49,004 nucleotides of DNA, taken from a virus. Of the stretch, positions 1 to 49,004 are shown piece after piece (positions within the stretch are counted from its first letter, which is position 1; each line of letters begins with the position of its first letter). The stretch covers positions 1 through 49,004 of IMG/VR virus record IMGVR_UViG_3300013307_000009; one strand, written 5' to 3'. Made by a program: the position numbers and the translations under genes. The notes beneath the pieces were generated by a model, which was not told where the DNA came from, did no database searches, and was given only the letters and a program-made list of their open reading frames with translations.

Positions 1-123
1 AGGAAGGGGGTAACGGTGCAAACCACCACCTTGAACCCGGCGCTCTTGTAAGCGTTGCAAAGGGTCTGCATGCGCGGTTCAATCACCGTCGCCACGTCCA
101 CCCCGGAGAGCAGGTCGTTTATG
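1..123. repeat. Terminal direct repeat, left copy
   Basis: Bases 1-123 are identical to bases 48882-49004. The repeat falls inside a single open reading frame that continues in phase across the junction, so it is best read as the overlap left when a circular or circularly permuted genome was assembled linearly. It is unlikely to be a biological terminal repeat. The unit genome is then 48,881 bp. Confidence 0.95.
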
Positions 124-989
124 CCCCCCTCGACCACTACGATATTTTTGGCAAAGTTCGTGTTATAGAGAGCGTTAACCGGCGTAACGAAGTTGGCGTA
201 CATATAGTCCATCCTCGCCCCGTCAGCACTATAGTTGTGATAGAAGTAGCCAGGGCCGAGGCTGTTCATGGTTTGCCAGGCAAAGCCGAAAACGTTTGAA
301 CCGTACTGCTGGCCGAGATTGAACCCGGAAGTCAAGCTGTCGCCCACAAAGAAAATCTGGTTGATAGAGCGCCCGTTATCCACCTGGAAGTTATCGAACT
401 TGCCGGTAGTGGTTTCGGCAAACGGCCCGGCCAGAGTGCCATTCGGGTAAGTGGTGTACATCGGGTTCGAGCCATCGGTTGCCATATCCTCGACAAAGAG
501 CAAGCGACTTGCGTTGTACCAGGTGTTGTAGTGCGCCCCGCAAAAGGTGGCGTGGAGCGTCATCGGAAGCGTGGCCGAAATCTCGTTGGCCTGCCGCTGA
601 AATTGGAACCCGATGCCGACCTGGTAAGCAACCCCAAGCTGGCCGTTATTGTTGTAGAAAATCCAGTAGTGGTCCTTGTCCTTCGCCCGGCAAAACAGCC
701 CGGTCGAACCGGCAACCGAGAGGTCAATCTGGGCGTGGTGTAAATTCGTCGAAAGGTCCGCGTCCACCCAGGCCCGGTCATCGCCTGCTTGCACCGTGTT
801 GCTGGCGAGGCCGCTGCCGTCCAGGGCGAAAGTGCTGCCGGGATTGACCTGCCAGACCTTAGCGCCGGACGTGGTGGTCTTACCCGCAAGGGACGTACCG
901 TTAGACCCCGTAAAGTTATCGGTAATAGATTGCCCTGCCGGTGGCGGGGCGGCGGCGGTGCTGTGCGGTTTTAGTAGCGACAGTAGCAT
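1..989 (-). CDS. SGNH/GDSL esterase with N-terminal beta-rich domain (N-terminal part)
   Basis: This is the first part of a 405-residue protein that starts at the ATG at 989 (TAATG overlap with the gene upstream) and runs off the left edge in frame. The rest lies at 48653-48881. Residues about 20-205 form a beta-rich, lectin-like region (my reading). After it comes the SGNH hydrolase: block I FVGDSLT with nucleophile Ser218, block III GGIND (Asn291), and block V DKTH (Asp381, His384) in the other part. SGNH hydrolases cleave esters, often removing acetyl groups from polysaccharides. Its place among virion genes suggests a tail or head-surface enzyme acting on host glycan. The substrate is unknown. 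Confidence 0.85.
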   Translation of the reverse strand, partial: MLLSLLKPHSTAAAPPPAGQSITDNFTGSNGTSLAGKTTTSGAKVWQVNPGSTFALDGSGLASNTVQAGDDRAWVDADLSTNLHHAQIDLSVAGSTGLFCRAKDKDHYWIFYNNNGQLGVAYQVGIGFQFQRQANEISATLPMTLHATFCGAHYNTWYNASRLLFVEDMATDGSNPMYTTYPNGTLAGPFAETTTGKFDNFQVDNGRSINQIFFVGDSLTSGFNLGQQYGSNVFGFAWQTMNSLGPGYFYHNYSADGARMDYMYANFVTPVNALYNTNFAKNIVVVEGGINDLLSGVDVATVIEPRMQTLCNAYKSAGFKVVVCTVTPF

Positions 990-1339
990 TACAAATCCCT
1001 TAAACCAACCCCGACAACCACGCCACCGACGTTGGTCTGAACCGCGCCCACCACCTTAATGGCGTTAAGCCCGGCGAAGACGGTGCCGTCCAGGGAGTAG
1101 ACCCGGCTCCCGGTGGCCGCCGAGGTAATGGTGTACTTGGCTTCGGTCCCAGCGTCGGCCTTGTACAAATCGTAGAAACTTAGCCCGTCCACGCTGCCCT
1201 GGAAAGTGATGTTCCCGGCCACCCAGTTGGCGGCAGGAAGCTGCAAGGCGTAAGGGACAGCCCCACCCAGGTAGATGGCGTTAGAAGTGGTTGCACCCTG
1301 CGCGATGGTGGCGGTGGCGGTGCCGTCCAGTCTTGACAT
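989..1339 (-). CDS. Small virion-associated protein, 116 aa
   Basis: The protein is beta-rich and Gly/Ala/Val-rich, with no signal peptide or membrane segment. The central stretch (NITFQGSVDGLSFYDLY) resembles a small structural protein type that I have seen repeatedly in phage head and tail operons, where an F-x-x-S-x-D-G strand pattern is typical. It starts 2 nt after the upstream stop and overlaps the esterase start as TAATG, so it is co-translated with head and tail genes. Role unknown; a decoration or tail-accessory protein is my guess. Confidence 0.75.
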   Translation of the reverse strand: MSRLDGTATATIAQGATTSNAIYLGGAVPYALQLPAANWVAGNITFQGSVDGLSFYDLYKADAGTEAKYTITSAATGSRVYSLDGTVFAGLNAIKVVGAVQTNVGGVVVGVGLRDL

Positions 1340-1340
1340 A

Positions 1341-1802
1341 TTAGCTCTCCTGCGCGGCCAGGGCCGCTCTTGCTTCCTCTATCTCTTGCAGGTACGAAGC
1401 CATCCCGGTCGGCTTGATTTCCGATACCTGCCACTCAGGGTACTCACGCTCGATGTACTCGGCCCACAGCTTGTTGGTGGTCACGCCCTCGCCCTCTAAG
1501 AGGATTATCTGGCCCATCTCCCGGATGATTTGTTTGCCATCGTCGTCCTTGTGGGCGGTCGGTCCACCGGGGATTTGGATTTCCAGCTTGACGGCAGCCG
1601 CCTTCTGGTCCTCAGTCGCGTCGGCCAGGGGCGTGTGGATATAGTAGCGGGTCACATCGGCGTTCTTAATTTCGTTTTGCATAGCGCGTTCCTGTTTAAT
1701 TTCTTGCTTGAAAGGGACAACGGCAGCCTGGGCCTCTTTCACCTTGCGGTTAAGGGCCGCCGTCTGGTTGGCCTTGAACGCGCTGTCTTTATCGAATGGC
1801 AT
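1341..1802 (-). CDS. Unknown late protein, 153 aa
   Basis: The protein is charged and mostly helical. A Lys/Gln/Ala-rich N-terminal half could form a coiled coil (residues about 10-50), and the end is Ala/Glu-rich and helical. I do not recognise a family. It lies between two beta-rich virion proteins, and a strong hairpin sits in the 56 nt just upstream (1819-1849), so its expression may be set apart from the capsid genes. AAGGAAG lies about 8 nt before the ATG. A role in head completion or tail assembly is only inferred from position. Confidence 0.75.
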   Translation of the reverse strand: MPFDKDSAFKANQTAALNRKVKEAQAAVVPFKQEIKQERAMQNEIKNADVTRYYIHTPLADATEDQKAAAVKLEIQIPGGPTAHKDDDGKQIIREMGQIILLEGEGVTTNKLWAEYIEREYPEWQVSEIKPTGMASYLQEIEEARAALAAQES

Positions 1803-1818
1803 AAAACTTCCTTTGAGA

Positions 1819-1849
1819 GAGAACCGTGTGCGTTATACACACGGTTCTC
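1819..1849 (-). terminator. Long perfect hairpin between late genes
   Basis: GAGAACCGTGTG and CACACGGTTCTC form a perfect 12-bp stem with a 7-nt loop (1831-1837). It occupies the gap between the 179-aa gene (stop at 1859) and the 153-aa gene (start at 1802). On the minus strand only a TCTC run follows, not a T-tract, so it may be an attenuator, RNA-processing or mRNA-protecting hairpin rather than a full terminator. Confidence 0.6.
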
Positions 1850-1858
1850 GGCTAGTGA

Positions 1859-2398
1859 TTAGCCCAGGTCAACGTAGTTGTTGGCCTCGGTATCAACATC
1901 GTCCTGGACCGCAACCCCGACATTACCGTAGTTGCAGGCCGTGATGGTGGTCAGGACCGTGTGCAGCACCACCCGGATATAAGGGTGGCGGATTTCCGGC
2001 AAGCGGAAATAGAACATCGTACCCAGCACCCCGGTCGCCACACCCTGCGCGTTGGTATTGGTGACAGTACCCACGCTGGCGGTGTAGGACACGTTGATGG
2101 TGGCGGCCACGTGCGACCCGCCTGCCGCCGCCACCCCGTCGTTAGACCCGGTGATGGTCGCGGTCATAGTGGACGACCCGGTGGCCCCGGTCGAACTGAT
2201 GGGTCCGGGCAAGTTGATTGCCAGGAGCGCCCCCATGTAGGGGATACGGCTGGTGTTCTTCAAGAGGACATAGCCGCTATCGTAGTCCGGGGTGTTGGTC
2301 AGGGCCGTTACTGTAGCCGGAACTAGGGTCGGTCCCGGCCAGACAATCGCGTTGTAGGGATAGCCCGCCCGTAAAATGGTTCCAACTTCTTGGGGCAT
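1859..2398 (-). CDS. Probable head decoration or head-accessory protein, 179 aa
   Basis: The gene lies directly downstream of the major capsid gene (11-nt gap), the usual place for decoration or head-completion genes. The protein is beta-rich, with many Thr, Ser, Val and Gly residues (about residues 70-120), and lacks signal or membrane segments. I see no motif that names a family. The assignment to the capsid surface rests on position and composition only. Confidence 0.7.
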   Translation of the reverse strand: MPQEVGTILRAGYPYNAIVWPGPTLVPATVTALTNTPDYDSGYVLLKNTSRIPYMGALLAINLPGPISSTGATGSSTMTATITGSNDGVAAAGGSHVAATINVSYTASVGTVTNTNAQGVATGVLGTMFYFRLPEIRHPYIRVVLHTVLTTITACNYGNVGVAVQDDVDTEANNYVDLG

Positions 2399-2409
2399 TG
2401 TTTTTCTCC

Positions 2410-3462
2410 TTATACAGCCTGAACGCCATCGAGCCGGGCGATAGCGGTTTCTTTGACACGGTAGAAGCCCGGATACCAGTCAGCCCGGAGCAGCATCTGT
2501 GGCCCCTGGGTGATTTCTTTGGCGACGGTACGCACGTTGAGGGGCGCGTATTCCAGCATTACCACACCGTCCTCTTTGCCTGTACGGATACAGTAAATGT
2601 AGGTGGTGAAGTTGTTGGTGCCAAAGGAGATGTTGTTCGGGATGATGGCGTTGGTGTCCTGGTAGGCATCAAAGAGGGTCACGACCGGGTTGCGGCTGCC
2701 GGGGATAACAATCTTCACACCCAGAAACTCGTCCCAGGTGCGGTTGTAGGCATCCTCGGTGGTCTTCAAGAGGCCGGGGGTGGCAATCATTACGTTCTGC
2801 AAAGCATCCTTGACGTTGTAGTTCATCAGGATGTAGCGGTTGCCGTTCCCACCAGGCACCGACTGTAACAGCCGGGACATCGCGGCCCTGAAGTCCAGCC
2901 CCTTCTGGGTGGTGAAACCAGTCCAGATGGAAAGACCGTTGGCGTAGGAAGCCGCGTTGGGGATAGAGGTGTCTACCCGGATGATTTGTTTGGAGTGGGT
3001 GTAGTAACGGATGCCGTTAAAGCCGTTGGGGTCCGAGGCTTTGTTGCCGTTCATCAAGCGGTCGTTGAGTAACCGATTAAGACGGGCCGCCAGATACCGG
3101 GTCTGGAACTCGCGGGGTTCGAGTCCCTGGAAATAGTTCGAGGTCTTCTGCAAGTAGGCCAGGTCAATCGGCACGTCCTGGCCGAAGATACCCGTTCCAA
3201 CCTGCTCACTTCCGAGGGTCACGACACCCGTGTTATAGGTGCCGCCGATGGGCCGGGAGGTCGGCATCGGGCCGCCTTCCGAAGAAATGCGGTTGACCAT
3301 CCCGGACATCGAGTCCACTGAAACGACGGGCAGAATACCCAGCAGGCCCATACCGCCGCCAGGGGTGTCGTCGTCCAGCATCGCATTGACTGTGCCTTGC
3401 AGGAGGAAGTTCTGCTTCTGAGTGGTGGCATAGTCCAGGAGCGTCATTTGCTCATTAGCCAT
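2410..3462 (-). CDS. Major capsid protein (HK97-type fold likely)
   Basis: This 350-residue protein fits the size and features of HK97-fold capsid proteins. It has an N-terminal helical segment, a Gly-rich loop (residues about 33-42), a long spine-helix region rich in Arg/Leu (about 115-140, with GLEPREFQTRYLAARLN) and a C-terminal region ending in a strand-rich domain. It follows the scaffold candidate and precedes the decoration candidate, the normal order portal, scaffold, capsid. It forms the icosahedral shell by self-assembly. No proteolytic delta domain is obvious. The 86-nt upstream gap is among the longest in the late arm and may carry its own promoter. Confidence 0.85.
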   Translation of the reverse strand: MANEQMTLLDYATTQKQNFLLQGTVNAMLDDDTPGGGMGLLGILPVVSVDSMSGMVNRISSEGGPMPTSRPIGGTYNTGVVTLGSEQVGTGIFGQDVPIDLAYLQKTSNYFQGLEPREFQTRYLAARLNRLLNDRLMNGNKASDPNGFNGIRYYTHSKQIIRVDTSIPNAASYANGLSIWTGFTTQKGLDFRAAMSRLLQSVPGGNGNRYILMNYNVKDALQNVMIATPGLLKTTEDAYNRTWDEFLGVKIVIPGSRNPVVTLFDAYQDTNAIIPNNISFGTNNFTTYIYCIRTGKEDGVVMLEYAPLNVRTVAKEITQGPQMLLRADWYPGFYRVKETAIARLDGVQAV

Positions 3463-3522
3463 AGTAAATACTGTCCTTTCGGCTACAAAGTTAAATAGTC
3501 ATTCAGGACAGCGTGAGCCAGG

Positions 3523-3528
3523 ATTATA
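3523..3528 (-). promoter_or_regulatory. Possible -10 box ahead of the capsid gene
   Basis: On the minus strand the gap between scaffold and capsid genes holds a perfect TATAAT about 60 nt before the capsid ATG. The hexamer 17 nt upstream (TAAACC) is a poor -35 box. An extra promoter for the most abundant virion protein would make sense, but the sequence support is thin. Confidence 0.3.
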
Positions 3529-3548
3529 GTCCGTCTACGAACGCTGGT

Positions 3549-4568
3549 TTATTTTATTCCCCAGGCTTTCCTAAGAAGTTCCCTGGAATTACCCACCCGG
3601 ATGCCGCCAGTATTGCCGCTAGAGGTATTGCTGCTGCCGTTGGGGTGCGGTTGCGCCCCGGCAGAGTTATCAAACTGGTCCCGGTACTCGGAACGTAGCT
3701 TGCCTTCCTGCTCTTTGAGAGCCTGGTCCTTGCCCTTAACCTCTTTACTCAGCTTGGTGTGCAACGCTTTTGTAACCACGTCCAGCACCTCGAAAGGTTT
3801 GGTCACATCCAGGTCGGCCTTGACCGCCTTGATGTCGTCGGGGGTTAGCCCGTACTGTGAGGCAATCCGGCCAATCTGGTTGGCCTGCTCACGGACAAGT
3901 TGCTGGTGGTACTGGTTGGCGTTGTAGGTCTTGAATTGCTCCCTCTGCCTTTCCAGACGCTGGGCGTTGCGGGCCGAAACGTTAGCCTGGTACTGGGCCA
4001 TCTGGTAAGCCTGGCCCAGGCTCTCGGCGGTTTCGTAATCCCGTTCGGCTACGGCGGTCTGGTACTCGGCGGTGAGTTGTTCCAGTTGCTGCTGGTTGTA
4101 GGCGGCCAATTGTTTGGCCGCTTCTACATCGGTTTCCAGTTCCTGGAACTCCTGTTGCTGCTGCTGGTTAAGGTACTGCAAGTTAGCGGCCCGCTCGGTT
4201 TCCTGCCGCTCCTGGTCGCGTTTGCGATATTCCGCAAGCTCTTGTTCCAGTTTGGTCAGGCGGTCGTCGGCGGGTGGGGTTGCGGCTGGTTGTCCCACAG
4301 CCTGTGGGTTAGCGTCGCCTGCCCCCTGGTCGTTGTCGTCGGCGGCTTCCGGCGCGTTCTCGGAAGGCGACTGGGCCTGGGTAGGTTCGGCTAATTGACG
4401 CTCCATTTCCGCGTAGGAGCGTTTGATAAGCTCACTGGAACCGCCTCTGCGGATAGCAGGCGGTTCGCTGGCAGGAGCTTGGGGGGCAGGGGCAGGTGCG
4501 GCGGGCGGTGGTGTTTCAACCGGGGCCGGGGCTGCGCCAGTGCCTAAGTTATCGGTTTCTACAGACAT
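3549..4568 (-). CDS. Probable scaffolding protein, 339 aa
   Basis: The N-terminal 110 residues are Pro/Ala-rich and disordered. Residues about 105-215 are a Gln/Glu/Ala-rich coiled coil (runs such as LEQELAEYRKRDQERQ), and the C-terminal end is charged and short. Position immediately upstream of the capsid gene, high helix content and disordered ends are typical of capsid scaffold proteins, which guide procapsid assembly and then leave. The Ser/Gly/Asn-rich linker near 300-325 followed by a conserved-looking basic tail (RELLRKAWGIK) could bind the capsid. Sequence alone does not prove the role. Confidence 0.7.
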   Translation of the reverse strand: MSVETDNLGTGAAPAPVETPPPAAPAPAPQAPASEPPAIRRGGSSELIKRSYAEMERQLAEPTQAQSPSENAPEAADDNDQGAGDANPQAVGQPAATPPADDRLTKLEQELAEYRKRDQERQETERAANLQYLNQQQQQEFQELETDVEAAKQLAAYNQQQLEQLTAEYQTAVAERDYETAESLGQAYQMAQYQANVSARNAQRLERQREQFKTYNANQYHQQLVREQANQIGRIASQYGLTPDDIKAVKADLDVTKPFEVLDVVTKALHTKLSKEVKGKDQALKEQEGKLRSEYRDQFDNSAGAQPHPNGSSNTSSGNTGGIRVGNSRELLRKAWGIK

Positions 4569-4571
4569 ATT

Positions 4572-5096
4572 CTACAGTTTTCTCAGGGCTTCCAGCCTGT
4601 CAATAGCGGCCTCAATGAGTTGCCGGGTAGTATCGGTCAGGCGGTTCGGCCCGTGTGCGGTGTTGAAGGGTGCGTCGGTAATTACGTCGGTGCCAAAGTT
4701 CGGGTCACTCTTACGCACCAGGCGGAAGAAGCCGCCTACCTGCTCGGAGTGAGCCTGGTTGTAAGGCCCGGTCAGGTCCAGCACGTCGTAGCCCTTGATG
4801 GGGTCGGGGTGTTCGTAGACCGGGTATTGCACCGGGATGTCGGTGCGCGGGGCTTCGTTCGCCAGGGCCGCCTGGACCGCTACCGCTTCCTGGGGGTCGG
4901 GTGGTTCGTCGGCATCTTCCAACGCCACGTCCAACGCCTCGGACTGGGACTGGGCCGATACATCGGCCTGCTTCTCGGCCAGTTTCTGGTGGGTCTTCTG
5001 GGCCTCGGCCTGGGTCTTGGCGGCCCGGTCTGCCTTCGCAGCGTCAGCTTTCTCGACCTCGGTCAGGTTCTTGTCCTTGTCTTTATCAGCCGCCAT
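4572..5096 (-). CDS. Unknown virion-locus protein, 174 aa
   Basis: Residues 1-60 are extremely charged (Lys/Asp/Glu/Ala/Gln) and probably a helix or disordered. Residues about 85-174 form a compact domain (YPVYEHPDPIKGYDVLDL, then GGFFRLVRK) of unknown family. It starts in a TAATG overlap with the 52-aa gene and ends 3 nt before the scaffold start. It could be a head-assembly or minor capsid protein, but I cannot name it. Confidence 0.7.
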   Translation of the reverse strand: MAADKDKDKNLTEVEKADAAKADRAAKTQAEAQKTHQKLAEKQADVSAQSQSEALDVALEDADEPPDPQEAVAVQAALANEAPRTDIPVQYPVYEHPDPIKGYDVLDLTGPYNQAHSEQVGGFFRLVRKSDPNFGTDVITDAPFNTAHGPNRLTDTTRQLIEAAIDRLEALRKL

Positions 5097-5254
5097 TACT
5101 TACCGCCTTTCTTCTTTTTGAAAGCCATAAACTGTTTGGTGTCCAGGGCTTCCTCTTTTTTGCTGCCCTCTTTCATACCCTTGTCGTCGTCGGCATCCGA
5201 CTTCTCGAAGGCTTCCCGTAGGGTAGCTAACTTGTTCGGTTTCTTGGGTGCCAT
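5096..5254 (-). CDS. Small Lys-rich protein, 52 aa
   Basis: This short gene sits between the giant protein and the 174-aa protein, joined to both by TAATG overlaps (start at 5254, stop at 5096). The product is very basic at both ends (MAPKKPNKL at the start, KKKKGGK at the end) with an acidic Asp run in the middle. It is too small and polar to assign. Translational coupling on both sides strongly suggests that it is expressed. Confidence 0.7.
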   Translation of the reverse strand: MAPKKPNKLATLREAFEKSDADDDKGMKEGSKKEEALDTKQFMAFKKKKGGK

Positions 5255-8200
5255 TAGAATTTCCTTCCTTTGTTAAGGCGGTTGAGGCCGCCGCTATAAG
5301 GGCTGGGTAGGCGGTAAGGGGCAACAGGTGGGTGGATGTAGCCGCTCCCGCCGCTACTGCCGCGAGAACGACCGCCGCCGCCACCTCTACTGCTACTATA
5401 CCCCGAAGTCGAGGACTTTGCAATAGTTTCACTCCTTACCAATTGGCTATCGAGTGCGCTCAACTTTAAGAAGCCTTTCTCCCAGACCGCGTAAGAACCT
5501 TTATCGGGGTCAAATACCACCACCCGGATGTACGAAGGGTCGTGGGCGATGGCACTTTCCGCCGCTTTACGGGCCGAGGCGTAGCTGGTGTAGCCAGCCG
5601 CCCCGCTCGTCCAACCGTTGTCCTGCATATCCTGGGCCGAAGCCTGGTTATCTCCATTGGCGTTCCTCTCCCAGAACGGCACCAGGCCGGACGAGGCGGC
5701 AGAATTGGCCCCTGTTTGCCCGGCAGGGTTCTGCTGGGTGGATAAAGAGGTAGCGGGCGTTGTAGGGCTTCCTACGCCGCCTGTGGGCCGGGGGTTCGTG
5801 GCGGAGTACCCGGCGAACTGCCCGGTGGTAGTGGACTTGTAGCCGCTAGACTGGCCGCTACCGATGCGATTGGCGACCGCCGCCGCGTAAGCCGCCGTGT
5901 GACCATCGGCCAGGGCCAATGCGTAGGCGTGACGCTGCACGCTGTCCCACTGGTTGGTGCTGGTGCTGGTGCCGGACGGGGCCGTTACTCCTGTTGGGGC
6001 TGGCGGCCTGGCGGTTGTGGCCGTGCTGCTCGGCTTTGGGTTTGTACTGCCGGGTCGGTTGACCACCGAAGCCGCCGCCGCCGCGCTGTAACCCTGGCCG
6101 CGAAGCCTGCCATAAAGGTTCTTCTGGGCTGTCGTCCAGTCGCTGTTGCTGCTGTTTTTGCTGCCGGACGACGAGTAGCTGGTGGTCTTTTTGGTGGTGT
6201 AGTAGGTTGAACCAGACGAAGATTTTGTAGAGCCACCAGAAGAACCAGAACTGCTGCTAGAGCTAGAAGTAGTTCCATACTTGGCATCGTTTTCGGCCTT
6301 GTAACGGGCCGCGAATTTAGGGTTGGCGTTCTCGACCGCAGTACGGGCCGCTTTAAGCTGCTTGTACTCGGCACTATCGAGGATGGGGTAAGCCCCTTTC
6401 TTGTTTCCGGCATCGTAGAATTTGCTTATCTGGTCCGAGAGTATCTGGTAACGGCCACTACCCCCGGCATCGAATAGCTGGTCCTTCCACTCCTCATAGG
6501 CCCGGTCTTCCGCGTTTTTAGGCTTGGTGCCGTAGGTCTTGGCATCTTCCTGCTCACGCCTGTCGGCAAAAGGAACGTTGGCATCTATGATTTTATTACG
6601 GGCATCGCGGAGTTGTTTGTACTCGGCACTACCCTCAATCTTGTAGGCGGTTTCTTTGTCGCCCTTGTCAAAAGCGGCACTTATCTGGTCGTTGAGGGTC
6701 TGCCAACGGTCGCCGCCCCCGGCCCGGTAGAGGTCGTCTTTCCACTCGGCGTACTGCCGCTCGCCCGGTATCTCCTGCTTGGCATACTTGGTGTCCACCT
6801 GGGCGACGGTCGAGTGGGTTTCTCCCGGCAGGTAGGGTAGTTCGCCCTTAGCCTGCTGGTAGTCCTTGTCCTTCGCCACCTTGAAGTAGGTCGGGTTGCC
6901 CTTTTTCAAGTCGTCCAGTCCCTTGTTGTAGTCGCGCAGGCTCATGGTTTTGTCGTCGTAGTAAGCCTTGTTCAGGTCGGCCAACGCCTTGACGGTGCGG
7001 TCGTTGCCAATGCCTTCCACAATCTGGTCCGAGGTTTTATTTCGGGCGAAGCTAACTGTTGCTCCTGGGTTCTCGTCAAAGAAAGTCTGGCTCTGGCCTG
7101 GCACGAACTTCTTGGTCTGGTAGCCTGTCTTGGGGTCGGTGGCCGTTACCTCATAGTGACCCTTGTCGTTGGCTACGCTGCCGTAGATATTGGAAAGCTG
7201 GTTGGAAAGCTGCTGCCGGGGCGTGTTATTGATAACGCCCACGAACCCGGCCAGCGAAGCCGCTCTCTGCCAGGCGGTCTGGGACTCCACCACGTCCAGG
7301 GCTTTGAGAGCTTCGGGGGTCCAGTTGCCCACCTTTAGTTTTGCCAGGGCAAAGAGGTACTGCTCCTGGTTCTTGGGGTCGCCCTGAGCCATCTCGGTTA
7401 GCTCCTGCTCGACCGCCGTGAGGGGCTTGCCTGAGTTGACCCCAAAGACAAGCTCGTTGAGCGGGGCTTCCAGGTCCAGGTCGGTGAACTTGATACCCAG
7501 TTTGCTCGCCTGCTCCCGGATGAAGTCGGTCAGCCCGGTCCTGGCCGCCACGTCCCGGATAATGGTGCGCCCGGCCACCAGCCCGGTAGTCTGGTTAAGC
7601 CCGCGTTTATCCGAGGGGTCAGGTGAGAGAAAGCCGTCCGTTACGATGCCCAGTTTCTTGGCGAACTCGTTGACCTGGCCCGTCTTTAGTAAAATGTCAA
7701 TGACCGGGTTGGGCGACAGGAAGGTGGGGATAATCCCCTTCTGGCGGCCTGTCACCTTGCCTTTGTAGGTGGTGTCGTAGCCGAACAGCATCGCCAGGGG
7801 CGTGTTGTTGGCCGGGTTGTCGTCCTGCTGGGCATCGTCGGCATCAATGACCTGCATCAAAGCCTGGGAGTTACCGAGCGGGTTGAGGGGCAGCATACTC
7901 GACATATTCCACTGGACTTTAGAGCCGTCCGGGTTGGTCCACAGCAACAGGTTGCCCATATTGTAGGGCGCGATGCCCCCGGCTTCCTTGTTCTGCTGTT
8001 CCATATTTTTGTAGAACTGCAAGACCGCCGCGAACTGGACCGGGTTGTTGGCAAAGTAGCGGGCGACGTAGGCGAAGTTACGACGCGCCCAGTAGTTGAA
8101 GGGCAGGAGCGTCCCGACCATCTGGTCAATGACGTTCTTGTTCTGGTAGTCGAAGTAGACCCCCTCGACCCGGTTATAGGCCGCCCGGTCTATGTCCGTC

Positions 8201-11200
8201 ACCACCCCGGATAGGTCGCCGAACAACCTGTTCTGGAAACCCTGCTCGGCCTTAGACCTGGCATCGGCCTGGTCCTGCGCCCTGGACGGGCGCACTTTGG
8301 CCTGCTCGTAGCGGCGGTTGGCATCGGCGTTAAGAGCCTGGATAACTTTCCTGGCTTCGTCGGTTTCAAGACCGACCCGCTCGGTCGGGGTGGTTACTTC
8401 GGTGGGGTCAGGGAAACCCAGCCTGCGGGCGATTTCCGAATACGCCCTGGTAACACCTTCCTTACCCTGCTCTTTCTCAATTTGTGAGAAACCCTTCCTG
8501 GCATCGCCACCAAAATAATCTTCAACTTCCTTGACCACCTGTTCAGGCGTATTAGGTGGTTCGCCAGCAGGCCACTTAGGGGCGGCCTCTCCAACCGCCG
8601 ATGGCCTTGTGCGCCCCATGAGTTCATCAAGGGATTTGCCGTCACTAATCCGCACAGGCGTGAAGCTATCGAGGTCAAGTTTGAAAGTATTGCCTGTAAC
8701 GGAGCGTATATATTCGTCAGTCGCCAGAATATCCCGGAAGTATTGTTTCTTCTGGGTGAGGGTGTACCTGTCCGTTTTGAGTTCGCCACCGTGTCTACCT
8801 CGGTTCCAGTTACCTACAATCTTTCTTATCTCGCTGGGGGTGATAACCTGGCCCTGCTTGCCGTCCTCGGTATCCATACGGATACCCTTAGAGCCGTTAA
8901 TAGCCTGGTCGTAACGGGCCAGTTCTGCCGGGGTATGCTCCGCCGCTTCCTGGCGTAAGGTCTTGGGTGCGCCTTCCCAGCCCTGGCGTAACTCGGCCTT
9001 GACTTTGGCTTCCAGGTCCACGTAACGCACGTTATCCGCCAGGATGTGGCCCTTCGTATCACGTATCTGGTACTTGGTAAGCCTGCCGTTGGGCGGCTCG
9101 TCGGTCCTGTGCTGGCTGACCCAGCGTGTGGCTATCTCGATGGGCGTGGCGGTGCCGCTTTTCAGGGTGATAGGCCAGACCGCTTCGTGAACATTGTTTT
9201 GCAGGTGCCGGATTTCGGCGGGCTTCGCCAGGTCGAAAGGCCTGATGCTGACCGGGCGGGCGGCCTGCGGTCGCGGTTCGTTAGGGTAGGTGGTAGTTTG
9301 AACGTTCGCCTCGAACTTCCCGGTGGTGGGTGGCTCGGTCGGTTTGATGGACGGGATGGTGCGCGGGTCGAACGAGCTTTCCTGTATAGTCCCATCCGGG
9401 TGGACAGTACGCCACTCCTTTGGCCCGGTCTGGGTGGTGACAGGTTTCGTCGGGGCGGGTGGGGCCGGGGCTGGTGGGGTCGGCTCAGGCTTAACAACCT
9501 TCCCGGTTTCGGGGTCTACAGTAGGTGGGGTAAAGTCAGGCTGCTCACTGTACTTGCCTATCTCGTTGCCTTCGGTGTCGTACATTATGTCCCAGTCAGC
9601 CGGGCGGCCATCAAAATCTTCTTCCTGGTCACGGGCGCGGGGTGGTTTCTCCGGGGCCATCTTGTCGACATCGCCGCCCAGCATCTTGTCGAAGACCTTT
9701 TTTATTTCGGGGGTCAGCTTAACGTCAATGTCACCACCCTTGATGGTGTAGTAGATACGTTTGAGCCATTCGTGGAATTGTTTGAAGACCGCCGCCAGGG
9801 TCGGGGTAGGGGCGTGACCGTCGCGCAGGTAACGCTCGAAACCACGCGCAAACTTTTCTTCCTGGGCAACCGTCCAGTTGCCTTTGGTGGCCCCGGTAAA
9901 ATCCTCGGCGGCTTTTAAGAGTTCGTCCGGCAAGAACTGGCGGAAAACGTGGGCCAGTTCGTGCGGCATCGTAGAGGCGTTAGCGTTCTCGAAGATGGAG
10001 ATGATGTACCTGCCGTTGTCGGTTATCTCGGTGGTGCCGAGGACCATCTTGCCGCCTGCTTGCTGGGGCAGCAACCCGGTGGTATCCGGCCTGTCGGTGG
10101 GTATATCCAGGCCCATAGCGGTGATGTTACGGTAGGTCGGTGGGACCGGGCGGCCTTGCCTGAAACCATCGCCTGTTTGCTCGGCAGAGGCCAGGGCCGC
10201 AGGCCCGGTTGTTTCAAAGTTATCGCTGGTGCCGCCACGACCGTGTATCTCAGCCAGTTGCTTTTCGTAAAACCAGAGCAAAGCCTGGGCCTGGGACATT
10301 GTTATATCTATATTCCGCGCCCGGTATCTGCGTACAAGGTCGGCCATCGCCCGGTCCATCATAGATACCTGGCCTGTGGTCGGGGCTTCCAGGACGGGTG
10401 CGTTGGCATCCCCCAAGTTGCCCATCAAGCGGTTCCAGGTGATGGTAAACCACATATCTTTGGTGGTTCGGTCGGGTGCGCCCAAAAGATTAGCAACAAA
10501 GTTACCAATTTTAGGGCCAAAAATGGTGCTTCCGTATTCACCCGGCACGTAATCCGGCCCCACATCCCCGGCTCGTTGGTGAAAAGCGGCATCGTCTTCT
10601 ATGGCTTTTCTGATACGGGTCATGTAGGTTCTGACCGAGGCCGGGCTGTTTAGCACCTGTTCCAGGACGGGCCTGATTTCTTCGGCGGTATGTTTGGTTT
10701 GCAGCCAGTCCATCGCCAGGCGAATATTACCGTGAAACCTGTTGTTCACTAGGTCGGCCAGCTTGATGAAGTTGGCGGTTTCGGTGCCAAATAAAGTCGG
10801 GGTTGGCCCCAGGACACGCGCCCCCGGCACCTCAGTCGAGCCGTCTACACCGGGGTACTCTACATCAAGCATCCTGTTGAAAACCTCGGACGTACCGAAC
10901 TCATTGACCATGTCGGCGTAGATGCGCTTGACCTCTGCTTTGGTGTGAGTATGGCTGGCCCAGTCCAACGCCCTGGTCACGTCCGAACGAAATTCTCTTG
11001 TGGTAAACAGGTCATAAAGAGCGTGTATTGTTTCCGGGTCTGTTATCCCGGTAGCCTGGCTGCGGTCGCGCAGCCATTTAAGAGCCTGGGTTTCCAGCCG
11101 TTTCTTGGCGCGGGCCAGGTCGTCCCTTGTGAACGCCCGCAAACTCGCGGCCCCACTTGAATAATCGGTCCAATCCCTTTTTGCGCCGGAAAAAAAGTCG

Positions 11201-14200
11201 CGCAACCGGGTCAAGTTTTCCGGGGTAAACCCCATAGCGGCCAGGTCAACCGGGGCGGCATCAATCTTGGTGACACGAATACGACCGCTCTTGGCGTACC
11301 TGTCAAAAGCCAGGATAGATTTGGTTAGGTTCTGGTCTACCTCGGTTCCCTGGCTGGTCAGGCCCGTAAAGAGTTTGAAAAGCCGCTCCCCGTCTACGTC
11401 GGATTGCAGTTCCGGCATCGCCCGCTTGATGTTTTCCATAGCCCGGACCCAGGAGTCGGTGTACCACGTGCGCCCCGACCGGGCATCCGGCAGGCTTAAT
11501 TGATAGTCAATCTCAGCCATCGCGCCTTCCACGAAGCGGTCTATCTGGGCCTGCTCGATTTGCTCCGGGGTGCCGTGTGCAGCCAACTCCGGGCTAACAG
11601 CCGGGCCGTTGCGCCTGTTCTCATCATTACGGAGTGCAATCCGGCTCGGCCCTTCGCGGTTGCTACTGCTCCTTACTCCTGGTATCTCAAACTGGCTGGG
11701 TATGCGGTAACGGGTATCGTCCGGGCGCAAGCGGTTGTGTTCTTCCTCAATCCGGCGACGGATGTCGGCGGTCTGCTCTAAAGCTCCGGGGGCTACCTTG
11801 TCGCCTTTCTTAAAGCTGATACTGTCGTAAATCTCGTTCGCGCTGCGCCCGGTATCCGCTTCGTAGGCACGGGCATACTGGTCCAGTAGCTGCATCCCGG
11901 CATCGGCAAATTTAGGGTTGTACCCGGTGCCTTTAAGCTCGGCCAGGATACGGTCGCGGCTGTTGGCGTAGGGTCCAAGCGGTTGGGCCGGGACATCACG
12001 CGGCTTGGGCGGCCACACCTGATACTCGTCCTGACCGTTGCGCCCGGCGTTTTCGGGTGTATCAATTCTAAAGTGCGGCCCGTCGGCCCGGTCGCTCCTG
12101 AATACCACTTTGCCTGCTACGTCCGGCTTGCCGTCCAGTACCTTCTGGGCCAGGTTCGCGGAAGTGGAGTGTCCTTCGGTCTTGCCGTAGGCTTGTATCT
12201 GGGCTTTCAAATCTTTTTTGTAGCGTTCGGTTTCGGCAGCGTCGCGGGGCATCCCGCCCGGCTCGGCAGGGGCCGGGGTCTTGCGGATATACTTGTTGAA
12301 GAAACCCCTGGTGTCGCGCTTGTCTATCCGTGCGGCCAGGGCCGTTTTGAGGACACTCACCCGCCCCTGGTTAGCCATATAGTCCATCGAGTCCAGTATC
12401 TGGTTGCGCACCGCCGCTCGGATAGCCGGGTCCATACTCTCCTGGATTTGAGCGGCTTTGTTGGCAACGTCCAGCTTGTCGAACATCTCGCCCGTCATTT
12501 TTTCCCACAGGGGGTGGCCGGGCCGGACATCGGCCAACTTTACCCGGCTGGCTTCGTAGTTGGCCCGGAGCGTCTTTAGCTGGGCGGAGTAATCCCTGGT
12601 CCCTGGCCGGAGAGCCGCGACCTTCTTGTCAAACTCTTTTTTGAGTTCCAGGTTGTGCTGGCCCACAAGGTCAGGCAAATCATTTAGCCCGTCGCGAACT
12701 ATATCCCCGATAGGTCCGGCCTCACCCTTGAACATATTGGCGTAGCGTACCTGCAAAGCGTCCGAGTAGTTCTGGGGGTTGTAAACACCTTTTGCAACGT
12801 CGTCAATCCTGGCCCCCTCCGGCATCCGTAAATCCATAAAGCTCTTGACGGTCTGCTCGGTGAGGGTGCCGTCCTTGATGGCCCGGCCTATTACCGGGTC
12901 CAACGCGCCTGTCCTGATACGGTCCTCGATGGCCTGGTCCCACAGCCTGAGAAATTCCCGCTTGTAGGCGTAGGTCTTAAAACCTTCCTCTTTCTTTTCG
13001 GTGTAGACGTTCCAGTCCCGGTACTTGCCCTTGCTGACGGCGTTGAGAAGGTCGCTCGAAAGTTCGTCAAAGGGGTTGAGGACGTGAAAGAATATCTCTT
13101 TCAGCGTGCCGCCCCTGGCTTCCTTGCCGCCAATATCCGCCAGGGCCGAGGCCCGGTTCATCGGCAAGGTCTTATCTTCCAGGCCCAGCATTTCCCGGAC
13201 ACGGGCGAAACGGGGGTTGGTGTCACCGCTATGACCGAAGCCTTCAACCGCGTATTTCAAGAGGTTTGAGGCGGTGTCGCGGATAGCCCGGCCTGACTTG
13301 TTGAGAAAAGCCCGGCCCATATACGGCATCGTCAGGTCGCCAAACTTGTTGAGGATTTTACCCGCCACGCCGAACTGTTCCAGGGGCCGGGTCTTACGCA
13401 GTTCACTCTTGGCGATGGTGGTGCCTTCTTTGAAGACATAAGCCTTGCGCTTGAAACCGAGCGATTTGACGGCAGCGTTGAGCAGTTCTTCGTGGGTGTG
13501 ATAGGTATCGGGTATGCCAATGGCCCGGTGCATCTCGGTTATCTTGTCGGGCCGGGGCGGGTACAGCCTCTGGGTAAAGCTGTCGTTCAGGTCGGCTGGG
13601 GGCGCAGGCGGAATGTCGCTCTGGCGGCCCACCTTGTAGGTGTTCTCGAAATTCGCCAGGTCTTCGGGGGTCTTTATTTTGGCCCGGAAGTCCTCGGCCT
13701 CGACCGCCGCTTTTTCGTCGGCCTCGTAAGCTCCCATCGGTTTCCCGGTGTCGCGCCCCTCGCGCAGGTCGGTTGCCCGCTTCTGGCGAAAGTCCGTGAG
13801 AGCCGCGTTTACCTGGCTGTCCTGGCTGGGGGCCGGGCGGCTGGCGAGGTCGGCGGCCTCGGCTTTGGCGTTATTGGCGGCGTGCTGGGCGGTTTTGTAG
13901 GCGTTCTCTAACGCCGGGTCGGTAAGGGCGGTGGCGGTGCCATTGGGGTCCACCAGGGTCGGCTTCTCGTTGGCATCGAACTGGACGGTCCTGCCGGGGT
14001 TGGCATCCTGGACGCGCTGCACCTCGGCCTGGTATTCCTTTTGCAGACGGTCGGCCCGGTCCTGCCAGGTGGCATCGTAGACGTTACCGGGCTTGGGGGT
14101 CTGTTCGTCAAAGAGGGTCTTGGCCGCCCCGGTCGAGGTGTCCTGCTCACGCCGGGCCATATCCACTTCGTTTTGCGGCAGGGTTTCTTGCTGTGGTGTC

Positions 14201-15699
14201 ATTACGCCCGACTTCTGTTCGGCGTTCAGGTCTATTACACCCAGCCAGTCCCTGGCTTCGTTGGCAATCTCAGGGTTAATGCCCTGCTTTTCCCAGTAAA
14301 ACGGACTTTCGGGGTCCAGGTAGACCGCTTGCTCGGCCTGTTTCATATCGCCCAGGGCTTGCTCGGCCTGGCGCACCACGTTCAGGGCCACCTGCTTTTC
14401 ACGCTCGTAGGTAGCCAACCCCTTTTGCGGCCCCTCGATAGCCCGACCCAGTTGGTTGAAGAACGGTCTGGTCCCGGTGGCATCTACCAGGGCGTTGGTT
14501 CCGGCCCCCACCGCTCGGCTGGTCAGGTCGCCCAGAGCCTCGTAAGGCTTCATCAAGGGTTTAAGAGCCTGGTCATAAATAACGTTAGCGGGGTTGGCGT
14601 GGGTGAACTGAACGAACAACTGCTCAACCGGGTTGAGTTTTGAGAAGTCTTCCATCGCCGGGACTTCGGCTTGGGTGATGGGGTTCATCAGCTTAATGCC
14701 TTCCCTGGTGGCCTGGCGTTGGGCTTCCTGTGGGTCCATACCCTGCGCGATTAACTGCTGGTAAAGTTGCTGGCTCTGGCTGATGGCGTACTGGTTCATT
14801 ACGTCGTGGGTCCAGGGGTTAAGGGCCGAGTAAGCCGCCCGGACCAACGGCTGGCGGGCCAGCGACTCACTCAGGTCTTTGCCCAGGTCGCTGCCAACCT
14901 TACCGAAGTTACCACTGGTTACGTCGCCGTAAACATCTCCCAGGAACTGGTTCGCGCCACTGGCGGCCTCACCGATGGTCCCGGTAAAGAGGTTGGCGGC
15001 AGGCTCAACCGCCTGCTCCCAGACATTACGAATAGCCCCACCCGCCACGTTCAGGCCCGGTACGCTACTGTCGGCCAGGGTGTCAACCCCGCTCCCGATA
15101 GGCGCGGTCACGGCACCCAAAGCCCCACCTGCGGCCTGGGCGGTCTTGGCAAACGTATCACCCACCCACTCTAGCGGGTTCATTCCCTGTTTGGTGGGCT
15201 GGTCGTAAGCGTTGGCTACCGCATCCCAGACCCCCTTGCCGTACTGGAATAGTGGGTCGTTGTTGACCTCGCCGCTACCCAACTTCTTGAAGCCGCCCGG
15301 TAGGGTGTTGTCCGGCTGTTGCGGCTGACCCTGTGGCTGAGTAAGAGTGTCGAACCAATTCTGGTACGCGGCGGCCTGTTGTTGCTGGTCGGCCTGGTAC
15401 TGTTGGGCCTGGTTCAATTGGGCATAGGCGGTAGACATATAGTCCGGGGCGTAAGGGCCGACGTAGGGCGCGGGTGTGTTGTTGCCCCCACCGTACATCG
15501 TATCAAAAGCCGAGGGCTGGCTTGGTTGGGGTGGGGTGTAACCTGTTTCAGGCGCACCAAGAAACGCCCAGGGGTCATTACTTGGAGCCGCAGGTGGTGG
15601 TGGGCTGTAGCTGTTGTAGCCATTATCGGCATAGGCGGCATCAGCAGCCGGGTCATAGCCCGTTGCGGGTGCCAGCAGAAACGACCAGGGGTCACTCAT
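5254..15699 (-). CDS. Giant polyvalent-type virion protein with HExxH metallopeptidase, 3481 aa
   Basis: At 10.4 kb this one gene fills 21% of the genome. Visible parts: a Pro/Gln-rich N-terminus with a duplicated DPW-x-FL-x-AP-x-TGY unit (residues 4-55); a long helical region; a segment FGPKIGNFVANLLG near 1725; a zinc metallopeptidase motif HELAHVF at residues 1913-1919, with His1913, Glu1914 and His1917, followed by an EKFARGFERYLRDG stretch; Pro-rich linkers; a segment near 2500-2620; two tandem 75-85-residue repeats (about 2977-3140); and Ser/Gly-rich tails. The motif and context resemble the large polyvalent proteins of phages and conjugative elements, thought to enter the host with the DNA and counter defences. 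Internal location in the capsid and ejection are inferred. Confidence 0.8.
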   Translation of the reverse strand: MSDPWSFLLAPATGYDPAADAAYADNGYNSYSPPPPAAPSNDPWAFLGAPETGYTPPQPSQPSAFDTMYGGGNNTPAPYVGPYAPDYMSTAYAQLNQAQQYQADQQQQAAAYQNWFDTLTQPQGQPQQPDNTLPGGFKKLGSGEVNNDPLFQYGKGVWDAVANAYDQPTKQGMNPLEWVGDTFAKTAQAAGGALGAVTAPIGSGVDTLADSSVPGLNVAGGAIRNVWEQAVEPAANLFTGTIGEAASGANQFLGDVYGDVTSGNFGKVGSDLGKDLSESLARQPLVRAAYSALNPWTHDVMNQYAISQSQQLYQQLIAQGMDPQEAQRQATREGIKLMNPITQAEVPAMEDFSKLNPVEQLFVQFTHANPANVIYDQALKPLMKPYEALGDLTSRAVGAGTNALVDATGTRPFFNQLGRAIEGPQKGLATYEREKQVALNVVRQAEQALGDMKQAEQAVYLDPESPFYWEKQGINPEIANEARDWLGVIDLNAEQKSGVMTPQQETLPQNEVDMARREQDTSTGAAKTLFDEQTPKPGNVYDATWQDRADRLQKEYQAEVQRVQDANPGRTVQFDANEKPTLVDPNGTATALTDPALENAYKTAQHAANNAKAEAADLASRPAPSQDSQVNAALTDFRQKRATDLREGRDTGKPMGAYEADEKAAVEAEDFRAKIKTPEDLANFENTYKVGRQSDIPPAPPADLNDSFTQRLYPPRPDKITEMHRAIGIPDTYHTHEELLNAAVKSLGFKRKAYVFKEGTTIAKSELRKTRPLEQFGVAGKILNKFGDLTMPYMGRAFLNKSGRAIRDTASNLLKYAVEGFGHSGDTNPRFARVREMLGLEDKTLPMNRASALADIGGKEARGGTLKEIFFHVLNPFDELSSDLLNAVSKGKYRDWNVYTEKKEEGFKTYAYKREFLRLWDQAIEDRIRTGALDPVIGRAIKDGTLTEQTVKSFMDLRMPEGARIDDVAKGVYNPQNYSDALQVRYANMFKGEAGPIGDIVRDGLNDLPDLVGQHNLELKKEFDKKVAALRPGTRDYSAQLKTLRANYEASRVKLADVRPGHPLWEKMTGEMFDKLDVANKAAQIQESMDPAIRAAVRNQILDSMDYMANQGRVSVLKTALAARIDKRDTRGFFNKYIRKTPAPAEPGGMPRDAAETERYKKDLKAQIQAYGKTEGHSTSANLAQKVLDGKPDVAGKVVFRSDRADGPHFRIDTPENAGRNGQDEYQVWPPKPRDVPAQPLGPYANSRDRILAELKGTGYNPKFADAGMQLLDQYARAYEADTGRSANEIYDSISFKKGDKVAPGALEQTADIRRRIEEEHNRLRPDDTRYRIPSQFEIPGVRSSSNREGPSRIALRNDENRRNGPAVSPELAAHGTPEQIEQAQIDRFVEGAMAEIDYQLSLPDARSGRTWYTDSWVRAMENIKRAMPELQSDVDGERLFKLFTGLTSQGTEVDQNLTKSILAFDRYAKSGRIRVTKIDAAPVDLAAMGFTPENLTRLRDFFSGAKRDWTDYSSGAASLRAFTRDDLARAKKRLETQALKWLRDRSQATGITDPETIHALYDLFTTREFRSDVTRALDWASHTHTKAEVKRIYADMVNEFGTSEVFNRMLDVEYPGVDGSTEVPGARVLGPTPTLFGTETANFIKLADLVNNRFHGNIRLAMDWLQTKHTAEEIRPVLEQVLNSPASVRTYMTRIRKAIEDDAAFHQRAGDVGPDYVPGEYGSTIFGPKIGNFVANLLGAPDRTTKDMWFTITWNRLMGNLGDANAPVLEAPTTGQVSMMDRAMADLVRRYRARNIDITMSQAQALLWFYEKQLAEIHGRGGTSDNFETTGPAALASAEQTGDGFRQGRPVPPTYRNITAMGLDIPTDRPDTTGLLPQQAGGKMVLGTTEITDNGRYIISIFENANASTMPHELAHVFRQFLPDELLKAAEDFTGATKGNWTVAQEEKFARGFERYLRDGHAPTPTLAAVFKQFHEWLKRIYYTIKGGDIDVKLTPEIKKVFDKMLGGDVDKMAPEKPPRARDQEEDFDGRPADWDIMYDTEGNEIGKYSEQPDFTPPTVDPETGKVVKPEPTPPAPAPPAPTKPVTTQTGPKEWRTVHPDGTIQESSFDPRTIPSIKPTEPPTTGKFEANVQTTTYPNEPRPQAARPVSIRPFDLAKPAEIRHLQNNVHEAVWPITLKSGTATPIEIATRWVSQHRTDEPPNGRLTKYQIRDTKGHILADNVRYVDLEAKVKAELRQGWEGAPKTLRQEAAEHTPAELARYDQAINGSKGIRMDTEDGKQGQVITPSEIRKIVGNWNRGRHGGELKTDRYTLTQKKQYFRDILATDEYIRSVTGNTFKLDLDSFTPVRISDGKSLDELMGRTRPSAVGEAAPKWPAGEPPNTPEQVVKEVEDYFGGDARKGFSQIEKEQGKEGVTRAYSEIARRLGFPDPTEVTTPTERVGLETDEARKVIQALNADANRRYEQAKVRPSRAQDQADARSKAEQGFQNRLFGDLSGVVTDIDRAAYNRVEGVYFDYQNKNVIDQMVGTLLPFNYWARRNFAYVARYFANNPVQFAAVLQFYKNMEQQNKEAGGIAPYNMGNLLLWTNPDGSKVQWNMSSMLPLNPLGNSQALMQVIDADDAQQDDNPANNTPLAMLFGYDTTYKGKVTGRQKGIIPTFLSPNPVIDILLKTGQVNEFAKKLGIVTDGFLSPDPSDKRGLNQTTGLVAGRTIIRDVAARTGLTDFIREQASKLGIKFTDLDLEAPLNELVFGVNSGKPLTAVEQELTEMAQGDPKNQEQYLFALAKLKVGNWTPEALKALDVVESQTAWQRAASLAGFVGVINNTPRQQLSNQLSNIYGSVANDKGHYEVTATDPKTGYQTKKFVPGQSQTFFDENPGATVSFARNKTSDQIVEGIGNDRTVKALADLNKAYYDDKTMSLRDYNKGLDDLKKGNPTYFKVAKDKDYQQAKGELPYLPGETHSTVAQVDTKYAKQEIPGERQYAEWKDDLYRAGGGDRWQTLNDQISAAFDKGDKETAYKIEGSAEYKQLRDARNKIIDANVPFADRREQEDAKTYGTKPKNAEDRAYEEWKDQLFDAGGSGRYQILSDQISKFYDAGNKKGAYPILDSAEYKQLKAARTAVENANPKFAARYKAENDAKYGTTSSSSSSSGSSGGSTKSSSGSTYYTTKKTTSYSSSGSKNSSNSDWTTAQKNLYGRLRGQGYSAAAAASVVNRPGSTNPKPSSTATTARPPAPTGVTAPSGTSTSTNQWDSVQRHAYALALADGHTAAYAAAVANRIGSGQSSGYKSTTTGQFAGYSATNPRPTGGVGSPTTPATSLSTQQNPAGQTGANSAASSGLVPFWERNANGDNQASAQDMQDNGWTSGAAGYTSYASARKAAESAIAHDPSYIRVVVFDPDKGSYAVWEKGFLKLSALDSQLVRSETIAKSSTSGYSSSRGGGGGRSRGSSGGSGYIHPPVAPYRLPSPYSGGLNRLNKGRKF

Positions 15700-15707
15700 G
15701 GTTTATC

Positions 15708-17375
15708 CTATCCGGCGAAGTTATCGCCGTAAAAAGTAGGCTGGTTGTTAGGTCCGGGGTCCGGCTGGTCAATTACCCACTGATGGCCGTCCCAATAATA
15801 ACCAGGCACTTTCATGCTCCCGGCAGGCGGCAACAAGGGGGTGGGCGGGCCGTTATAGGCTATCGGGGTTGCGGCGTTTTGGACAGCCGGGTTGCTGGCA
15901 ACGTTACCAAAGACCTTACCCAGGACATTACCGATACCCCGTTGCACCGCCTGGTTTTGGGCGGCCCTTTGTTGTTGCTGCCGCAAAATCTCGGCGGCGT
16001 TCATCAAGCCACCTTTAGCCACGCTTACCCCAGTAGCGAGTTTCCTTTGGGCATCCTGGATTTCCTGGGTGGTCGGTCCATTCGGACCAACCTGTCCTTT
16101 TTGACCAGTCCCTTGCTTGCCGTAGCCGTAGGTTGTGGCACCTCTACCACCACCACCACCCCCACTGTTACGCCGGGCGGTGTTAGCCTTATCTTCTGGG
16201 CTTTGGCCGGGGGCGTAGAAACCCCTGGCTTGCTGGGCCTGGACGTTCTGCTCACGTTTGACCACACCGTAACCGGGCTGGCCGTTGGCATCAACGGTCT
16301 TTATTACCACGTAGTCAGAAGTCGGGTCGGCACTGGCCGCTTGCGCTGCCGCCCGGTAAACCACATTCGCGTCCGGGTTGCCGCTATTCGGGACGACCTG
16401 CCAACCGTACACATCGGTGGCCTGCTGCAATTTGGTGGCATCCATCACCCCCTGGACTTCCGCGAAGCCGTTTTGCTTGGCGTTGGTTTCGGCAAACAGG
16501 TTGTTCAGGAAAGCCTGCCAGGGTACACTATTCGGTTTCGAGTAATCCCAGGCTGCGCTCTGGGGGTCGCCACCACCAATCCCGACCCCAGTAGTGGCCG
16601 ATACTGCCGGGGTCGGGTTAGCCGCAGGCGCGGTCGCGGCTGGCGAGGAAATGGCGGTGGGTTGAGAGGTGTATGGTACATAGCTGGGCTGGTTGCCCGC
16701 AGGTAGGCCAGGATTCTTATTATTCGCCAGGTAGTTGGTCAGGATACTTTGTTCGCCAGACTGGGCAGCCCCGGCCCTGGCGTGGTCGTAACCCGCGTAG
16801 TAGGCTTTTTCGGCATCGGTCAGGTAACGCCCGGTGGCATCACGCTGCCCGGTCTTGTCCACCCAGTGGCCGCCCGAAAAGAACCAGTCGCCACTAGTGT
16901 CGGGCGGTCGGCTGGGGTCAGTCCCGGTATTGCCCGAAAAGGTGCCGAGGTTCGGGGCGGCGGTTTGCCCGGTCACGGTATAACCCTGTTGCGAAGGGCC
17001 AAGCCTACCATCCCCCACGTTTGGCAGGACAGGCCGGGCCAGGGGGCCAGGCACCGTCGGTGGGGTCCAGGGTGGCTGCTGGCCGCTTCCCTGGGTGTTG
17101 ATTATAGGCGGCCCGGACTGGCTGGCCGGGTTGTTGGCAGGGCCGCCCGCAGGCCGCCCGGTCACGGGGTCTATCCCGCCGCCGTTAAGGTTAGTCGGCT
17201 GCCCGGCAGGTCCATTCGGGTTGGTGCCGGGGGCGTTGGGGTTGGGCTGGTTCGCCACATAGTCGTAGTTCGGGTTAAACCCGGCCAGACGCAGCCAGTC
17301 GGCCACCGTTGGGCCGTTAGTCACCGGGGGCGGGGTATCCGGCTCGTACTGCCCGGTCATATAATTAAAAGGCAT
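15708..17375 (-). CDS. Pro/Gly/Asn-rich virion-locus protein, 555 aa
   Basis: The protein is low-complexity over most of its length (Pro, Gly, Asn, Gln, Ala), with a Gly run at about 410-416. Near residue 65 it carries DPVTGRPAGG, the same motif as in the 236-aa protein encoded upstream, and about 40 residues near 180-215 (ATGRYLTDAEKAYYAGYDHA) look folded and helical. It starts 9 nt after the 149-aa gene and ends 8 nt before the giant gene. With its neighbours it probably forms a set of internal or ejection proteins. No enzymatic motif is visible. Confidence 0.7.
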   Translation of the reverse strand: MPFNYMTGQYEPDTPPPVTNGPTVADWLRLAGFNPNYDYVANQPNPNAPGTNPNGPAGQPTNLNGGGIDPVTGRPAGGPANNPASQSGPPIINTQGSGQQPPWTPPTVPGPLARPVLPNVGDGRLGPSQQGYTVTGQTAAPNLGTFSGNTGTDPSRPPDTSGDWFFSGGHWVDKTGQRDATGRYLTDAEKAYYAGYDHARAGAAQSGEQSILTNYLANNKNPGLPAGNQPSYVPYTSQPTAISSPAATAPAANPTPAVSATTGVGIGGGDPQSAAWDYSKPNSVPWQAFLNNLFAETNAKQNGFAEVQGVMDATKLQQATDVYGWQVVPNSGNPDANVVYRAAAQAASADPTSDYVVIKTVDANGQPGYGVVKREQNVQAQQARGFYAPGQSPEDKANTARRNSGGGGGGRGATTYGYGKQGTGQKGQVGPNGPTTQEIQDAQRKLATGVSVAKGGLMNAAEILRQQQQRAAQNQAVQRGIGNVLGKVFGNVASNPAVQNAATPIAYNGPPTPLLPPAGSMKVPGYYWDGHQWVIDQPDPGPNNQPTFYGDNFAG

Positions 17376-17384
17376 TGGTTTCTC

Positions 17385-17834
17385 CTACATACTCTGGCCG
17401 CCCGGTAGCCCGTGCATCAGGGTGTCCCAGGCATCCTGTCTTTCCCGTTGGTTGCGATAAAGGCTGCTCATCTTGTCCTGCCAGGAATACGTGGACGGGT
17501 CGGCCCCGTAAGGCATTGGTGGCGGGTTTTGTTGTGGCGGCTCTGGTTTGACCCCTTCCCACATACGGTCCCAGGCCGAGCCGTTGTCCGGCACCGGGGT
17601 GTAGTAACTGTTATAGCGGTTGCTTGCCACGTCCCAATCGTCCGGGGCCGAGCCGTAGAATTTCTTTTCGACCGGGGCAGGCGGCGGGGCGACGTAGAAA
17701 CCTTTGTCCGGGCCTTGCACACCCTGGCTCAGTTGCGGCTGGGGGATACCCCCGGCGTTATTATTGATATAATCGGCCCCGTTGGTCAGGGCATCGGCAA
17801 CGGTTCCAAAGATGCTACCCCAGTCCAGTGCCAT
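17385..17834 (-). CDS. Pro-rich virion-locus protein, 149 aa
   Basis: A short N-terminal segment (MALDWGSIFGTVADALTNGA) could form an amphipathic helix. The rest is Pro/Tyr/Trp/Asp-rich with short motifs and no clear fold. It lies 9 nt downstream of the 236-aa gene and upstream of the 555-aa gene, with GGAGAAACCG before the ATG. It looks like a member of the same Pro-rich virion group. Function unknown. Confidence 0.65.
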   Translation of the reverse strand: MALDWGSIFGTVADALTNGADYINNNAGGIPQPQLSQGVQGPDKGFYVAPPPAPVEKKFYGSAPDDWDVASNRYNSYYTPVPDNGSAWDRMWEGVKPEPPQQNPPPMPYGADPSTYSWQDKMSSLYRNQRERQDAWDTLMHGLPGGQSM

Positions 17835-17843
17835 CGGTTTCTC

Positions 17844-18554
17844 CTAGAAGTTGGTCGCCGCGTAGTGGGTGGCTTGCTGGCCCATCCGGGCGAACGACTG
17901 GTTGGTGTAAGCCCCGGCATCCAGGTTGGTGCGCTTGTTCTGCATCTGCTGGGTGGCGTATTCGCCGAAGTACCACTCCGGGTACTGTTTTTTCACATCA
18001 TCGCTAAGGTTGTTGTAGATGTCGGTGGCGGATACCCCGTGCGTCCACTTGCCGTCTTTATCCACAAAACTGTAGGTGTTGGTGTCCGGGTCGTAAAGGG
18101 GCGCGTCTACCGCTTTGCCCTGGTCCTTTGCCAGCGACTCTTTCCAGATACGCCGGGCCTCGGCTTCCTGGATAGCGTAACCTTCCCGGCGTTTGTCCCA
18201 GTCGGCCCAGGCTGCGGCCCCAATCTGGGCCGCAGCAGCGTTCCCGGCTGGCCCGGAGTTCACCGCCGCTTCGTAGTAAGCCCGTTGCTGGGCGGTCCAG
18301 TGAGGGTCAGCGTGAATATAGCGGGGGTCGGTCGGGTCTGGCGGCTTGTAATACTGGTTCGGGTCCGGCCCGGTTCCGGCTAAAGTCTGGTTGGCCGGGT
18401 CGGGTGGCACCACCCCGGCTGGTCGGCCTGTTACCGGGTCCACCGCCCCACCGTTGAGGGGCGTGGGTGGTGTCGTGCCTGTGCCGCCGCTACTGAGAAT
18501 ACTGTCCAGACCCTTCATCCCGTTGGCCGGGTTATTGCTCCATCCGATTTCCAT
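17844..18554 (-). CDS. Pro-rich virion-locus protein sharing a motif with the 555-aa protein, 236 aa
   Basis: The N-terminal 85 residues are Pro/Gly/Asn-rich and contain LNGGAVDPVTGRPAG, nearly the same as LNGGGIDPVTGRPAG in the protein two genes downstream. This hints at duplication or recombination between linkers. Residues about 95-236 are helical and charged (QQRAYYEAAVNSG, AAAWADWDKRREGY) and end in a Gln/Asn/Thr-rich tail. The start overlaps the portal stop as TAATG. A role next to the portal, for example as core or ejection protein, is inferred from order. Confidence 0.7.
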   Translation of the reverse strand: MEIGWSNNPANGMKGLDSILSSGGTGTTPPTPLNGGAVDPVTGRPAGVVPPDPANQTLAGTGPDPNQYYKPPDPTDPRYIHADPHWTAQQRAYYEAAVNSGPAGNAAAAQIGAAAWADWDKRREGYAIQEAEARRIWKESLAKDQGKAVDAPLYDPDTNTYSFVDKDGKWTHGVSATDIYNNLSDDVKKQYPEWYFGEYATQQMQNKRTNLDAGAYTNQSFARMGQQATHYAATNF

Positions 18555-21127
18555 TAGTAACGCCTGCCTTTCCCACCCTTGCCGCGACCGCCCCGCTTGC
18601 GCTTGCGGGTATTAGCCATCGGCGCGAAAGCCCGGTTGGTGCTTTCAAAAACAGGGGTGTCAATAAGCTGGCCGTGCAGCCCGGCTGGTCCTAAGAGGGC
18701 CGGGGGAACCCCGGTGCGCCCCGGCCCGAACTGGGAGAGTGGTTGGACGGGTCGGTCGGCCTGGCCCGGAGCCTTCGCAAAGTCACGGGGTAGACCGCCC
18801 GGCATCCCTGGCGCGGTCGGGGCCGCTCCCGGTGGCATCGGCAGGCCCGGTGGCAGGGGTCCAGAGGGTGCGCCCATCGGCGGTAATGGTCCTCTGCCAG
18901 CCATAGGTGGGCCAGGCGGTGGCATCATTCCCGGTGGCGGCATCCCAGGAGGCGGGAGGCTCGGCGGGAGGCCAGGTGGTGGACTCATCGAAGGTGGCAA
19001 CCCCATACTCCCGGAGCCTGCGGAAGGCGGCGGGGTCGGCCCCTGGGTCGGCGTTGAAGAATTGCCAGTCAGGGTAGCCATCGCGTCGCCGCCTGGGGCG
19101 TTGGTCTTCGCCACTTCTTCCATCACCTGCTGGATTGTCGCCTGGATTTTCGCGTCCTTTGCGTCCTGGGGAAGCTGGGCGAAGTCCTGCTCTATCTTCC
19201 GGTGCTGCATTTCGTCTTCGAGTTCGTCTTCCACCAGGGTATTTTTTTCGGTCCATTTGTATTTGTCTTTCAGGTACTTGTTGACCGCTTCCAACGCTGC
19301 CACTTCGATAGCGGGCTGGATAACACTCTGCTCGGTCTTGACCTTTTCGGAGATGGTCTGCTCGATAATCTTGGCCGGGTCCGGCTCGTCCAGGATGCGG
19401 CCAATCAAAAACTCGTCCGAGAAACTGCCCAGTTTTTGCAGGGCCGCGAAAGCGGTTACGCTCACTTGGTCTTTAAGCCCGTTCTTTAGTTTCAGTTCAA
19501 CCTCAACGTTCGGCACGTAACCCTTCAAAGCCTCGGCCTTGTATTCCAGGGTGTAAGCCCCACCGAAAGCCCGGCCATCCCCGGCCACAAACACTTCCTC
19601 GTCGCCGCCCCTGGTCACAAGGATACGGGTGGCGGTTTCGATATAGTTCGCCAACGAGTTTTGAATTTTGCGGGACAGCACGCCCTCACGCTTGGTTCCC
19701 TGAGCCAACGCCGCCTCATAGCCCCTGGCCGAGGTCGGCATCCGGGTATTGCCGCCCACGCCCGTAAAAGTGGCCGCGTTTATCGAGTTACCAAACTCGG
19801 AGAAGACCGCCATAAACTCAGGCGGCATCGGCGGCGGTTGGGGTATCTCGACCTTTTCCTGACCGTCCGGCGAAAGAAAGAGGGTATCGCCCTGCTTGGC
19901 ATCTTTGAAATAGCCCTGGTTCTCGGTGTAGATGTAGGTGGTCGGCCTGGCCCAACGGTCCACGCCCAGGTGCATCAAATTGCGGTAGCGGGAGCGGTCA
20001 ATCCAGTCGTTGTAAATCGGGTAGAGGAAGGGGTAGTAAACCACCCGCCCGCCGACTAAAGTATCCGGGGTATCGCCGCTCCCGTAGTCGCGTCCCACGT
20101 CGGTGGTCGCCCTGGCGGTGGGTGAGAGCGGTTCCTCGAAGCAGCCTTCCAGGTGGAAAGGCACCCCGCCCAGCCCGTGTTTTTGCAGACCCAGGTAAGG
20201 GTCGTCTTCCAAATCCTTCGTGGTGTAGAAAAGACTGGTCAGGTTTCCGTCGCGGCTGTCCGATTTTCGCTTTGCCAGGACCGGGTTAAAGCTGGCGGCG
20301 GAACCGGACACGTGGGACGCGCTTATCATCAGGGACGTGGTAGTGTCGTCGTAGTAGCGCACCACGTCAAAGGCGCAGGTGTCCAGGTTGTGGCCGGGCC
20401 GGGTGTAATCGTCCCAACGGCTGCTGCCCCGGTTGGGGGTCTGCTCGGCCTCGTATATCTCGCGCACGCCCTCAAAGTCGTAGAAGTTCTGGACCAACTG
20501 CTCGCCCGTAATCCGTTCCAGGTAAAAGCCGTAGACCACCTGGCGTTGGGCATCCAACCGGGGGTAGAAGTTCATCGGGTCCAGCACCCGCAGCTTGAAG
20601 GGGTTGTTGCCCTGTTTTAAGAGAGCCGAGTCAAAGGTAGTCAGGGTCGGTAGCCAGCCTGTCACCACCAGCTTGTTGCACATATCCATCGGCACATCGG
20701 CCTGCTTAATCACGGTGTCGAGCAAAGCCTGGCCGAAACGCTTGTGTTCGTTGATGCGTGGCTCGGTGTGGGACACGCAGGTCGGGTAGCTTTCGCAGTA
20801 AGGGTGCATATCGGCAATCATCGCCTGGGCGAGGGTTACGATAACATAGGGGGTGTTGTCTACGGTGTAGTCAATATCGCCGTCGGCCTTGACCCTGGCC
20901 TCGTTATCTTGCTGCCCGTCCTTGTCCACCGAGAAAGGATTGTCCAACCGGGCCATTTTGATGTGGCGGGTGAAAACGGTATCGCGTTCCTCGAACCACT
21001 CCTGTAGGGAGCGGAAGCGGTTGGTCAGGCCGTTCGCGCTGGGGGTCCGGGTGAAGCGGCCCTGGCTGGCCCGTTTTTTGTCCAAAGCCCGAACGCTATT
21101 TTTGTTTAAGAGGTCGCTTGCCGCCAT
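18554..21127 (-). CDS. Portal protein with long Pro-rich C-terminal extension, 857 aa
   Basis: The gene directly follows the large terminase (TAATG overlap), as portals usually do. The size and the segment RVLDPMNFYPRLD (residue about 185) suit podovirus-type portals, where a D-P-x-x-F-x-P turn is common. A ring of twelve copies would form the DNA entry vertex and bind terminase. Residues up to about 690 look like the folded body with a helical, Glu/Lys-rich crown region (about 600-680). The remainder is unusual: about 100 residues of Pro/Gly/Met repeats, then a strongly basic tail (TRKRKRGGRGKGGKGRRY). Confidence 0.8.
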   Translation of the reverse strand: MAASDLLNKNSVRALDKKRASQGRFTRTPSANGLTNRFRSLQEWFEERDTVFTRHIKMARLDNPFSVDKDGQQDNEARVKADGDIDYTVDNTPYVIVTLAQAMIADMHPYCESYPTCVSHTEPRINEHKRFGQALLDTVIKQADVPMDMCNKLVVTGWLPTLTTFDSALLKQGNNPFKLRVLDPMNFYPRLDAQRQVVYGFYLERITGEQLVQNFYDFEGVREIYEAEQTPNRGSSRWDDYTRPGHNLDTCAFDVVRYYDDTTTSLMISASHVSGSAASFNPVLAKRKSDSRDGNLTSLFYTTKDLEDDPYLGLQKHGLGGVPFHLEGCFEEPLSPTARATTDVGRDYGSGDTPDTLVGGRVVYYPFLYPIYNDWIDRSRYRNLMHLGVDRWARPTTYIYTENQGYFKDAKQGDTLFLSPDGQEKVEIPQPPPMPPEFMAVFSEFGNSINAATFTGVGGNTRMPTSARGYEAALAQGTKREGVLSRKIQNSLANYIETATRILVTRGGDEEVFVAGDGRAFGGAYTLEYKAEALKGYVPNVEVELKLKNGLKDQVSVTAFAALQKLGSFSDEFLIGRILDEPDPAKIIEQTISEKVKTEQSVIQPAIEVAALEAVNKYLKDKYKWTEKNTLVEDELEDEMQHRKIEQDFAQLPQDAKDAKIQATIQQVMEEVAKTNAPGGDAMATLTGNSSTPTQGPTPPPSAGSGSMGLPPSMSPPPGLPPSLPPPGMPPPGMMPPPGPPMAGRGPLPPMGAPSGPLPPGLPMPPGAAPTAPGMPGGLPRDFAKAPGQADRPVQPLSQFGPGRTGVPPALLGPAGLHGQLIDTPVFESTNRAFAPMANTRKRKRGGRGKGGKGRRY

Positions 21128-22656
21128 TAACCTATTCTCCTAATTCTCAACGGGTTGGCGTTGTGCAGCACAAGCTCCCGGTAGGTGCTGTCGTCGTGCC
21201 AGATGTCTTCGGTAATCGCAAAGGCTTCCAGGGCAGTACAGGCGTGAGAGGCCCAGTTGTGGGCCGGGCTGTCGTTGGCGGTGGTGTAGTTGCCGTAGGG
21301 GTCGCGTTCGTGGTATTTGTAGGCTTCCATACTCTTGATAAACCACTCACAGCTTTCGTCCACGTGCAAACGGTCCAGAAGGTTACGCACCGATTGAACC
21401 CGGTCCTTCATCACCTGCCAGCGCGTGGTGTTGCACTTAGGCCGGATACCGTACTCTTTAAGCACCTTGAAAAGGCTGCCGTCACTTAGCTGGGTGCGGT
21501 TGCGCCCGGAAGGGTCGCCAAAATTTATAACGGGCCGCCGCATCGTGTGGGCGTAGTCGTAGGCCTGCTGGAAGTTATCGGGGATAAAGTAAGGGTTGGG
21601 GAAAAGCGTCACCCCCGGATAGAAGTTTAAGAACCACTTTATTTCCTGCTTGGAAGCGCAAACCTCGTTGACAAGGTACAGCTTATCGCCGTCGTCGAAG
21701 TCCTTTTGTAGAAAACCCATATAGGTTTCGTCCGAGTATCCCCAGTCCCAGAATATCGCCAGGGGCAGGTCCGGGTTGTAGGGGTAGTCGCCCACGTGCC
21801 TGGCCCGGTTAAAAGCGGCGTAGACGCGCCCGGCAGTTGAGGCGGTGCGGTCCATCAGATACTCCCTGGCCCAGATGAGGGCATCGGTGTGAGCTTCTTT
21901 GTCGGCCCGCCACTGGGGAGTATAGTTCTCGTTTTCTTCCATCGTGTAGGTGATAAGCCGCTTGGCCTCGGCAGCCCGGTCAATCAGTTCGGTGAAGTGG
22001 TCTACGTTCGCGTTGAGGGTGGAGATGGCAATCACGAAGCTGGTCACGCCCAGGACGCTATCAAAGACCGGGTAGGCCCAACGCGCATACTCGTCAATGA
22101 GAACCCCGGTGCCGCGATTGGAATGGCCGAAGTTGGCGTTGGCACTTTCGCCTGTAAAGTAAGAGTGGTTCTCCGGGTTGATGAGTAGCATCTTCTGGCG
22201 GTGGATACTGCGGTCAAAGCCTTCCGGCAGTAGCTGGGGCGGCAGGTGTTCCACGAAACCGTCCAGCTTGGCAAAGAGCGTAGTCCTCTTTTTGCCCCCG
22301 GCGTAATCCACTTCTTCTTCCTTGCGGCTGCCGAGTAGCCCGATAAAGTTAGGGGTAAAGGTCCACAGCCAGAAAAAGAAAGCCTCGACCACGTAGGTGC
22401 CGCCCACGCCCCTGGCCTTGAACATCACCCGCCACTCGTCCTTGCGGTAGGCTTCCCACAATTCGCCCACAATCCTGACCTGGGCTTTCCACAGCTTGAA
22501 TGGTTTCCAGCCCGGTCCTTCGGTATTAAATTGTTTCTGGGGTTCTTCTATCCACAGCCACTTGGAAATAAAGCGCACGGGGTTCTCCCGGCAAGCCTTA
22601 CGCTCCGACTCCCACCAGACCCGTTCAAATTCATCCAGGTCATTGTCAATTGTCAA
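21127..22656 (-). CDS. terL: Terminase large subunit, 509 aa
   Basis: The protein is the packaging motor ATPase and nuclease. The Walker A-like segment is KARGVGGTY (residues 80-88), an atypical version lacking the usual Lys-Ser/Thr end. Walker B is GVLIDEY with Asp188-Glu189. The nuclease domain shows FWDWGYSDET (Asp304) and FGDPSG (Asp381), the usual acidic positions of RNase H-like terminases. At the C-terminal end NWASHACTALEAF replaces the usual DHxxDALRY-like motif, so one metal ligand looks different. The start is a TTG at 22656 with AAGGAG about 10 nt upstream. Portal follows in TAATG overlap. Confidence 0.9.
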   Translation of the reverse strand: MTIDNDLDEFERVWWESERKACRENPVRFISKWLWIEEPQKQFNTEGPGWKPFKLWKAQVRIVGELWEAYRKDEWRVMFKARGVGGTYVVEAFFFWLWTFTPNFIGLLGSRKEEEVDYAGGKKRTTLFAKLDGFVEHLPPQLLPEGFDRSIHRQKMLLINPENHSYFTGESANANFGHSNRGTGVLIDEYARWAYPVFDSVLGVTSFVIAISTLNANVDHFTELIDRAAEAKRLITYTMEENENYTPQWRADKEAHTDALIWAREYLMDRTASTAGRVYAAFNRARHVGDYPYNPDLPLAIFWDWGYSDETYMGFLQKDFDDGDKLYLVNEVCASKQEIKWFLNFYPGVTLFPNPYFIPDNFQQAYDYAHTMRRPVINFGDPSGRNRTQLSDGSLFKVLKEYGIRPKCNTTRWQVMKDRVQSVRNLLDRLHVDESCEWFIKSMEAYKYHERDPYGNYTTANDSPAHNWASHACTALEAFAITEDIWHDDSTYRELVLHNANPLRIRRIG

Positions 22657-22716
22657 TGCAGCCGACTCCTTAGCTAATCGAGTTCCGCTAGGCTAATTCT
22701 ATCTCTAGTTTGCCCG

Positions 22717-22745
22717 TTGCGAAAGTCCACAACTTGCCGTATATT
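22717..22745 (+). promoter_or_regulatory. Candidate early promoter
   Basis: TTGCGA (22717-22722) and TATATT (22740-22745) are 17 nt apart and lie 37 nt before the first rightward gene. Both boxes deviate from consensus. The -10 box overlaps a perfect inverted repeat (22735-22763), so a regulator bound there would affect it. Confidence 0.4.
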
Positions 22746-22763
22746 TGTGATAGATTTACGGCA
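22735..22763. promoter_or_regulatory. Inverted-repeat operator candidate in the divergent region
   Basis: TGCCGTA (22735-22741) and TACGGCA (22757-22763) are perfect inverted copies spaced 22 bp start to start, about two helical turns. They lie between the leftward terminase gene and the first rightward gene, which is the natural site for an early/late switch. The binding protein is unknown; one of the small DNA-binding proteins nearby is possible. Confidence 0.5.
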
Positions 22764-22781
22764 TACCAGGAAAGGACTACT

Positions 22782-23123
22782 ATGGAACTACCAAAAACTA
22801 TCCGAATAGGCGTGGCGGATTACGAGGTTTTACGCAAAAAGAAGCCAAAGATGGACGATAGCGGTGAGGTTGTGATGGGCTGGTTCAAGACAACGGAGCA
22901 GCAAATCTGCGTTGGCACCGCCATTTCCGACATCCGGCAGCTTGAAACCTTTGTCCACGAAATACTGCACGTGGTTATGAGCGAGGCCGGGTTATCAGAA
23001 CAGGCGGGCGACCACAGCATCATAGACCCCCTGACCATCTCCCTTATGCACTTCCTTATGCAAAACGACCTGGCCTGGATAAACAACTTCTTCAAGGACA
23101 AGTGGCATGAAAGACACAGTTGA
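22782..23123 (+). CDS. Small HExxH metalloprotease-like protein, 113 aa
   Basis: The zinc-binding motif FVHEILHVVM gives His59, Glu60 and His63. The helix around it and the following Glu67 or nearby acidic residues suit a gluzincin-like fold, as in small IrrE/ImmA or SprT-like phage proteins. I start it at 22782, where AGGAAAGG lies about 8 nt upstream; an upstream ATG at 22710 in the same frame has no such site. It is the first gene of the rightward arm. Substrate unknown; IrrE/ImmA relatives cleave repressors, but this protein lacks an attached DNA-binding domain. Confidence 0.75.
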   Translation: MELPKTIRIGVADYEVLRKKKPKMDDSGEVVMGWFKTTEQQICVGTAISDIRQLETFVHEILHVVMSEAGLSEQAGDHSIIDPLTISLMHFLMQNDLAWINNFFKDKWHERHS

Positions 23124-23289
23124 GGTGCGCCTACAGGTGCCGCGTAAAATCCACGAACTGGTCAAGCGGGCCGCCGAGCAGGGGTTAAGAACGACCCACA
23201 ACCAATACATCTTTTACCTGTCCTGGGTCTTCCAGGAAAGGCTGAACTACCTAAAGAAAGACCGGGACGAATACAACGGCCCCGGCTAA
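23107..23289 (+). CDS. Ribbon-helix-helix-like small DNA-binding protein, 60 aa
   Basis: The pattern is that of Arc/MetJ-type proteins: a short strand near the start (VEVRLQVPRKIHELV) followed by two helices (ELVKRAAEQG, then NQYIFYLSWVFQERLNYL). Such dimers bind DNA through the strand pair. The gene overlaps the metalloprotease gene by 17 nt, so they are co-transcribed. It may regulate the early or late promoters. The call is by pattern only. Confidence 0.6.
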   Translation: MKDTVEVRLQVPRKIHELVKRAAEQGLRTTHNQYIFYLSWVFQERLNYLKKDRDEYNGPG

Positions 23290-23306
23290 TCTATGGCAAC
23301 AAAACC

Positions 23307-23336
23307 TTGACAATGGTAGCGTTGTTCTGGTACAAT
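23307..23336 (+). promoter_or_regulatory. Strong sigma-70-type promoter
   Basis: TTGACA (23307-23312) and TACAAT (23331-23336) are separated by 18 nt. The promoter is 43 nt ahead of the ATG at 23379 and would drive the block that includes the RecT/Bet gene. Confidence 0.75.
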
Positions 23337-23378
23337 ACAGGTGGCGTTACCCTCAACTACAAAAGAAAGGCATTAGCG

Positions 23379-23666
23379 ATGGCGGATTTTATTCACCTGG
23401 GTGATATTTATTTTAACCTGGATTTTGTGCGCCAGATTTTCGAGGACCGCGAAAACCCCGGCACCTGGCACGTAATGCTAGAGATGGGAACCAGTCGGGA
23501 CGGCACCGGGCTGGTCCAGGCGTTGACTTTTGAGGGAGAGGAAGGGGCAGCCCTGGCTCTCTTTATGGACAACAACTTTCGCAACATCTCGGAAGAAGCC
23601 CGGCGCGTCAAGGGTTCCAGGCGCGGCACCCCGACAAATTTCAACGTGGTAGCCGCCGATGAGTGA
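23379..23666 (+). CDS. Unknown early protein, 95 aa
   Basis: The chosen ATG at 23379 has AAGAAAGG about 9 nt upstream and lies just after the strong promoter. An earlier in-frame ATG at 23307 would sit inside the -35 box. The N-terminal half suits a small beta-rich fold with the pattern FIHLGDIYFNLDFV, which resembles small phage proteins that open with a membrane-free strand-turn-strand. The C-terminal end is basic. Family not recognised. Confidence 0.7.
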   Translation: MADFIHLGDIYFNLDFVRQIFEDRENPGTWHVMLEMGTSRDGTGLVQALTFEGEEGAALALFMDNNFRNISEEARRVKGSRRGTPTNFNVVAADE

Positions 23667-24012
23667 GGAAGCGGGCGTGCCGCCGCTTTCACGCCAGCAG
23701 AGGCGGGCCTTAGAGCGGCAAGAGTTCAAGGACAAGCAACAGTATTTCCACCAGAAAAACGAGCAGACCCGGTTGCAACACCGTCTGCGCTACAAGAAAG
23801 TGAGAAACCAGGATGGCATTACTAGAAGACCAGGCCAGAATGTATCTGGCACTGGAAGGGCATTTACCCGAAATGTTTCTTCTAACCGAGTTAATGGGGC
23901 GAACCGAAGAAGAAGCCCGAAAGATAATCCGGTGGCAGAGGGAGCAGCAGCTTTACCACGACCCGGCAGTTCGGGCGATACGGGTGGTAGCGGAACGCCG
24001 CCGCCTGCGTAA
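23659..24012 (+). CDS. Small basic protein overlapping the next gene, up to 117 aa
   Basis: The first 51 residues (with the motif SRQQRRALERQ) are a basic, helical sequence like that of small phage proteins. From base 23813 on the frame is shared with the next gene in another phase, and its residues become low-complexity (Arg, Gly, Pro, Ser), as expected for an out-of-phase shadow. It overlaps the previous stop by 8 nt. Either the long overlap is real or the reading frame contains a sequencing or natural frameshift near 23800. The N-terminal part I trust; the tail I do not. Confidence 0.5.
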   Translation: MSEEAGVPPLSRQQRRALERQEFKDKQQYFHQKNEQTRLQHRLRYKKVRNQDGITRRPGQNVSGTGRAFTRNVSSNRVNGANRRRSPKDNPVAEGAAALPRPGSSGDTGGSGTPPPA

Positions 24013-24283
24013 GCTGTACAAGCTGCCCGCCGTCGAGAACGAGGAAGCCTCTATCGAGGACGACGGCACCAGGGTGAGCAAGGTTATCTCAGGCCAGGTC
24101 ACGATTGACCCGGACGGCCAGGTGCGGTTGAACGGCGAGGGCATCGAAAACCTGCCGCCAGAAATCCAGCAGCTTGTCAGGACCGAGATAGGCAACAGGG
24201 TCCGGCAGCAGGCCCAGGAAAGTATGGCCGAGTTCTTTAAGAAGATGGGGGAGCAAAATGGCAACGAAGACGACAGTGACTGA
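23813..24283 (+). CDS. Unknown early protein, 156 aa
   Basis: The protein is helical and charged (Arg/Glu-rich, residues 1-80), with a short strand-rich middle (GTRVSKVISGQVTIDPDGQV) and a Gln/Glu-rich helical end. A TGA stop lies 9 nt before the ATG in the same frame, so this is a separate gene and not the in-phase extension of the preceding one. It overlaps the RecT/Bet start by 26 nt. This tight link suggests a partner in recombination or replication, but that is inference. Confidence 0.7.
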   Translation: MALLEDQARMYLALEGHLPEMFLLTELMGRTEEEARKIIRWQREQQLYHDPAVRAIRVVAERRRLRKLYKLPAVENEEASIEDDGTRVSKVISGQVTIDPDGQVRLNGEGIENLPPEIQQLVRTEIGNRVRQQAQESMAEFFKKMGEQNGNEDDSD

Positions 24284-25190
24284 CCTGGCCGTTGGGTACG
24301 GTCGAGATGAGATTGACCTTATTAAGAGTATGTGCGCCCAGAACGCGACCGACGATGAGTTCCGGGTGCTGTTGCATATGGCCGACAAGTACAAACTGGA
24401 CCCATTGGCAAAGCAGATTTACCTGCAAAAATACAAGTCGTCCAAGTCGCCTACCGGGTATGCGCCCGCCGCGATAATCATCACCTATGCCGGGATGCTG
24501 GAAATCGCCAACCGGGACAACATGCTGGACGGCATCGAGTGTGAGGTCTTCACCAGGGCCGGGGAAAAGCAGCCCTACAAGGCCAAGTCTACCCTCTGGA
24601 AAAAAGGTTGTTCCCATCCCTTTGTGTCGGAGGTCGCCTTTGACGAGTATGTCCAGTTTGAGTACAACTCAAAAACCCCGTCCGGCCTGTGGGCCACCAA
24701 GCCCATCACAATGCTAAAGAAGGTGGCAAACGCCCAGAATTTGCGGCAGGCTTTCTCGCTCGGCCAGATGTACATCGAGGAAGAAATGCCCCCGGCTCCG
24801 GTCGAGGTAATTGAACCAAAGGTGGTCGAGCCAGCCCCGGAGCCGACCACCCTGGACGATTTACCGGGCAAGCTCAGGGACAGGTATATCCTGGCCCAAA
24901 AACTTGAACTGGAATACGGGGTTAAGACAGTTGACCGGGCCGCCAACTGGCTCAACACCGTCAAGGTCGGCCAGGTGCTGGACGCGACCTACAAGATGAT
25001 TGGGGCCAAATCGTTCAAGGAAATCATTGACAAAACGGGCCTGGAAAACTTCGAGGGGCATCTGCACCGCTACGCCCCCGATGCCCAGACCCAGGCTATG
25101 AAGTTCGCGGCGACGATACATCTGGTGGCCGAGTGGTACGAAAAGCACAACCACCAGCTAGAGTTGGAGGCGGGACTTGCCAGCGTTTAA
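24258..25190 (+). CDS. bet: RecT/Bet-family single-strand annealing protein, 310 aa
   Basis: Residues about 16-180 match the Bet/RecT core: LDPLAKQIYLQK, ITYAGMLEIANR with the conserved helix, and a LWKKGCSHPF segment corresponding to the strand region of Bet proteins. The protein would anneal single strands in phage recombination or repair. Downstream parts (Pro/Glu-rich at 185-205, then a helical domain) are longer than in lambda Bet (261 aa). GGGGGAG precedes the ATG. No partner exonuclease of lambda Exo or RecE type is recognisable nearby. Start overlaps the 156-aa gene. Confidence 0.85.
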   Translation: MATKTTVTDLAVGYGRDEIDLIKSMCAQNATDDEFRVLLHMADKYKLDPLAKQIYLQKYKSSKSPTGYAPAAIIITYAGMLEIANRDNMLDGIECEVFTRAGEKQPYKAKSTLWKKGCSHPFVSEVAFDEYVQFEYNSKTPSGLWATKPITMLKKVANAQNLRQAFSLGQMYIEEEMPPAPVEVIEPKVVEPAPEPTTLDDLPGKLRDRYILAQKLELEYGVKTVDRAANWLNTVKVGQVLDATYKMIGAKSFKEIIDKTGLENFEGHLHRYAPDAQTQAMKFAATIHLVAEWYEKHNHQLELEAGLASV

Positions 25191-25428
25191 GGGCGAAGCG
25201 GTCAGGCTGAGTGGGGAAGACTGGGACGCGTACAGTGCCTTCGTCCCGGTTCCCTACAAACCCCACACCGGGTCTTACTGGTGGGTCTGCCCCTTCTGCG
25301 ACCAGGCCACGTCAAAAAACTACACGGTCTGTAAATTCTGCCAACGGCAAAAGGTCCGGCTCACCACCGGATACGGGCCGCGTGGCGGCGAGCAGCACGG
25401 GTGGTTTATGCCAAAGGAAGGGGGTTAA
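25177..25428 (+). CDS. Small zinc-ribbon protein, 83 aa
   Basis: Two CxxC pairs (Cys38, Cys41 and Cys52, Cys55) form a likely zinc ribbon. The start is TTG at 25177, with GGAGG about 5 nt upstream, inside the last codons of the RecT/Bet gene (14-nt overlap). Such small zinc proteins often bind nucleic acid or partners; the job here is unknown. Its coupling to the annealing protein hints at a recombination role, which is inference. Confidence 0.75.
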   Translation: MPAFKGEAVRLSGEDWDAYSAFVPVPYKPHTGSYWWVCPFCDQATSKNYTVCKFCQRQKVRLTTGYGPRGGEQHGWFMPKEGG

Positions 25429-25429
25429 T

Positions 25430-25873
25430 ATGCCCAGGTATCGGGGGCTGACCAACGACGACACCCAAAAACTTGACCTTATAGATAATATAATGTTACA
25501 CACCGAAATTGAGGATGGTCACTTGAAGTGGCGCGGCACCTTTATGCGACCGGGCTACCCGATTTTCCATTGGGGCCGGGGCAACATTCATTTGAAAATC
25601 CCGGTGCGTAATTTCCTGTTTATCCGGGAATACGACATCAAAGAACGTATTCAAGTCACCAATACCTGCAAAGAGGCCACCTGCGTCCTTCCGGCGCACC
25701 AGGCTCAAAAAAGGCAGGACCACGTATCCAGGCGGCGTTTCAAGGAGGTGCGCCAACTCAGGACTGATTATATCCGGCAGCTTTTCCTCAATGGTTACAC
25801 CCTGGAAGAACTGGCCGAAGGTTTTGACATGGAGATGATAACCATTGGCCGGATAGTAAAACCAGTCAGATAG
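25430..25873 (+). CDS. Degenerate HNH-type protein with C-terminal helix-turn-helix, 147 aa
   Basis: Residues about 30-92 follow the layout of phage HNH homing-type nucleases (W-x-G, then GYP, then N-x-C near 78-80 and CVLPAH at 85-90), with two Cys as metal ligands. The usual catalytic His before the first Cys is replaced by Asn78, so cutting is doubtful. The C-terminal part (GYTLEELAEGFDMEMITIG, about 122-140) reads as a helix-turn-helix. An earlier in-frame ATG at 25211 would overlap the zinc-ribbon gene almost fully; the ATG at 25430 has GAAGGGGG upstream. It may now act as a DNA-binding protein. Confidence 0.7.
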   Translation: MPRYRGLTNDDTQKLDLIDNIMLHTEIEDGHLKWRGTFMRPGYPIFHWGRGNIHLKIPVRNFLFIREYDIKERIQVTNTCKEATCVLPAHQAQKRQDHVSRRRFKEVRQLRTDYIRQLFLNGYTLEELAEGFDMEMITIGRIVKPVR

Positions 25874-25886
25874 ACTCGCCTATTGT

Positions 25887-25919
25887 GAAGCCCTGGCCGG
25901 GAACGGGGCTTCTTTATTT
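25887..25919 (+). terminator. Intrinsic terminator
   Basis: GAAGCCC (25887-25893) and GGGCTTC (25906-25912) form a 7-bp stem with a 12-nt loop, followed by TTTATTT. It ends the RecT/Bet transcript 14 nt after the stop codon of the HNH-type gene. Confidence 0.75.
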
Positions 25920-25920
25920 G

Positions 25921-25949
25921 TTGACAAACAAAGGTACATCTGCTATACT
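25921..25949 (+). promoter_or_regulatory. Strong sigma-70-type promoter
   Basis: TTGACA (25921-25926) and TATACT (25944-25949) with a 17-nt spacer sit directly behind the terminator. The promoter would drive the ribbon-helix-helix-like gene and the primase-helicase. Confidence 0.8.
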
Positions 25950-25982
25950 GTAAGAGTACCCCATCTAGTATGAGAGGCGACT

Positions 25983-26150
25983 ATGACTACACAAGATATA
26001 GAAACGGTGGTCCAGAAGACTTTCCGTTTATCCCCAAAGGCACAGATATTACTGGTGAAGCTGGCAAGGTATTACGGGCTAGACCAGAAGGGTGTGCTTG
26101 AAGTTCTTATCCGCCAAGTGGCAGAGAAAGAAAACATCACGGTTGACTAG
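25983..26150 (+). CDS. Small ribbon-helix-helix-like protein, 55 aa
   Basis: The pattern is strand (VVQKTFRLSPKAQ), then two helices (ILLVKLARYYGL, then KGVLEVLIRQVAEKE), as in Arc/CopG-like DNA-binding dimers. AGAGGCG lies about 6 nt before the ATG. It directly follows the strong promoter and precedes the primase-helicase gene, a natural place for an autoregulator or replication control protein. A small hairpin (GCCAC/GTGGC at 26162-26177) follows the stop. Confidence 0.6.
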   Translation: MTTQDIETVVQKTFRLSPKAQILLVKLARYYGLDQKGVLEVLIRQVAEKENITVD

Positions 26151-26210
26151 TTAACTTGTAGGCCACCCGCGTGTGGCGGCTATTTAGTATTCCCCAAAAA
26201 GGCATGAGCG

Positions 26211-28028
26211 ATGGCAAAACAACCCTTTAATCGGAGAAACCCCTGCCCCTTGTGCGGTGGGTACGACGACAGGAGCCTGGGTGAACGAAGATGTCACGGC
26301 TACCAGGAAGGTGATTGGGTCCATTGTCGGAGGGCCGACCTTTCTCCGAATATCCAATACTCCGAAGCCTCAGACACTTACGCGCACCTCTGGACCGACA
26401 AACCCTGTTTTTGCGGCCAGGTCCACCAACCCTCGGCTGCACCAAGTACGACAACACCCCAGCTAAGACTGGTTGCCAGGTGGAAGTATTACGACCTCAA
26501 CGGCAACCTCGATACCGAAGTCAGACGCTACCAAAGGGCTGACGGAAGCAAAGATTACAGGCAGTACCACCCCGACCCCACAGGCGAAATGAAGCCGGGG
26601 GCCGGGCCAGTCCAATACCTGCTTTACCGCTACAACGAACTCAAAGACCTGCCCAAAGACCGGGCCTGGCTGCTCGTAGAGGGCGAGAAAGCGGTAGACT
26701 CCTGTATTGCGCGTGGCATCCCCGCCACCTGCAATATAGGAGGGGCTGGCAAATGGCACGACTCTTACACAGCACTCCTGGCCGGGCGCAAGCTGATAAT
26801 CATCCCCGACAACGACCCGGAAGTGGACGAAAGAGGCAAGGAACACCGCAAGGGCCAGAAACACGCCCAGATGGTTTTCGATAAGCTAAAGGGTGTGGCC
26901 GACTTAAAGCTGATGCCGCCGATGCCGGACGTTGGTGAGAAGGGTGACATCGCTGACTGGTGGGAAGCGGGCAAGACGGTAGACGACCTTTACAACTGGG
27001 TAAAGACGGTCGAATGGGTCAACCGCCCCCGGCACCGCTACCACGAAAGTGAGCTTGAACTGCTACCGCCCATTGAGTGGCTGCTCAGGCCATTTATCCA
27101 GGACCGGGCCATCAATATGGTTTCCGGCCCCAGTGGAAGCGGCAAAAGCTACGTTGCTTTGCACTGGGCTAAGGAATTAGGCCGACGCTACAACGTGCTT
27201 TACCTGGCCGCCGAAGATGCCAGCCAGTACCCGGAGCGGGTCAAGGCGTGGAACATCTACAACAGGTTTGAGGCAAAAGAAGGGCATTTCTACCTGGAAA
27301 CCCTGCCGATAAACCTGATAAACCCACAGGATGCCGACAGGCTGATTGCCGAGAACGACGATATTAAACCCCGCTTTGTAGTAATAGATACCTACGCGGC
27401 TGCAACCCCCGGCAGTAACGAAAATGACAACGGCCAAATAGAGCTAATCCTGGGTAACGCCCGGAAGTTTATTGCGGCCTGGGGCTGCGCCGTCCTGGTG
27501 GTCCACCACTTCAACAAGGCCGAAACAGCCGAGCGCGGCGGGTCAGCCTTACGAGCCGGGATTGTCCAGACCATGCAGGTCACGCTGGACCAGGACACCC
27601 TCAAACTGACGATGGATAAAACCCGCAACGCCGAGAAGACCGAGGACGTTTTCTTCAAGTTTGAGAAGGTAGCTATCCCGGTCAAGCTGTCGGACGGCAC
27701 CACTGAAATCCGCACCCAGCGCGTCCCGGTCCAGACCGACCACGCTGAAACCGACTTCACCACCATTACCCCGGCGCAGATGGCAATACTTAAATATATG
27801 GGCGCACTCATCCGGCGTGACAACGAACACCGCAAGGTGGACATTGAGCAGGCCACCAACCAGCCTACCCGGACGGTAGGTGACAGTATGGCGAAGCTGA
27901 TAACGATGAAGCTGGTAGTACAACCCAAAGAACGCGGGCCTTATCGGATTACCGAACAGGGCTTGGTTGCGGGTGGGTATATACCGAACGATTTGAAGTT
28001 GGTTATCCAGGAAGTTAAGAACTGGTGA
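26211..28028 (+). CDS. Primase-helicase: zinc finger, Toprim and RepA-type ATPase, 605 aa
   Basis: Residues 12-39 hold a CxxC...C...C zinc finger (Cys12, Cys15, Cys28, Cys39). A Toprim-like part follows with LLVEGEKAVDSC (Glu158) and IIIPDNDP (Asp200, Asp202). The RecA-type ATPase has Walker A GPSGSGKS (306-313) and Walker B RFVVIDTY (Asp393), with LVVHHFNK near 430 as a sensor region; this suits the hexameric RepA-like helicase family. The C-terminal 90 residues look like a winged helix. It would prime and unwind at the origin, and the repeat cluster just downstream fits that. Confidence 0.9.
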   Translation: MAKQPFNRRNPCPLCGGYDDRSLGERRCHGYQEGDWVHCRRADLSPNIQYSEASDTYAHLWTDKPCFCGQVHQPSAAPSTTTPQLRLVARWKYYDLNGNLDTEVRRYQRADGSKDYRQYHPDPTGEMKPGAGPVQYLLYRYNELKDLPKDRAWLLVEGEKAVDSCIARGIPATCNIGGAGKWHDSYTALLAGRKLIIIPDNDPEVDERGKEHRKGQKHAQMVFDKLKGVADLKLMPPMPDVGEKGDIADWWEAGKTVDDLYNWVKTVEWVNRPRHRYHESELELLPPIEWLLRPFIQDRAINMVSGPSGSGKSYVALHWAKELGRRYNVLYLAAEDASQYPERVKAWNIYNRFEAKEGHFYLETLPINLINPQDADRLIAENDDIKPRFVVIDTYAAATPGSNENDNGQIELILGNARKFIAAWGCAVLVVHHFNKAETAERGGSALRAGIVQTMQVTLDQDTLKLTMDKTRNAEKTEDVFFKFEKVAIPVKLSDGTTEIRTQRVPVQTDHAETDFTTITPAQMAILKYMGALIRRDNEHRKVDIEQATNQPTRTVGDSMAKLITMKLVVQPKERGPYRITEQGLVAGGYIPNDLKLVIQEVKNW

Positions 28029-28195
28029 ATAGGCATGCTTAAGCAAAGGATAGGCAATGCCTATGCCTATTGTCATATAAAAATGACATAGGCAATAGTA
28101 ATGTATATGTTAGTGCCTATGCCTATTGCCTATTGCTTTTTTGAGGCTAAAATGGGTACTTTGGAGGACCGATAGGCAAAAGGTCTTTTGCCTAT
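28029..28195. repeat. Ten ATAGGCA/TGCCTAT boxes: candidate origin iterons
   Basis: Ten exact 7-bp copies lie in 167 bp: ATAGGCA at 28029, 28050, 28088 and 28172; TGCCTAT at 28058, 28064, 28114, 28120, 28127 and 28189. Several overlap or abut, and an inverted pair forms a hairpin (28065-28076 with 28083-28093; one bulged T). The cluster follows the primase-helicase gene and is AT-rich in its middle. Clustered boxes beside a replication gene are typical of origins bound by an initiator, or of a strong operator. Which protein binds is unknown. Confidence 0.75.
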
Positions 28196-28200
28196 CTTTT
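28171..28200 (+). terminator. Perfect 12-bp palindrome with T run
   Basis: GATAGGCAAAAG (28171-28182) and CTTTTGCCTATC (28185-28196) are perfect inverted copies with only a 2-nt centre, followed by TTTT. It contains the last two boxes of the repeat cluster. In RNA it could be a terminator; in DNA it could be a dimer-binding site. It lies 22 nt before the next gene. Confidence 0.55.
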
Positions 28201-28217
28201 GGCAGAAAGGAACCGAA

Positions 28218-28475
28218 ATGGACACGAAGATAGGGCCGGAAAGTAAGAAGTTTCTGGAAGCCCGCCAGCACTCCGAACAGATTGGGGAGTTTATGGACTG
28301 GCTGACCCAGGAGAAGGGTTTGGTGCTGGGCTTCTGGGAAGGCGACGAGATTTACCCCTACACCGCCAATATCAACAAACTGCTCTACGAGTTCTTCGGA
28401 ATTAACGAGCAAGCGTTAGAGGCCGAGAGGCGTGAGATATTAAAACAGTACCGGGAGGCGCAAGATGGACAGTAG
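28218..28475 (+). CDS. Unknown small early protein, 85 aa
   Basis: The ATG at 28218 has AGAAAGGA about 7 nt upstream; the in-frame ATG at 28188 is inside the palindrome and is not used here. The sequence is helical, with an aromatic core region (MDWLTQEKGLVLGFWEG). It ends 11 nt into the next gene. This small type (about 85 residues with a short acidic C-terminus) recurs in phage small-gene arrays, but I cannot assign a job. Confidence 0.7.
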   Translation: MDTKIGPESKKFLEARQHSEQIGEFMDWLTQEKGLVLGFWEGDEIYPYTANINKLLYEFFGINEQALEAERREILKQYREAQDGQ

Positions 28476-28734
28476 ACACCACTACACCGATGAAGATAGG
28501 ATTAAAATCCGGGATATGATTATCTGGTACAACAACAACCCCCATTACGCTAAGATTGACCAGGGCTACGTCTGGGAGCAAGTTGAGGCCGGGGAGCCGA
28601 CCATCTTCTGCTGCCGGGGCGACCGGGAGCGGTGGGGCGGCAAAATCGGAGAACCTCAGTTCCAGGCTGTAAGCGGTGGGACCGCCTTACTGCACGAAGA
28701 AAGTGAGGAAGCCGATGCCAGACCGACAGAGTAG
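28465..28734 (+). CDS. Unknown small early protein, 89 aa
   Basis: The N-terminal part is charged and helical (HHYTDEDRIKIRDMIIWYN); the middle has CC-containing FCCRGDRERWGG. It overlaps its upstream neighbour by 11 nt and has GGGAGGCG before the ATG. I do not recognise the family. It belongs to the string of short genes that follow the primase-helicase. Confidence 0.65.
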   Translation: MDSRHHYTDEDRIKIRDMIIWYNNNPHYAKIDQGYVWEQVEAGEPTIFCCRGDRERWGGKIGEPQFQAVSGGTALLHEESEEADARPTE

Positions 28735-28972
28735 TTTTGACACCGAGATTGAGAAGCTGGCCTACGAGTTTATGATTAACTGGCTGCGCTTTGATATTGC
28801 CCGCCACGAATGGTTGGAGCGGCCCATCAAGACCTACGAGGGCAAGGAACGGGTGGAACGCCACCAGGCAGCCGGGGCCGACGCGATGCTTGACCTTTTT
28901 CAAAAGCTACAAAATAAATACGGGGTGCCGGGTGACGATGGCGTGAAGTTCGACTACCCGATACCTGAATAG
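28715..28972 (+). CDS. Unknown small early protein, 85 aa
   Basis: I start it at 28715, where GTGAGGAAG precedes the ATG; an upstream in-frame ATG at 28676 lacks such a site. The product is helical and rich in Glu, Arg and Tyr (EIEKLAYEFMINWLRFDIARHEWLER spans residues about 11-36). It overlaps the previous gene by 20 nt. Unknown function. Confidence 0.65.
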   Translation: MPDRQSSFDTEIEKLAYEFMINWLRFDIARHEWLERPIKTYEGKERVERHQAAGADAMLDLFQKLQNKYGVPGDDGVKFDYPIPE

Positions 28973-28981
28973 GAGAGGATT

Positions 28982-29770
28982 ATGAGTTACGTTGAAAATG
29001 AGCTTGCCGCCACCCACAACGGGGCCGCCTTTAGCGCGGGGACCGCCAACACCCAGTATATGACCGTAACCTGGGACGGGCAAAGGCACCACGTCACAAC
29101 CTCTAGCAAGCCGAGCGGGGGCCGTACCGACAACGATATAACCGAAGCTGATTTGAAAGCGATGAAGGCAGAGCAAGCCGAAAACCGCAAGAAGAAGGAC
29201 GTTGCTACCACAGGGGGTGTGGGTTTGGAGAAGGCCTTGCTAAGGGTCGTCCTAGACGGCGATGCCCTGCTGCGGGTGATGCCGCTTGTAGGGCCGGAAT
29301 ACTTGGAACAGCAAGCCAGGGAGCGGGAAGTGGTGGAACAGGCCAGGGAGCTTAACCGCCGCCTCAACCGCAGGGTGAACGAGAGCCTTCTGTCGCCCCC
29401 GGTCAGGGTCGAAGGCACCAGCCCGGAGTTAAGAACACGCCTTACCCAGGAGTTGCAACGGGGGGCTTTCGAGCTTGCCCGCCAGGTCAGCCCCAACCAC
29501 CCGCGCTGGGGTGAGTTTATCAGGATGCAGCGCGAAATTCAACGCCTGATGCAGCAGGAGCGTGGGGCCCAGGCCAACGCCAGGGAGCGGAGCGTGGAAG
29601 AAATGCGCCGGGTACGGGCTTTGCGTGAACTAAATTTGTTTCCCAGCTTTATCAGGACAACGGTTGGCGACCCCTTCATGGAACCCCGGCTAGGCGGCAG
29701 GGGCTTGATGGAGTGGCCCCGTGAGGAATTTGACGAGATGATAGCCAGGCTGGGCGGCAGGAGCGGGTAA
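28982..29770 (+). CDS. Unknown protein with Arg/Glu-rich helical body, 262 aa
   Basis: The first 65 residues look beta-rich and partly disordered. From about 75 on the protein is almost all charged helix with heptad-like spacing (QQAREREVVEQARELNRRLNRR, about 110-135; then EFIRMQREIQRLMQQE, about 175-195), a likely coiled coil. AGGAGAGG lies before the ATG. It is the last gene of the primase-helicase block. The coiled coil suggests an oligomer or partner-binding protein. Family not recognised. Confidence 0.7.
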   Translation: MSYVENELAATHNGAAFSAGTANTQYMTVTWDGQRHHVTTSSKPSGGRTDNDITEADLKAMKAEQAENRKKKDVATTGGVGLEKALLRVVLDGDALLRVMPLVGPEYLEQQAREREVVEQARELNRRLNRRVNESLLSPPVRVEGTSPELRTRLTQELQRGAFELARQVSPNHPRWGEFIRMQREIQRLMQQERGAQANARERSVEEMRRVRALRELNLFPSFIRTTVGDPFMEPRLGGRGLMEWPREEFDEMIARLGGRSG

Positions 29771-29820
29771 ATAAAAACGCCCCGGCCTACTCTACCTGGA
29801 CGTTTACCAAAAATATTAAC

Positions 29821-29847
29821 CCAGTAATCCCTTAAAGGGTTATCTGG
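29821..29847 (+). terminator. Imperfect hairpin after the 262-aa gene
   Basis: CCAG-TAA-CCCTT pairs with AAGGG-TTA-CTGG, with one bulged T on each arm. It lies 50 nt after the stop codon and is followed by TTGTTAG rather than a clean T run. A weak terminator or processing site is likely. Confidence 0.45.
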
Positions 29848-29887
29848 TTGTTAGTATAGGGGTACAGTAACGAACAAAAAACGTGAT

Positions 29888-29952
29888 GTTCCACAGGTGG
29901 CGGTTGTTGCTATAAACCAGCATTTGGTTTGCTGTACGCCACCTTCAGGAAC
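29888..29952 (+). promoter_or_regulatory. Nested stem structure upstream of a small-gene block
   Basis: Three nested inverted pairs line up: GTTCC (29888-29892) with GGAAC (29948-29952); GGTGGCG (29896-29902) with CGCCACC (29937-29943); and AAACCA (29914-29919) with TGGTTT (29925-29930). Together they could form a long bulged hairpin in RNA or a cruciform in DNA. No tRNA or known riboswitch pattern matches. It is 48 nt ahead of the next gene's ATG. Confidence 0.5.
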
Positions 29953-29968
29953 AATTCTATTATAGCAG

Positions 29969-29987
29969 GTTGCAACGCTATTGCAAC
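29969..29987. promoter_or_regulatory. Perfect inverted-repeat operator candidate
   Basis: GTTGCAA (29969-29975) and TTGCAAC (29981-29987) flank a 5-bp centre, giving a 19-bp site of typical repressor-operator size. A possible -10 box (TATTAT, 29958-29963) lies just upstream, although no good -35 box is seen. The site would cover the start of a transcript for the following gene. Confidence 0.5.
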
Positions 29988-29999
29988 AGGAAGGTCAAT

Positions 30000-30311
30000 A
30001 TGACAGACATACCCGAAAGAAAGTGTTTAGAGTGTGGTGGGATTATCCCAGCCGTAATCAAGTGGCGTGGGGGCCACCTCTCGGCCTACTGTAAGGAATG
30101 TGTAAGAAGCCGCAGGCTAAAGCGTTACTCGAACTACTACAAGGACAACCGGGAGTATTTTGCCCAGTACCACCGGGACTGGAAGCTGGTGAACTGGGAA
30201 CGTTACCTGGAAATGCAGCGCGAGGGCAACCGGGCGGCCTACTGGCGGCGTAAGGAAAAGCTGGGCAAGAAGCGGGTCCGGCGCAGCCAGTACGGTGAGC
30301 CGGAGAAATAA
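30000..30311 (+). CDS. Basic zinc-ribbon protein, 103 aa
   Basis: Two CxxC pairs (Cys10-Cys13 and Cys32-Cys35, counted from the ATG at 30000) form a probable zinc ribbon; a long basic helix with many Arg, Tyr and Lys residues follows. The layout C-x-x-C-G-G then C-K-E-C followed by R-x-x-x-Y resembles the recombination endonuclease VII or HNH-type small zinc proteins, but the nuclease His/Asn part is not visible. AGGAAGG lies about 6 nt before the ATG. Nucleic-acid binding is likely. Confidence 0.65.
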   Translation: MTDIPERKCLECGGIIPAVIKWRGGHLSAYCKECVRSRRLKRYSNYYKDNREYFAQYHRDWKLVNWERYLEMQREGNRAAYWRRKEKLGKKRVRRSQYGEPEK

Positions 30312-30322
30312 GAGTTAAAGAA

Positions 30323-30360
30323 AGGCCGGGGACGAGTTGTAAGAAATACCCCCGGCCTCT
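30323..30360 (+). terminator. GC-rich terminator-like hairpin
   Basis: AGGCCGGGG (30323-30331) and CCCCGGCCT (30350-30358) form a perfect 9-bp stem with an 18-nt loop, 12 nt after a stop codon. Only TCTC follows, so termination may be incomplete. The stretch up to 30428 shows nothing else I can interpret. Confidence 0.55.
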
Positions 30361-30428
30361 CCCAGGCATTGTGTGACCCGGCGCGGCAGCCTGGCAAGAC
30401 TTAACGCCTATCGGACACAAGCACCTTT

Positions 30429-30449
30429 AAGCGTGGGTCAAACACGCTT
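30429..30449. promoter_or_regulatory. Inverted repeat before a small gene pair
   Basis: AAGCGTG (30429-30435) and CACGCTT (30443-30449) form a perfect 7-bp inverted repeat with a 7-nt centre, 34 nt before the ATG at 30483. A TATACC follows at about 30461 as a possible -10 box without a clear -35. It may be an operator or leader hairpin. Confidence 0.4.
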
Positions 30450-30482
30450 CGCCACTAACATTATACCTGAAAGGACAAAACG

Positions 30483-30785
30483 ATGCCAGACCAAATCACC
30501 ATTGAGGACATCTCCGCTTCCACCCCTACCCACTTCGAGGTAGAAGGGACGTGGTTCGCAGTTATTGATACAACCCTGACCGACAGCTTTCTTTATCTGG
30601 TAATCCAGCAGGAAGGCTCCCAGGCCAAGCAAGCCACCTACGTGGATATGGCTTTCTTGAATAAGAAGTCCACTTACCAACCCGACATAATCTGGATACA
30701 GTTACAAGCTGCCGCCAAGAAGTTGCTGGACAAAGCCGCTACCGCAAAGGTCAAGGAGATAGCGGATAGGGGAGTCGGGGGATAA
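30483..30785 (+). CDS. Unknown small protein, 100 aa
   Basis: The protein mixes short strands (HFEVEGTWFAVIDTT, FLYLVIQQE) and helices with a Lys/Ala-rich end. GAAAGGAC precedes the ATG. The stop overlaps the next ATG (TAATG at 30783-30787), so both are co-translated. No family recognised; the fold might be a small beta-barrel or beta-grasp (guess). Confidence 0.65.
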   Translation: MPDQITIEDISASTPTHFEVEGTWFAVIDTTLTDSFLYLVIQQEGSQAKQATYVDMAFLNKKSTYQPDIIWIQLQAAAKKLLDKAATAKVKEIADRGVGG

Positions 30786-31006
30786 TGGATAAGTGCCGGG
30801 CTTTCTACTGTGACCAACCCCAGGCCAGAGCCAACCCCTTCTGCTACAAGCACTGGGTAACGCTACCCAACCGCTATAAGGAGAAGTTCAAAGAGGCCCA
30901 CAACGAGCGGGGGTACGAGCGTCTTATCAAAGAGTGCCGCCGCCAGCTTAAACTTATCGAGGATAACTACAGCCTGGACAACTACCCCTTTTACCCCAGA
31001 CCCTAG
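30785..31006 (+). CDS. Small Cys/His protein, 73 aa
   Basis: CRAFYCDQPQ...FCYKHW gives three Cys and one His in the first 22 residues, a likely zinc site of the kind found in small phage proteins that open with MDKCRAFYC-like sequences. The rest is charged and helical, ending with a Tyr/Pro-rich tail. It is the last gene before the 1-kb non-coding stretch. Function unknown. Confidence 0.65.
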   Translation: MDKCRAFYCDQPQARANPFCYKHWVTLPNRYKEKFKEAHNERGYERLIKECRRQLKLIEDNYSLDNYPFYPRP

Positions 31007-31112
31007 TGGGGCAAGCAGTAAACCAATCCGCTAGTTTGGTGTACCATACGGTAAACAATCTAGCCTCAAAACCAGCCTCTATCGAGTATCTCTTATATAG
31101 GGGTTAGCCCCT

Positions 31113-31193
31113 AAAAAAAGAAGGGCTGGTCGCGGTTAGAACGACCAGCCCACCAGCACGCTAACTATAGAGTTACGCACTATCTTGAAATTC
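31113..31193 (-). ncRNA. Candidate leftward small RNA, about 80 nt
   Basis: On the minus strand a -10 box TATAAT (31205-31200) and a -35-like TTAATA (31228-31223) have a 17-nt spacer. About 80 nt downstream lies a perfect 10-bp hairpin (31151-31142 with 31132-31123) followed by TTCTTTTTTT, a textbook intrinsic terminator. No open frame of use lies between. No leftward gene is near, so a short RNA is the most economical reading. Expression is not proven. Confidence 0.5.
31123..31151 (-). terminator. Leftward intrinsic terminator
   Basis: GGGCTGGTCG and CGACCAGCCC form a perfect 10-bp stem with a 9-nt loop. On the minus strand it is followed by a T-rich run (31122-31113), and on the plus strand by none. 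It is thus oriented against the surrounding rightward genes. Confidence 0.75.
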
Positions 31194-31199
31194 CCCCTT

Positions 31200-31228
31200 A
31201 TTATACCATTTATTTTCCCATTTATTAA
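31200..31228 (-). promoter_or_regulatory. Leftward promoter candidate
   Basis: On the minus strand TTAATA, a 17-nt spacer and a perfect TATAAT. It would feed the candidate small RNA ending at the leftward terminator. The -35 box is weak; the -10 box is exact. Confidence 0.5.
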
Positions 31229-31289
31229 CAAAACGCCGTCTATTTTTATAGTGTATATTTTTGTGACACCAGGACAGAATAATAGGTAA

Positions 31290-31480
31290 CAGATGATGAT
31301 GGTGATACTCGTACTAAAGGTGGTAATGGTACTGGTAGTAATGATGCTGGTGTTGGTGGTGGTGGTGGCGTTTGTGTGTGGTGTGTGTGTGTCTTTCTTC
31401 TGTGGCTTTGGTCTGGTTGTTTGCCTGGTTGGTTGGTTGGTCCTGTGTCCTGTGAGCCTGGTTAGCCGTGCGCGTGCCTG
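31290..31480. repeat. G/T-rich low-complexity tract
   Basis: The plus strand is almost only G and T here, with short repeats such as GGTGGTGGTGGTGG (31355-31368 region), GTGTGTGTG and GGTTGGTTGGTTGG (about 31427-31440). A 73-codon open frame of Val/Leu/Gly/Phe/Cys crosses it, but its amino-acid make-up is what such a composition forces, so I do not call a gene. A weak rightward promoter (TTAACA, 16 nt, TATAGT at 31225-31252) lies ahead. Possible roles: strand-opening region, R-loop or packaging-related site. Confidence 0.55.
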
Positions 31481-31593
31481 CCTGCCGGGGCCGAGCGCAG
31501 CGAGGCCACCATAGGTTTAGCCCATTGCAATGCCCTATCCTCACATTCCAGGTGGGTCACTAAAGATATTATACATTATCTTGACTAACTTGA

Positions 31594-31632
31594 TTAGCCT
31601 GACTAACCGTTAGCCTATGCAATCTTTAGCCT
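31594..31632 (+). repeat. TTAGCCT boxes spaced exactly 16 nt
   Basis: TTAGCCT begins at 31594, 31610 and 31626, a regular 16-nt period. A fourth exact copy lies at 31757, and TTAGCC without the final T lies at 31515 and 31462. The direct repeat TGACTAAC (31582 and 31600) precedes two of them. Regular spacing suggests a protein binding several sites in register. Confidence 0.6.
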
Positions 31633-31934
31633 GATGCTAACATATCGTATGCTGCCGGATGTCACGCCAGCCCCGTTACTTACTTTTAGTATGCACGTAA
31701 CTACGCAAGTATTCAAGTATGTAATTAGCTATAACAACATTTCTACCCACGAACTATTAGCCTACCGCTAAGTAATAGCCGGGTGCGCCGGGACACCCTG
31801 GCCGCCAGGTGATGAGTACAATCTACCCCTACCAGAACAAATCATCTACCCGCTACCAAATTTTATTAGGTACGGGCGGTAGCCTTGCCTATCATTCGTA
31901 GCTAAACACGCGGAAAAAACGTTCAAATTGGGGC

Positions 31935-31963
31935 TTGACAGGTAGCGAACAATTAGCTACAAT
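31935..31963 (+). promoter_or_regulatory. Strong promoter with inverted repeat in the spacer
   Basis: TTGACA (31935-31940) and TACAAT (31958-31963) have a 17-nt spacer. GTAGC (31942-31946) and GCTAC (31956-31960) form an inverted repeat inside it, overlapping the -10 box, so a repressor could sit on the promoter. It would drive the small-membrane-protein block from 32054. Confidence 0.75.
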
Positions 31964-31996
31964 AGGACCACAACCAAATACACCCTGACCGCCGAA

Positions 31997-32030
31997 CACC
32001 CAACCTGACCGGGTGCGGTAGAGTCGGGTT
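31997..32030 (+). promoter_or_regulatory. Leader RNA with hairpin and possible pseudoknot
   Basis: In the 5' leader, CACCC (31997-32001) pairs with GGGTG (32011-32015). The loop bases AACCTGAC (32002-32009) can pair with GTCGGGTT (32023-32030) with one T-G wobble. The two helices together would make an H-type pseudoknot; as alternatives they would be a switch. No known riboswitch consensus matches. Confidence 0.4.
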
Positions 32031-32053
32031 AGCAGTTCAAAGAGGTTCTACGT

Positions 32054-32296
32054 ATGAAATCCACTATCCGTTTTCTCCTTTTCGCGGTTCACTACTACGC
32101 GCTGAACGTGCTCGAATGGCTGGGTGCCTACAAGCACAGGCTCTGCACCAAGCACAGCACCCAGGCCCAGCACGCTACCTTTTTCCTGGTCAATCTCTTT
32201 TTCCTGGCTACCTACGATGCCATCAAAGAGTGGGTTATCCCCTTTGGGGTCGTGGGTCTGGTCGCGGTCTTTCTGCTTTCCCGTTCGGATTGGTAA
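32054..32296 (+). CDS. Small membrane protein, 80 aa
   Basis: Two hydrophobic segments are visible, at about 40-52 (ATFFLVNLFFLAT) and 61-75 (WVIPFGVVGLVAVFLL), and a semi-hydrophobic N-terminus. It is the first gene behind the strong promoter at 31935; AAAGAGG lies about 9 nt upstream of the ATG. Role unknown; position at the head of a series of tiny membrane proteins suggests an effect on the host envelope (inference). Confidence 0.7.
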   Translation: MKSTIRFLLFAVHYYALNVLEWLGAYKHRLCTKHSTQAQHATFFLVNLFFLATYDAIKEWVIPFGVVGLVAVFLLSRSDW

Positions 32297-32305
32297 ACGC
32301 TTATC

Positions 32306-32323
32306 GCGGGGCTTCGGCCCCGC
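32306..32323 (+). other. UUCG-tetraloop hairpin
   Basis: GCGGGGC and GCCCCGC enclose TTCG, giving a very stable hairpin 9 nt after a stop codon. No T run follows, so it is unlikely to terminate; it may protect or divide the transcript. Confidence 0.65.
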
Positions 32324-32344
32324 ACCCCTGAAAGGTGGCTTGCA

Positions 32345-32413
32345 ATGGCTATTCTGATTGTGTTGGTCCTGTTGGTCCTGTTGGTCCTGTCGGCCCGTGC
32401 AGTTGAGTATTAA
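32345..32413 (+). CDS. 22-residue hydrophobic peptide
   Basis: The frame encodes MAILIVLVLLVLLVL followed by SARAVEY, a single membrane helix. The coding bases contain three tandem TTGGTCCTG units (about 32361-32387). AAAGG lies about 11 nt upstream, the same box as before other genes of the block, and the gap fits the regular gene-hairpin-gene pattern. The peptide could be a membrane-active toxin or a chance frame, and I cannot decide. Confidence 0.45.
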   Translation: MAILIVLVLLVLLVLSARAVEY

Positions 32414-32427
32414 GAAAGGATAAAACT

Positions 32428-32739
32428 ATGTTGCCTATGAAATCCGCGAAAACGCAGCGCATTACCTGGATTGTGTCGGTGTCTATAGCCCTAGTGGTGT
32501 TCGTGGCTGGCGCGGTCGGCTTCGCCTTCAAGCTCAATTTGTTCGCACATTCCAATCAGTTTATTTTCCTGGCGGTCGTGTTCTATGTGGTTATGGTGGG
32601 CGGTATGCTGGCCGTTACCCTGACAGGTATCAATAACCCGGTAGACCAGAACGCCCTGTACGCTTACGAGGTTCGCAAGGCCCGCACTCTAAACCTGGTC
32701 GCAGCCCTGGCCGAGGTTGAGGAATACTGGGGGGCTTAA
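32428..32739 (+). CDS. Small membrane protein, 103 aa
   Basis: Two hydrophobic segments lie at about 13-33 (ITWIVSVSIALVVFVAGAVGF) and 45-67 (FIFLAVVFYVVMVGGMLAVTL). The C-terminal 35 residues are charged and helical and probably face the cytoplasm. GAAAGGA is about 9 nt before the ATG. The stop codon lies in the loop of a strong hairpin. Function unknown. Confidence 0.7.
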   Translation: MLPMKSAKTQRITWIVSVSIALVVFVAGAVGFAFKLNLFAHSNQFIFLAVVFYVVMVGGMLAVTLTGINNPVDQNALYAYEVRKARTLNLVAALAEVEEYWGA

Positions 32740-32746
32740 TGCCCCC
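32730..32746 (+). other. Hairpin overlapping a stop codon
   Basis: GGGGGC and GCCCCC enclose the loop TTAAT, which contains the TAA stop of the 103-aa gene. Stem is 6 bp, all G-C. Confidence 0.65.
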
Positions 32747-32788
32747 TGGTCCCGGTGGTTGTTTAGCTCTTAGTGAAAGGATAGTTCG

Positions 32789-32920
32789 ATGTTAAGTTTA
32801 ATCCTGTTCGCCCTGGTTATGCTGGTCCTGATGGTAGTGGCCGGGTTCGTTGGCAAGTGGTATCTGTCGCTGCCGATGGGTGAGGCCCAGGCCCAGGCCA
32901 GGCGCGACCGCAAGCTGTAG
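32789..32920 (+). CDS. Single-span membrane peptide, 43 aa
   Basis: The N-terminal 22 residues (MLSLILFALVMLVLMVVAGFV) form one membrane helix; the C-terminal 20 are polar with Ala/Gln/Arg (EAQAQARRDRKL). GAAAGGA lies about 8 nt before the ATG. A hairpin with a GCGA loop follows. It belongs to the run of tiny membrane proteins. Role unknown. Confidence 0.65.
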   Translation: MLSLILFALVMLVLMVVAGFVGKWYLSLPMGEAQAQARRDRKL

Positions 32921-32925
32921 CCGAA

Positions 32926-32939
32926 ACCCCGCGAGGGGT
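32926..32939 (+). other. GNRA-tetraloop hairpin
   Basis: ACCCC and GGGGT enclose GCGA, a GNRA-type loop, 6 nt after a stop codon. No T run follows. Confidence 0.6.
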
Positions 32940-32994
32940 CTGCGTCCAATAGGCGCACCGATGATGGCTTTGCAAGAGTAGAAAGGATAAACAA

Positions 32995-33171
32995 ATGTTT
33001 TACACCGTGACCGCCACCTACCGTGACACCGCCAACACAAGCACGGTTGGCTTCGAGCAGGCATATGACGCTATCGAATACGCCCGGAGTTTGTGGGCGC
33101 ATTACCTGGCTAGCTGGGTGAGCGTGCGCGACCTGGGTAGCGACGAGGTTATCTATTGCCAGGGGTCTTAA
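32995..33171 (+). CDS. Unknown small protein, 58 aa
   Basis: The ATG at 32995 has GAAAGGAT upstream at the usual spacing. The product has strand pattern FYTVTATYRD, then a helix (FEQAYDAIEYARSLWAHYL), then a strand (VSVRDLGSDEVIYCQGS), a compact beta-alpha-beta arrangement common in small phage proteins. Stop codon overlaps a perfect hairpin. Not recognised. Confidence 0.65.
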   Translation: MFYTVTATYRDTANTSTVGFEQAYDAIEYARSLWAHYLASWVSVRDLGSDEVIYCQGS

Positions 33172-33178
33172 CCCCTGG
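33159..33178 (+). other. Perfect 8-bp hairpin on a stop codon
   Basis: CCAGGGGT (33159-33166) and ACCCCTGG (33171-33178) enclose CTTA. The TAA stop of the 58-aa gene begins in the loop. No T run follows. Confidence 0.65.
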
Positions 33179-33274
33179 CCCAGGCTCTAACACAACGCTA
33201 ACAAACAACGTGAAACAATACGGCAACAATGCCCGTATTACTTAGGACAATTGAATAGCAGAAAGGAAATGACT

Positions 33275-33487
33275 ATGGGTTACGCTACGTTTGCGGGTGG
33301 CCGGGTGTCCCGCTCGCCGATGCGCTCCGAGTTCAAGGAACAGGCACGGCGCGCCTTGTTCGATAGGCTGTACGCCCAGTTCCCACAGGTGGACTGGCTC
33401 GAACTCTGGTCCGAGTACGCAATGTGGGGTGGGTTCTACTACGCTTACGGGCTGCTGTCACAGGTGGCCCGTGACTACAACAATTAG
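33275..33487 (+). CDS. Unknown small protein, 70 aa
   Basis: The ATG at 33275 has GAAAGGAAA about 6 nt upstream; the in-frame ATG at 33251 lacks one. The product is basic near its start and then aromatic (WLELWSEYAMWGGFYYAYG). A weak inverted repeat (ATACGG, 33218-33223, with CCGTAT, 33233-33238) lies in the 100-nt gap ahead. Function unknown. Confidence 0.6.
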   Translation: MGYATFAGGRVSRSPMRSEFKEQARRALFDRLYAQFPQVDWLELWSEYAMWGGFYYAYGLLSQVARDYNN

Positions 33488-33503
33488 TGAAAGGGAAATG
33501 ATT

Positions 33504-33860
33504 ATGTCTAAGGTAACTAAGTCCGAGCGTGAAGAAAGTATCGCCCTCTTGCGCGACTGGTTAAGCGAGGGCGATACGGTCTACTGCATCCTGCGTAGCG
33601 TGTCCCGGTCGGGCTTGTCCAGGCAGGTATCACCCCTGGCCCTGGAAAAGTACACGACTTATGACGGGCGCGAAACGATTAGCGATTGCCACCTGGCCTA
33701 TCACGTGGCGCGTGTCCTGGGTTGGTCCTACCGCGAGAACACCGGGAATAGTGCGGTGGTGGTGGACGGCTGTGGTATGGACGCTGCCGCCCATATGGTG
33801 GATAGCCTAAGCCGGGTGTTGTTTGGCAAGGGTGACGCTCTGAGGTACAGGTGGCTTTAG
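33504..33860 (+). CDS. Conserved phage protein of unknown function, 118 aa
   Basis: The motifs TVYCILRSVSRSGLSRQ and VDGCGMDAAAHMV, with RVLFGKGDALRYRWL at the end, belong to a small conserved protein family that I recognise from many tailed phages, without a known role. The start at 33504 has AAAGGGAAA upstream; the longer frame back to 33291 is only a shadow of the previous gene. Stop codon is within a perfect hairpin. Confidence in the gene is high, in any function none. Confidence 0.75.
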   Translation: MSKVTKSEREESIALLRDWLSEGDTVYCILRSVSRSGLSRQVSPLALEKYTTYDGRETISDCHLAYHVARVLGWSYRENTGNSAVVVDGCGMDAAAHMVDSLSRVLFGKGDALRYRWL

Positions 33861-33867
33861 CCACCTG
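33848..33867 (+). other. Perfect 8-bp hairpin on a stop codon
   Basis: CAGGTGGC (33848-33855) and GCCACCTG (33860-33867) enclose TTTA; the TAG stop codon (33858-33860) straddles the loop and stem. The 95-nt stretch that follows up to 33962 is T/G-rich and without a gene. Confidence 0.65.
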
Positions 33868-33962
33868 GCCCAGGGTGGGTGGCCCAGGGTGTGGCTATCA
33901 TCATTTTTTGCTTTTGTGGTCTTGTTTGGTCTTTTATTTATTTTTGTGGGAGTGTGTGACTT

Positions 33963-34169
33963 ATGTTTGATTTGTACTCTAGTATGCTGGCCTTTGATGA
34001 TGGTGAGCTTGATGGTGACGGTGTGCTACAGCTTTTCAGCCATCTGGTAAGCACAGGCTATGCCTGGTCCTTGCCTGGCCGCTACGGGCGCACCGCCTGT
34101 GACCTGATTGACAACGGCTATTTGGATAACCAGGGTGAAATTCTAAGGGGGTTGGACGATGAATACTAA
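33963..34169 (+). CDS. Conserved phage protein of unknown function, 68 aa
   Basis: The pattern F-x-x-L-V-x-T-G-Y-A-W followed by G-R-Y-G-R-T-A-x-x-L-I-x-x-G is one I know from short phage proteins of unknown role (the stretch SLPGRYGRTACDLIDNGYLD shows it). The leader is T/G-rich. It overlaps the next gene by 11 nt. Confidence 0.7.
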   Translation: MFDLYSSMLAFDDGELDGDGVLQLFSHLVSTGYAWSLPGRYGRTACDLIDNGYLDNQGEILRGLDDEY

Positions 34170-34455
34170 GTTTGATTTACGCAAGTACGAGGCTAATTCT
34201 TACGGCCAGATTGTGGCCTGGGAGATTATGGACAAGGGCATTTCCTGGGGTTGTGACGGTCTGACCTACGACGAGGCCCGCAAGATTGCTACCGCCCAGA
34301 TTACTGACTTCTACCGCAAATGGGGTCGGACGGGTGGTATGCGCTGGAAAGGCTGCCGGGACGAAGGCTATATGGAAGTTATAGCCCGGTCGGGTAGCCA
34401 TACGCTTGAACTGTATATGCACGCCTACGACCTGGAAAGTGAGGTTAAGGGATGA
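34159..34455 (+). CDS. Unknown small protein, 98 aa
   Basis: The protein looks like a small alpha/beta fold: strand (GQIVAWEIMDKG), helix (YDEARKIATAQITDFYRKW) and strands (YMEVIARSG, LELYMHAY). It overlaps its neighbours on both sides (11 nt and a 4-nt ATGA), so it is part of a tightly coupled run. Not recognised. Confidence 0.65.
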   Translation: MNTKFDLRKYEANSYGQIVAWEIMDKGISWGCDGLTYDEARKIATAQITDFYRKWGRTGGMRWKGCRDEGYMEVIARSGSHTLELYMHAYDLESEVKG

Positions 34456-34601
34456 AAGAGTATTACTCGGTTTACCGCCTGGCGGTTAGTGGCCCGGATG
34501 TGCTGCTAGCCGTCAACCTTACGCCAGGGATGGCTTACGTGTTTAGACGCTACCCGGATACTTACCGGGTAGAAAAACAAAGTGAAAGGATAGATTACTA
34601 A
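34452..34601 (+). CDS. Unknown small protein, 49 aa
   Basis: The gene begins with an ATGA overlap to the previous stop and ends in a TAATG overlap with the next start. The product MKEYYSVYRLAVSGPDVLLA... is beta-rich, basic at the end (RRYPDTYRVEKQ). Translational coupling on both sides argues that it is real despite its size. Function unknown. Confidence 0.65.
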   Translation: MKEYYSVYRLAVSGPDVLLAVNLTPGMAYVFRRYPDTYRVEKQSERIDY

Positions 34602-34903
34602 TGCCTAAAGTACGCGCCAAAGAATTTATTTTGCTGTTGGGTGCCGATGGTAGCGAGGTTGAAAAGCACCACGACAAAATAACCCTGGAACAAATTCAGG
34701 GGATGTTGGATAGCGAGCTTGTGCAGTATCTCAGGTTGGGCAAGGACTTGTATCTGTTCTACGATGAGGATGCGGCTATTGAAAAGAAGTTGCCACCGAA
34801 CCTGCACGCCACCGACCTGGCCTATGTTCACGGTAAAATTGGCCGTTACGACCAGATATGCGGCCCGGTGCTGCTGGCCCCGACCTCGAAAGTGAGGCTG
34901 TAA
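34601..34903 (+). CDS. Unknown small protein, DUF3846-like, 100 aa
   Basis: The layout, with two N-terminal strands, a short Gln/Met helix (EQIQGMLDSELVQYL), the strand LGKDLYLFYDEDA, the stretch KKLPPNLHATDLAY and a final strand GPVLLAP, fits the small phage proteins of the DUF3846 type as I remember them. Their role is unknown. Coupled by TAATG to both neighbours. Confidence 0.6.
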   Translation: MPKVRAKEFILLLGADGSEVEKHHDKITLEQIQGMLDSELVQYLRLGKDLYLFYDEDAAIEKKLPPNLHATDLAYVHGKIGRYDQICGPVLLAPTSKVRL

Positions 34904-35082
34904 TGTGGTACGCGATTTGTGTTTTGGTTTATGTGCTTCAATTGTTGCTCGACCTGGCCGGGTTGGTAGGTGCGATGCGTGACGGCAAGGCTTTTGATTT
35001 TATCGTTTGTTTGTTGCTGGTGGTGGTCTGGTCAGTTGCCTTCGGTATAGTTACGGGCTTGTTTATAGAAAGTGAGCGTTGA
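34903..35082 (+). CDS. Small membrane protein, 59 aa
   Basis: Starting at the ATG at 34903 (TAATG), two membrane segments are visible: residues 2-20 (WYAICVLVYVLQLLLDLAG) and about 31-54 (FIVCLLLVVVWSVAFGIVTGL). It is followed by a single-span peptide with no gap. Its task in the membrane is unknown. Confidence 0.65.
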   Translation: MWYAICVLVYVLQLLLDLAGLVGAMRDGKAFDFIVCLLLVVVWSVAFGIVTGLFIESER

Positions 35083-35189
35083 TGATGTGGTTAAACTATT
35101 TTAGGGTTGGGTTGCTCATAGTCCTGGCCTGGGTACTGGTCTTTGGCCTGCTGGTAGTCCTGGCTTATGCCAGTGGCTACCCGCTATAA
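35082..35189 (+). CDS. Single-span membrane peptide, 35 aa
   Basis: The start ATG at 35082 overlaps the previous TGA; a second ATG follows in frame at 35085. The product has one hydrophobic helix (VGLLIVLAWVLVFGLLVVLAY, residues 10-30) and almost no soluble part. Likely an inner-membrane peptide. Confidence 0.6.
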   Translation: MMWLNYFRVGLLIVLAWVLVFGLLVVLAYASGYPL

Positions 35190-35191
35190 TC

Positions 35192-35211
35192 AAGATAAGT
35201 CCCGTTATCTT
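35192..35211. promoter_or_regulatory. Inverted repeat ahead of a lower-GC gene pair
   Basis: AAGATAA (35192-35198) and TTATCTT (35205-35211) are perfect inverted copies with 6 nt between. It lies 23 nt before the next ATG and could be an operator or a weak terminator of the previous block. Confidence 0.4.
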
Positions 35212-35233
35212 TAGTAATGTTGAAAGGAAAAAT

Positions 35234-35473
35234 ATGAGCGGCAATTACATTGATGTTACAGAAGACCCGACATATCGAGAAGGTTTTGCCGATGGTAGGA
35301 AGGAAGCATTATTAGAGGCTTGCGGAGCGATATGCCCCGAATGTGCCAAAGGTAGCAGAGTTTTATCCAATGAGGAATATCCAGACCTTTTTCACGTAAT
35401 CGAAGGTAAAGGGGCTGTTGATTGTCTTGCTTCTGAAATACATAAACTAAGTGCAGCTGATGAGAGAAAATAG
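35234..35473 (+). CDS. Unknown small protein, 79 aa
   Basis: The protein has one CxxC pair (CPEC, near residue 35) and otherwise acidic helical sequence. Local base composition is clearly more AT-rich than the surrounding genes, as is the next gene, which may point to later acquisition. GAAAGGA precedes the ATG. Function unknown. Confidence 0.6.
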   Translation: MSGNYIDVTEDPTYREGFADGRKEALLEACGAICPECAKGSRVLSNEEYPDLFHVIEGKGAVDCLASEIHKLSAADERK

Positions 35474-35547
35474 AAGTAATGGTCTATCAAGCTAATCGGT
35501 CATCTCTTTACTAATTTACAAGTAGTTTCAATAGAAAGGATAATTCC

Positions 35548-35814
35548 ATGACAACTGATAGAGGGCCATTTATTGCAGACGCACACTTTTTTGATTTAGC
35601 AAATTGGGTTGAGTCTTTTGGGGTGAAAGATAAATATAACTTCGCTCGCCTTATACGCAACTACGGGCACTTTGCTAACCTGTTTTACAATGAGGGTAAA
35701 GAGTTCAAAGTTTGCCCTCAATGCAAAGGTCAGGGTGCGAAAGATTGTGAACGTTGTGAGGAATGGGGGTTTATTCAAGAACCTCAGTGGCCTGGAAATA
35801 GTCAGACAAGATAA
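35548..35814 (+). CDS. Unknown small zinc-site protein, 88 aa
   Basis: CPQCKGQGAKDCERC near residues 56-70 has two CxxC pairs in a DnaJ-like zinc pattern. The preceding helices are aromatic (HFFDLANWVESFG). GAAAGGA precedes the ATG. Like its neighbour it is AT-rich, so the two may have arrived together. Role unknown. Confidence 0.65.
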   Translation: MTTDRGPFIADAHFFDLANWVESFGVKDKYNFARLIRNYGHFANLFYNEGKEFKVCPQCKGQGAKDCERCEEWGFIQEPQWPGNSQTR

Positions 35815-35829
35815 TAGGTATTACCGTTA

Positions 35830-35865
35830 TAAAAATAAGTCCGGCTACCGTGCTAGGGACCGGAC
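35830..35865 (-). terminator. Leftward terminator of the small-terminase candidate
   Basis: On the minus strand GTCCGG (35865-35860) and CCGGAC (35844-35839) form a 6-bp stem with a 15-nt loop, followed by TTATTTTTAT. It lies 67 nt after the stop of the leftward gene and is oriented to end its transcript. Confidence 0.6.
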
Positions 35866-35931
35866 CTAAAATGTTTGCTTTGCTAAATGTTATTGAACCG
35901 AAATAATCAAAAGATAAGTGAGGTGATTATA

Positions 35932-36600
35932 TCATTCGGGGTCGGGCTTGTCCAGTTTCTTGATTGGCACCATCGTTAGCCGCCTGGGTACGCTGGGCAG
36001 GGGCATCGGTGGTATTTCTTCCGGCTCTGGTTTAATCCTTTTCTTGGGTGGGTCTTCCGGCTGGCGAGTGAAGTCATAGTTCTTGGCTTCGGGCAGAAGT
36101 TGGGCTTCGCCTGCCGCCGAGTCTGTGAGTAAGCGTTTCCAGAAGGCTAGCAGCGTATCACGCATTTCTTCCGGCAGTTCCATTATCTCTGCCGTGAGAG
36201 CGTCGCGGGTCGCCTCTGCCGCTTGGGTCTGCTCACCCTTAAGCTGAATACGGGCTTCCCAGGTGTCCCGGTTGCGCTCGATAGCGGGCAGGATGTAGCG
36301 GAAGTAGGTCATTATAATTTTATCGCTGGGCTTTGAGGACATCATATTCTCAGCAATAGACTTGTAAAACTCTGGCGTTAGCTCGGTCATTACCTGCTGG
36401 GCCATCGCCTGGACCGCCTCGTTCCAGCCTATCATTTGCTGCCATTGCCACAGGGTGGTCGTGTTGACACCCAGGAGCGCAGCAAACTGGGTCTTGTTCA
36501 GGTACTGGGGGCTTTTATCTGACTGGGGCCAGCACAGCCAGCGCATATAGGCTAGCTGCTCCGGGGTCCAGCCCTTGATGTAGGCTTTGCGTGGTGGCAT
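35932..36600 (-). CDS. Candidate terminase small subunit (helix-turn-helix), 222 aa
   Basis: It is the only protein gene on the minus strand of the early arm. Residues about 10-65 include a clear helix-turn-helix (KTQFAALLGVNTTTLWQWQQMIG), as in small terminase proteins of the phBC6A51-like type that bind DNA before packaging. The middle is helical and the last 60 residues Pro/Lys/Glu-rich. I start it at the ATG at 36600, with GGAGAAAG about 4 nt upstream; a TTG at 36621 is the alternative. It lies 13 kb from terL, so the pairing is inferred. Confidence 0.55.
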   Translation of the reverse strand: MPPRKAYIKGWTPEQLAYMRWLCWPQSDKSPQYLNKTQFAALLGVNTTTLWQWQQMIGWNEAVQAMAQQVMTELTPEFYKSIAENMMSSKPSDKIIMTYFRYILPAIERNRDTWEARIQLKGEQTQAAEATRDALTAEIMELPEEMRDTLLAFWKRLLTDSAAGEAQLLPEAKNYDFTRQPEDPPKKRIKPEPEEIPPMPLPSVPRRLTMVPIKKLDKPDPE

Positions 36601-36638
36601 CGGCTTTCTCCGTCTAAACAAATGTCTTTTAGAAATTA

Positions 36639-36676
36639 TACCATACAGTGCTTGACATCGTTGGCAACATATGGTA
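36639..36676. promoter_or_regulatory. Inverted repeat spanning divergent promoters
   Basis: TACCATA (36639-36645) and TATGGTA (36670-36676) are perfect inverted copies 31 bp apart start to start, about three helical turns. The left copy touches a leftward TATAAT (minus, 36640-36635) for the small-terminase candidate; the right one lies in the rightward promoter. One regulator could control both. Confidence 0.45.
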
Positions 36677-36680
36677 ACAT
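36652..36680 (+). promoter_or_regulatory. Rightward promoter
   Basis: TTGACA (36652-36657) and TAACAT (36675-36680) with a 17-nt spacer, 55 nt before the ATG at 36736. The -10 box is only partly consensus. Confidence 0.6.
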
Positions 36681-36735
36681 TGTCCCATCAGTGGTTCTGT
36701 GTGTGGTTAAGTTGTATAAGTGAAAGTGAGTTACT

Positions 36736-37059
36736 ATGTCGGATGAATTTGACCAGGGTGTGTGCGCCCGTTGCGGTGCGCCGGAATTACACATCGCCTC
36801 GTTCCAGTGCATCAGTTACCTGCGCCTGACCAACGAAAGTTTTCAGGCCCAGACCAAAGAAGCTATCGAAGAACTCAGGGCTGCCGTAGGCAAGCAGGCT
36901 AAAGGCCAGGGTGAACCAGAGGCCCGGCCAAAGACTTACTGGGACGGCAGGCGCGACGGCTACGAAGACGCTTTACGTTTCATCTATCACGCCGCCAGGC
37001 AGGAGCAGAAGAAAGCCGAGCGGGAAAGGGAGCAAGGCCAGGGGTATGACGATAATTAA
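36736..37059 (+). CDS. Unknown zinc-site protein, 107 aa
   Basis: A CxxC pair (CARC) near residue 10 and another Cys/His in the next 15 residues (HIASFQC) suggest a zinc knuckle. The rest is Lys/Glu/Arg/Gln-rich helix. It overlaps the next gene by 14 nt. AGTGAAAGTGAG precedes the ATG. First gene of the last early block. Function unknown. Confidence 0.65.
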   Translation: MSDEFDQGVCARCGAPELHIASFQCISYLRLTNESFQAQTKEAIEELRAAVGKQAKGQGEPEARPKTYWDGRRDGYEDALRFIYHAARQEQKKAEREREQGQGYDDN

Positions 37060-37582
37060 CCTGGGTACGGTGGAGCGGGGCGACGTGGTTCGCCTCGCCA
37101 CCAAGCACGCGAAAGGCCGGGACAAGCTGAACATTACCCACCTGGGCCAGTACACCAAACGGGTGGGCGATAACACCTACCAGGCCGAGTGCTTTGTGAC
37201 GGATAGGATTGTGCCGGACGGCGAGGGTGGCGAGAGCCTGCGCTTTCACGACATAGAAATCTGGCAGGGGCCGGGTGGTACGTGGTTCGGTGAGTGCGAC
37301 AGCGAAGACAGCACGCCCGACGAGAGCTACGCTTGCAAGGCGAACAGGTTGGGTGGCCTACTGTGCAATCACCTGGCCGGGTGCCTGATGTGGCTCGAAG
37401 AAAAGAATAAAGTCCGGCTGTCCTTCACGGGCTATTGCCAGCGTTGCGGCAGGCACGGGGTAAGGGTCGCCTACGATGGGCAAGACTACGAGTGCATTGA
37501 CCAGGCCGGGTGCGACCGGGCCGTCAATGAAAAGCTAAAGCCGGACACCGACAGAAAGGATTTATTTGGTGATGTTACATAG
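37046..37582 (+). CDS. Unknown Cys-rich protein, 178 aa
   Basis: The ATG at 37046 lies within the end of the previous gene (14-nt overlap). The C-terminal third has Cys pairs (CQRCGRHG and ECIDQAGC), a probable zinc ribbon. The middle is beta-rich with many charged residues (HDIEIWQGPGG). A conserved-looking His/Cys turn NRLGGLLCNHLAGC is near 115. Probably binds nucleic acid or protein; not recognised. Confidence 0.65.
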   Translation: MTIINLGTVERGDVVRLATKHAKGRDKLNITHLGQYTKRVGDNTYQAECFVTDRIVPDGEGGESLRFHDIEIWQGPGGTWFGECDSEDSTPDESYACKANRLGGLLCNHLAGCLMWLEEKNKVRLSFTGYCQRCGRHGVRVAYDGQDYECIDQAGCDRAVNEKLKPDTDRKDLFGDVT

Positions 37583-37599
37583 AAAGAGAGGCTTAGTAT

Positions 37600-37845
37600 A
37601 TGGCACAACCCAAAGACTGGCGCAGGGATTATCTGACCACCCGCCAGGTGCGCGAGGTCTACGGCAGGGGCCGGACCTGGCTCTACGATAAGCAACGGGC
37701 CGGGCTACTGACGGTTTACAAGCAGCCCGCCAACCTTAATCAGAGCTACTGGAAGGTGAGTGAACTGGAAGCTATCGTTGGCAAGCACAGCCAGCCGATT
37801 GCGGCCAGCGATTTAAACAAGCTAAGAAACCGAGAAACCGATTAG
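37600..37845 (+). CDS. MerR/AlpA-like helix-turn-helix protein, 81 aa
   Basis: The stretch YLTTRQVREVYGRGRTWLYDKQRAGLL, residues 11-37, matches the winged helix-turn-helix used by MerR-family, AlpA and phage excisionase proteins (T-x-x-Q-V-R-E, then x-R-x-x-x-Y-x-x-x-R-x-G). The wing follows (YWKVSELEAIV). It would bind DNA as a regulator; no integrase is present for an excisionase to help. RBS AAAGAGAGG. Confidence 0.7.
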   Translation: MAQPKDWRRDYLTTRQVREVYGRGRTWLYDKQRAGLLTVYKQPANLNQSYWKVSELEAIVGKHSQPIAASDLNKLRNRETD

Positions 37846-37861
37846 TGAAAGGCTAAGTGTT

Positions 37862-39031
37862 ATGATTACCGAAGTAACGAGTGACTTAGAGCTTATCAAG
37901 CAGCAGTACCGTATTGCCGTCGAGCAGACCGAGGAAGAAAAAGAGTTAGCCGAGATTGCCGAGGTTGAGGCTCAACTTAGCTCCAACCCTATACTGGATG
38001 AGTTTAACGTAACCCCTGAGCAGGCCGAGGCCCAAGAGGAACAGGCCCGGCAGTTGTACGAGAGGCTGCAACGGCTGTACTCAAACGCCCAGGACAGATA
38101 CCGTGAGGCCAACGCCATTACCCATGATTTGCGCCAGATGAAAGACATCAAGCGACGCTGGCGTATGTATCAGGTCTGGCGGGTGCTGGACGACGAGGGC
38201 AATTGCGACTACACCCCCGGCAGGAAAGAGGAATACCGCATCAAAGAAGTGGGCCAGGTGCTGCGCTTCAAACGTAACGACCGCCCGTCGCTTTGCCGCA
38301 ACGGTACGCACGGCAGCCGTCTGGCCCGCTACGCCTTTAACGATTTTAGCGGTAACAGGTTGGCCCGGTTGGAACTGGAAGGGTATCTTGAAAGCTCCAA
38401 CTTCCGGCCCTGTACCTGCAAGGTGCTGGCTATCATAGACGTGGCCGACCTCTTGCCTGCCGAGCCGGAACAACCCGCCTTTGTGCCGGACACCAAAGCC
38501 CGGAGCCTCAGACGCTGGCACGAGCCTGCGCTTGAGGGCCAGGATAACCCGCTCTATTTGCACCCGTCGGGCGGCTCGACTACCAGGGCTGACGGCTGGC
38601 GTGAGGTTTACCGCCGCCTGGTGGACAACCTGGCCGGAAAGTTTGAAGCGTTCCCGGACTACGTGCCGACCGAGGACGAACTGGGTTATCTCTTTTTCGT
38701 GGCGATGCAGGCCGAAACCATCAACACGATGTTTAACCACACCCTGCGGGGTGCGGTCAGTCACGATGATTTACTGAACTACTTCGAGGTCTGCTTCGAG
38801 AAGATGGAGTTGCGTAGGAAGGACGCGCTGGGTATCCGGGAGAAGATGAGTATCCAGGGTCGCCTGAACCAGATGGATAACCTTGCGCTTGAAAAGGCAG
38901 CCAGGGCTGCCGTAATGGAAAAGTTTCCCGGCACAAGGTTGCGCGATTTTGGTGTCAAGCGGGGCCAGGATGTGCTTAACCCCGGCTCCGAGTGGTCGCC
39001 TTCGTACTGGCGGCCATCATCCGGCTCTTAG
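37862..39031 (+). CDS. Unknown large early protein with coiled coil, 389 aa
   Basis: Residues 1-110 are highly charged helix with long Glu/Gln runs (EQARQLYERLQRLYSNAQDRYREAN, about 58-82), a likely coiled coil. The middle has Cys near 150 and 185-187 and a region HEPALEGQDNPLYLHPSG. The final third is helical and ends in PSYWRPSSGS. It is the largest early gene without a family I recognise. Position after the helix-turn-helix gene shows no obvious role. Confidence 0.65.
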   Translation: MITEVTSDLELIKQQYRIAVEQTEEEKELAEIAEVEAQLSSNPILDEFNVTPEQAEAQEEQARQLYERLQRLYSNAQDRYREANAITHDLRQMKDIKRRWRMYQVWRVLDDEGNCDYTPGRKEEYRIKEVGQVLRFKRNDRPSLCRNGTHGSRLARYAFNDFSGNRLARLELEGYLESSNFRPCTCKVLAIIDVADLLPAEPEQPAFVPDTKARSLRRWHEPALEGQDNPLYLHPSGGSTTRADGWREVYRRLVDNLAGKFEAFPDYVPTEDELGYLFFVAMQAETINTMFNHTLRGAVSHDDLLNYFEVCFEKMELRRKDALGIREKMSIQGRLNQMDNLALEKAARAAVMEKFPGTRLRDFGVKRGQDVLNPGSEWSPSYWRPSSGS

Positions 39032-39043
39032 TTTTTATTTACC

Positions 39044-39062
39044 GGGGCGGCCTTGCCGCCCC
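39044..39062 (+). other. Perfect 8-bp hairpin after a stop codon
   Basis: GGGGCGGC (39044-39051) and GCCGCCCC (39055-39062) enclose CTT, 13 nt after the 389-aa stop. It is followed by no T run, although a T stretch lies before it. Confidence 0.6.
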
Positions 39063-39086
39063 TAACCGAAAGGATTGGACAAGAAG

Positions 39087-39518
39087 ATGTCTACTACTAA
39101 AGAGATTTTACGCAACGCTTACGTGAACCTGGCCGCCGATACCCTCTACGCTTTTAACGAGTGGGGCCAGGCCGAGGCCCGCCGCCAGGGGGTTGAGCTT
39201 GGCGAGTTTCCCCAACTGTTCCACAGCAAGGTCGAGAAACTGCGCCAGAAGGGTAGGCTGGGGCCGAAAGCCTGGGCCAAGCTACAGGACCAGTGTCCGA
39301 CGGCGGCCCGGTCTTACCTGTCCGGCTTCGCTGGCGGGTTTGATATGACCACCGATGAGGGCTTCGTGGCTTTCCTGGCGGCGGTCAAGGGTGTGTCCCG
39401 GCACCTGCCGGACGCGACCCGGTTGTCTATCCTGGAAAACTTCGCTACCCTCGTGGCCGATGCTTTCGACCAGGATGAAGCCGAGGGTCCGGAAGACGAG
39501 GACGAGGACGCAGCCTAG
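39087..39518 (+). CDS. Unknown early protein, 143 aa
   Basis: The ATG at 39087 is preferred; a TTG at 39075 lies only 1 nt after GAAAGG. The protein is helical and has a long acidic tail (DEAEGPEDEDEDAA). Helices FNEWGQAEARRQG and TAARSYLSGFAGGF are typical of a small globular alpha fold. It could be a DNA mimic or partner of a basic protein because of the acidic tail, but this is speculation. Confidence 0.65.
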   Translation: MSTTKEILRNAYVNLAADTLYAFNEWGQAEARRQGVELGEFPQLFHSKVEKLRQKGRLGPKAWAKLQDQCPTAARSYLSGFAGGFDMTTDEGFVAFLAAVKGVSRHLPDATRLSILENFATLVADAFDQDEAEGPEDEDEDAA

Positions 39519-39520
39519 TT

Positions 39521-39538
39521 GGTAGGGTAGGGTAGGGG
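39521..39538 (+). other. G-quadruplex-like motif after a stop codon
   Basis: GG-TA-GGG-TA-GGG-TA-GGGG runs from 39521 to 39538, just 2 nt after the stop of the 143-aa gene. Four G runs with TA loops can form a two-layer, perhaps three-layer G-quadruplex in DNA or RNA on the sense strand. Confidence 0.5.
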
Positions 39539-39555
39539 TGGCCTAACGGCCACCC
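39536..39555 (+). other. Perfect 8-bp hairpin
   Basis: GGGTGGCC (39536-39543) and GGCCACCC (39548-39555) enclose TAAC. It shares its first G bases with the G-quadruplex motif, so the two structures compete. Confidence 0.6.
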
Positions 39556-39579
39556 ACCCACAAGAGAAAGAAGGACTAA

Positions 39580-39672
39580 GTGGATACGCTATTTATCGTT
39601 GGACTGTTACTGGTGAACGCGGTTATGTTTAGCGGCTTCTACCGCTATAATCACAGAAAGAGTGGTAAGTAA
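39580..39672 (+). CDS. Single-span membrane peptide, 30 aa
   Basis: GTG start at 39580 with AAGGA about 4 nt upstream; the stop overlaps the next ATG (TAATG). One membrane helix (TLFIVGLLLVNAVMFSGFY, residues 3-21) is followed by a basic tail (RYNHRKSGK). The good start site and overlap support expression. Function unknown. Confidence 0.55.
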   Translation: MDTLFIVGLLLVNAVMFSGFYRYNHRKSGK

Positions 39673-40298
39673 TGGAGATAAGTCAAAGTGACCTTGATGC
39701 CCTGGTTAAGGTGCTATCGAACGGCACCGCCAACGGCAGCGTGGCCTTTCTCAGGGATGCCCTGGCCGCCAGGGTGCAGGCTTCCCTCGCCAAACTGGAA
39801 GACGCGAAGTCCGAACTGCGCGATAACTACCGGGCGTTGCGGGCTGTCGGTGGTCCGGCGATAGCCGCCCTGGAAGATATGCAGCCAGCCCTGACCCGGC
39901 CCGACCCGGTGCCAACCCCCGACTACACCCCGGCCCCGCCGAGCCTGCCGCAAGTCGAGGTGGTGGAAGTGGTCAGGCAGCCCATTTATCGCAAGCCCCA
40001 CAAATATTTCAGGTTCGCCACGCTGGGCGTGACGGGCCAGGACGTGGCGGCTTTCTGGAAGCTGGTCAAGGACGAGTTCGGCCAGCCACCGTCTTACCGG
40101 GCGATGGCAAACTACTTCGGTTGTTCGCCCGGTTCAGGCATGAAGCTAATCGAGCTTGCTCGCGCAGCCGGATACCCGGACGTTGGCCTGGGCTACACAC
40201 ACGGTCGCCGGACCCCACCGGGTCTGGACAAGGCTATCGCCCGTCGGTTTGGCACCAACTACAGCCGGGCGCAGGCCAACCGTGAATTGCCAAAATAA
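39672..40298 (+). CDS. Unknown DNA-binding-like protein, 208 aa
   Basis: The N-terminal 80 residues are helical; a Pro-rich linker (about 77-98) follows. The C-terminal half (YFRFATLGVTGQDVAAFWKL, then GQPPSYRAMANYFGCSPGSGMKLIELARAAGYP) has a helix-turn-helix look around 145-170. It is the last rightward gene, just before the terminator. A regulatory role is possible. Not recognised. Confidence 0.65.
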   Translation: MEISQSDLDALVKVLSNGTANGSVAFLRDALAARVQASLAKLEDAKSELRDNYRALRAVGGPAIAALEDMQPALTRPDPVPTPDYTPAPPSLPQVEVVEVVRQPIYRKPHKYFRFATLGVTGQDVAAFWKLVKDEFGQPPSYRAMANYFGCSPGSGMKLIELARAAGYPDVGLGYTHGRRTPPGLDKAIARRFGTNYSRAQANRELPK

Positions 40299-40307
40299 GA
40301 TAAGAAG

Positions 40308-40342
40308 GGGCGTACCTTGCTCAGGGGTACGCCCTTTTATTT
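40308..40342. terminator. Convergent terminator between the two arms
   Basis: GGGCGTACC (40308-40316) and GGTACGCCC (40326-40334) form a perfect 9-bp stem with a 9-nt loop, followed on the plus strand by TTTTATTT and on the minus strand by CTTCTTATCTT. It lies between the last rightward and last leftward stop codons. Confidence 0.8.
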
Positions 40343-40762
40343 CGCTAAAGTAGCTAGGAGGATGGACATTAAAGAAGATGTGAATTGCTTTTTAAGGTGG
40401 TAAGCCCGCAGGCTGCGGGCTATTTTTTTGCGGTTGGCCCGGCTGCGCCGGACCCCGTGCTGGCCTGCTCCACCCGCCGAGGTATTGCCCCAGGCGTAGC
40501 CCTGGTCGCGGAGTGTGGTTATCCACCAGGCTTCGAGTACGTCTGCCCCGGCCTGGTCCTGGGCGTGGCCTAGCTCTATTATACCAAGTTTACCGCCAAG
40601 TGCATACACCCCCGTTATAGCCAGGTGTTTCCTATGCCCGTCCTTGCATTTCTTCCACTCGTAACGAGCCTGGGCCAGCCTTGCCGGGAGCGGTTGGACG
40701 CTCTGGCCCACGTAGATAATCTGGTGGGTCCAACTGTTCGTCAGACCGTAGATGCGAAACAT
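40337..40762 (-). CDS. GIY-YIG family nuclease, 141 aa
   Basis: The N-terminal motif is IYG (residues 4-6) and YVG (17-19), a variant of GIY and YIG, with Arg28 and Glu77 in the places of catalytic Arg and Glu. Near residues 92-100 GNTSAGGAG is the turn typical of phage GIY-YIG nucleases, followed by a basic helix. Such enzymes often act as homing endonucleases. Its start overlaps the stop of the Vsr-like gene (TAATG), so the two are co-translated. It is the last gene of the leftward arm. Confidence 0.8.
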   Translation of the reverse strand: MFRIYGLTNSWTHQIIYVGQSVQPLPARLAQARYEWKKCKDGHRKHLAITGVYALGGKLGIIELGHAQDQAGADVLEAWWITTLRDQGYAWGNTSAGGAGQHGVRRSRANRKKIARSLRAYHLKKQFTSSLMSILLATLAK

Positions 40763-41457
40763 TACCTGTTGCCCAAGAGGTTACGCATAAAGCGTTCAAG
40801 GGTGCCGCTATCATAAACCTGGGTATCGGTGATACGCGCCACGACATAGCCCTGGCTTTGCAGTAGGGTATTCTGGGCTGCATCGCGCCCGGATACCGCC
40901 GCCTTCTGGTGCCAGTAAGCTCCGTCAATCGCCAGCACCACGCCCTTTTTGGTACGTGAGGCTACCGATGAAATAAAGATGTCGGCCACCAGGCCACCAC
41001 CGAAACGGCCACGCCCGCCGCCGAGCGGCCACTGGCTAAAGAAGTCGGCTGACGGGTTGGTGATGTTGGGGTAGACCCCACCAAAGGTGTAGTGGTTGGC
41101 TTCCATCCACTCGATGGTTAAACGTTCCGGCAGCGTGAGAGCAATCCGGCCCGGCTTTAGCCCGGTGAGCGAGGCTTTAAGTTCCAACACATCACGCGCA
41201 CTGAGGAACTTTGCCAGGTTGCGGTTATACCCCTGGTTCTCTAAGAGCCTTTCGACATCGGTGCCGTGAACGCGCTGGTACTTGAAGACCTCGGTGGCGT
41301 TTTCTTCCTCGTAAATCTGGCGCATCATACTCTGGACCGTTGGCAACCGGGGTACGGCAAAGGGCTGGCGGGCTTTCTCCCTGGCCCGGCGTTGCCTGGC
41401 CTTTAGCTGCTGGGCCGGGGTTAAAGGCTTGTATTTACGTTTAGCCTTTGGTGGCAA
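40762..41457 (-). CDS. Vsr-like PD-(D/E)XK nuclease, 231 aa
   Basis: The C-terminal half has the pattern of Vsr/homing-type nucleases: GGGLVADIFIS (Asp159), VVLAIDGAYWH (Asp178, His183), GRDAAQN (Asp192, Asn196), then GYVVARITDTQVY. The first 40 residues are very basic and the next 100 helical, a probable DNA-binding part. The start is TTG at 41457 with AAAGGAAAA about 12 nt upstream. Pairing with GIY-YIG in one operon is unusual. It could be a homing nuclease or help in DNA degradation or packaging. Confidence 0.75.
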   Translation of the reverse strand: MPPKAKRKYKPLTPAQQLKARQRRAREKARQPFAVPRLPTVQSMMRQIYEEENATEVFKYQRVHGTDVERLLENQGYNRNLAKFLSARDVLELKASLTGLKPGRIALTLPERLTIEWMEANHYTFGGVYPNITNPSADFFSQWPLGGGRGRFGGGLVADIFISSVASRTKKGVVLAIDGAYWHQKAAVSGRDAAQNTLLQSQGYVVARITDTQVYDSGTLERFMRNLLGNR

Positions 41458-41542
41458 CTATCATTTTTCCTTTTTTTGCCGTCTATTTTTGGTGTGTTAT
41501 ATTTTTTGGGTCTGGTGTTTGGTTTGTTTTGTGGTGTGGCTG

Positions 41543-41551
41543 TGCTATAAT
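41543..41551 (+). promoter_or_regulatory. Extended -10 promoter on the plus strand
   Basis: TGC followed directly by TATAAT (41546-41551) forms an extended -10 box, which can work without a strong -35. The hexamer around 41523-41529 is T/G-rich and weak. It lies in the T/G-rich stretch (41460-41545) between the leftward nuclease and lysin genes and points to the right. Confidence 0.55.
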
Positions 41552-41557
41552 AAATCT

Positions 41558-41661
41558 GGGCTACGAAACCCACGCAATTATCTGACTTACTTTTCATTCC
41601 AAGTCCACACACTTAGTCCAATGACCAAAGCACCTCTGAACTGCGGGGTGCTTTTTATTTT
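41558..41661 (+). ncRNA. Candidate small RNA, about 100 nt
   Basis: A transcript starting about 7 nt after the extended -10 box would run to an intrinsic terminator (41627-41661). No useful open frame lies inside. A small hairpin TGGG/CCCA is near its 5' end. It lies between, and runs opposite to, the leftward lysin and nuclease genes. It is the most gene-like non-coding element in the window. Expression is untested. Confidence 0.5.
41627..41661 (+). terminator. Intrinsic terminator of the candidate small RNA
   Basis: AAAGCACC (41627-41634) and GGTGCTTT (41647-41654) form an 8-bp stem with a 12-nt loop, followed by TTTTT and ATTTT. On the minus strand only TTTGG follows, so the site works mainly for rightward transcripts. 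Confidence 0.75.
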
Positions 41662-41663
41662 CC

Positions 41664-42965
41664 TTAAAATCCCCGGTTCGCCAGGTACATTGGGCCGATT
41701 ATTTTGCGCCTTACTTTCCAGTCCGGGTTGGTTTCGCCTGGGTCGTACTCCAAAACCTCGCCCTGAAAGACCTGTTCGGTCAGGTGCGTGATGGGGTTGG
41801 TGTATTCTTCGGTCAGGGGGTAGCCGAAGACTTGTAAGCCGCCGTGCTTGTTGTAAAAGTCCAGAAAGCCGCCGCCTAACACGAAACCGTTTAGCCTGAT
41901 TGCCATTGGTGGAACCTCTTTCGCCTGCCCACGCCCGCCAGCCTGCTCCCAGGCCGCCAGGTCACTCATAAGACGCGCCCAGGGGAAGCCTGTGCCGGGG
42001 CAGTTGGCCTTTTGCGCCTTGTTTACCTGATAATGTCCGATAATCCCGGTGCGGTCGCTCTTTATCGCCAGGTTGCGGGCTAAAATGTACTTGTGCAGGG
42101 CCAGCGTTGATTGGTACTGTGTTTCCGGCATCGGGTTGCCCGTAAAACCTTCGTGTTCGATAGAAATGGTCCGTTTGTTGGGGTTGTAGCCCATCTGGGC
42201 GCACTCTAACAGCCAGGGTACGCTGTGGTCAAAGCCGTCCGGCCCGCTCAGGTCTATGGGTCCGTTGGCCCAGGCGGTGTCGGCTTCCGATACGTACTGG
42301 ACGATTTTACCCGAAAGCCCGACCTCGTAGGTGGATGAAACCTCGCTGGTGGGGTTGTGAAACCAGCCGATGTTGGAGTTAAGGTTGCCCTGGCTGATGT
42401 GGTCTACAATGCCCTGGATTATCTCACCCCAGCGTCCCACCCAGTAGTTGGGGCTGCCGACCCACTCGATTGGCGGTGCTTGTGTTACCATAGTTTTTAA
42501 CCACCCGTTAATGAGATTGACCACCGTCTGGATGTAGGCTGCCGGGTCGTTGCCGTCTTCCGGTGGCGCGAAGACGGGCAGAATTTGTTCGATGGTGGAG
42601 AGGCCCGCGTAGTCCGACTTGCCCACCAGACGGGCTGCAAGGTCTTCAAACCCGTCCGACCACGTATTATACCGGATGTAGTCGCCCTGGGGCGTAGAAA
42701 CGGTTCTCCCGGCCCCTAGAAACGACGTGCGTGTGTTGCCGGGACTGTGGGTATCGTACTTCTGGCAGATACCGAGCCGACCAAAGTGGCTTTCGTTCCA
42801 GAAAACGGCCAGGCAAAAAGCCGGGCTGACCCGGTGGCGGCAGACCGCTTCGTAGCCGTCGTGAATGTCTTCGCCCGTCAGGGAAGACTGGGCCACTAAA
42901 ATATTAGACCACTGGTCCTCACTCAGGTCCGGGTCTACGTTTTTTACCGGGCTGTTGGCTTGCAT
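41664..42965 (-). CDS. Endolysin: glycosidase-like, amidase and surface-binding domain, 433 aa
   Basis: Residues about 30-130 resemble a lysozyme-like or glucosaminidase domain with FWNESHFG (Glu58). Residues about 180-340 are an N-acetylmuramoyl-L-alanine amidase type 2 domain: His189 (IVDHIS), Glu270, His311 (IIGHYQV) and Cys322 (NCPGTGF) as likely zinc and catalytic ligands. The last 65 residues (GGGFLDFYNKHGGLQVFGYP, then LTEEY) look like Chloroflexota-type surface repeats and could bind the host cell wall. No signal peptide. It overlaps the small holin candidate as TAATG. It would cut peptidoglycan at lysis. Confidence 0.9.
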   Translation of the reverse strand: MQANSPVKNVDPDLSEDQWSNILVAQSSLTGEDIHDGYEAVCRHRVSPAFCLAVFWNESHFGRLGICQKYDTHSPGNTRTSFLGAGRTVSTPQGDYIRYNTWSDGFEDLAARLVGKSDYAGLSTIEQILPVFAPPEDGNDPAAYIQTVVNLINGWLKTMVTQAPPIEWVGSPNYWVGRWGEIIQGIVDHISQGNLNSNIGWFHNPTSEVSSTYEVGLSGKIVQYVSEADTAWANGPIDLSGPDGFDHSVPWLLECAQMGYNPNKRTISIEHEGFTGNPMPETQYQSTLALHKYILARNLAIKSDRTGIIGHYQVNKAQKANCPGTGFPWARLMSDLAAWEQAGGRGQAKEVPPMAIRLNGFVLGGGFLDFYNKHGGLQVFGYPLTEEYTNPITHLTEQVFQGEVLEYDPGETNPDWKVRRKIIGPMYLANRGF

Positions 42966-43123
42966 TAGCTGGTTACGAAGGTAGAAAGCGACCAGCAGAA
43001 CAGGCCCGCCGCGATAAGGCCCAGCCTGAAATCACTTTCGGCAGGCCAACTGCGCCAGGGTACGTAAAGCAGTAGGGCCAGGGCAAAGAGAATGATGGCC
43101 GCTATTAAGAGAAACTGTTTCAT
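42965..43123 (-). CDS. Small holin-like membrane protein, 52 aa
   Basis: Two membrane segments are visible: residues 3-21 (QFLLIAAIILFALALLLYV) and about 33-48 (RLGLIAAGLFCWSLST), joined by a short polar loop. That layout and the place just ahead of the endolysin suit a small holin that lets the lysin cross the membrane. Coupled by ATGA to the upstream gene and TAATG to the lysin. Sequence does not prove the role. Confidence 0.65.
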   Translation of the reverse strand: MKQFLLIAAIILFALALLLYVPWRSWPAESDFRLGLIAAGLFCWSLSTFVTS

Positions 43124-43500
43124 GCCGACCTCCGATAGTCTTGAATTTTTTTAATAACCCGGTCCTTTTCCCCGGCAGGGGTGCGCAGGATGGTGTAATG
43201 GTTGTGGATAAAGGGGATTAACACGTTAAAGGCCAGTACCGCCAGGGCCGAAAGGACCACCCAGCCGAGCAGCCAGGGCAACAGACCCCGGACAAAGTTA
43301 AGCTGTTCCTGGTTCTCCCTGGTAGCCTGGTTGTTTATCGGGTTGATGAAATAGATAAAACAACTCCGGGCCATAAAGAAAGCCAGGCTCATTATAAGGT
43401 TCGCCAGGTAAACCGCCTTTTTGTGAAAGGCAATCGTGGCTATCATGACCAGTAGCACCAGGGCAAAAAGCCCAGCCACAACAATATAAACGTGTTCCAT
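43120..43500 (-). CDS. Membrane protein of the lysis cassette, 126 aa
   Basis: Starting at the ATG at 43500 (GGAGTG about 7 nt upstream, TAATG overlap), the protein has three hydrophobic stretches (about 2-23, 29-45 and 70-95). An upstream start at 43569 would overlap the previous gene by 70 nt and is not preferred. It may be a second holin, antiholin or spanin-like protein, but no lipobox or signal-arrest feature is certain. Confidence 0.65.
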   Translation of the reverse strand: MEHVYIVVAGLFALVLLVMIATIAFHKKAVYLANLIMSLAFFMARSCFIYFINPINNQATRENQEQLNFVRGLLPWLLGWVVLSALAVLAFNVLIPFIHNHYTILRTPAGEKDRVIKKIQDYRRSA

Positions 43501-43910
43501 TATTTCACTCCCGTTTCCTCGTTGTTCTTCCCACCTATCGCAGGCGGCTGGGTGTGTTCCAATACCCATTTAATTATACCTTCCGGCAGTATGGATTTCA
43601 GCAAGTTTGGGGCCGACGCTACCAGCGCATTGTAAAGCGGTAGGGTGAAGGGTGGGAGTATGACACCGCCGCCCGCGTAAGCCAGGACCGGGATAGGCCA
43701 GTCGGAAAAGGTTGCCACCAGGGTAAGATAGATTAGGACGATACTAAACATACCGAAGTCTATCACATCCTGCCCGTGCAGAGAAGTCTTGTCAATAAAG
43801 CGACCACGCAGCCACATGCCCACCAGCAGCCCCAGTTCGACCGAGGCCAGGTTCACCAGGAGAGGCGCGTTATCCAGGATAAACTTAAAGTATTCGATTT
43901 CAAGTTTCAA
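43500..43910 (-). CDS. Membrane protein of the lysis cassette, 136 aa
   Basis: Start is TTG at 43910 with AGGAAAA about 6 nt upstream. Hydrophobic stretches are at about 15-34 (PLLVNLASVELGLLVGMWL), 47-66 (DFGMFSIVLIYLTLVATF) and 70-90 (PIPVLAYAGGGVILPPFTL). The C-terminal end is polar. With the next two small membrane proteins and the endolysin it forms a four-gene coupled cluster. Holin or anchor role is inferred. Confidence 0.65.
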   Translation of the reverse strand: MKLEIEYFKFILDNAPLLVNLASVELGLLVGMWLRGRFIDKTSLHGQDVIDFGMFSIVLIYLTLVATFSDWPIPVLAYAGGGVILPPFTLPLYNALVASAPNLLKSILPEGIIKWVLEHTQPPAIGGKNNEETGVK

Positions 43911-43919
43911 TTTGTTTTC

Positions 43920-44591
43920 CTACCCGGCCATCCTGACCAGCACCGATTGTTTGTAAACCGAAAGTGTCCCGGCCCCCACGCTGGGGGCCACATTATTACG
44001 GTAGATATAGGAGATAACAGCCGCCGTTGTAGTGTTGTAGACAGTGTTAAGGCCAGTATTGGTAAAGTGGTAAATTTGTCCGGCTGTAGCGTGCGAAGCG
44101 TCGTAACAAATAATTCCCATTATTTCCGAGGTTGCCCCGGCAGCACTGGTTATGTAAATGTTTGGCTGCCAGTAGTGGGTCGCGTTGTAGGTGGCGGCGG
44201 TGGCACAGGTTATCTCGGCCCCCACTATGCAAAAGCTACCGTCTGTACTAAATAAACTTGCCGCACCGTGAACACTTCCAAAACCAAGCGGTGTGTTGAC
44301 CGTAACCAAGTAAGGGTTGGCGTAGGTGCCTGTTACGTCTATCGGTATCTCAAAGACCTCGACCGTCAGCCAACGGTTGGGTGTGGGCGACCAGTAATAA
44401 AAACATTTGCGGTCCTGGCAGTAGAAGATTTGTCCACTGACCGGGGCCGGGGGGCGGTCGGCCCAGGAACTGGCTGTCAGCACCAGGTAAGGCGAAGCCG
44501 AGGCAATCTGGGCATCAATACCCACCAGCCGCCTGGTAAGGTCCTGGTGTTCGGCATCGTGGCCGAGAGAGAAGCCGGGGCTAAAACCCAT
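43920..44591 (-). CDS. Tail-associated beta-rich protein, 223 aa
   Basis: I start it at the ATG at 44591, with GGAG about 7 nt upstream; an ATG at 44603 in frame is the alternative. The N-terminal 30 residues are helical; the rest is Thr/Ser/Gly/Tyr-rich and beta-rich (SSWADRPPAPVSGQIFYCQD, then long strand runs), as in tail fibre or receptor-binding tips. It overlaps the tail gene before it by 11 nt. Function inferred from place and composition. Confidence 0.7.
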   Translation of the reverse strand: MGFSPGFSLGHDAEHQDLTRRLVGIDAQIASASPYLVLTASSWADRPPAPVSGQIFYCQDRKCFYYWSPTPNRWLTVEVFEIPIDVTGTYANPYLVTVNTPLGFGSVHGAASLFSTDGSFCIVGAEITCATAATYNATHYWQPNIYITSAAGATSEIMGIICYDASHATAGQIYHFTNTGLNTVYNTTTAAVISYIYRNNVAPSVGAGTLSVYKQSVLVRMAG

Positions 44592-47454
44592 AGTTTTCTC
44601 CATCCACCGCTACAATTTCAAAGTCAACCCTGGTTGGCAGGGGGCTTCCACTGTCCTTGACCACAATGGGTTGACCATACTGGTTGCTGGGGTTTTGCAG
44701 AAACCCCAGAAACTGGCGGGTGGCGGTGTTGTTGATTTGGTTAAGCACCTCGCCGCCACCTGGCAGGTTCGGGTCGGGTAGCTCTCTTACCTTTAGCTTG
44801 ATAAGTATCGGCAGGTGTCGGGTAAACTGGTTGCGTAACCACTCCCAGCTATCCTCGGCGGCGTACCCGTCCAGGTCTGCCTTGCGACCCTCGGTGTGTT
44901 CCGACACGTTTATTGACAGCTTGTAAAGAGCCAGGTAATCCTGGACACTCTGGTACTTGACCACCAGGCTATCTATAGCCACAATCTCCTGCCCAACCGT
45001 AGAGTGTTGGGCCAGCACCGGGTTCCAGAAGTAAACCACAAAGCCTGCCTGAGTGAAGACGTTCGGGTGGGTCAAGAGGTCGTCATACGCCTGCTCAGGG
45101 TTGGCGGTAGTTAGCTTATTTTTATCCCACAGGTAGGCGACTTTTTCCGATGAAACGTTGTTGGTGAAGTCGGTAGAGTCCCAGTAGGTCGGCCCATAAG
45201 TCCCGTCAATCAAGGTGCCGTTGGTATTGAGTTCTTTGGTGGCAACATAAAGGTCGGTCGGGTTGACGTTAAGCACCGACACGCCTTTGGTCCAGAAGGG
45301 TCTTAGCAAACCTTCGTGATAGGTTTCCATAACAAGGTTGGCCGGGCTAGGCGAGGGTCCGGCCAGGTCGGTGGCACTCCTGGGTATGTGTACGACGGGT
45401 CTGACCAGCACCCTAAAAGTACCCGGCAGCATAGACAAAACTACCGAGTGAACGTACTTTGGAATTTCAGCCGCCTCGAAGTTGGTAAGACTTACCACCA
45501 GATAACCGCACTTGTTCTGGTCCGACAGGGCTATTTGACGGGTGTAGGGTGAGGCGGCGTTCGGCTGTGGTATCTTCAAGATGTGGCCGCCGTCCCGCGC
45601 ATACAGGTAGTCCGGCCCAAAGGTCGGGTTCATTACCCAGCTAAGTCCGGCGTTGGAGTTGTCTATCGGGTTTGTTTCGTAATACTCTGTGACCACGTGC
45701 CAGGCCAGGTTGTTGTAGGTAAAAATACCCAGGTTGTTGTAGCTGACGTAGAGGTTTATCCCATCCGAGGCAATCCCGTCAATCTGGTGGTAGTAACCAA
45801 GCTGATACCAGGGCATCGGCAAAGGGATAACCTGGACCTGCACCCCGTTATCGGCACCGATAGTAAACTCATAAAGTCGGTCCTTGTAGTTAGTGTAAAT
45901 CTTACCCTGGTGGATGGTGGTGTAAGCCCCGGCTATCCTGTGCGGCACCGGGAAGGGGTCGCCCATCGGTAGCACGCGCGGCGTGTTGGTGTTCGGTGGT
46001 GCAGCCATAATAGCCGGGTCCACGTACAGCATAAACATACCTTCCGGCTTGGCAACCCACAAATTGCCTTGAAAAACAAAGAGCTTGGTAGCTCCGACCA
46101 GGCTTTCTCCCACAATACCTGCGGCGGTAACGGCTATCGGCGCATCGGCCCCGGTTGCCGGGAAGTTGCCCGTCCACTTGTACATCTGCCGCCCGGTGCG
46201 TTCAAAGAAGTAGATATAACCACCCAACGCCACCGGGGATAGCATTGAAAAGGTGAGGTCCGTACTGGGGGCGGTGATGGCGTTGGCTTTTAGGATGGCC
46301 GGGGTATACCTGCTGACCCCAAAGTTAAGGCCGCCGTCGTTAAAAGACACATAAAGGTTGCTGTTAAAAACAATGCTGGATAGGTACGGGAAAGTGAAAA
46401 CCACTTCCGGCGATACGCCTGATGAGGTCCCACCCGTTGCGGTAGCGGCGGTGTTAAAGAGCGAGGTGTTAAGAACGGCCACATCAAAGTAAGTGGCTGT
46501 GGCGGTGTCGTAAATCTGGTGGACCTTACGCAAAGCCTGGGACCAGGCTTTGTAGGGAGCGGCGGTGCCTGGTTTGCAAAGCTGGAAGTAAGGCCGGATA
46601 GCGTTGTCGGTTGTGGTCGGGCTAGCGATTGGCTGGTATGTACGGATGTTCCCCCCGGCATCTACGTTACCTACATACACCCCCACCGCACCGATAGCCC
46701 CGGTCGCACTGGTAGAACTGTCGCCAAAATAAAGGTCAAAAACGCTGTTACTTATGGTGGCACTACCCGTGAGCGTGACCCAGCACCAGCCGTTGAGGGT
46801 GTTATAGGTGGTGGAGGGTGTAAAGGTGTAGGTAAAATCCGTCGAGTAAATACCCAACGGCCCTTTCAGGGTGACGGTAATGGTGTAGGGAGTGTTTAGG
46901 GTGTGGTTCTTTAACTGAAAAAGTATCCTTATTTTGGTAAGGGTGACTGCTCCGCCCTGCCAGTTAAAGCTATTGTGCAGGCGGTACTCGGAAGACAGAG
47001 CCTGGGCCAGCACACCACGCGGCACCTCGTCCTCGTCACCTGGGTTTGGGTCGGCTTTGCCGGACACCGGGACTGTCTGGTTGACTTTGGTGTTGTAGAT
47101 AAAGTTGCGGGCCATCCCAGGCATCAAGTACCCGGCCCGGTCGGTCTTGGCATCGGCGTAAAAAAATTTGGTGTCGTCGCCACCAATCCCCACCCCACCA
47201 GTGGTCTTGTTGTCGTTTAGCTGGCCGAAGCCGCCCAACCAGTTGTCGTAAACCTTGCGCTTGAAGGGGGTGGCATCGTCAAAATTCTGGCCGCCACTGG
47301 CAATCTGCCCGGCAAAGCCGTCGCCCCGGCTCTCTGTAACGGGCGACAGGCTCGCCAGCCGAAAGCCCCAGATACCGTAGCCGTCGTAAAATTCCAGGTC
47401 GGCGGTGCCGTCGTCTATAGTAAGTCCGTTACCACTAAAAGGCAGGCTAGGCAT
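44581..47454 (-). CDS. Large tail protein with beta-propeller-like repeats, 957 aa
   Basis: The sequence consists almost wholly of short strands separated by turns, with repeated motifs of the type LYVSYNNLGIFTYN, LYEFTIGADNG and IYTNYKDRLYEF, as in beta-propeller or beta-sandwich tail proteins. No coiled coil or enzyme motif is clear. It follows the adaptor gene by 3 nt and precedes the lysis genes. It may be the tail nozzle or a long tail-tip protein; in size and place it resembles the podovirus tail tube B/nozzle proteins. Confidence 0.75.
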   Translation of the reverse strand: MPSLPFSGNGLTIDDGTADLEFYDGYGIWGFRLASLSPVTESRGDGFAGQIASGGQNFDDATPFKRKVYDNWLGGFGQLNDNKTTGGVGIGGDDTKFFYADAKTDRAGYLMPGMARNFIYNTKVNQTVPVSGKADPNPGDEDEVPRGVLAQALSSEYRLHNSFNWQGGAVTLTKIRILFQLKNHTLNTPYTITVTLKGPLGIYSTDFTYTFTPSTTYNTLNGWCWVTLTGSATISNSVFDLYFGDSSTSATGAIGAVGVYVGNVDAGGNIRTYQPIASPTTTDNAIRPYFQLCKPGTAAPYKAWSQALRKVHQIYDTATATYFDVAVLNTSLFNTAATATGGTSSGVSPEVVFTFPYLSSIVFNSNLYVSFNDGGLNFGVSRYTPAILKANAITAPSTDLTFSMLSPVALGGYIYFFERTGRQMYKWTGNFPATGADAPIAVTAAGIVGESLVGATKLFVFQGNLWVAKPEGMFMLYVDPAIMAAPPNTNTPRVLPMGDPFPVPHRIAGAYTTIHQGKIYTNYKDRLYEFTIGADNGVQVQVIPLPMPWYQLGYYHQIDGIASDGINLYVSYNNLGIFTYNNLAWHVVTEYYETNPIDNSNAGLSWVMNPTFGPDYLYARDGGHILKIPQPNAASPYTRQIALSDQNKCGYLVVSLTNFEAAEIPKYVHSVVLSMLPGTFRVLVRPVVHIPRSATDLAGPSPSPANLVMETYHEGLLRPFWTKGVSVLNVNPTDLYVATKELNTNGTLIDGTYGPTYWDSTDFTNNVSSEKVAYLWDKNKLTTANPEQAYDDLLTHPNVFTQAGFVVYFWNPVLAQHSTVGQEIVAIDSLVVKYQSVQDYLALYKLSINVSEHTEGRKADLDGYAAEDSWEWLRNQFTRHLPILIKLKVRELPDPNLPGGGEVLNQINNTATRQFLGFLQNPSNQYGQPIVVKDSGSPLPTRVDFEIVAVDGENYGF

Positions 47455-47457
47455 CGC

Positions 47458-48147
47458 TTATCTCCCCACCTGGGTGAACTGGGTGTAGTGTGGCATAGAC
47501 ATGCGGTAACGCCAGCGCATTTTATCCGCGTCAGCCTGGTCAAGTAAGTGCCGCCTGCCGAAACCCCGCTTGTCGTCGTTGGTGTTGGTTTCTTTGTTTG
47601 CCATACAGTAGACCATCGTCTGGCAGGTCAGCCATTCCAGAAAGCCCGCGTAGTCGGAGCCGTCCAGGGGCGTGGTATCATCGGCGGTCGGGATAGCCAG
47701 GGGAACGCAACCGTGAACACGCATCTCAAAGATGTTGTTGTAGGGCTGCAAGAACCGTATCTGGGGCATCTGGTCCGGGTAAAGGCTCATCGCGTCAATG
47801 GCCGCCCGGTTGACAAAGAACCAGTTGGCACTCACCGGGTCCACCGGGGTAGTCGTCCCGGTCAGCCTTATCTCTAGCCCGGTTATTTCACCCGGAGCGG
47901 CTACATCATTGGTGTTGGCGGTAGGGAAGAAAGCGTCCGGCACGTTCAGTTCACGGGTGTTTATCGGCACAGCGTTTAGCCCGGTGTAGGTGTAGTCGTC
48001 CAGGATAGTCTTAAAGAACCAGGGCCAGGAGATGCGGTAAGCCCTTTTGATAAAGCTGAGTACCTGGGGGCGCGGCCACAGTGAGGCCGAAGGGTCGCCC
48101 AGTTGGATACCCAGGTCGGTAATAAAGCTGTTGGCTGAAATTGTCAT
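47458..48147 (-). CDS. Head-tail adaptor protein, 229 aa
   Basis: The N-terminal pattern ITDLGIQLGDPSASLWPRPQVLSFIKRAYRISW (about residues 8-41) is that of podovirus-type adaptor proteins, which attach below the portal and carry the tail. A long beta-rich middle and a C-terminal helix (RHLLDQADADKMRWRYRM) follow. ATG start at 48147 forms an ATGA overlap with the previous gene's stop. The next gene is the large tail protein. Confidence 0.75.
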   Translation of the reverse strand: MTISANSFITDLGIQLGDPSASLWPRPQVLSFIKRAYRISWPWFFKTILDDYTYTGLNAVPINTRELNVPDAFFPTANTNDVAAPGEITGLEIRLTGTTTPVDPVSANWFFVNRAAIDAMSLYPDQMPQIRFLQPYNNIFEMRVHGCVPLAIPTADDTTPLDGSDYAGFLEWLTCQTMVYCMANKETNTNDDKRGFGRRHLLDQADADKMRWRYRMSMPHYTQFTQVGR

Positions 48148-48524
48148 GTGCTTATCGTTATATCCGGCAGTACCCGCAGGATGCCTTTTTCCAGGGTGTG
48201 GACATTACTGAGGGTGTCGGTCAGTTGCCACATATAATTTATTCGGGTAATGGAAGTAGGTAAGGCCAGGGTGTCGGCGTTGTGAATGATAACCCTGGTC
48301 CGGCCCTTCTCGACGGGGTTGGTCTGGATGCCGATAAACCCATCTAGGTTCAGTACCGCGTCCACGTCGGCATCGGTCAGGTTTAGCTTGCCGATAAACT
48401 TGGCGGTCCACCCGGTCAGGTCCACCGGGTCGCCATCGGCGTAGGTAACGTAGATGCCGAGGGCAAGGAAGTCGCCCCGGTACATCTCATAGGTTTTATT
48501 CGGTATAGACACGGTAGCTTTCAC
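48144..48524 (-). CDS. Small tail or fibre protein with Ig-like fold, 126 aa
   Basis: The motif RGDFLALGIYVTYADGDPVDLTGWTAKF near residue 16 resembles the small phage beta-sandwich domains seen in baseplate and fibre proteins (BppU-like N-terminal type). GTG start at 48524 with AAGGGG directly upstream, overlapping the 48-aa frame by 29 nt. Ends in an ATGA overlap with the adaptor gene. It could join tail fibres to the adaptor or tail. Confidence 0.65.
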   Translation of the reverse strand: MKATVSIPNKTYEMYRGDFLALGIYVTYADGDPVDLTGWTAKFIGKLNLTDADVDAVLNLDGFIGIQTNPVEKGRTRVIIHNADTLALPTSITRINYMWQLTDTLSNVHTLEKGILRVLPDITIST

Positions 48525-48642
48525 CCCTTATCGTGGCCGGGAAGGTGCCAGTCACATCAATGTAACTACTGCCCCGGATGGTCGCGGGGTAGGTGTCGGT
48601 TTCATCAATGTAGCTTTCGCCTTTGATTGGTAGGTAGTGCAT
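48496..48642 (-). CDS. 48-residue protein with internal repeats
   Basis: The frame starts at ATG 48642, 10 nt after the esterase stop, with GGAG about 7 nt upstream. The sequence reads as three short units: IKGESYIDETDTYPAT, IRGSSYIDVTGTFPAT and IRGESYRVYTE, each with G-x-S-Y-I-D or similar. The period is about 17 residues, suggesting a beta-helix-like turn or a string of strands. It overlaps the next frame by 29 nt. Small fibre or decoration piece is possible. Confidence 0.55.
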   Translation of the reverse strand: MHYLPIKGESYIDETDTYPATIRGSSYIDVTGTFPATIRGESYRVYTE

Positions 48643-48652
48643 CGCTTACTCC

Positions 48653-49004
48653 TTACGGTAGGGCCAGTATCGCCGTCTTAACTATCGCCGCCGCAATCGC
48701 CGCCCCCGCCACCGTCCAGTGAGTTTTGTCCGTCTGGTAATTCGTCGCGTTGTTCTGGTCGTTCACGCTGCCTATCCCGTTCCCGCTTGCCCCAAAGTCC
48801 GCGACGGCGTGGGCAAAGCTCGCGTAGTTCGCTCGTATCCACGTGTTAAAGGTCTGGCGGGAAGTCTCGTACTCGTTGGCGAGGAAGGGGGTAACGGTGC
48901 AAACCACCACCTTGAACCCGGCGCTCTTGTAAGCGTTGCAAAGGGTCTGCATGCGCGGTTCAATCACCGTCGCCACGTCCACCCCGGAGAGCAGGTCGTT
49001 TATG
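48653..49004 (-). CDS. SGNH/GDSL esterase (C-terminal part)
   Basis: This is the C-terminal part of the esterase that begins at 989 on the left side. It includes the duplicated 123 bases at the right edge, so the real gene continues from base 1 to base 48881. The catalytic block V DKTH (Asp381, His384 in the joined protein) lies here, and the protein ends in an Ala/Ile-rich helix. The two fragments join without a frame change, which proves circularity or permutation. Confidence 0.85.
   Translation of the reverse strand, partial: INDLLSGVDVATVIEPRMQTLCNAYKSAGFKVVVCTVTPFLANEYETSRQTFNTWIRANYASFAHAVADFGASGNGIGSVNDQNNATNYQTDKTHWTVAGAAIAAAIVKTAILALP
48882..49004. repeat. Terminal direct repeat, right copy
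   Basis: The 123 bases are identical to 1-123. See the left copy. It marks the assembly overlap of a circular map rather than a repeat present in the virion. Confidence 0.95.

Follow-up and report, generated by a model that had tools for sequence, protein, structure and literature searches.

A cysteine-free 3481-residue phage protein with a predicted zincin-like peptidase domain is a candidate for head-packaged, ejected cargo

Introduction

What does a single gene that fills a fifth of a viral genome contribute to infection, and when would the peptidase motif in its product come into play? The window analysed here is the whole 49,004-nucleotide stretch of IMG/VR record IMGVR_UViG_3300013307_000009, a complete, terminally redundant viral genome that encodes such a protein, hereafter P0001. 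Giants with this peptidase are common in viruses yet little studied. A pattern search, whose counts are lower bounds, gave at least 599 matches, and among the 599 matches listed 553 (hence at least 553) are on viral contigs. In PHROGs the peptidase family (phrog_9880) is of unknown function, and the public names of its members are ‘crystallin beta/gamma motif-containing’, ‘lysis protein’ and ‘hypothetical’. We propose, with a probability of about 60%, that P0001 is head-packaged, ejected cargo of a probably short-tailed Chloroflexota phage and that its zincin-like peptidase acts at or after delivery.

Gene and genomic setting

The giant gene and the genes around it are listed below.

21127..22656, minus strand: terminase large subunit (phrog_2, E=4e-13)
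18554..21127, minus strand: portal-like protein, 857 aa (profile relatives upstream of the giant at 7 loci)
17844..18554, minus strand: 236-aa protein, 0 Cys, putatively co-packaged
17385..17834, minus strand: 149-aa protein, 0 Cys, putatively co-packaged
15708..17375, minus strand: 555-aa Pro/Gly/Asn-rich protein, 0 Cys, a candidate co-packaged protein by position and composition
5254..15699, minus strand: giant gene P0001, 3481 aa, 383 kDa, 0 Cys
3549..4568, minus strand: putative scaffold-like protein, 339 aa, 0 Cys, preceding the capsid gene
2410..3462, minus strand: major capsid protein (phrog_212 major head protein, E=2e-17)

A preliminary description had placed one 3481-residue gene, filling a fifth of the genome, between the portal group and the capsid genes. 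All three statements hold. The gene runs from ATG to stop with 0 in-frame stops, on the minus strand (a detail absent from that description), and takes 10,446 of the 48,881 unique bases (21.4%); GGATAGGATAAACC lies directly 5' of its ATG. It is flanked by the portal-like gene and the phrog_212 capsid gene, the portal identity of the former coming from a single relative (L040) that matches the phrog_156 portal at E=2e-4. The terminase, portal-like, giant and capsid genes share one strand, and the order portal-like gene, giant, scaffold-like genes, capsid gene recurs across the lineage that carries domain D3 (see below). A tape-measure protein was rejected on the position of the gene, which lies upstream of that for the capsid.

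Domain layout of P0001

The protein could be divided into the following features.

15100..15699, minus strand: acidic Pro/Gln-rich N-terminal leader, residues 1-200 (13% P, 10% Q, pI 4.05)
15538..15693, minus strand: duplicated motif DPWxFLxAPxTGY, residues 3-15 and 42-54, read from the sequence
11746..11988, minus strand: helical domain D1, residues 1238-1318 (iterated profile, E=4e-15)
10207..10605, minus strand: DUF7178-like domain D2, residues 1699-1831 (profile matches in relatives L018, L148, L111 and L077)
9658..10065, minus strand: predicted zincin-like metallopeptidase domain, residues 1879-2014 (phrog_9880, E=2e-20; Bbp10 homology; AlphaFold2)
9949..9963, minus strand: HELAH motif, residues 1913-1917
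9835..9858, minus strand: EKFARGFE on a later helix, with Glu1948 (or Glu1955) as candidate third zinc ligand
7978..8424, minus strand: C-terminal, lineage-specific domain D3, residues 2426-2574 (iterated profile, E=7e-42)
6280..6762, minus strand: two protein tandem repeats of ~75 aa, residues 2980-3054 and 3065-3140 (self-alignment score 190; 300 shuffles reached at most 49)
5818..6183, minus strand: two shorter repeats, residues 3173-3231 and 3236-3294 (self-alignment score 82, without a shuffle comparison)
5257..5499, minus strand: Ser/Gly-rich basic tail, residues 3401-3481 (19% S, 18% G, pI 10.6)

D1, with the motif dAxArA..tG..P.efY, is common to ~44 giants, and D3 is characterized by FDYQNKNVID...LPFNYWARRNF. 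The D2 motif is GPKxGxFxxNLLG...TKDxWxxR...QALLWYYEK. PF23802 (DUF7178) is matched, below its curated cut-off, by the D2 copies of L018 (6e-4) and L077 (9e-5) and not by segment 1699-1831 of P0001 itself, which is called DUF7178-like for its homology to these two copies. The shorter repeats have the motif W...Q...Y......G..AA.A...NR.GS. The repeats do not form tandem arrays at the DNA level, and a phrog_23988 match (6e-5) covers residues 3087-3117, inside the repeats. L040 carries a comparable duplicated motif, PWxxWGExQGY/F, at its own N-terminus.

Searches of Pfam, NCBIfam and PDB sequences with the whole protein gave no match, and ten segments searched against Pfam and PHROGs hit no family over cut-off. 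An SseC-like match (0.006) in the N-terminus was dismissed as below cut-off and of low complexity, and a repeat suspected to be shared by the C-terminus and the 555-aa neighbour scored no better than shuffles. The AlphaFold2 models outside the peptidase domain are helical and mostly of low confidence, and the C-terminal model (pLDDT 44.7) was left out of the fold search. The domains found are one enzyme domain, D1, DUF7178-like D2 and D3; second activities occur only in relatives. The Pro-rich leader, the tandem repeats (at the protein level) and the Ser/Gly tail of the preliminary description are borne out. Its long helical regions are modelled as such, largely at low confidence, and its undescribed domain combination is indeed absent from Pfam, NCBIfam and PHROGs except for phrog_9880, the peptidase part being already known.

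A predicted zincin-like peptidase domain

The HELAH motif lies exactly where it was first reported, at residues 1913-1917. From the composition of P0001, 0.024 HExxH motifs are expected. Of the aligned relatives, which were collected by a different motif, ExFAxxFE, 76/76 retain the H, E and H, and HELAH is therefore not a chance occurrence. Homology of the domain was found with the PHROG profile and by tblastn. AlphaFold2 predicts it mostly at pLDDT 84-97 and in zincin order, namely three strands (240-242, 246-253 and 259-263, model numbering), the HExxH helix (271-281) and a Glu helix. A fold search of BFVD gave six matches at E<=1e-3; two of them carry names, one as a ‘crystallin beta/gamma motif-containing protein’ (as Bbp10 is also named) and one as an uncharacterised phage protein. 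Foldseek against the PDB returned chance matches only (the best, at E=0.78, was no zincin); a possible cause is that large parts of the model lie below pLDDT 50. A profile search for solved zincins found none that was significant. Conservation and modelling thus support residues 1879-2014 as a real, predicted zincin-like domain. The chance helix without a peptidase fold that had been put forward as a refutation is countered by the invariant residues and the zincin order, while no solved zincin was matched.

In zincins, the glutamate of HExxH is needed for catalysis. Glu1948 and Glu1955 are also invariant, in 6/6 relatives chosen without an EKFARGFE-type motif, and zincin anatomy makes them candidate ligands. 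The domain might nonetheless be catalytically idle, with a packaging or regulatory role like that of the N4 C-terminal region: the N4 region with the HExxH domain is required for encapsidation (PMC5512222), the C-terminal part of the N4 protein inhibits the polymerase (PMC12633501), and P0001 lacks the additional acidic residue of HExxHxxxD (Q1921 here, R in 48/76). We consider this improbable, because the invariant triad includes the catalytic glutamate and because Glu1948 and Glu1955, likewise invariant, might complete the active site.

Relatives, lineage and probable host

The peptidase domain lies within a giant ORF in 133 relatives. D3, common to P0001 and 16 giants, is the mark of a lineage in which the giant precedes the capsid gene. 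The giant lies upstream at 12/12 D3 loci where a capsid gene was detected, and downstream at 11/11 loci without D3. Only two D3-bearing loci were found in bacterial genomes, both from Chloroflexota (one on a contig that also carries chromosomal genes); a search of bacterial genomes for P0001 itself found none. Since both loci are from Chloroflexota, such a host, suggested in the preliminary description for this phage, is supported for the D3 lineage, and the P0001 virus probably infects Chloroflexota. The delivery proteins of the phage lineage so indicated are unstudied within the literature searched.

D3 relatives carry ART-PolyVal, PBECR5, ddrB-ParB, LPD1, LPD5 and GGDEF domains (Pfam), and no Pfam-recognised polyvalent domain was detected in P0001. 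The effector-type domains of the relatives, and the prediction that the polyvalent class delivers effectors (PMC5512222), would suit an injected peptidase that cuts host proteins of defence, envelope or S-layer. For P0001 we regard this as unlikely, since profile searches detected no effector or anti-defence domain, nothing indicates a host target, and the domain seems more conserved than a fast-changing effector should be. The blocking of host defence proposed earlier also finds no support, with no anti-restriction, methylase, ART or nuclease domain detectable in P0001.

Absence of cysteine

P0001 contains no cysteine in 3481 residues, where 26 are expected. Most other giants are also Cys-free; across the giants the mean is 0.05%, versus 0.74% in same-strand neighbours, and cysteine is lower in the giant than in its neighbours at 123/126 loci; no other residue is comparably depleted. 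The ejection proteins T7 gp15/gp16, P22 gp7/gp20/gp16 and N4 gp50/gp51/gp52 have 0 Cys, and the crAss001 cargo, proven by mass spectrometry (PMC10172136), has ~0.1%. Cysteine absence is neither exclusive to ejected proteins nor universal among them: the T7 and P22 scaffolds and N4 gp56 and gp57 are Cys-free but not of the ejected class, and P1 DarB has 9 Cys in 2255 aa, so that P1, a contractile-tailed phage, is not cleanly covered by the signature. The composition of P0001 is consistent with ejection through the tail; according to the model published for N4 and crAss001, such proteins pass the tail in (partly) unfolded form (PMC12633501, PMC10172136).

In the literature searched, mostly outside subscription journals, we found no report of a cysteine signature or of Bbp10-type virion proteomics; there, cysteine absence is supportive and not a defining feature of ejection proteins. 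The lack of cysteine in the N4 virion RNA polymerase has reportedly been remarked on before. It is tempting to speculate both that D3 giants are the core of an undescribed Chloroflexota-phage delivery apparatus, a cassette, encoded between portal and capsid, of Cys-free proteins (236, 149, 555 and 3481 aa), and that cysteine absence generally marks the proteins that thread through a short phage tail. We hold this joint proposal tentatively and with some doubt; if true, ejected proteins would be recognisable from sequence alone.

Proposed model

We then propose a model for P0001. The protein would be made late and packaged in the head close to the portal, along with the small Cys-free products of the adjoining genes. 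It would be threaded, unfolded, through portal and tail, ahead of the DNA or together with it, and then refold in the host cell into domains on flexible linkers. The zincin-like domain may then work as a metallopeptidase at or after delivery, its target most likely being P0001 itself or co-delivered partners, with release of the flanking parts. D1, DUF7178-like D2, D3, the repeats and the basic tail could serve packaging, membrane or DNA contact, or accessory functions. The gene, its domain homology, the conserved HExxH, the synteny and the lack of cysteine are demonstrated; we infer packaging, ejection, zinc binding, catalysis and the cleavage target, as well as the short tail, the last because of a BPP-1-type capsid protein and no recognisable tape-measure gene.

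Alternatively, the peptidase might act in the producing cell and mature the giant or adjoining head proteins before or during packaging, as a prohead protease would. In favour of this, the gene adjoins those for the scaffold-like and capsid proteins. A scan of the head genes recognised no prohead protease, an enzyme annotated in both BPP-1 and AF, and P1 DdrB, which has an MPTase at its C-terminus, undergoes processing ahead of packaging (PMC5512222). However, BPP-1 and AF keep an HExxH giant despite their separate head protease, and the N4 relative of the domain sits in a protein that is packaged unprocessed (PMC5512222), which makes maturation in the producing cell rather unlikely. The N4 case also counts against taking self-cleavage as a trait of the whole family. 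Least probable is a structural role in the inner head, or an assembly role like that of MuF, in which the protein would remain in the capsid without ever being ejected: the gene does lie at the MuF location, between portal and scaffold, and scaffolds can also be Cys-free, but a search for a MuF domain in P0001 gave no match, Bbp10-type homologues adjoin internal virion proteins and a transglycosylase/endolysin gene, and the giants are as depleted in cysteine as proven ejection proteins.

Linking such giants to a zincin akin to the HExxH domain of the N4 virion polymerase, to polyvalent proteins and to a simple composition test for ejection makes it testable, in uncultivated phages, which proteins are injected.

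Comparison with known systems

The peptidase domain of P0001 is not new; by sequence comparison it is homologous to that of Bordetella phage BPP-1 Bbp10 (Bbp10 726-920 versus P0001 1846-2007, E=5e-15), whose relatives in PHROG 9880 are Pseudomonas putida phage AF gp16 (motif HELGH), Jess A gp39, vir555 and OANV1 gp16. P0001 shares with the Bbp10 type its giant size, late operon, near absence of cysteine and capsid protein family. In contrast, the remainder of P0001 has no detectable pairwise relation to Bbp10, which lacks D3, and Bbp10-type genes lie ~7-8 kb downstream of the capsid gene, past the tail genes. The podoviral ejection genes of BPP-1 and T7 are likewise placed past the tail genes, unlike the P0001 gene. 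Bbp10 was among the seeds of the CLCA_X family, described in 2013 (PMC3650047), and the seed region, Bbp10 700-1000, contains the domain homologous to that of P0001. The HExxHxxxD consensus of CLCA_X is lost in P0001 (HELAHVFRQ, with Gln1921), and its final Asp position is Arg in most relatives, as counted above, and Glu in Bbp10.

The coliphage N4 virion RNA polymerase gp50 resembles P0001 in its ~3500 aa, in having 0 Cys, and in an HExxH domain with a large, helical C-terminal region after it (PMC12633501). In hhalign, the alignment of the P0001 family with the N4 C1 domain brought the HExxH motifs into register (P=2e-4 to 6e-6, probability 49-85%); 60 column-shuffled controls reached <=2.1%, versus 64.9% for the same cropped alignment, which suggests a distant similarity of the two domains. 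The rest of P0001 is unrelated to gp50, and no RNA polymerase family was matched by P0001 or its segments, so that it was rejected as an N4-type virion RNA polymerase.

The zincin-like MPTase is the hub domain of phage polyvalent proteins (Iyer et al. 2017, PMC5512222). Like these, P0001 is a late-gene giant among the head genes of a portal-terminase phage and has a predicted zincin-like MPTase; it differs in having one identified enzyme domain and no Pfam-recognised polyvalent domain. The polyvalent-type layout first proposed agrees with the zincin-like domain, the head-gene location and the Pfam polyvalent domains in its own subfamily, and sequence evidence supports P0001 as a polyvalent-type giant.

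Genome organization

The window spans an entire IMG/VR virus record, 49,004 bases long, and carries a 123-bp direct terminal repeat (1-123 and 48882-49004). L007, a contig from another metagenome that is >99% identical to the window, bridges the joined genome ends and carries whole a 427-aa ORF split by the window ends, and thus the record represents a complete genome of ~48.9 kb. The giant ORF with an HExxH motif given in the preliminary description was borne out, and is a minus-strand gene.

15699 to 5254, minus strand: P0001, ORF of 3481 aa, 383 kDa, 0 cysteine
Minus strand, first of the head-gene series: terminase large subunit, phrog_2 match
Minus strand, last of the head-gene series: capsid protein, phrog_212 match

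In the direction of transcription, the minus-strand order is terminase large subunit, an 857-aa portal-like protein, proteins of 236, 149 and 555 aa, P0001, proteins of 174 and 339 aa, and the capsid protein. In the related locus L008, the capsid protein is 88% like that of the window and the scaffold-like gene is down to 50%. Elsewhere lie an endolysin (41664-42965, 433 aa, Amidase_2, E=5e-19) whose N-terminal part is weakly glucosaminidase-like, a RecT/Bet-like annealing protein (24258-25190, plus strand, 2e-27), a primase-helicase (26211-28028, plus strand, DNA polymerase/primase PHROG, 2e-23) and a short DNA tandem array (32361-32390, 3.3 copies of TGTTGGTCC).

A zincin-like domain in P0001

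Residues 1884-2010 of P0001 match phrog_9880 (E=2e-20). Searching ~50,700 phage records by tblastn gave ~40 with a match to P0001, the matches listed running via the HExxH region only and including BPP-1 Bbp10, AF gp16, Jess A gp39 and Leptolyngbya phage Lbo-JY46. A scan of viral contigs driven by an alignment, with ExFAxxFE downstream of HExxH as the sole pattern, returned at least 553 relatives among the 599 stretches listed. His1913, Glu1914 and His1917, which lie outside the search pattern, are unchanged throughout 76 aligned relatives; Glu1948 and Glu1955 are also invariant in 6 sequences picked without the ExFAxxFE pattern. P0001 has a genuine HExxH domain.

AlphaFold2, using 76 sequences, modelled residues 1879-2014 mostly at pLDDT 84-97, with three strands, the HExxH helix and later helices bearing Glu1948 and Glu1955; outside these residues much of the modelled stretch was poor. 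With Foldseek, the peptidase-domain model matched no PDB entry and six BFVD entries at E<=1e-3. In profile comparison with N4-type virion polymerases (ten C1 domains), the HExxH motifs of both sides fell in register (P=2e-4 to 6e-6, probability 49-85%), and a cropped alignment against N4-type C1 gave a probability of 64.9%, while 60 column-shuffled controls reached at most 2.1%. Bbp10 residues 700-1000 are among the seeds of CLCA_X, a predicted zincin family (PMC3650047). However, the P0001 domain does not keep the CLCA_X consensus HExxHxxxD, and we therefore term it zincin-like and homologous to the Bbp10 seed, not a CLCA_X member.

Other domains and the polyvalent class

Iterated profiles defined three further P0001 stretches common to giants, the large ORFs carrying a related HExxH domain.

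Residues 1238-1318: D1, common to ~44 giants (iterated profile)
Residues 1699-1831: D2, common to loci L018, L111, L148 and L077 (profile)
Residues 2426-2574: D3, in 14 viral and two bacterial-genome loci (iterated profile, E=7e-42)

The D2 copies of L018 (6e-4) and L077 (9e-5) match DUF7178, both below the family cut-off. Profile seeds tried from residues 1-1200, 1380-1650, 2080-2400 and 2560-3400 found no relatives among the compared loci. Two 75-aa protein repeats of P0001 are real. At its N-terminus (15538-15693), DPWxFLxAPxTGY occurs twice, and the relative L040 has a similarly doubled PWxxWGExQG.

P0001 itself matched no Pfam family. One-by-one scans of thirteen D3 relatives found ART-PolyVal in three (best 4e-31), as well as PBECR5, LPD5, ddrB-ParB, LPD1 and GGDEF; nineteen other giants gave ART-PolyVal (two), methyltransferase and ParB_N. 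These matches place P0001 in a family whose members count as polyvalent proteins under the definition of PMC5512222. The earlier polyvalent-type reading is thus partly supported: for the class and, given the absence of cysteine, for probable delivery, but not for the blocking of host defence, as nothing in P0001 points to anti-restriction.

The D3 lineage and its hosts

With capsid genes detected by profile, D3 was present in 12/12 loci with the capsid gene downstream of the giant and absent in 11/11 with it upstream (BPP-1, AF, vir555 and similar). Among 55 loci in GTDB genomes of many phyla, only two combine D3 with a downstream capsid gene, L104 (Anaerolineales) and L118 (uncultured Chloroflexi), both Chloroflexota. 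The L104 contig is 39 kb long with phage genes. In L118 (G001:C5, a Chloroflexota MAG), the D3 giant lies in a prophage-like region of a 130-kb contig. ORF translations show chromosomal-type genes on this contig as well, among them a transporter set for branched-chain amino acids; the L118 copy is thus most likely an integrated prophage and ties the lineage directly to a host. The suggested Chloroflexota host therefore gains support for the D3 lineage and none directly for this phage.

Cysteine depletion

P0001 has 0 cysteines in 3481 aa, where the cysteine rate of the remaining genes in the window would predict 26. Of 133 giants (>=1000 aa), 78 have none and the mean of all 133 is 0.05%; over 126 loci giants contain 0.05% versus 0.74% in same-strand neighbours, being lower in 123/126. 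Comparable depletion of tryptophan, methionine, histidine or the remaining residues was not found in giants. Common descent alone does not explain this lack well, as the sequences of many of these giants have little in common outside the small peptidase domain.

In published models, proteins unfold at least partly when they cross a narrow tail (PMC12633501, PMC10172136). Cysteines number 0, 0 and 1 in T7 gp15, gp16 and gp14, 0 in 1309 aa of P22 gp7, gp20 and gp16, 0 in 4294 aa of N4 gp50, gp51 and gp52, 1 in 3003 in BPP-1 bbp10-12 and 7 in 7478 in crAss001 cargo, against 0.47-1.04% in other, mostly virion or packaging, proteins of these phages. The ejection test is limited by the fact that several scaffolds, along with a few head proteins, likewise lack cysteine. 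The signature is weaker in P1, where DarB has 9 cysteines in 2255 aa. Composition thus gives good but indirect support for ejection of P0001, and the 236-, 149- and 555-aa neighbours are perhaps ejected as well. The 236-aa (17844-18554) and 555-aa (15708-17375) neighbours share NGGxxDPVTGRPAG in a Pro-rich setting, perhaps a common packaging signal.

Proposed mechanism

We then propose a model to accompany the observed gene, domain homology, conserved putative catalytic residues, synteny and composition of P0001. The protein would be packaged near the portal, threaded through the tail and refolded inside the cell, where the HExxH domain may perform zinc-dependent cleavage; the most economical target would be P0001 itself or co-delivered partners. 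Two observations favour peptidase action at or after delivery: N4 puts its HExxH protein into the virion without processing it (PMC5512222), and both BPP-1 and AF have a distinct annotated head protease as well as the giant. Three alternative roles for the zincin-like domain, as an effector, in head maturation or as an idle structural domain, are each unlikely, to about the same degree.

The peptidase domain as such was already known. New are the apparent link, drawn from profiles, between PHROG 9880 and the virion polymerase domain of N4, the D3 lineage with the gene order and hosts that go with it, and the cysteine signature of HExxH giants and the T7, P22 and N4 ejection proteins.

What the first reader, a model, noticed from the sequence alone, without database searches (positions are those of the whole stretch)
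28029..28200. Ten-box iteron cluster next to the primase-helicase gene
Ten exact copies of one 7-bp box in both orientations lie within 167 bp, two of them inside a perfect 12-bp palindrome and two in an AT-rich hairpin. This density is far beyond chance and points to a replication origin or a strong operator.
Basis: partly seen in the sequence, partly recalled or inferred. Interest (0 to 1): 0.7.

Follow-up and report, generated by a model that had tools for sequence, protein, structure and literature searches.

The report
Phage replication origin beside its helicase
A cluster of ten short DNA tags directly behind a phage's DNA-unwinding gene is very probably the place where the phage starts copying its genome, and over a hundred distant relatives of that gene show that such tag clusters behind it are a recurring rule whose tag sequence changes together with the protein's tail end.

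Summary
Ten exact copies of ATAGGCA/TGCCTAT lie at 28029-28195; the first starts on the base after the stop codon of a TOPRIM/RecA-type primase-helicase (26211-28028). Only five other copies occur in 49 kb, and 10,000 composition-matched simulations gave at most five copies of any 7-mer.

The layout recurs behind homologous helicases, with a different box in most. Of 25 other non-redundant viral homologues, 13 have their best-repeated window directly 3' of the gene (0.5 expected). In an independent sample of 76 homologues from bacterial genomes it is 37 of 76 (1.6 expected): 35 have at least five boxes downstream, none upstream. Box similarity tracks the protein's C-terminal (winged-helix-type) segment, not its helicase core (partial Mantel p=0.002 versus 0.5). 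Genes on the far side are mostly not shared.

Best reading: a replication origin recognised by the C-terminal domain of the adjacent primase-helicase. It works like P4 alpha/crr and SaPI/PICI rep-ori, but with a RecA-type helicase, so it is not a member of those families. An added operator role is not excluded. GC skew is uninformative; no binding or replication data exist. Relatives also carry a recurrent CCCT(A/T)nAGGG hairpin, which this cluster lacks.

The parts
26211..28028 (+). primase-helicase gene (605 aa): N-terminal Cys-rich zinc-finger-like motif, TOPRIM-like region (about aa 130-265), RecA-type hexameric helicase (aa 284-475), C-terminal winged-helix-type domain
   Evidence: PF13481 E 3.7e-26; PHROG 239/906 primase-helicase; PDB sequence profile hit RSF1010 RepA 1g8y E 1.2e-17; AlphaFold model matches the T7 replisome entry 5ikn (E 3.8e-16), Twinkle and RSF1010 RepA
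27753..27983 (+). coding segment of the putative box-binding winged-helix domain (about aa 515-591)
   Evidence: weak Pfam matches HTH_43 E 0.0042, HTH_27 E 0.026; aligned homologue L361 passes the Pfam cut-off for HTH_IclR and HTH_24; C-terminal similarity predicts box similarity among 41 homologues; structure prediction of this segment failed (pLDDT 42)
28029..28195 (.). cluster of ten 7-bp boxes ATAGGCA (+: 28029, 28050, 28088, 28172; -: 28058, 28064, 28114, 28120, 28127, 28189): putative replication origin
28071..28113 (.). 74% AT stretch between two box groups, candidate melting site
   Evidence: composition; melting role inferred from PICI origins (PMC6092414)
28065..28093 (.). AT-rich hairpin GCCTATTGTCAT-ataaaa-ATGACATAGGC joining two boxes
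28171..28196 (.). perfect inverted repeat, 12-bp arms, 2-nt centre, made of two boxes; best-scoring hairpin of its kind among the 300-bp windows tested
   Evidence: the region also matches itself in reverse here
28218..28475 (+). next gene, 85-aa protein of unknown function (PHROG 21869); preceded by AGAAAGGAA as likely ribosome-binding site
   Evidence: no downstream protein shared between this phage and the relatives surveyed

Best explanation
28029-28195 is the replication origin of this phage, or its essential recognition part, and the ten boxes are binding sites for the primase-helicase encoded directly upstream. Most likely steps: the C-terminal winged-helix domain binds the boxes, several of which are paired head to head; this loads helicase rings on both sides of the AT-rich stretch; the strands open; the TOPRIM primase part primes; host or phage polymerase extends. 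Shown: the boxes, their non-random density, the recurrence of box clusters 3' of homologous helicases, and the covariation of box with C-terminus. Inferred: binding, ring loading, melting, priming and bidirectionality.
For: Cluster exists and is far beyond chance. Viral relatives found by homology alone: 13 of 25 have their most repeated 300-bp window directly 3' of the gene, 0.5 expected; across 29 representatives (window included) mean 5.1 copies downstream versus 2.3 upstream. Independent sample from bacterial genomes: 37 of 76 best window downstream versus 1.6 expected; 5 or more copies in 35 of 76 downstream and 0 of 76 upstream; Wilcoxon p 4e-12. Same statistic on the known system P4: 7 copies 3' of alpha, where crr with ten annotated repeats in both orientations lies. 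The partner is the helicase: no shared downstream proteins for most loci. Box similarity follows C-terminal similarity after control for the core (r 0.215, p 0.002), but not the core after control for the C-terminus (r -0.004, p 0.5). The C-terminus is the least conserved part (18% mean identity versus 40% in the helicase). In Chloroflexi loci L296 and L361 the next gene after the repeats is primase-like by its zinc-finger motif.
Against: No binding, replication or read-depth data. The winged helix of this protein is only a weak profile match, and AlphaFold did not model it. The GC-skew amplitude is not significant. About half of the homologues show no strong cluster in the 300 bp downstream. 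Four promoter-like matches overlap the cluster (0.9 expected), so regulation may be part of its function.
Confidence: 0.82

Rival explanations
1. The boxes are an operator: a repressor (phage regulator, or the primase-helicase itself) binds them to control transcription of the operon that starts at 28218.
For: The cluster lies in a promoter-sized gap before a co-directional gene with a good ribosome-binding site; four promoter-like matches, some overlapping boxes (TTGCCT at 28126, TTGTCA at 28070), 0.9 expected.
Against: The conserved neighbour across phages is the upstream helicase, not the downstream gene. In RHph_N65 the next gene is convergent, so no promoter is needed there; in 11 of 35 box-positive genome loci the longest downstream ORF is on the opposite strand. 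Box sequence follows the helicase C-terminus. Ten operators in 167 bp would be unusual.
Confidence: 0.12
2. The boxes are an origin bound by a different protein (host factor or a separate small phage protein), the primase-helicase only being recruited.
For: No binding data; RSF1010 uses a separate iteron binder RepC (PMC4234260); the C-terminal winged helix of the window protein is a weak match.
Against: Box similarity tracks the helicase C-terminus specifically; no other shared neighbour gene; one host factor would not use a different box in each phage.
Confidence: 0.15
3. Transcription terminator or RNA structure at the end of the primase-helicase gene.
For: Strong single-strand folding; 3' position.
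Against: The only terminator-like site is on the opposite strand and at the shuffle expectation; the + strand hairpin is followed by only four T; Rfam has no hit; a terminator needs no ten copies of one box.
Confidence: 0.03
4. Partition site (parS-like) or packaging signal built of repeats.
For: Some phages carry a repeated parS immediately 3' of repA (PMC7157519).
Against: No ParA/ParB family seen among the window proteins scanned (not every ORF was scanned); the terminase gene lies about 5.4 kb away; covariation is with the helicase.
Confidence: 0.03

Closest known systems
Satellite phage P4 alpha protein with crr and ori
   Same: Single polypeptide with zinc-binding region, TOPRIM primase, helicase and C-terminal origin-binding domain; ten annotated 8-bp repeats in both orientations directly 3' of the gene (crr, X51522).
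   Different: P4 alpha has a D5/SF3-type helicase (D5_N, Pox_D5); here it is RecA-type like RSF1010 RepA and T7 gp4. Only the zinc-finger motif and Walker A align. P4 has a second repeat site about 4.7 kb away; here only one box cluster exists.
SaPI / PICI rep-ori module
   Same: Origin of several short iterons directly 3' of the initiator helicase gene, read by the helicase C-terminal domain (PMC7581432); two iteron sets flanking an AT-rich stretch (PMC6092414).
   Different: SaPI and PICI are satellites, and the SaPI Rep helicases belong to other helicase families (PMC7581432). This is a complete tailed-phage genome with a RecA-type primase-helicase. [quoted passage not shown] a similar layout is widespread here.
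RSF1010 (IncQ) RepA/RepB'/RepC with oriV
   Same: The helicase domain is a homologue of RSF1010 RepA (1g8y); iterons plus hairpins.
   Different: RSF1010 splits helicase, primase and iteron binder into three proteins (PMC4234260); here helicase, primase and putative iteron binder are one protein.
pRN1 ORF904 with downstream origin
   Same: Primase-helicase with C-terminal winged helix; origin in the 166 bp downstream of the gene (PMC4234260).
   Different: Archaeo-eukaryotic primase, SF3 helicase and a 100-nt stem-loop instead of iterons.

Membership tests
P4 alpha / crr type replicon | initiator has primase, helicase and C-terminal DNA-binding domain in one chain | tested here: inconclusive
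   TOPRIM-like and helicase parts modelled; C-terminal winged helix supported by homology chain and covariation but not modelled
P4 alpha / crr type replicon | D5/SF3 helicase domain | tested here: not met
   window protein matches AAA_25/RepA; P4 alpha matches D5_N and Pox_D5
P4 alpha / crr type replicon | short repeats in both orientations directly 3' of the gene | tested here: met
P4 alpha / crr type replicon | two distant repeat sites (ori and crr) | tested here: not met
   one box cluster only; the other five boxes are scattered
SaPI/PICI rep-ori | iteron origin immediately 3' of initiator helicase gene | tested here: met
   layout only; compared with PMC6092414 and PMC7581432; origin activity itself not tested
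SaPI/PICI rep-ori | element is a phage-inducible satellite island rather than a phage | tested here: not met
   complete 48.9-kb genome with terminal repeat and a large terminase (509-aa ORF at 21127-22656, recognised from its sequence)
SaPI/PICI rep-ori | origin specificity set by initiator C-terminal domain | tested here: inconclusive
   comparative support only (partial Mantel p 0.002); no binding test
Iteron replication origin in general | sufficient, with its initiator, for autonomous replication | not testable with these tools
   needs a replication assay
RSF1010-type (RepA) helicase family | RecA-type hexameric helicase related to RSF1010 RepA | tested here: met
   sequence profile E 1.2e-17; structure match to 1nlf E 1e-11; hexamer formation itself not tested

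The most novel reading that the evidence does not exclude
RecA-type (RepA/T7-gp4-like) helicases and primase-helicases of tailed phages and related genomic loci form a large class of self-contained rep-ori cassettes: an origin of short iterons directly 3' of the gene, with a box code that coevolves with the C-terminal domain, and in many a conserved CCCT(A/T)nAGGG hairpin next to the iterons that could be the primer start site. Origins of many uncultured phages could then be read off from sequence.
Probability: 0.45. Interest if true: 0.72.

Novelty: new variant of a known kind. Interest (0 to 1): 0.58.

Why it matters
Replication origins of most phages known only from sequence are unlabelled. 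Here the origin can be predicted from one rule (look 3' of the RepA-type helicase for a short-box cluster), the rule holds at a high rate in two differently drawn samples, and the box-to-C-terminus link makes initiator specificity directly testable by domain swaps in laboratory phages. It also suggests that a layout described as special to phage satellites (PMC6092414) is shared by a different helicase superfamily, pointing to convergence or module exchange.

Tried and rejected
GC skew: the detrended cumulative minimum at 27,870 looked supportive, but amplitude p is 0.18-0.45 by block shuffling, and a change-point test in the 22.7-40.3 kb segment points to 32.3 kb, so it is not used. Shared box ATAGGCA in the L115 virus group (27% identical protein, five or six boxes starting at the stop codon): striking, but found by searching for the box itself, and the C-termini are only 13% identical in the alignment, so it may be coincidence and carries little weight. 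Box search with three same-strand copies returned mainly same-strand, regularly spaced repeats. Structure of the C-terminal segment: single-sequence AlphaFold failed. PDB sequence search of the C-terminus gave no meaningful hit. Rfam and tRNA scans: nothing. The genome search 'relatives' is not available for a virus record. Literature: no paper in the held library names this box in a relevant context or the hairpin, or was found to describe this origin class for RecA-type phage helicases; absence there is weak evidence, since most subscription papers are not held.

Full report
WHAT IS THERE. The 189-bp gap between the primase-helicase gene (stop codon 28026-28028) and the next gene (ATG at 28218) holds ten exact copies of ATAGGCA/TGCCTAT within 28029-28195. 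The first box begins on the base after the stop codon. Six boxes make head-to-head or overlapping groups: ATAGGCA-A-TGCCTATGCCTAT at 28050-28070 and TGCCTATGCCTATTGCCTAT at 28114-28133. Two boxes flank the AT-rich hairpin 28065-28093 and two form the perfect inverted repeat 28171-28196. A 74% AT stretch (28071-28113) separates the first two groups. In the other 48.8 kb the box occurs five times, scattered. Simulation with the local dinucleotide make-up never gave more than five copies of any 7-mer in 10,000 trials. The window is a complete genome: its first and last 123 bases are identical. A second, 99.3% identical record (L003) has the same ten boxes.

THE NEIGHBOUR. The upstream gene encodes 605 aa with a Cys-rich N-terminus (CPLCGG...), a TOPRIM-like region, a RecA-type helicase (PF13481; PHROG primase/helicase; RSF1010 RepA by sequence profile) and a C-terminal tail. 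The AlphaFold model (mean pLDDT 69; helicase and TOPRIM parts mostly above 70) matches the T7 replisome entry 5ikn, Twinkle and RSF1010 RepA. The tail is a weak match to winged-helix families (HTH_43 E 0.0042, HTH_27 E 0.026). Related tails in Chloroflexi and Gemmatimonadetes loci align with it, and one of them (L361) passes the Pfam cut-off for winged-helix families. Single-sequence folding of the tail failed, so the winged helix is supported but not shown for this protein.

THE SAME LAYOUT ELSEWHERE. Public phages with homologous helicases (1N2-2, CGphi29, KMB41, RHph_N65, WOVitA1) have box clusters in the gap right after that gene, each with its own box: CGGTACA, GGGGACA, CGGTTAC, GCGGAGA, AAGTTGGCA. 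I then measured it with one statistic: the highest count of any 7-mer, both strands, in 300 bp. Among 29 non-redundant viral representatives (window included) the mean was 5.1 downstream of the gene, 2.3 upstream and 2.3 elsewhere. Leaving out the window and two loci that came only from box searches, the downstream window was the strict best of its locus in 13 of 25 (0.5 expected). An independent sample from bacterial genomes gave 37 of 76 (1.6 expected), five or more copies in 35 of 76 downstream and 0 of 76 upstream, Wilcoxon p 4e-12. The sampled loci come from Proteobacteria, Actinobacteria, Chloroflexi and others. Applied to P4 as a positive control, the statistic gave seven copies of GTGAACA 3' of alpha. 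A gene-blind search for box clusters also led to a VapE-type helicase gene (L093) with six TGCCTAT boxes just 3' of it.

WHO READS THE BOX. For most representatives no downstream protein is shared with any other, so the constant partner is the helicase gene. Its C-terminal part is the least conserved (mean pairwise identity 18%, helicase 40%). Among 41 box-positive homologues, box similarity correlates with C-terminal similarity after controlling for the helicase core (partial Mantel r 0.215, p 0.002), whereas the core has no correlation once the C-terminus is controlled (r -0.004, p 0.5). That is what a box-reading C-terminal domain predicts. In one Chloroflexi relative whose tail aligns with this one, the boxes are GATAGC in both orientations, reminiscent of GATAGGCA here; this is an anecdote, not a test.

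MECHANISM. The best reading is an origin: the C-terminal domains of the primase-helicase bind the boxes, rings assemble, the AT-rich stretch opens, the TOPRIM part primes. The steps after recognition are inferred from P4, SaPI and RSF1010 (PMC4234260, PMC7581432, PMC6092414). A second role as operator for the downstream operon is possible: four promoter-like matches overlap the boxes. It is less likely to be the main role, because downstream genes differ between phages and are sometimes on the opposite strand.

WHAT IT IS NOT. It is not a P4-type replicon by descent of its helicase: P4 alpha is D5/SF3 and only short motifs align. It is not a satellite origin. It differs from RSF1010 in having helicase, primase and putative iteron reader in one chain. 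It fits the known kind 'iteron origin next to its initiator', in a variant that I did not find described for RecA-type phage primase-helicases in the held literature.

A SECOND ELEMENT IN RELATIVES. Many relatives carry, in the same 300 bp, a hairpin matching CCCT(A/T)1-6AGGG: 35 of 76 genome loci and 5 of 29 viral loci downstream, 0 of 105 upstream, 2 hits in 861 kb of other sequence. In the examples listed it is not followed by a T run. This phage's cluster lacks it and has the box-made inverted repeat instead; the only match in the window is CCCTTAAAGGG at 29829, in a further noncoding gap.

LIMITS. Homologues were sampled through conserved peptides of the helicase, and many contigs are of unknown host. 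About half of the homologues show no strong cluster within 300 bp. GC skew does not help. No experiment on binding or replication exists for this phage.

Noticed in passing
loci downstream of RepA-type helicases, e.g. L326, L335, L371, L205, L280: Recurrent hairpin of the form CCC..CT(A/T)nAG..GGG beside the iterons; the strict motif CCCT(A/T)1-6AGGG is in 40 of 105 non-redundant relatives, none in the 300 bp upstream of the gene, 2 hits in 861 kb of other sequence; not followed by a T run in the listed examples.
   Followed up: partly
29771-30000: Second noncoding gap with imperfect hairpins, the window's only CCCTTAAAGGG (29829) and a longer inverted repeat GTTCC..AGGTGGCG / CGCCACCT..GGAAC; function unknown.
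   Followed up: partly
L093 11076-11198: Six TGCCTAT boxes in both orientations directly 3' of a VapE-like (PF05272) helicase gene, a different helicase superfamily with the same box.
   Followed up: partly
L115, L095, L140, L146, L160 and relatives: A virus group with a 27% identical primase-helicase has five or six copies of exactly the same box, the first overlapping the stop codon (TGATAGGCA).
   Followed up: yes
L296 5943-6508, L361 5928-6347: In Chloroflexi loci the order is helicase with winged helix, iteron gap, then a gene with a primase-type zinc finger.
   Followed up: partly
1-123 and 48882-49004: 123-bp exact direct terminal repeat: the record is a complete, circularly mapping genome.
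   Followed up: yes
L278 2250-2550: Eleven same-strand copies of AACTTGA upstream of a primase-helicase homologue that has no downstream cluster; possibly a relocated origin.
   Followed up: no
31162-31763: AT-rich noncoding stretch with AGGCTAA repeats and CA-rich simple repeats.
   Followed up: no
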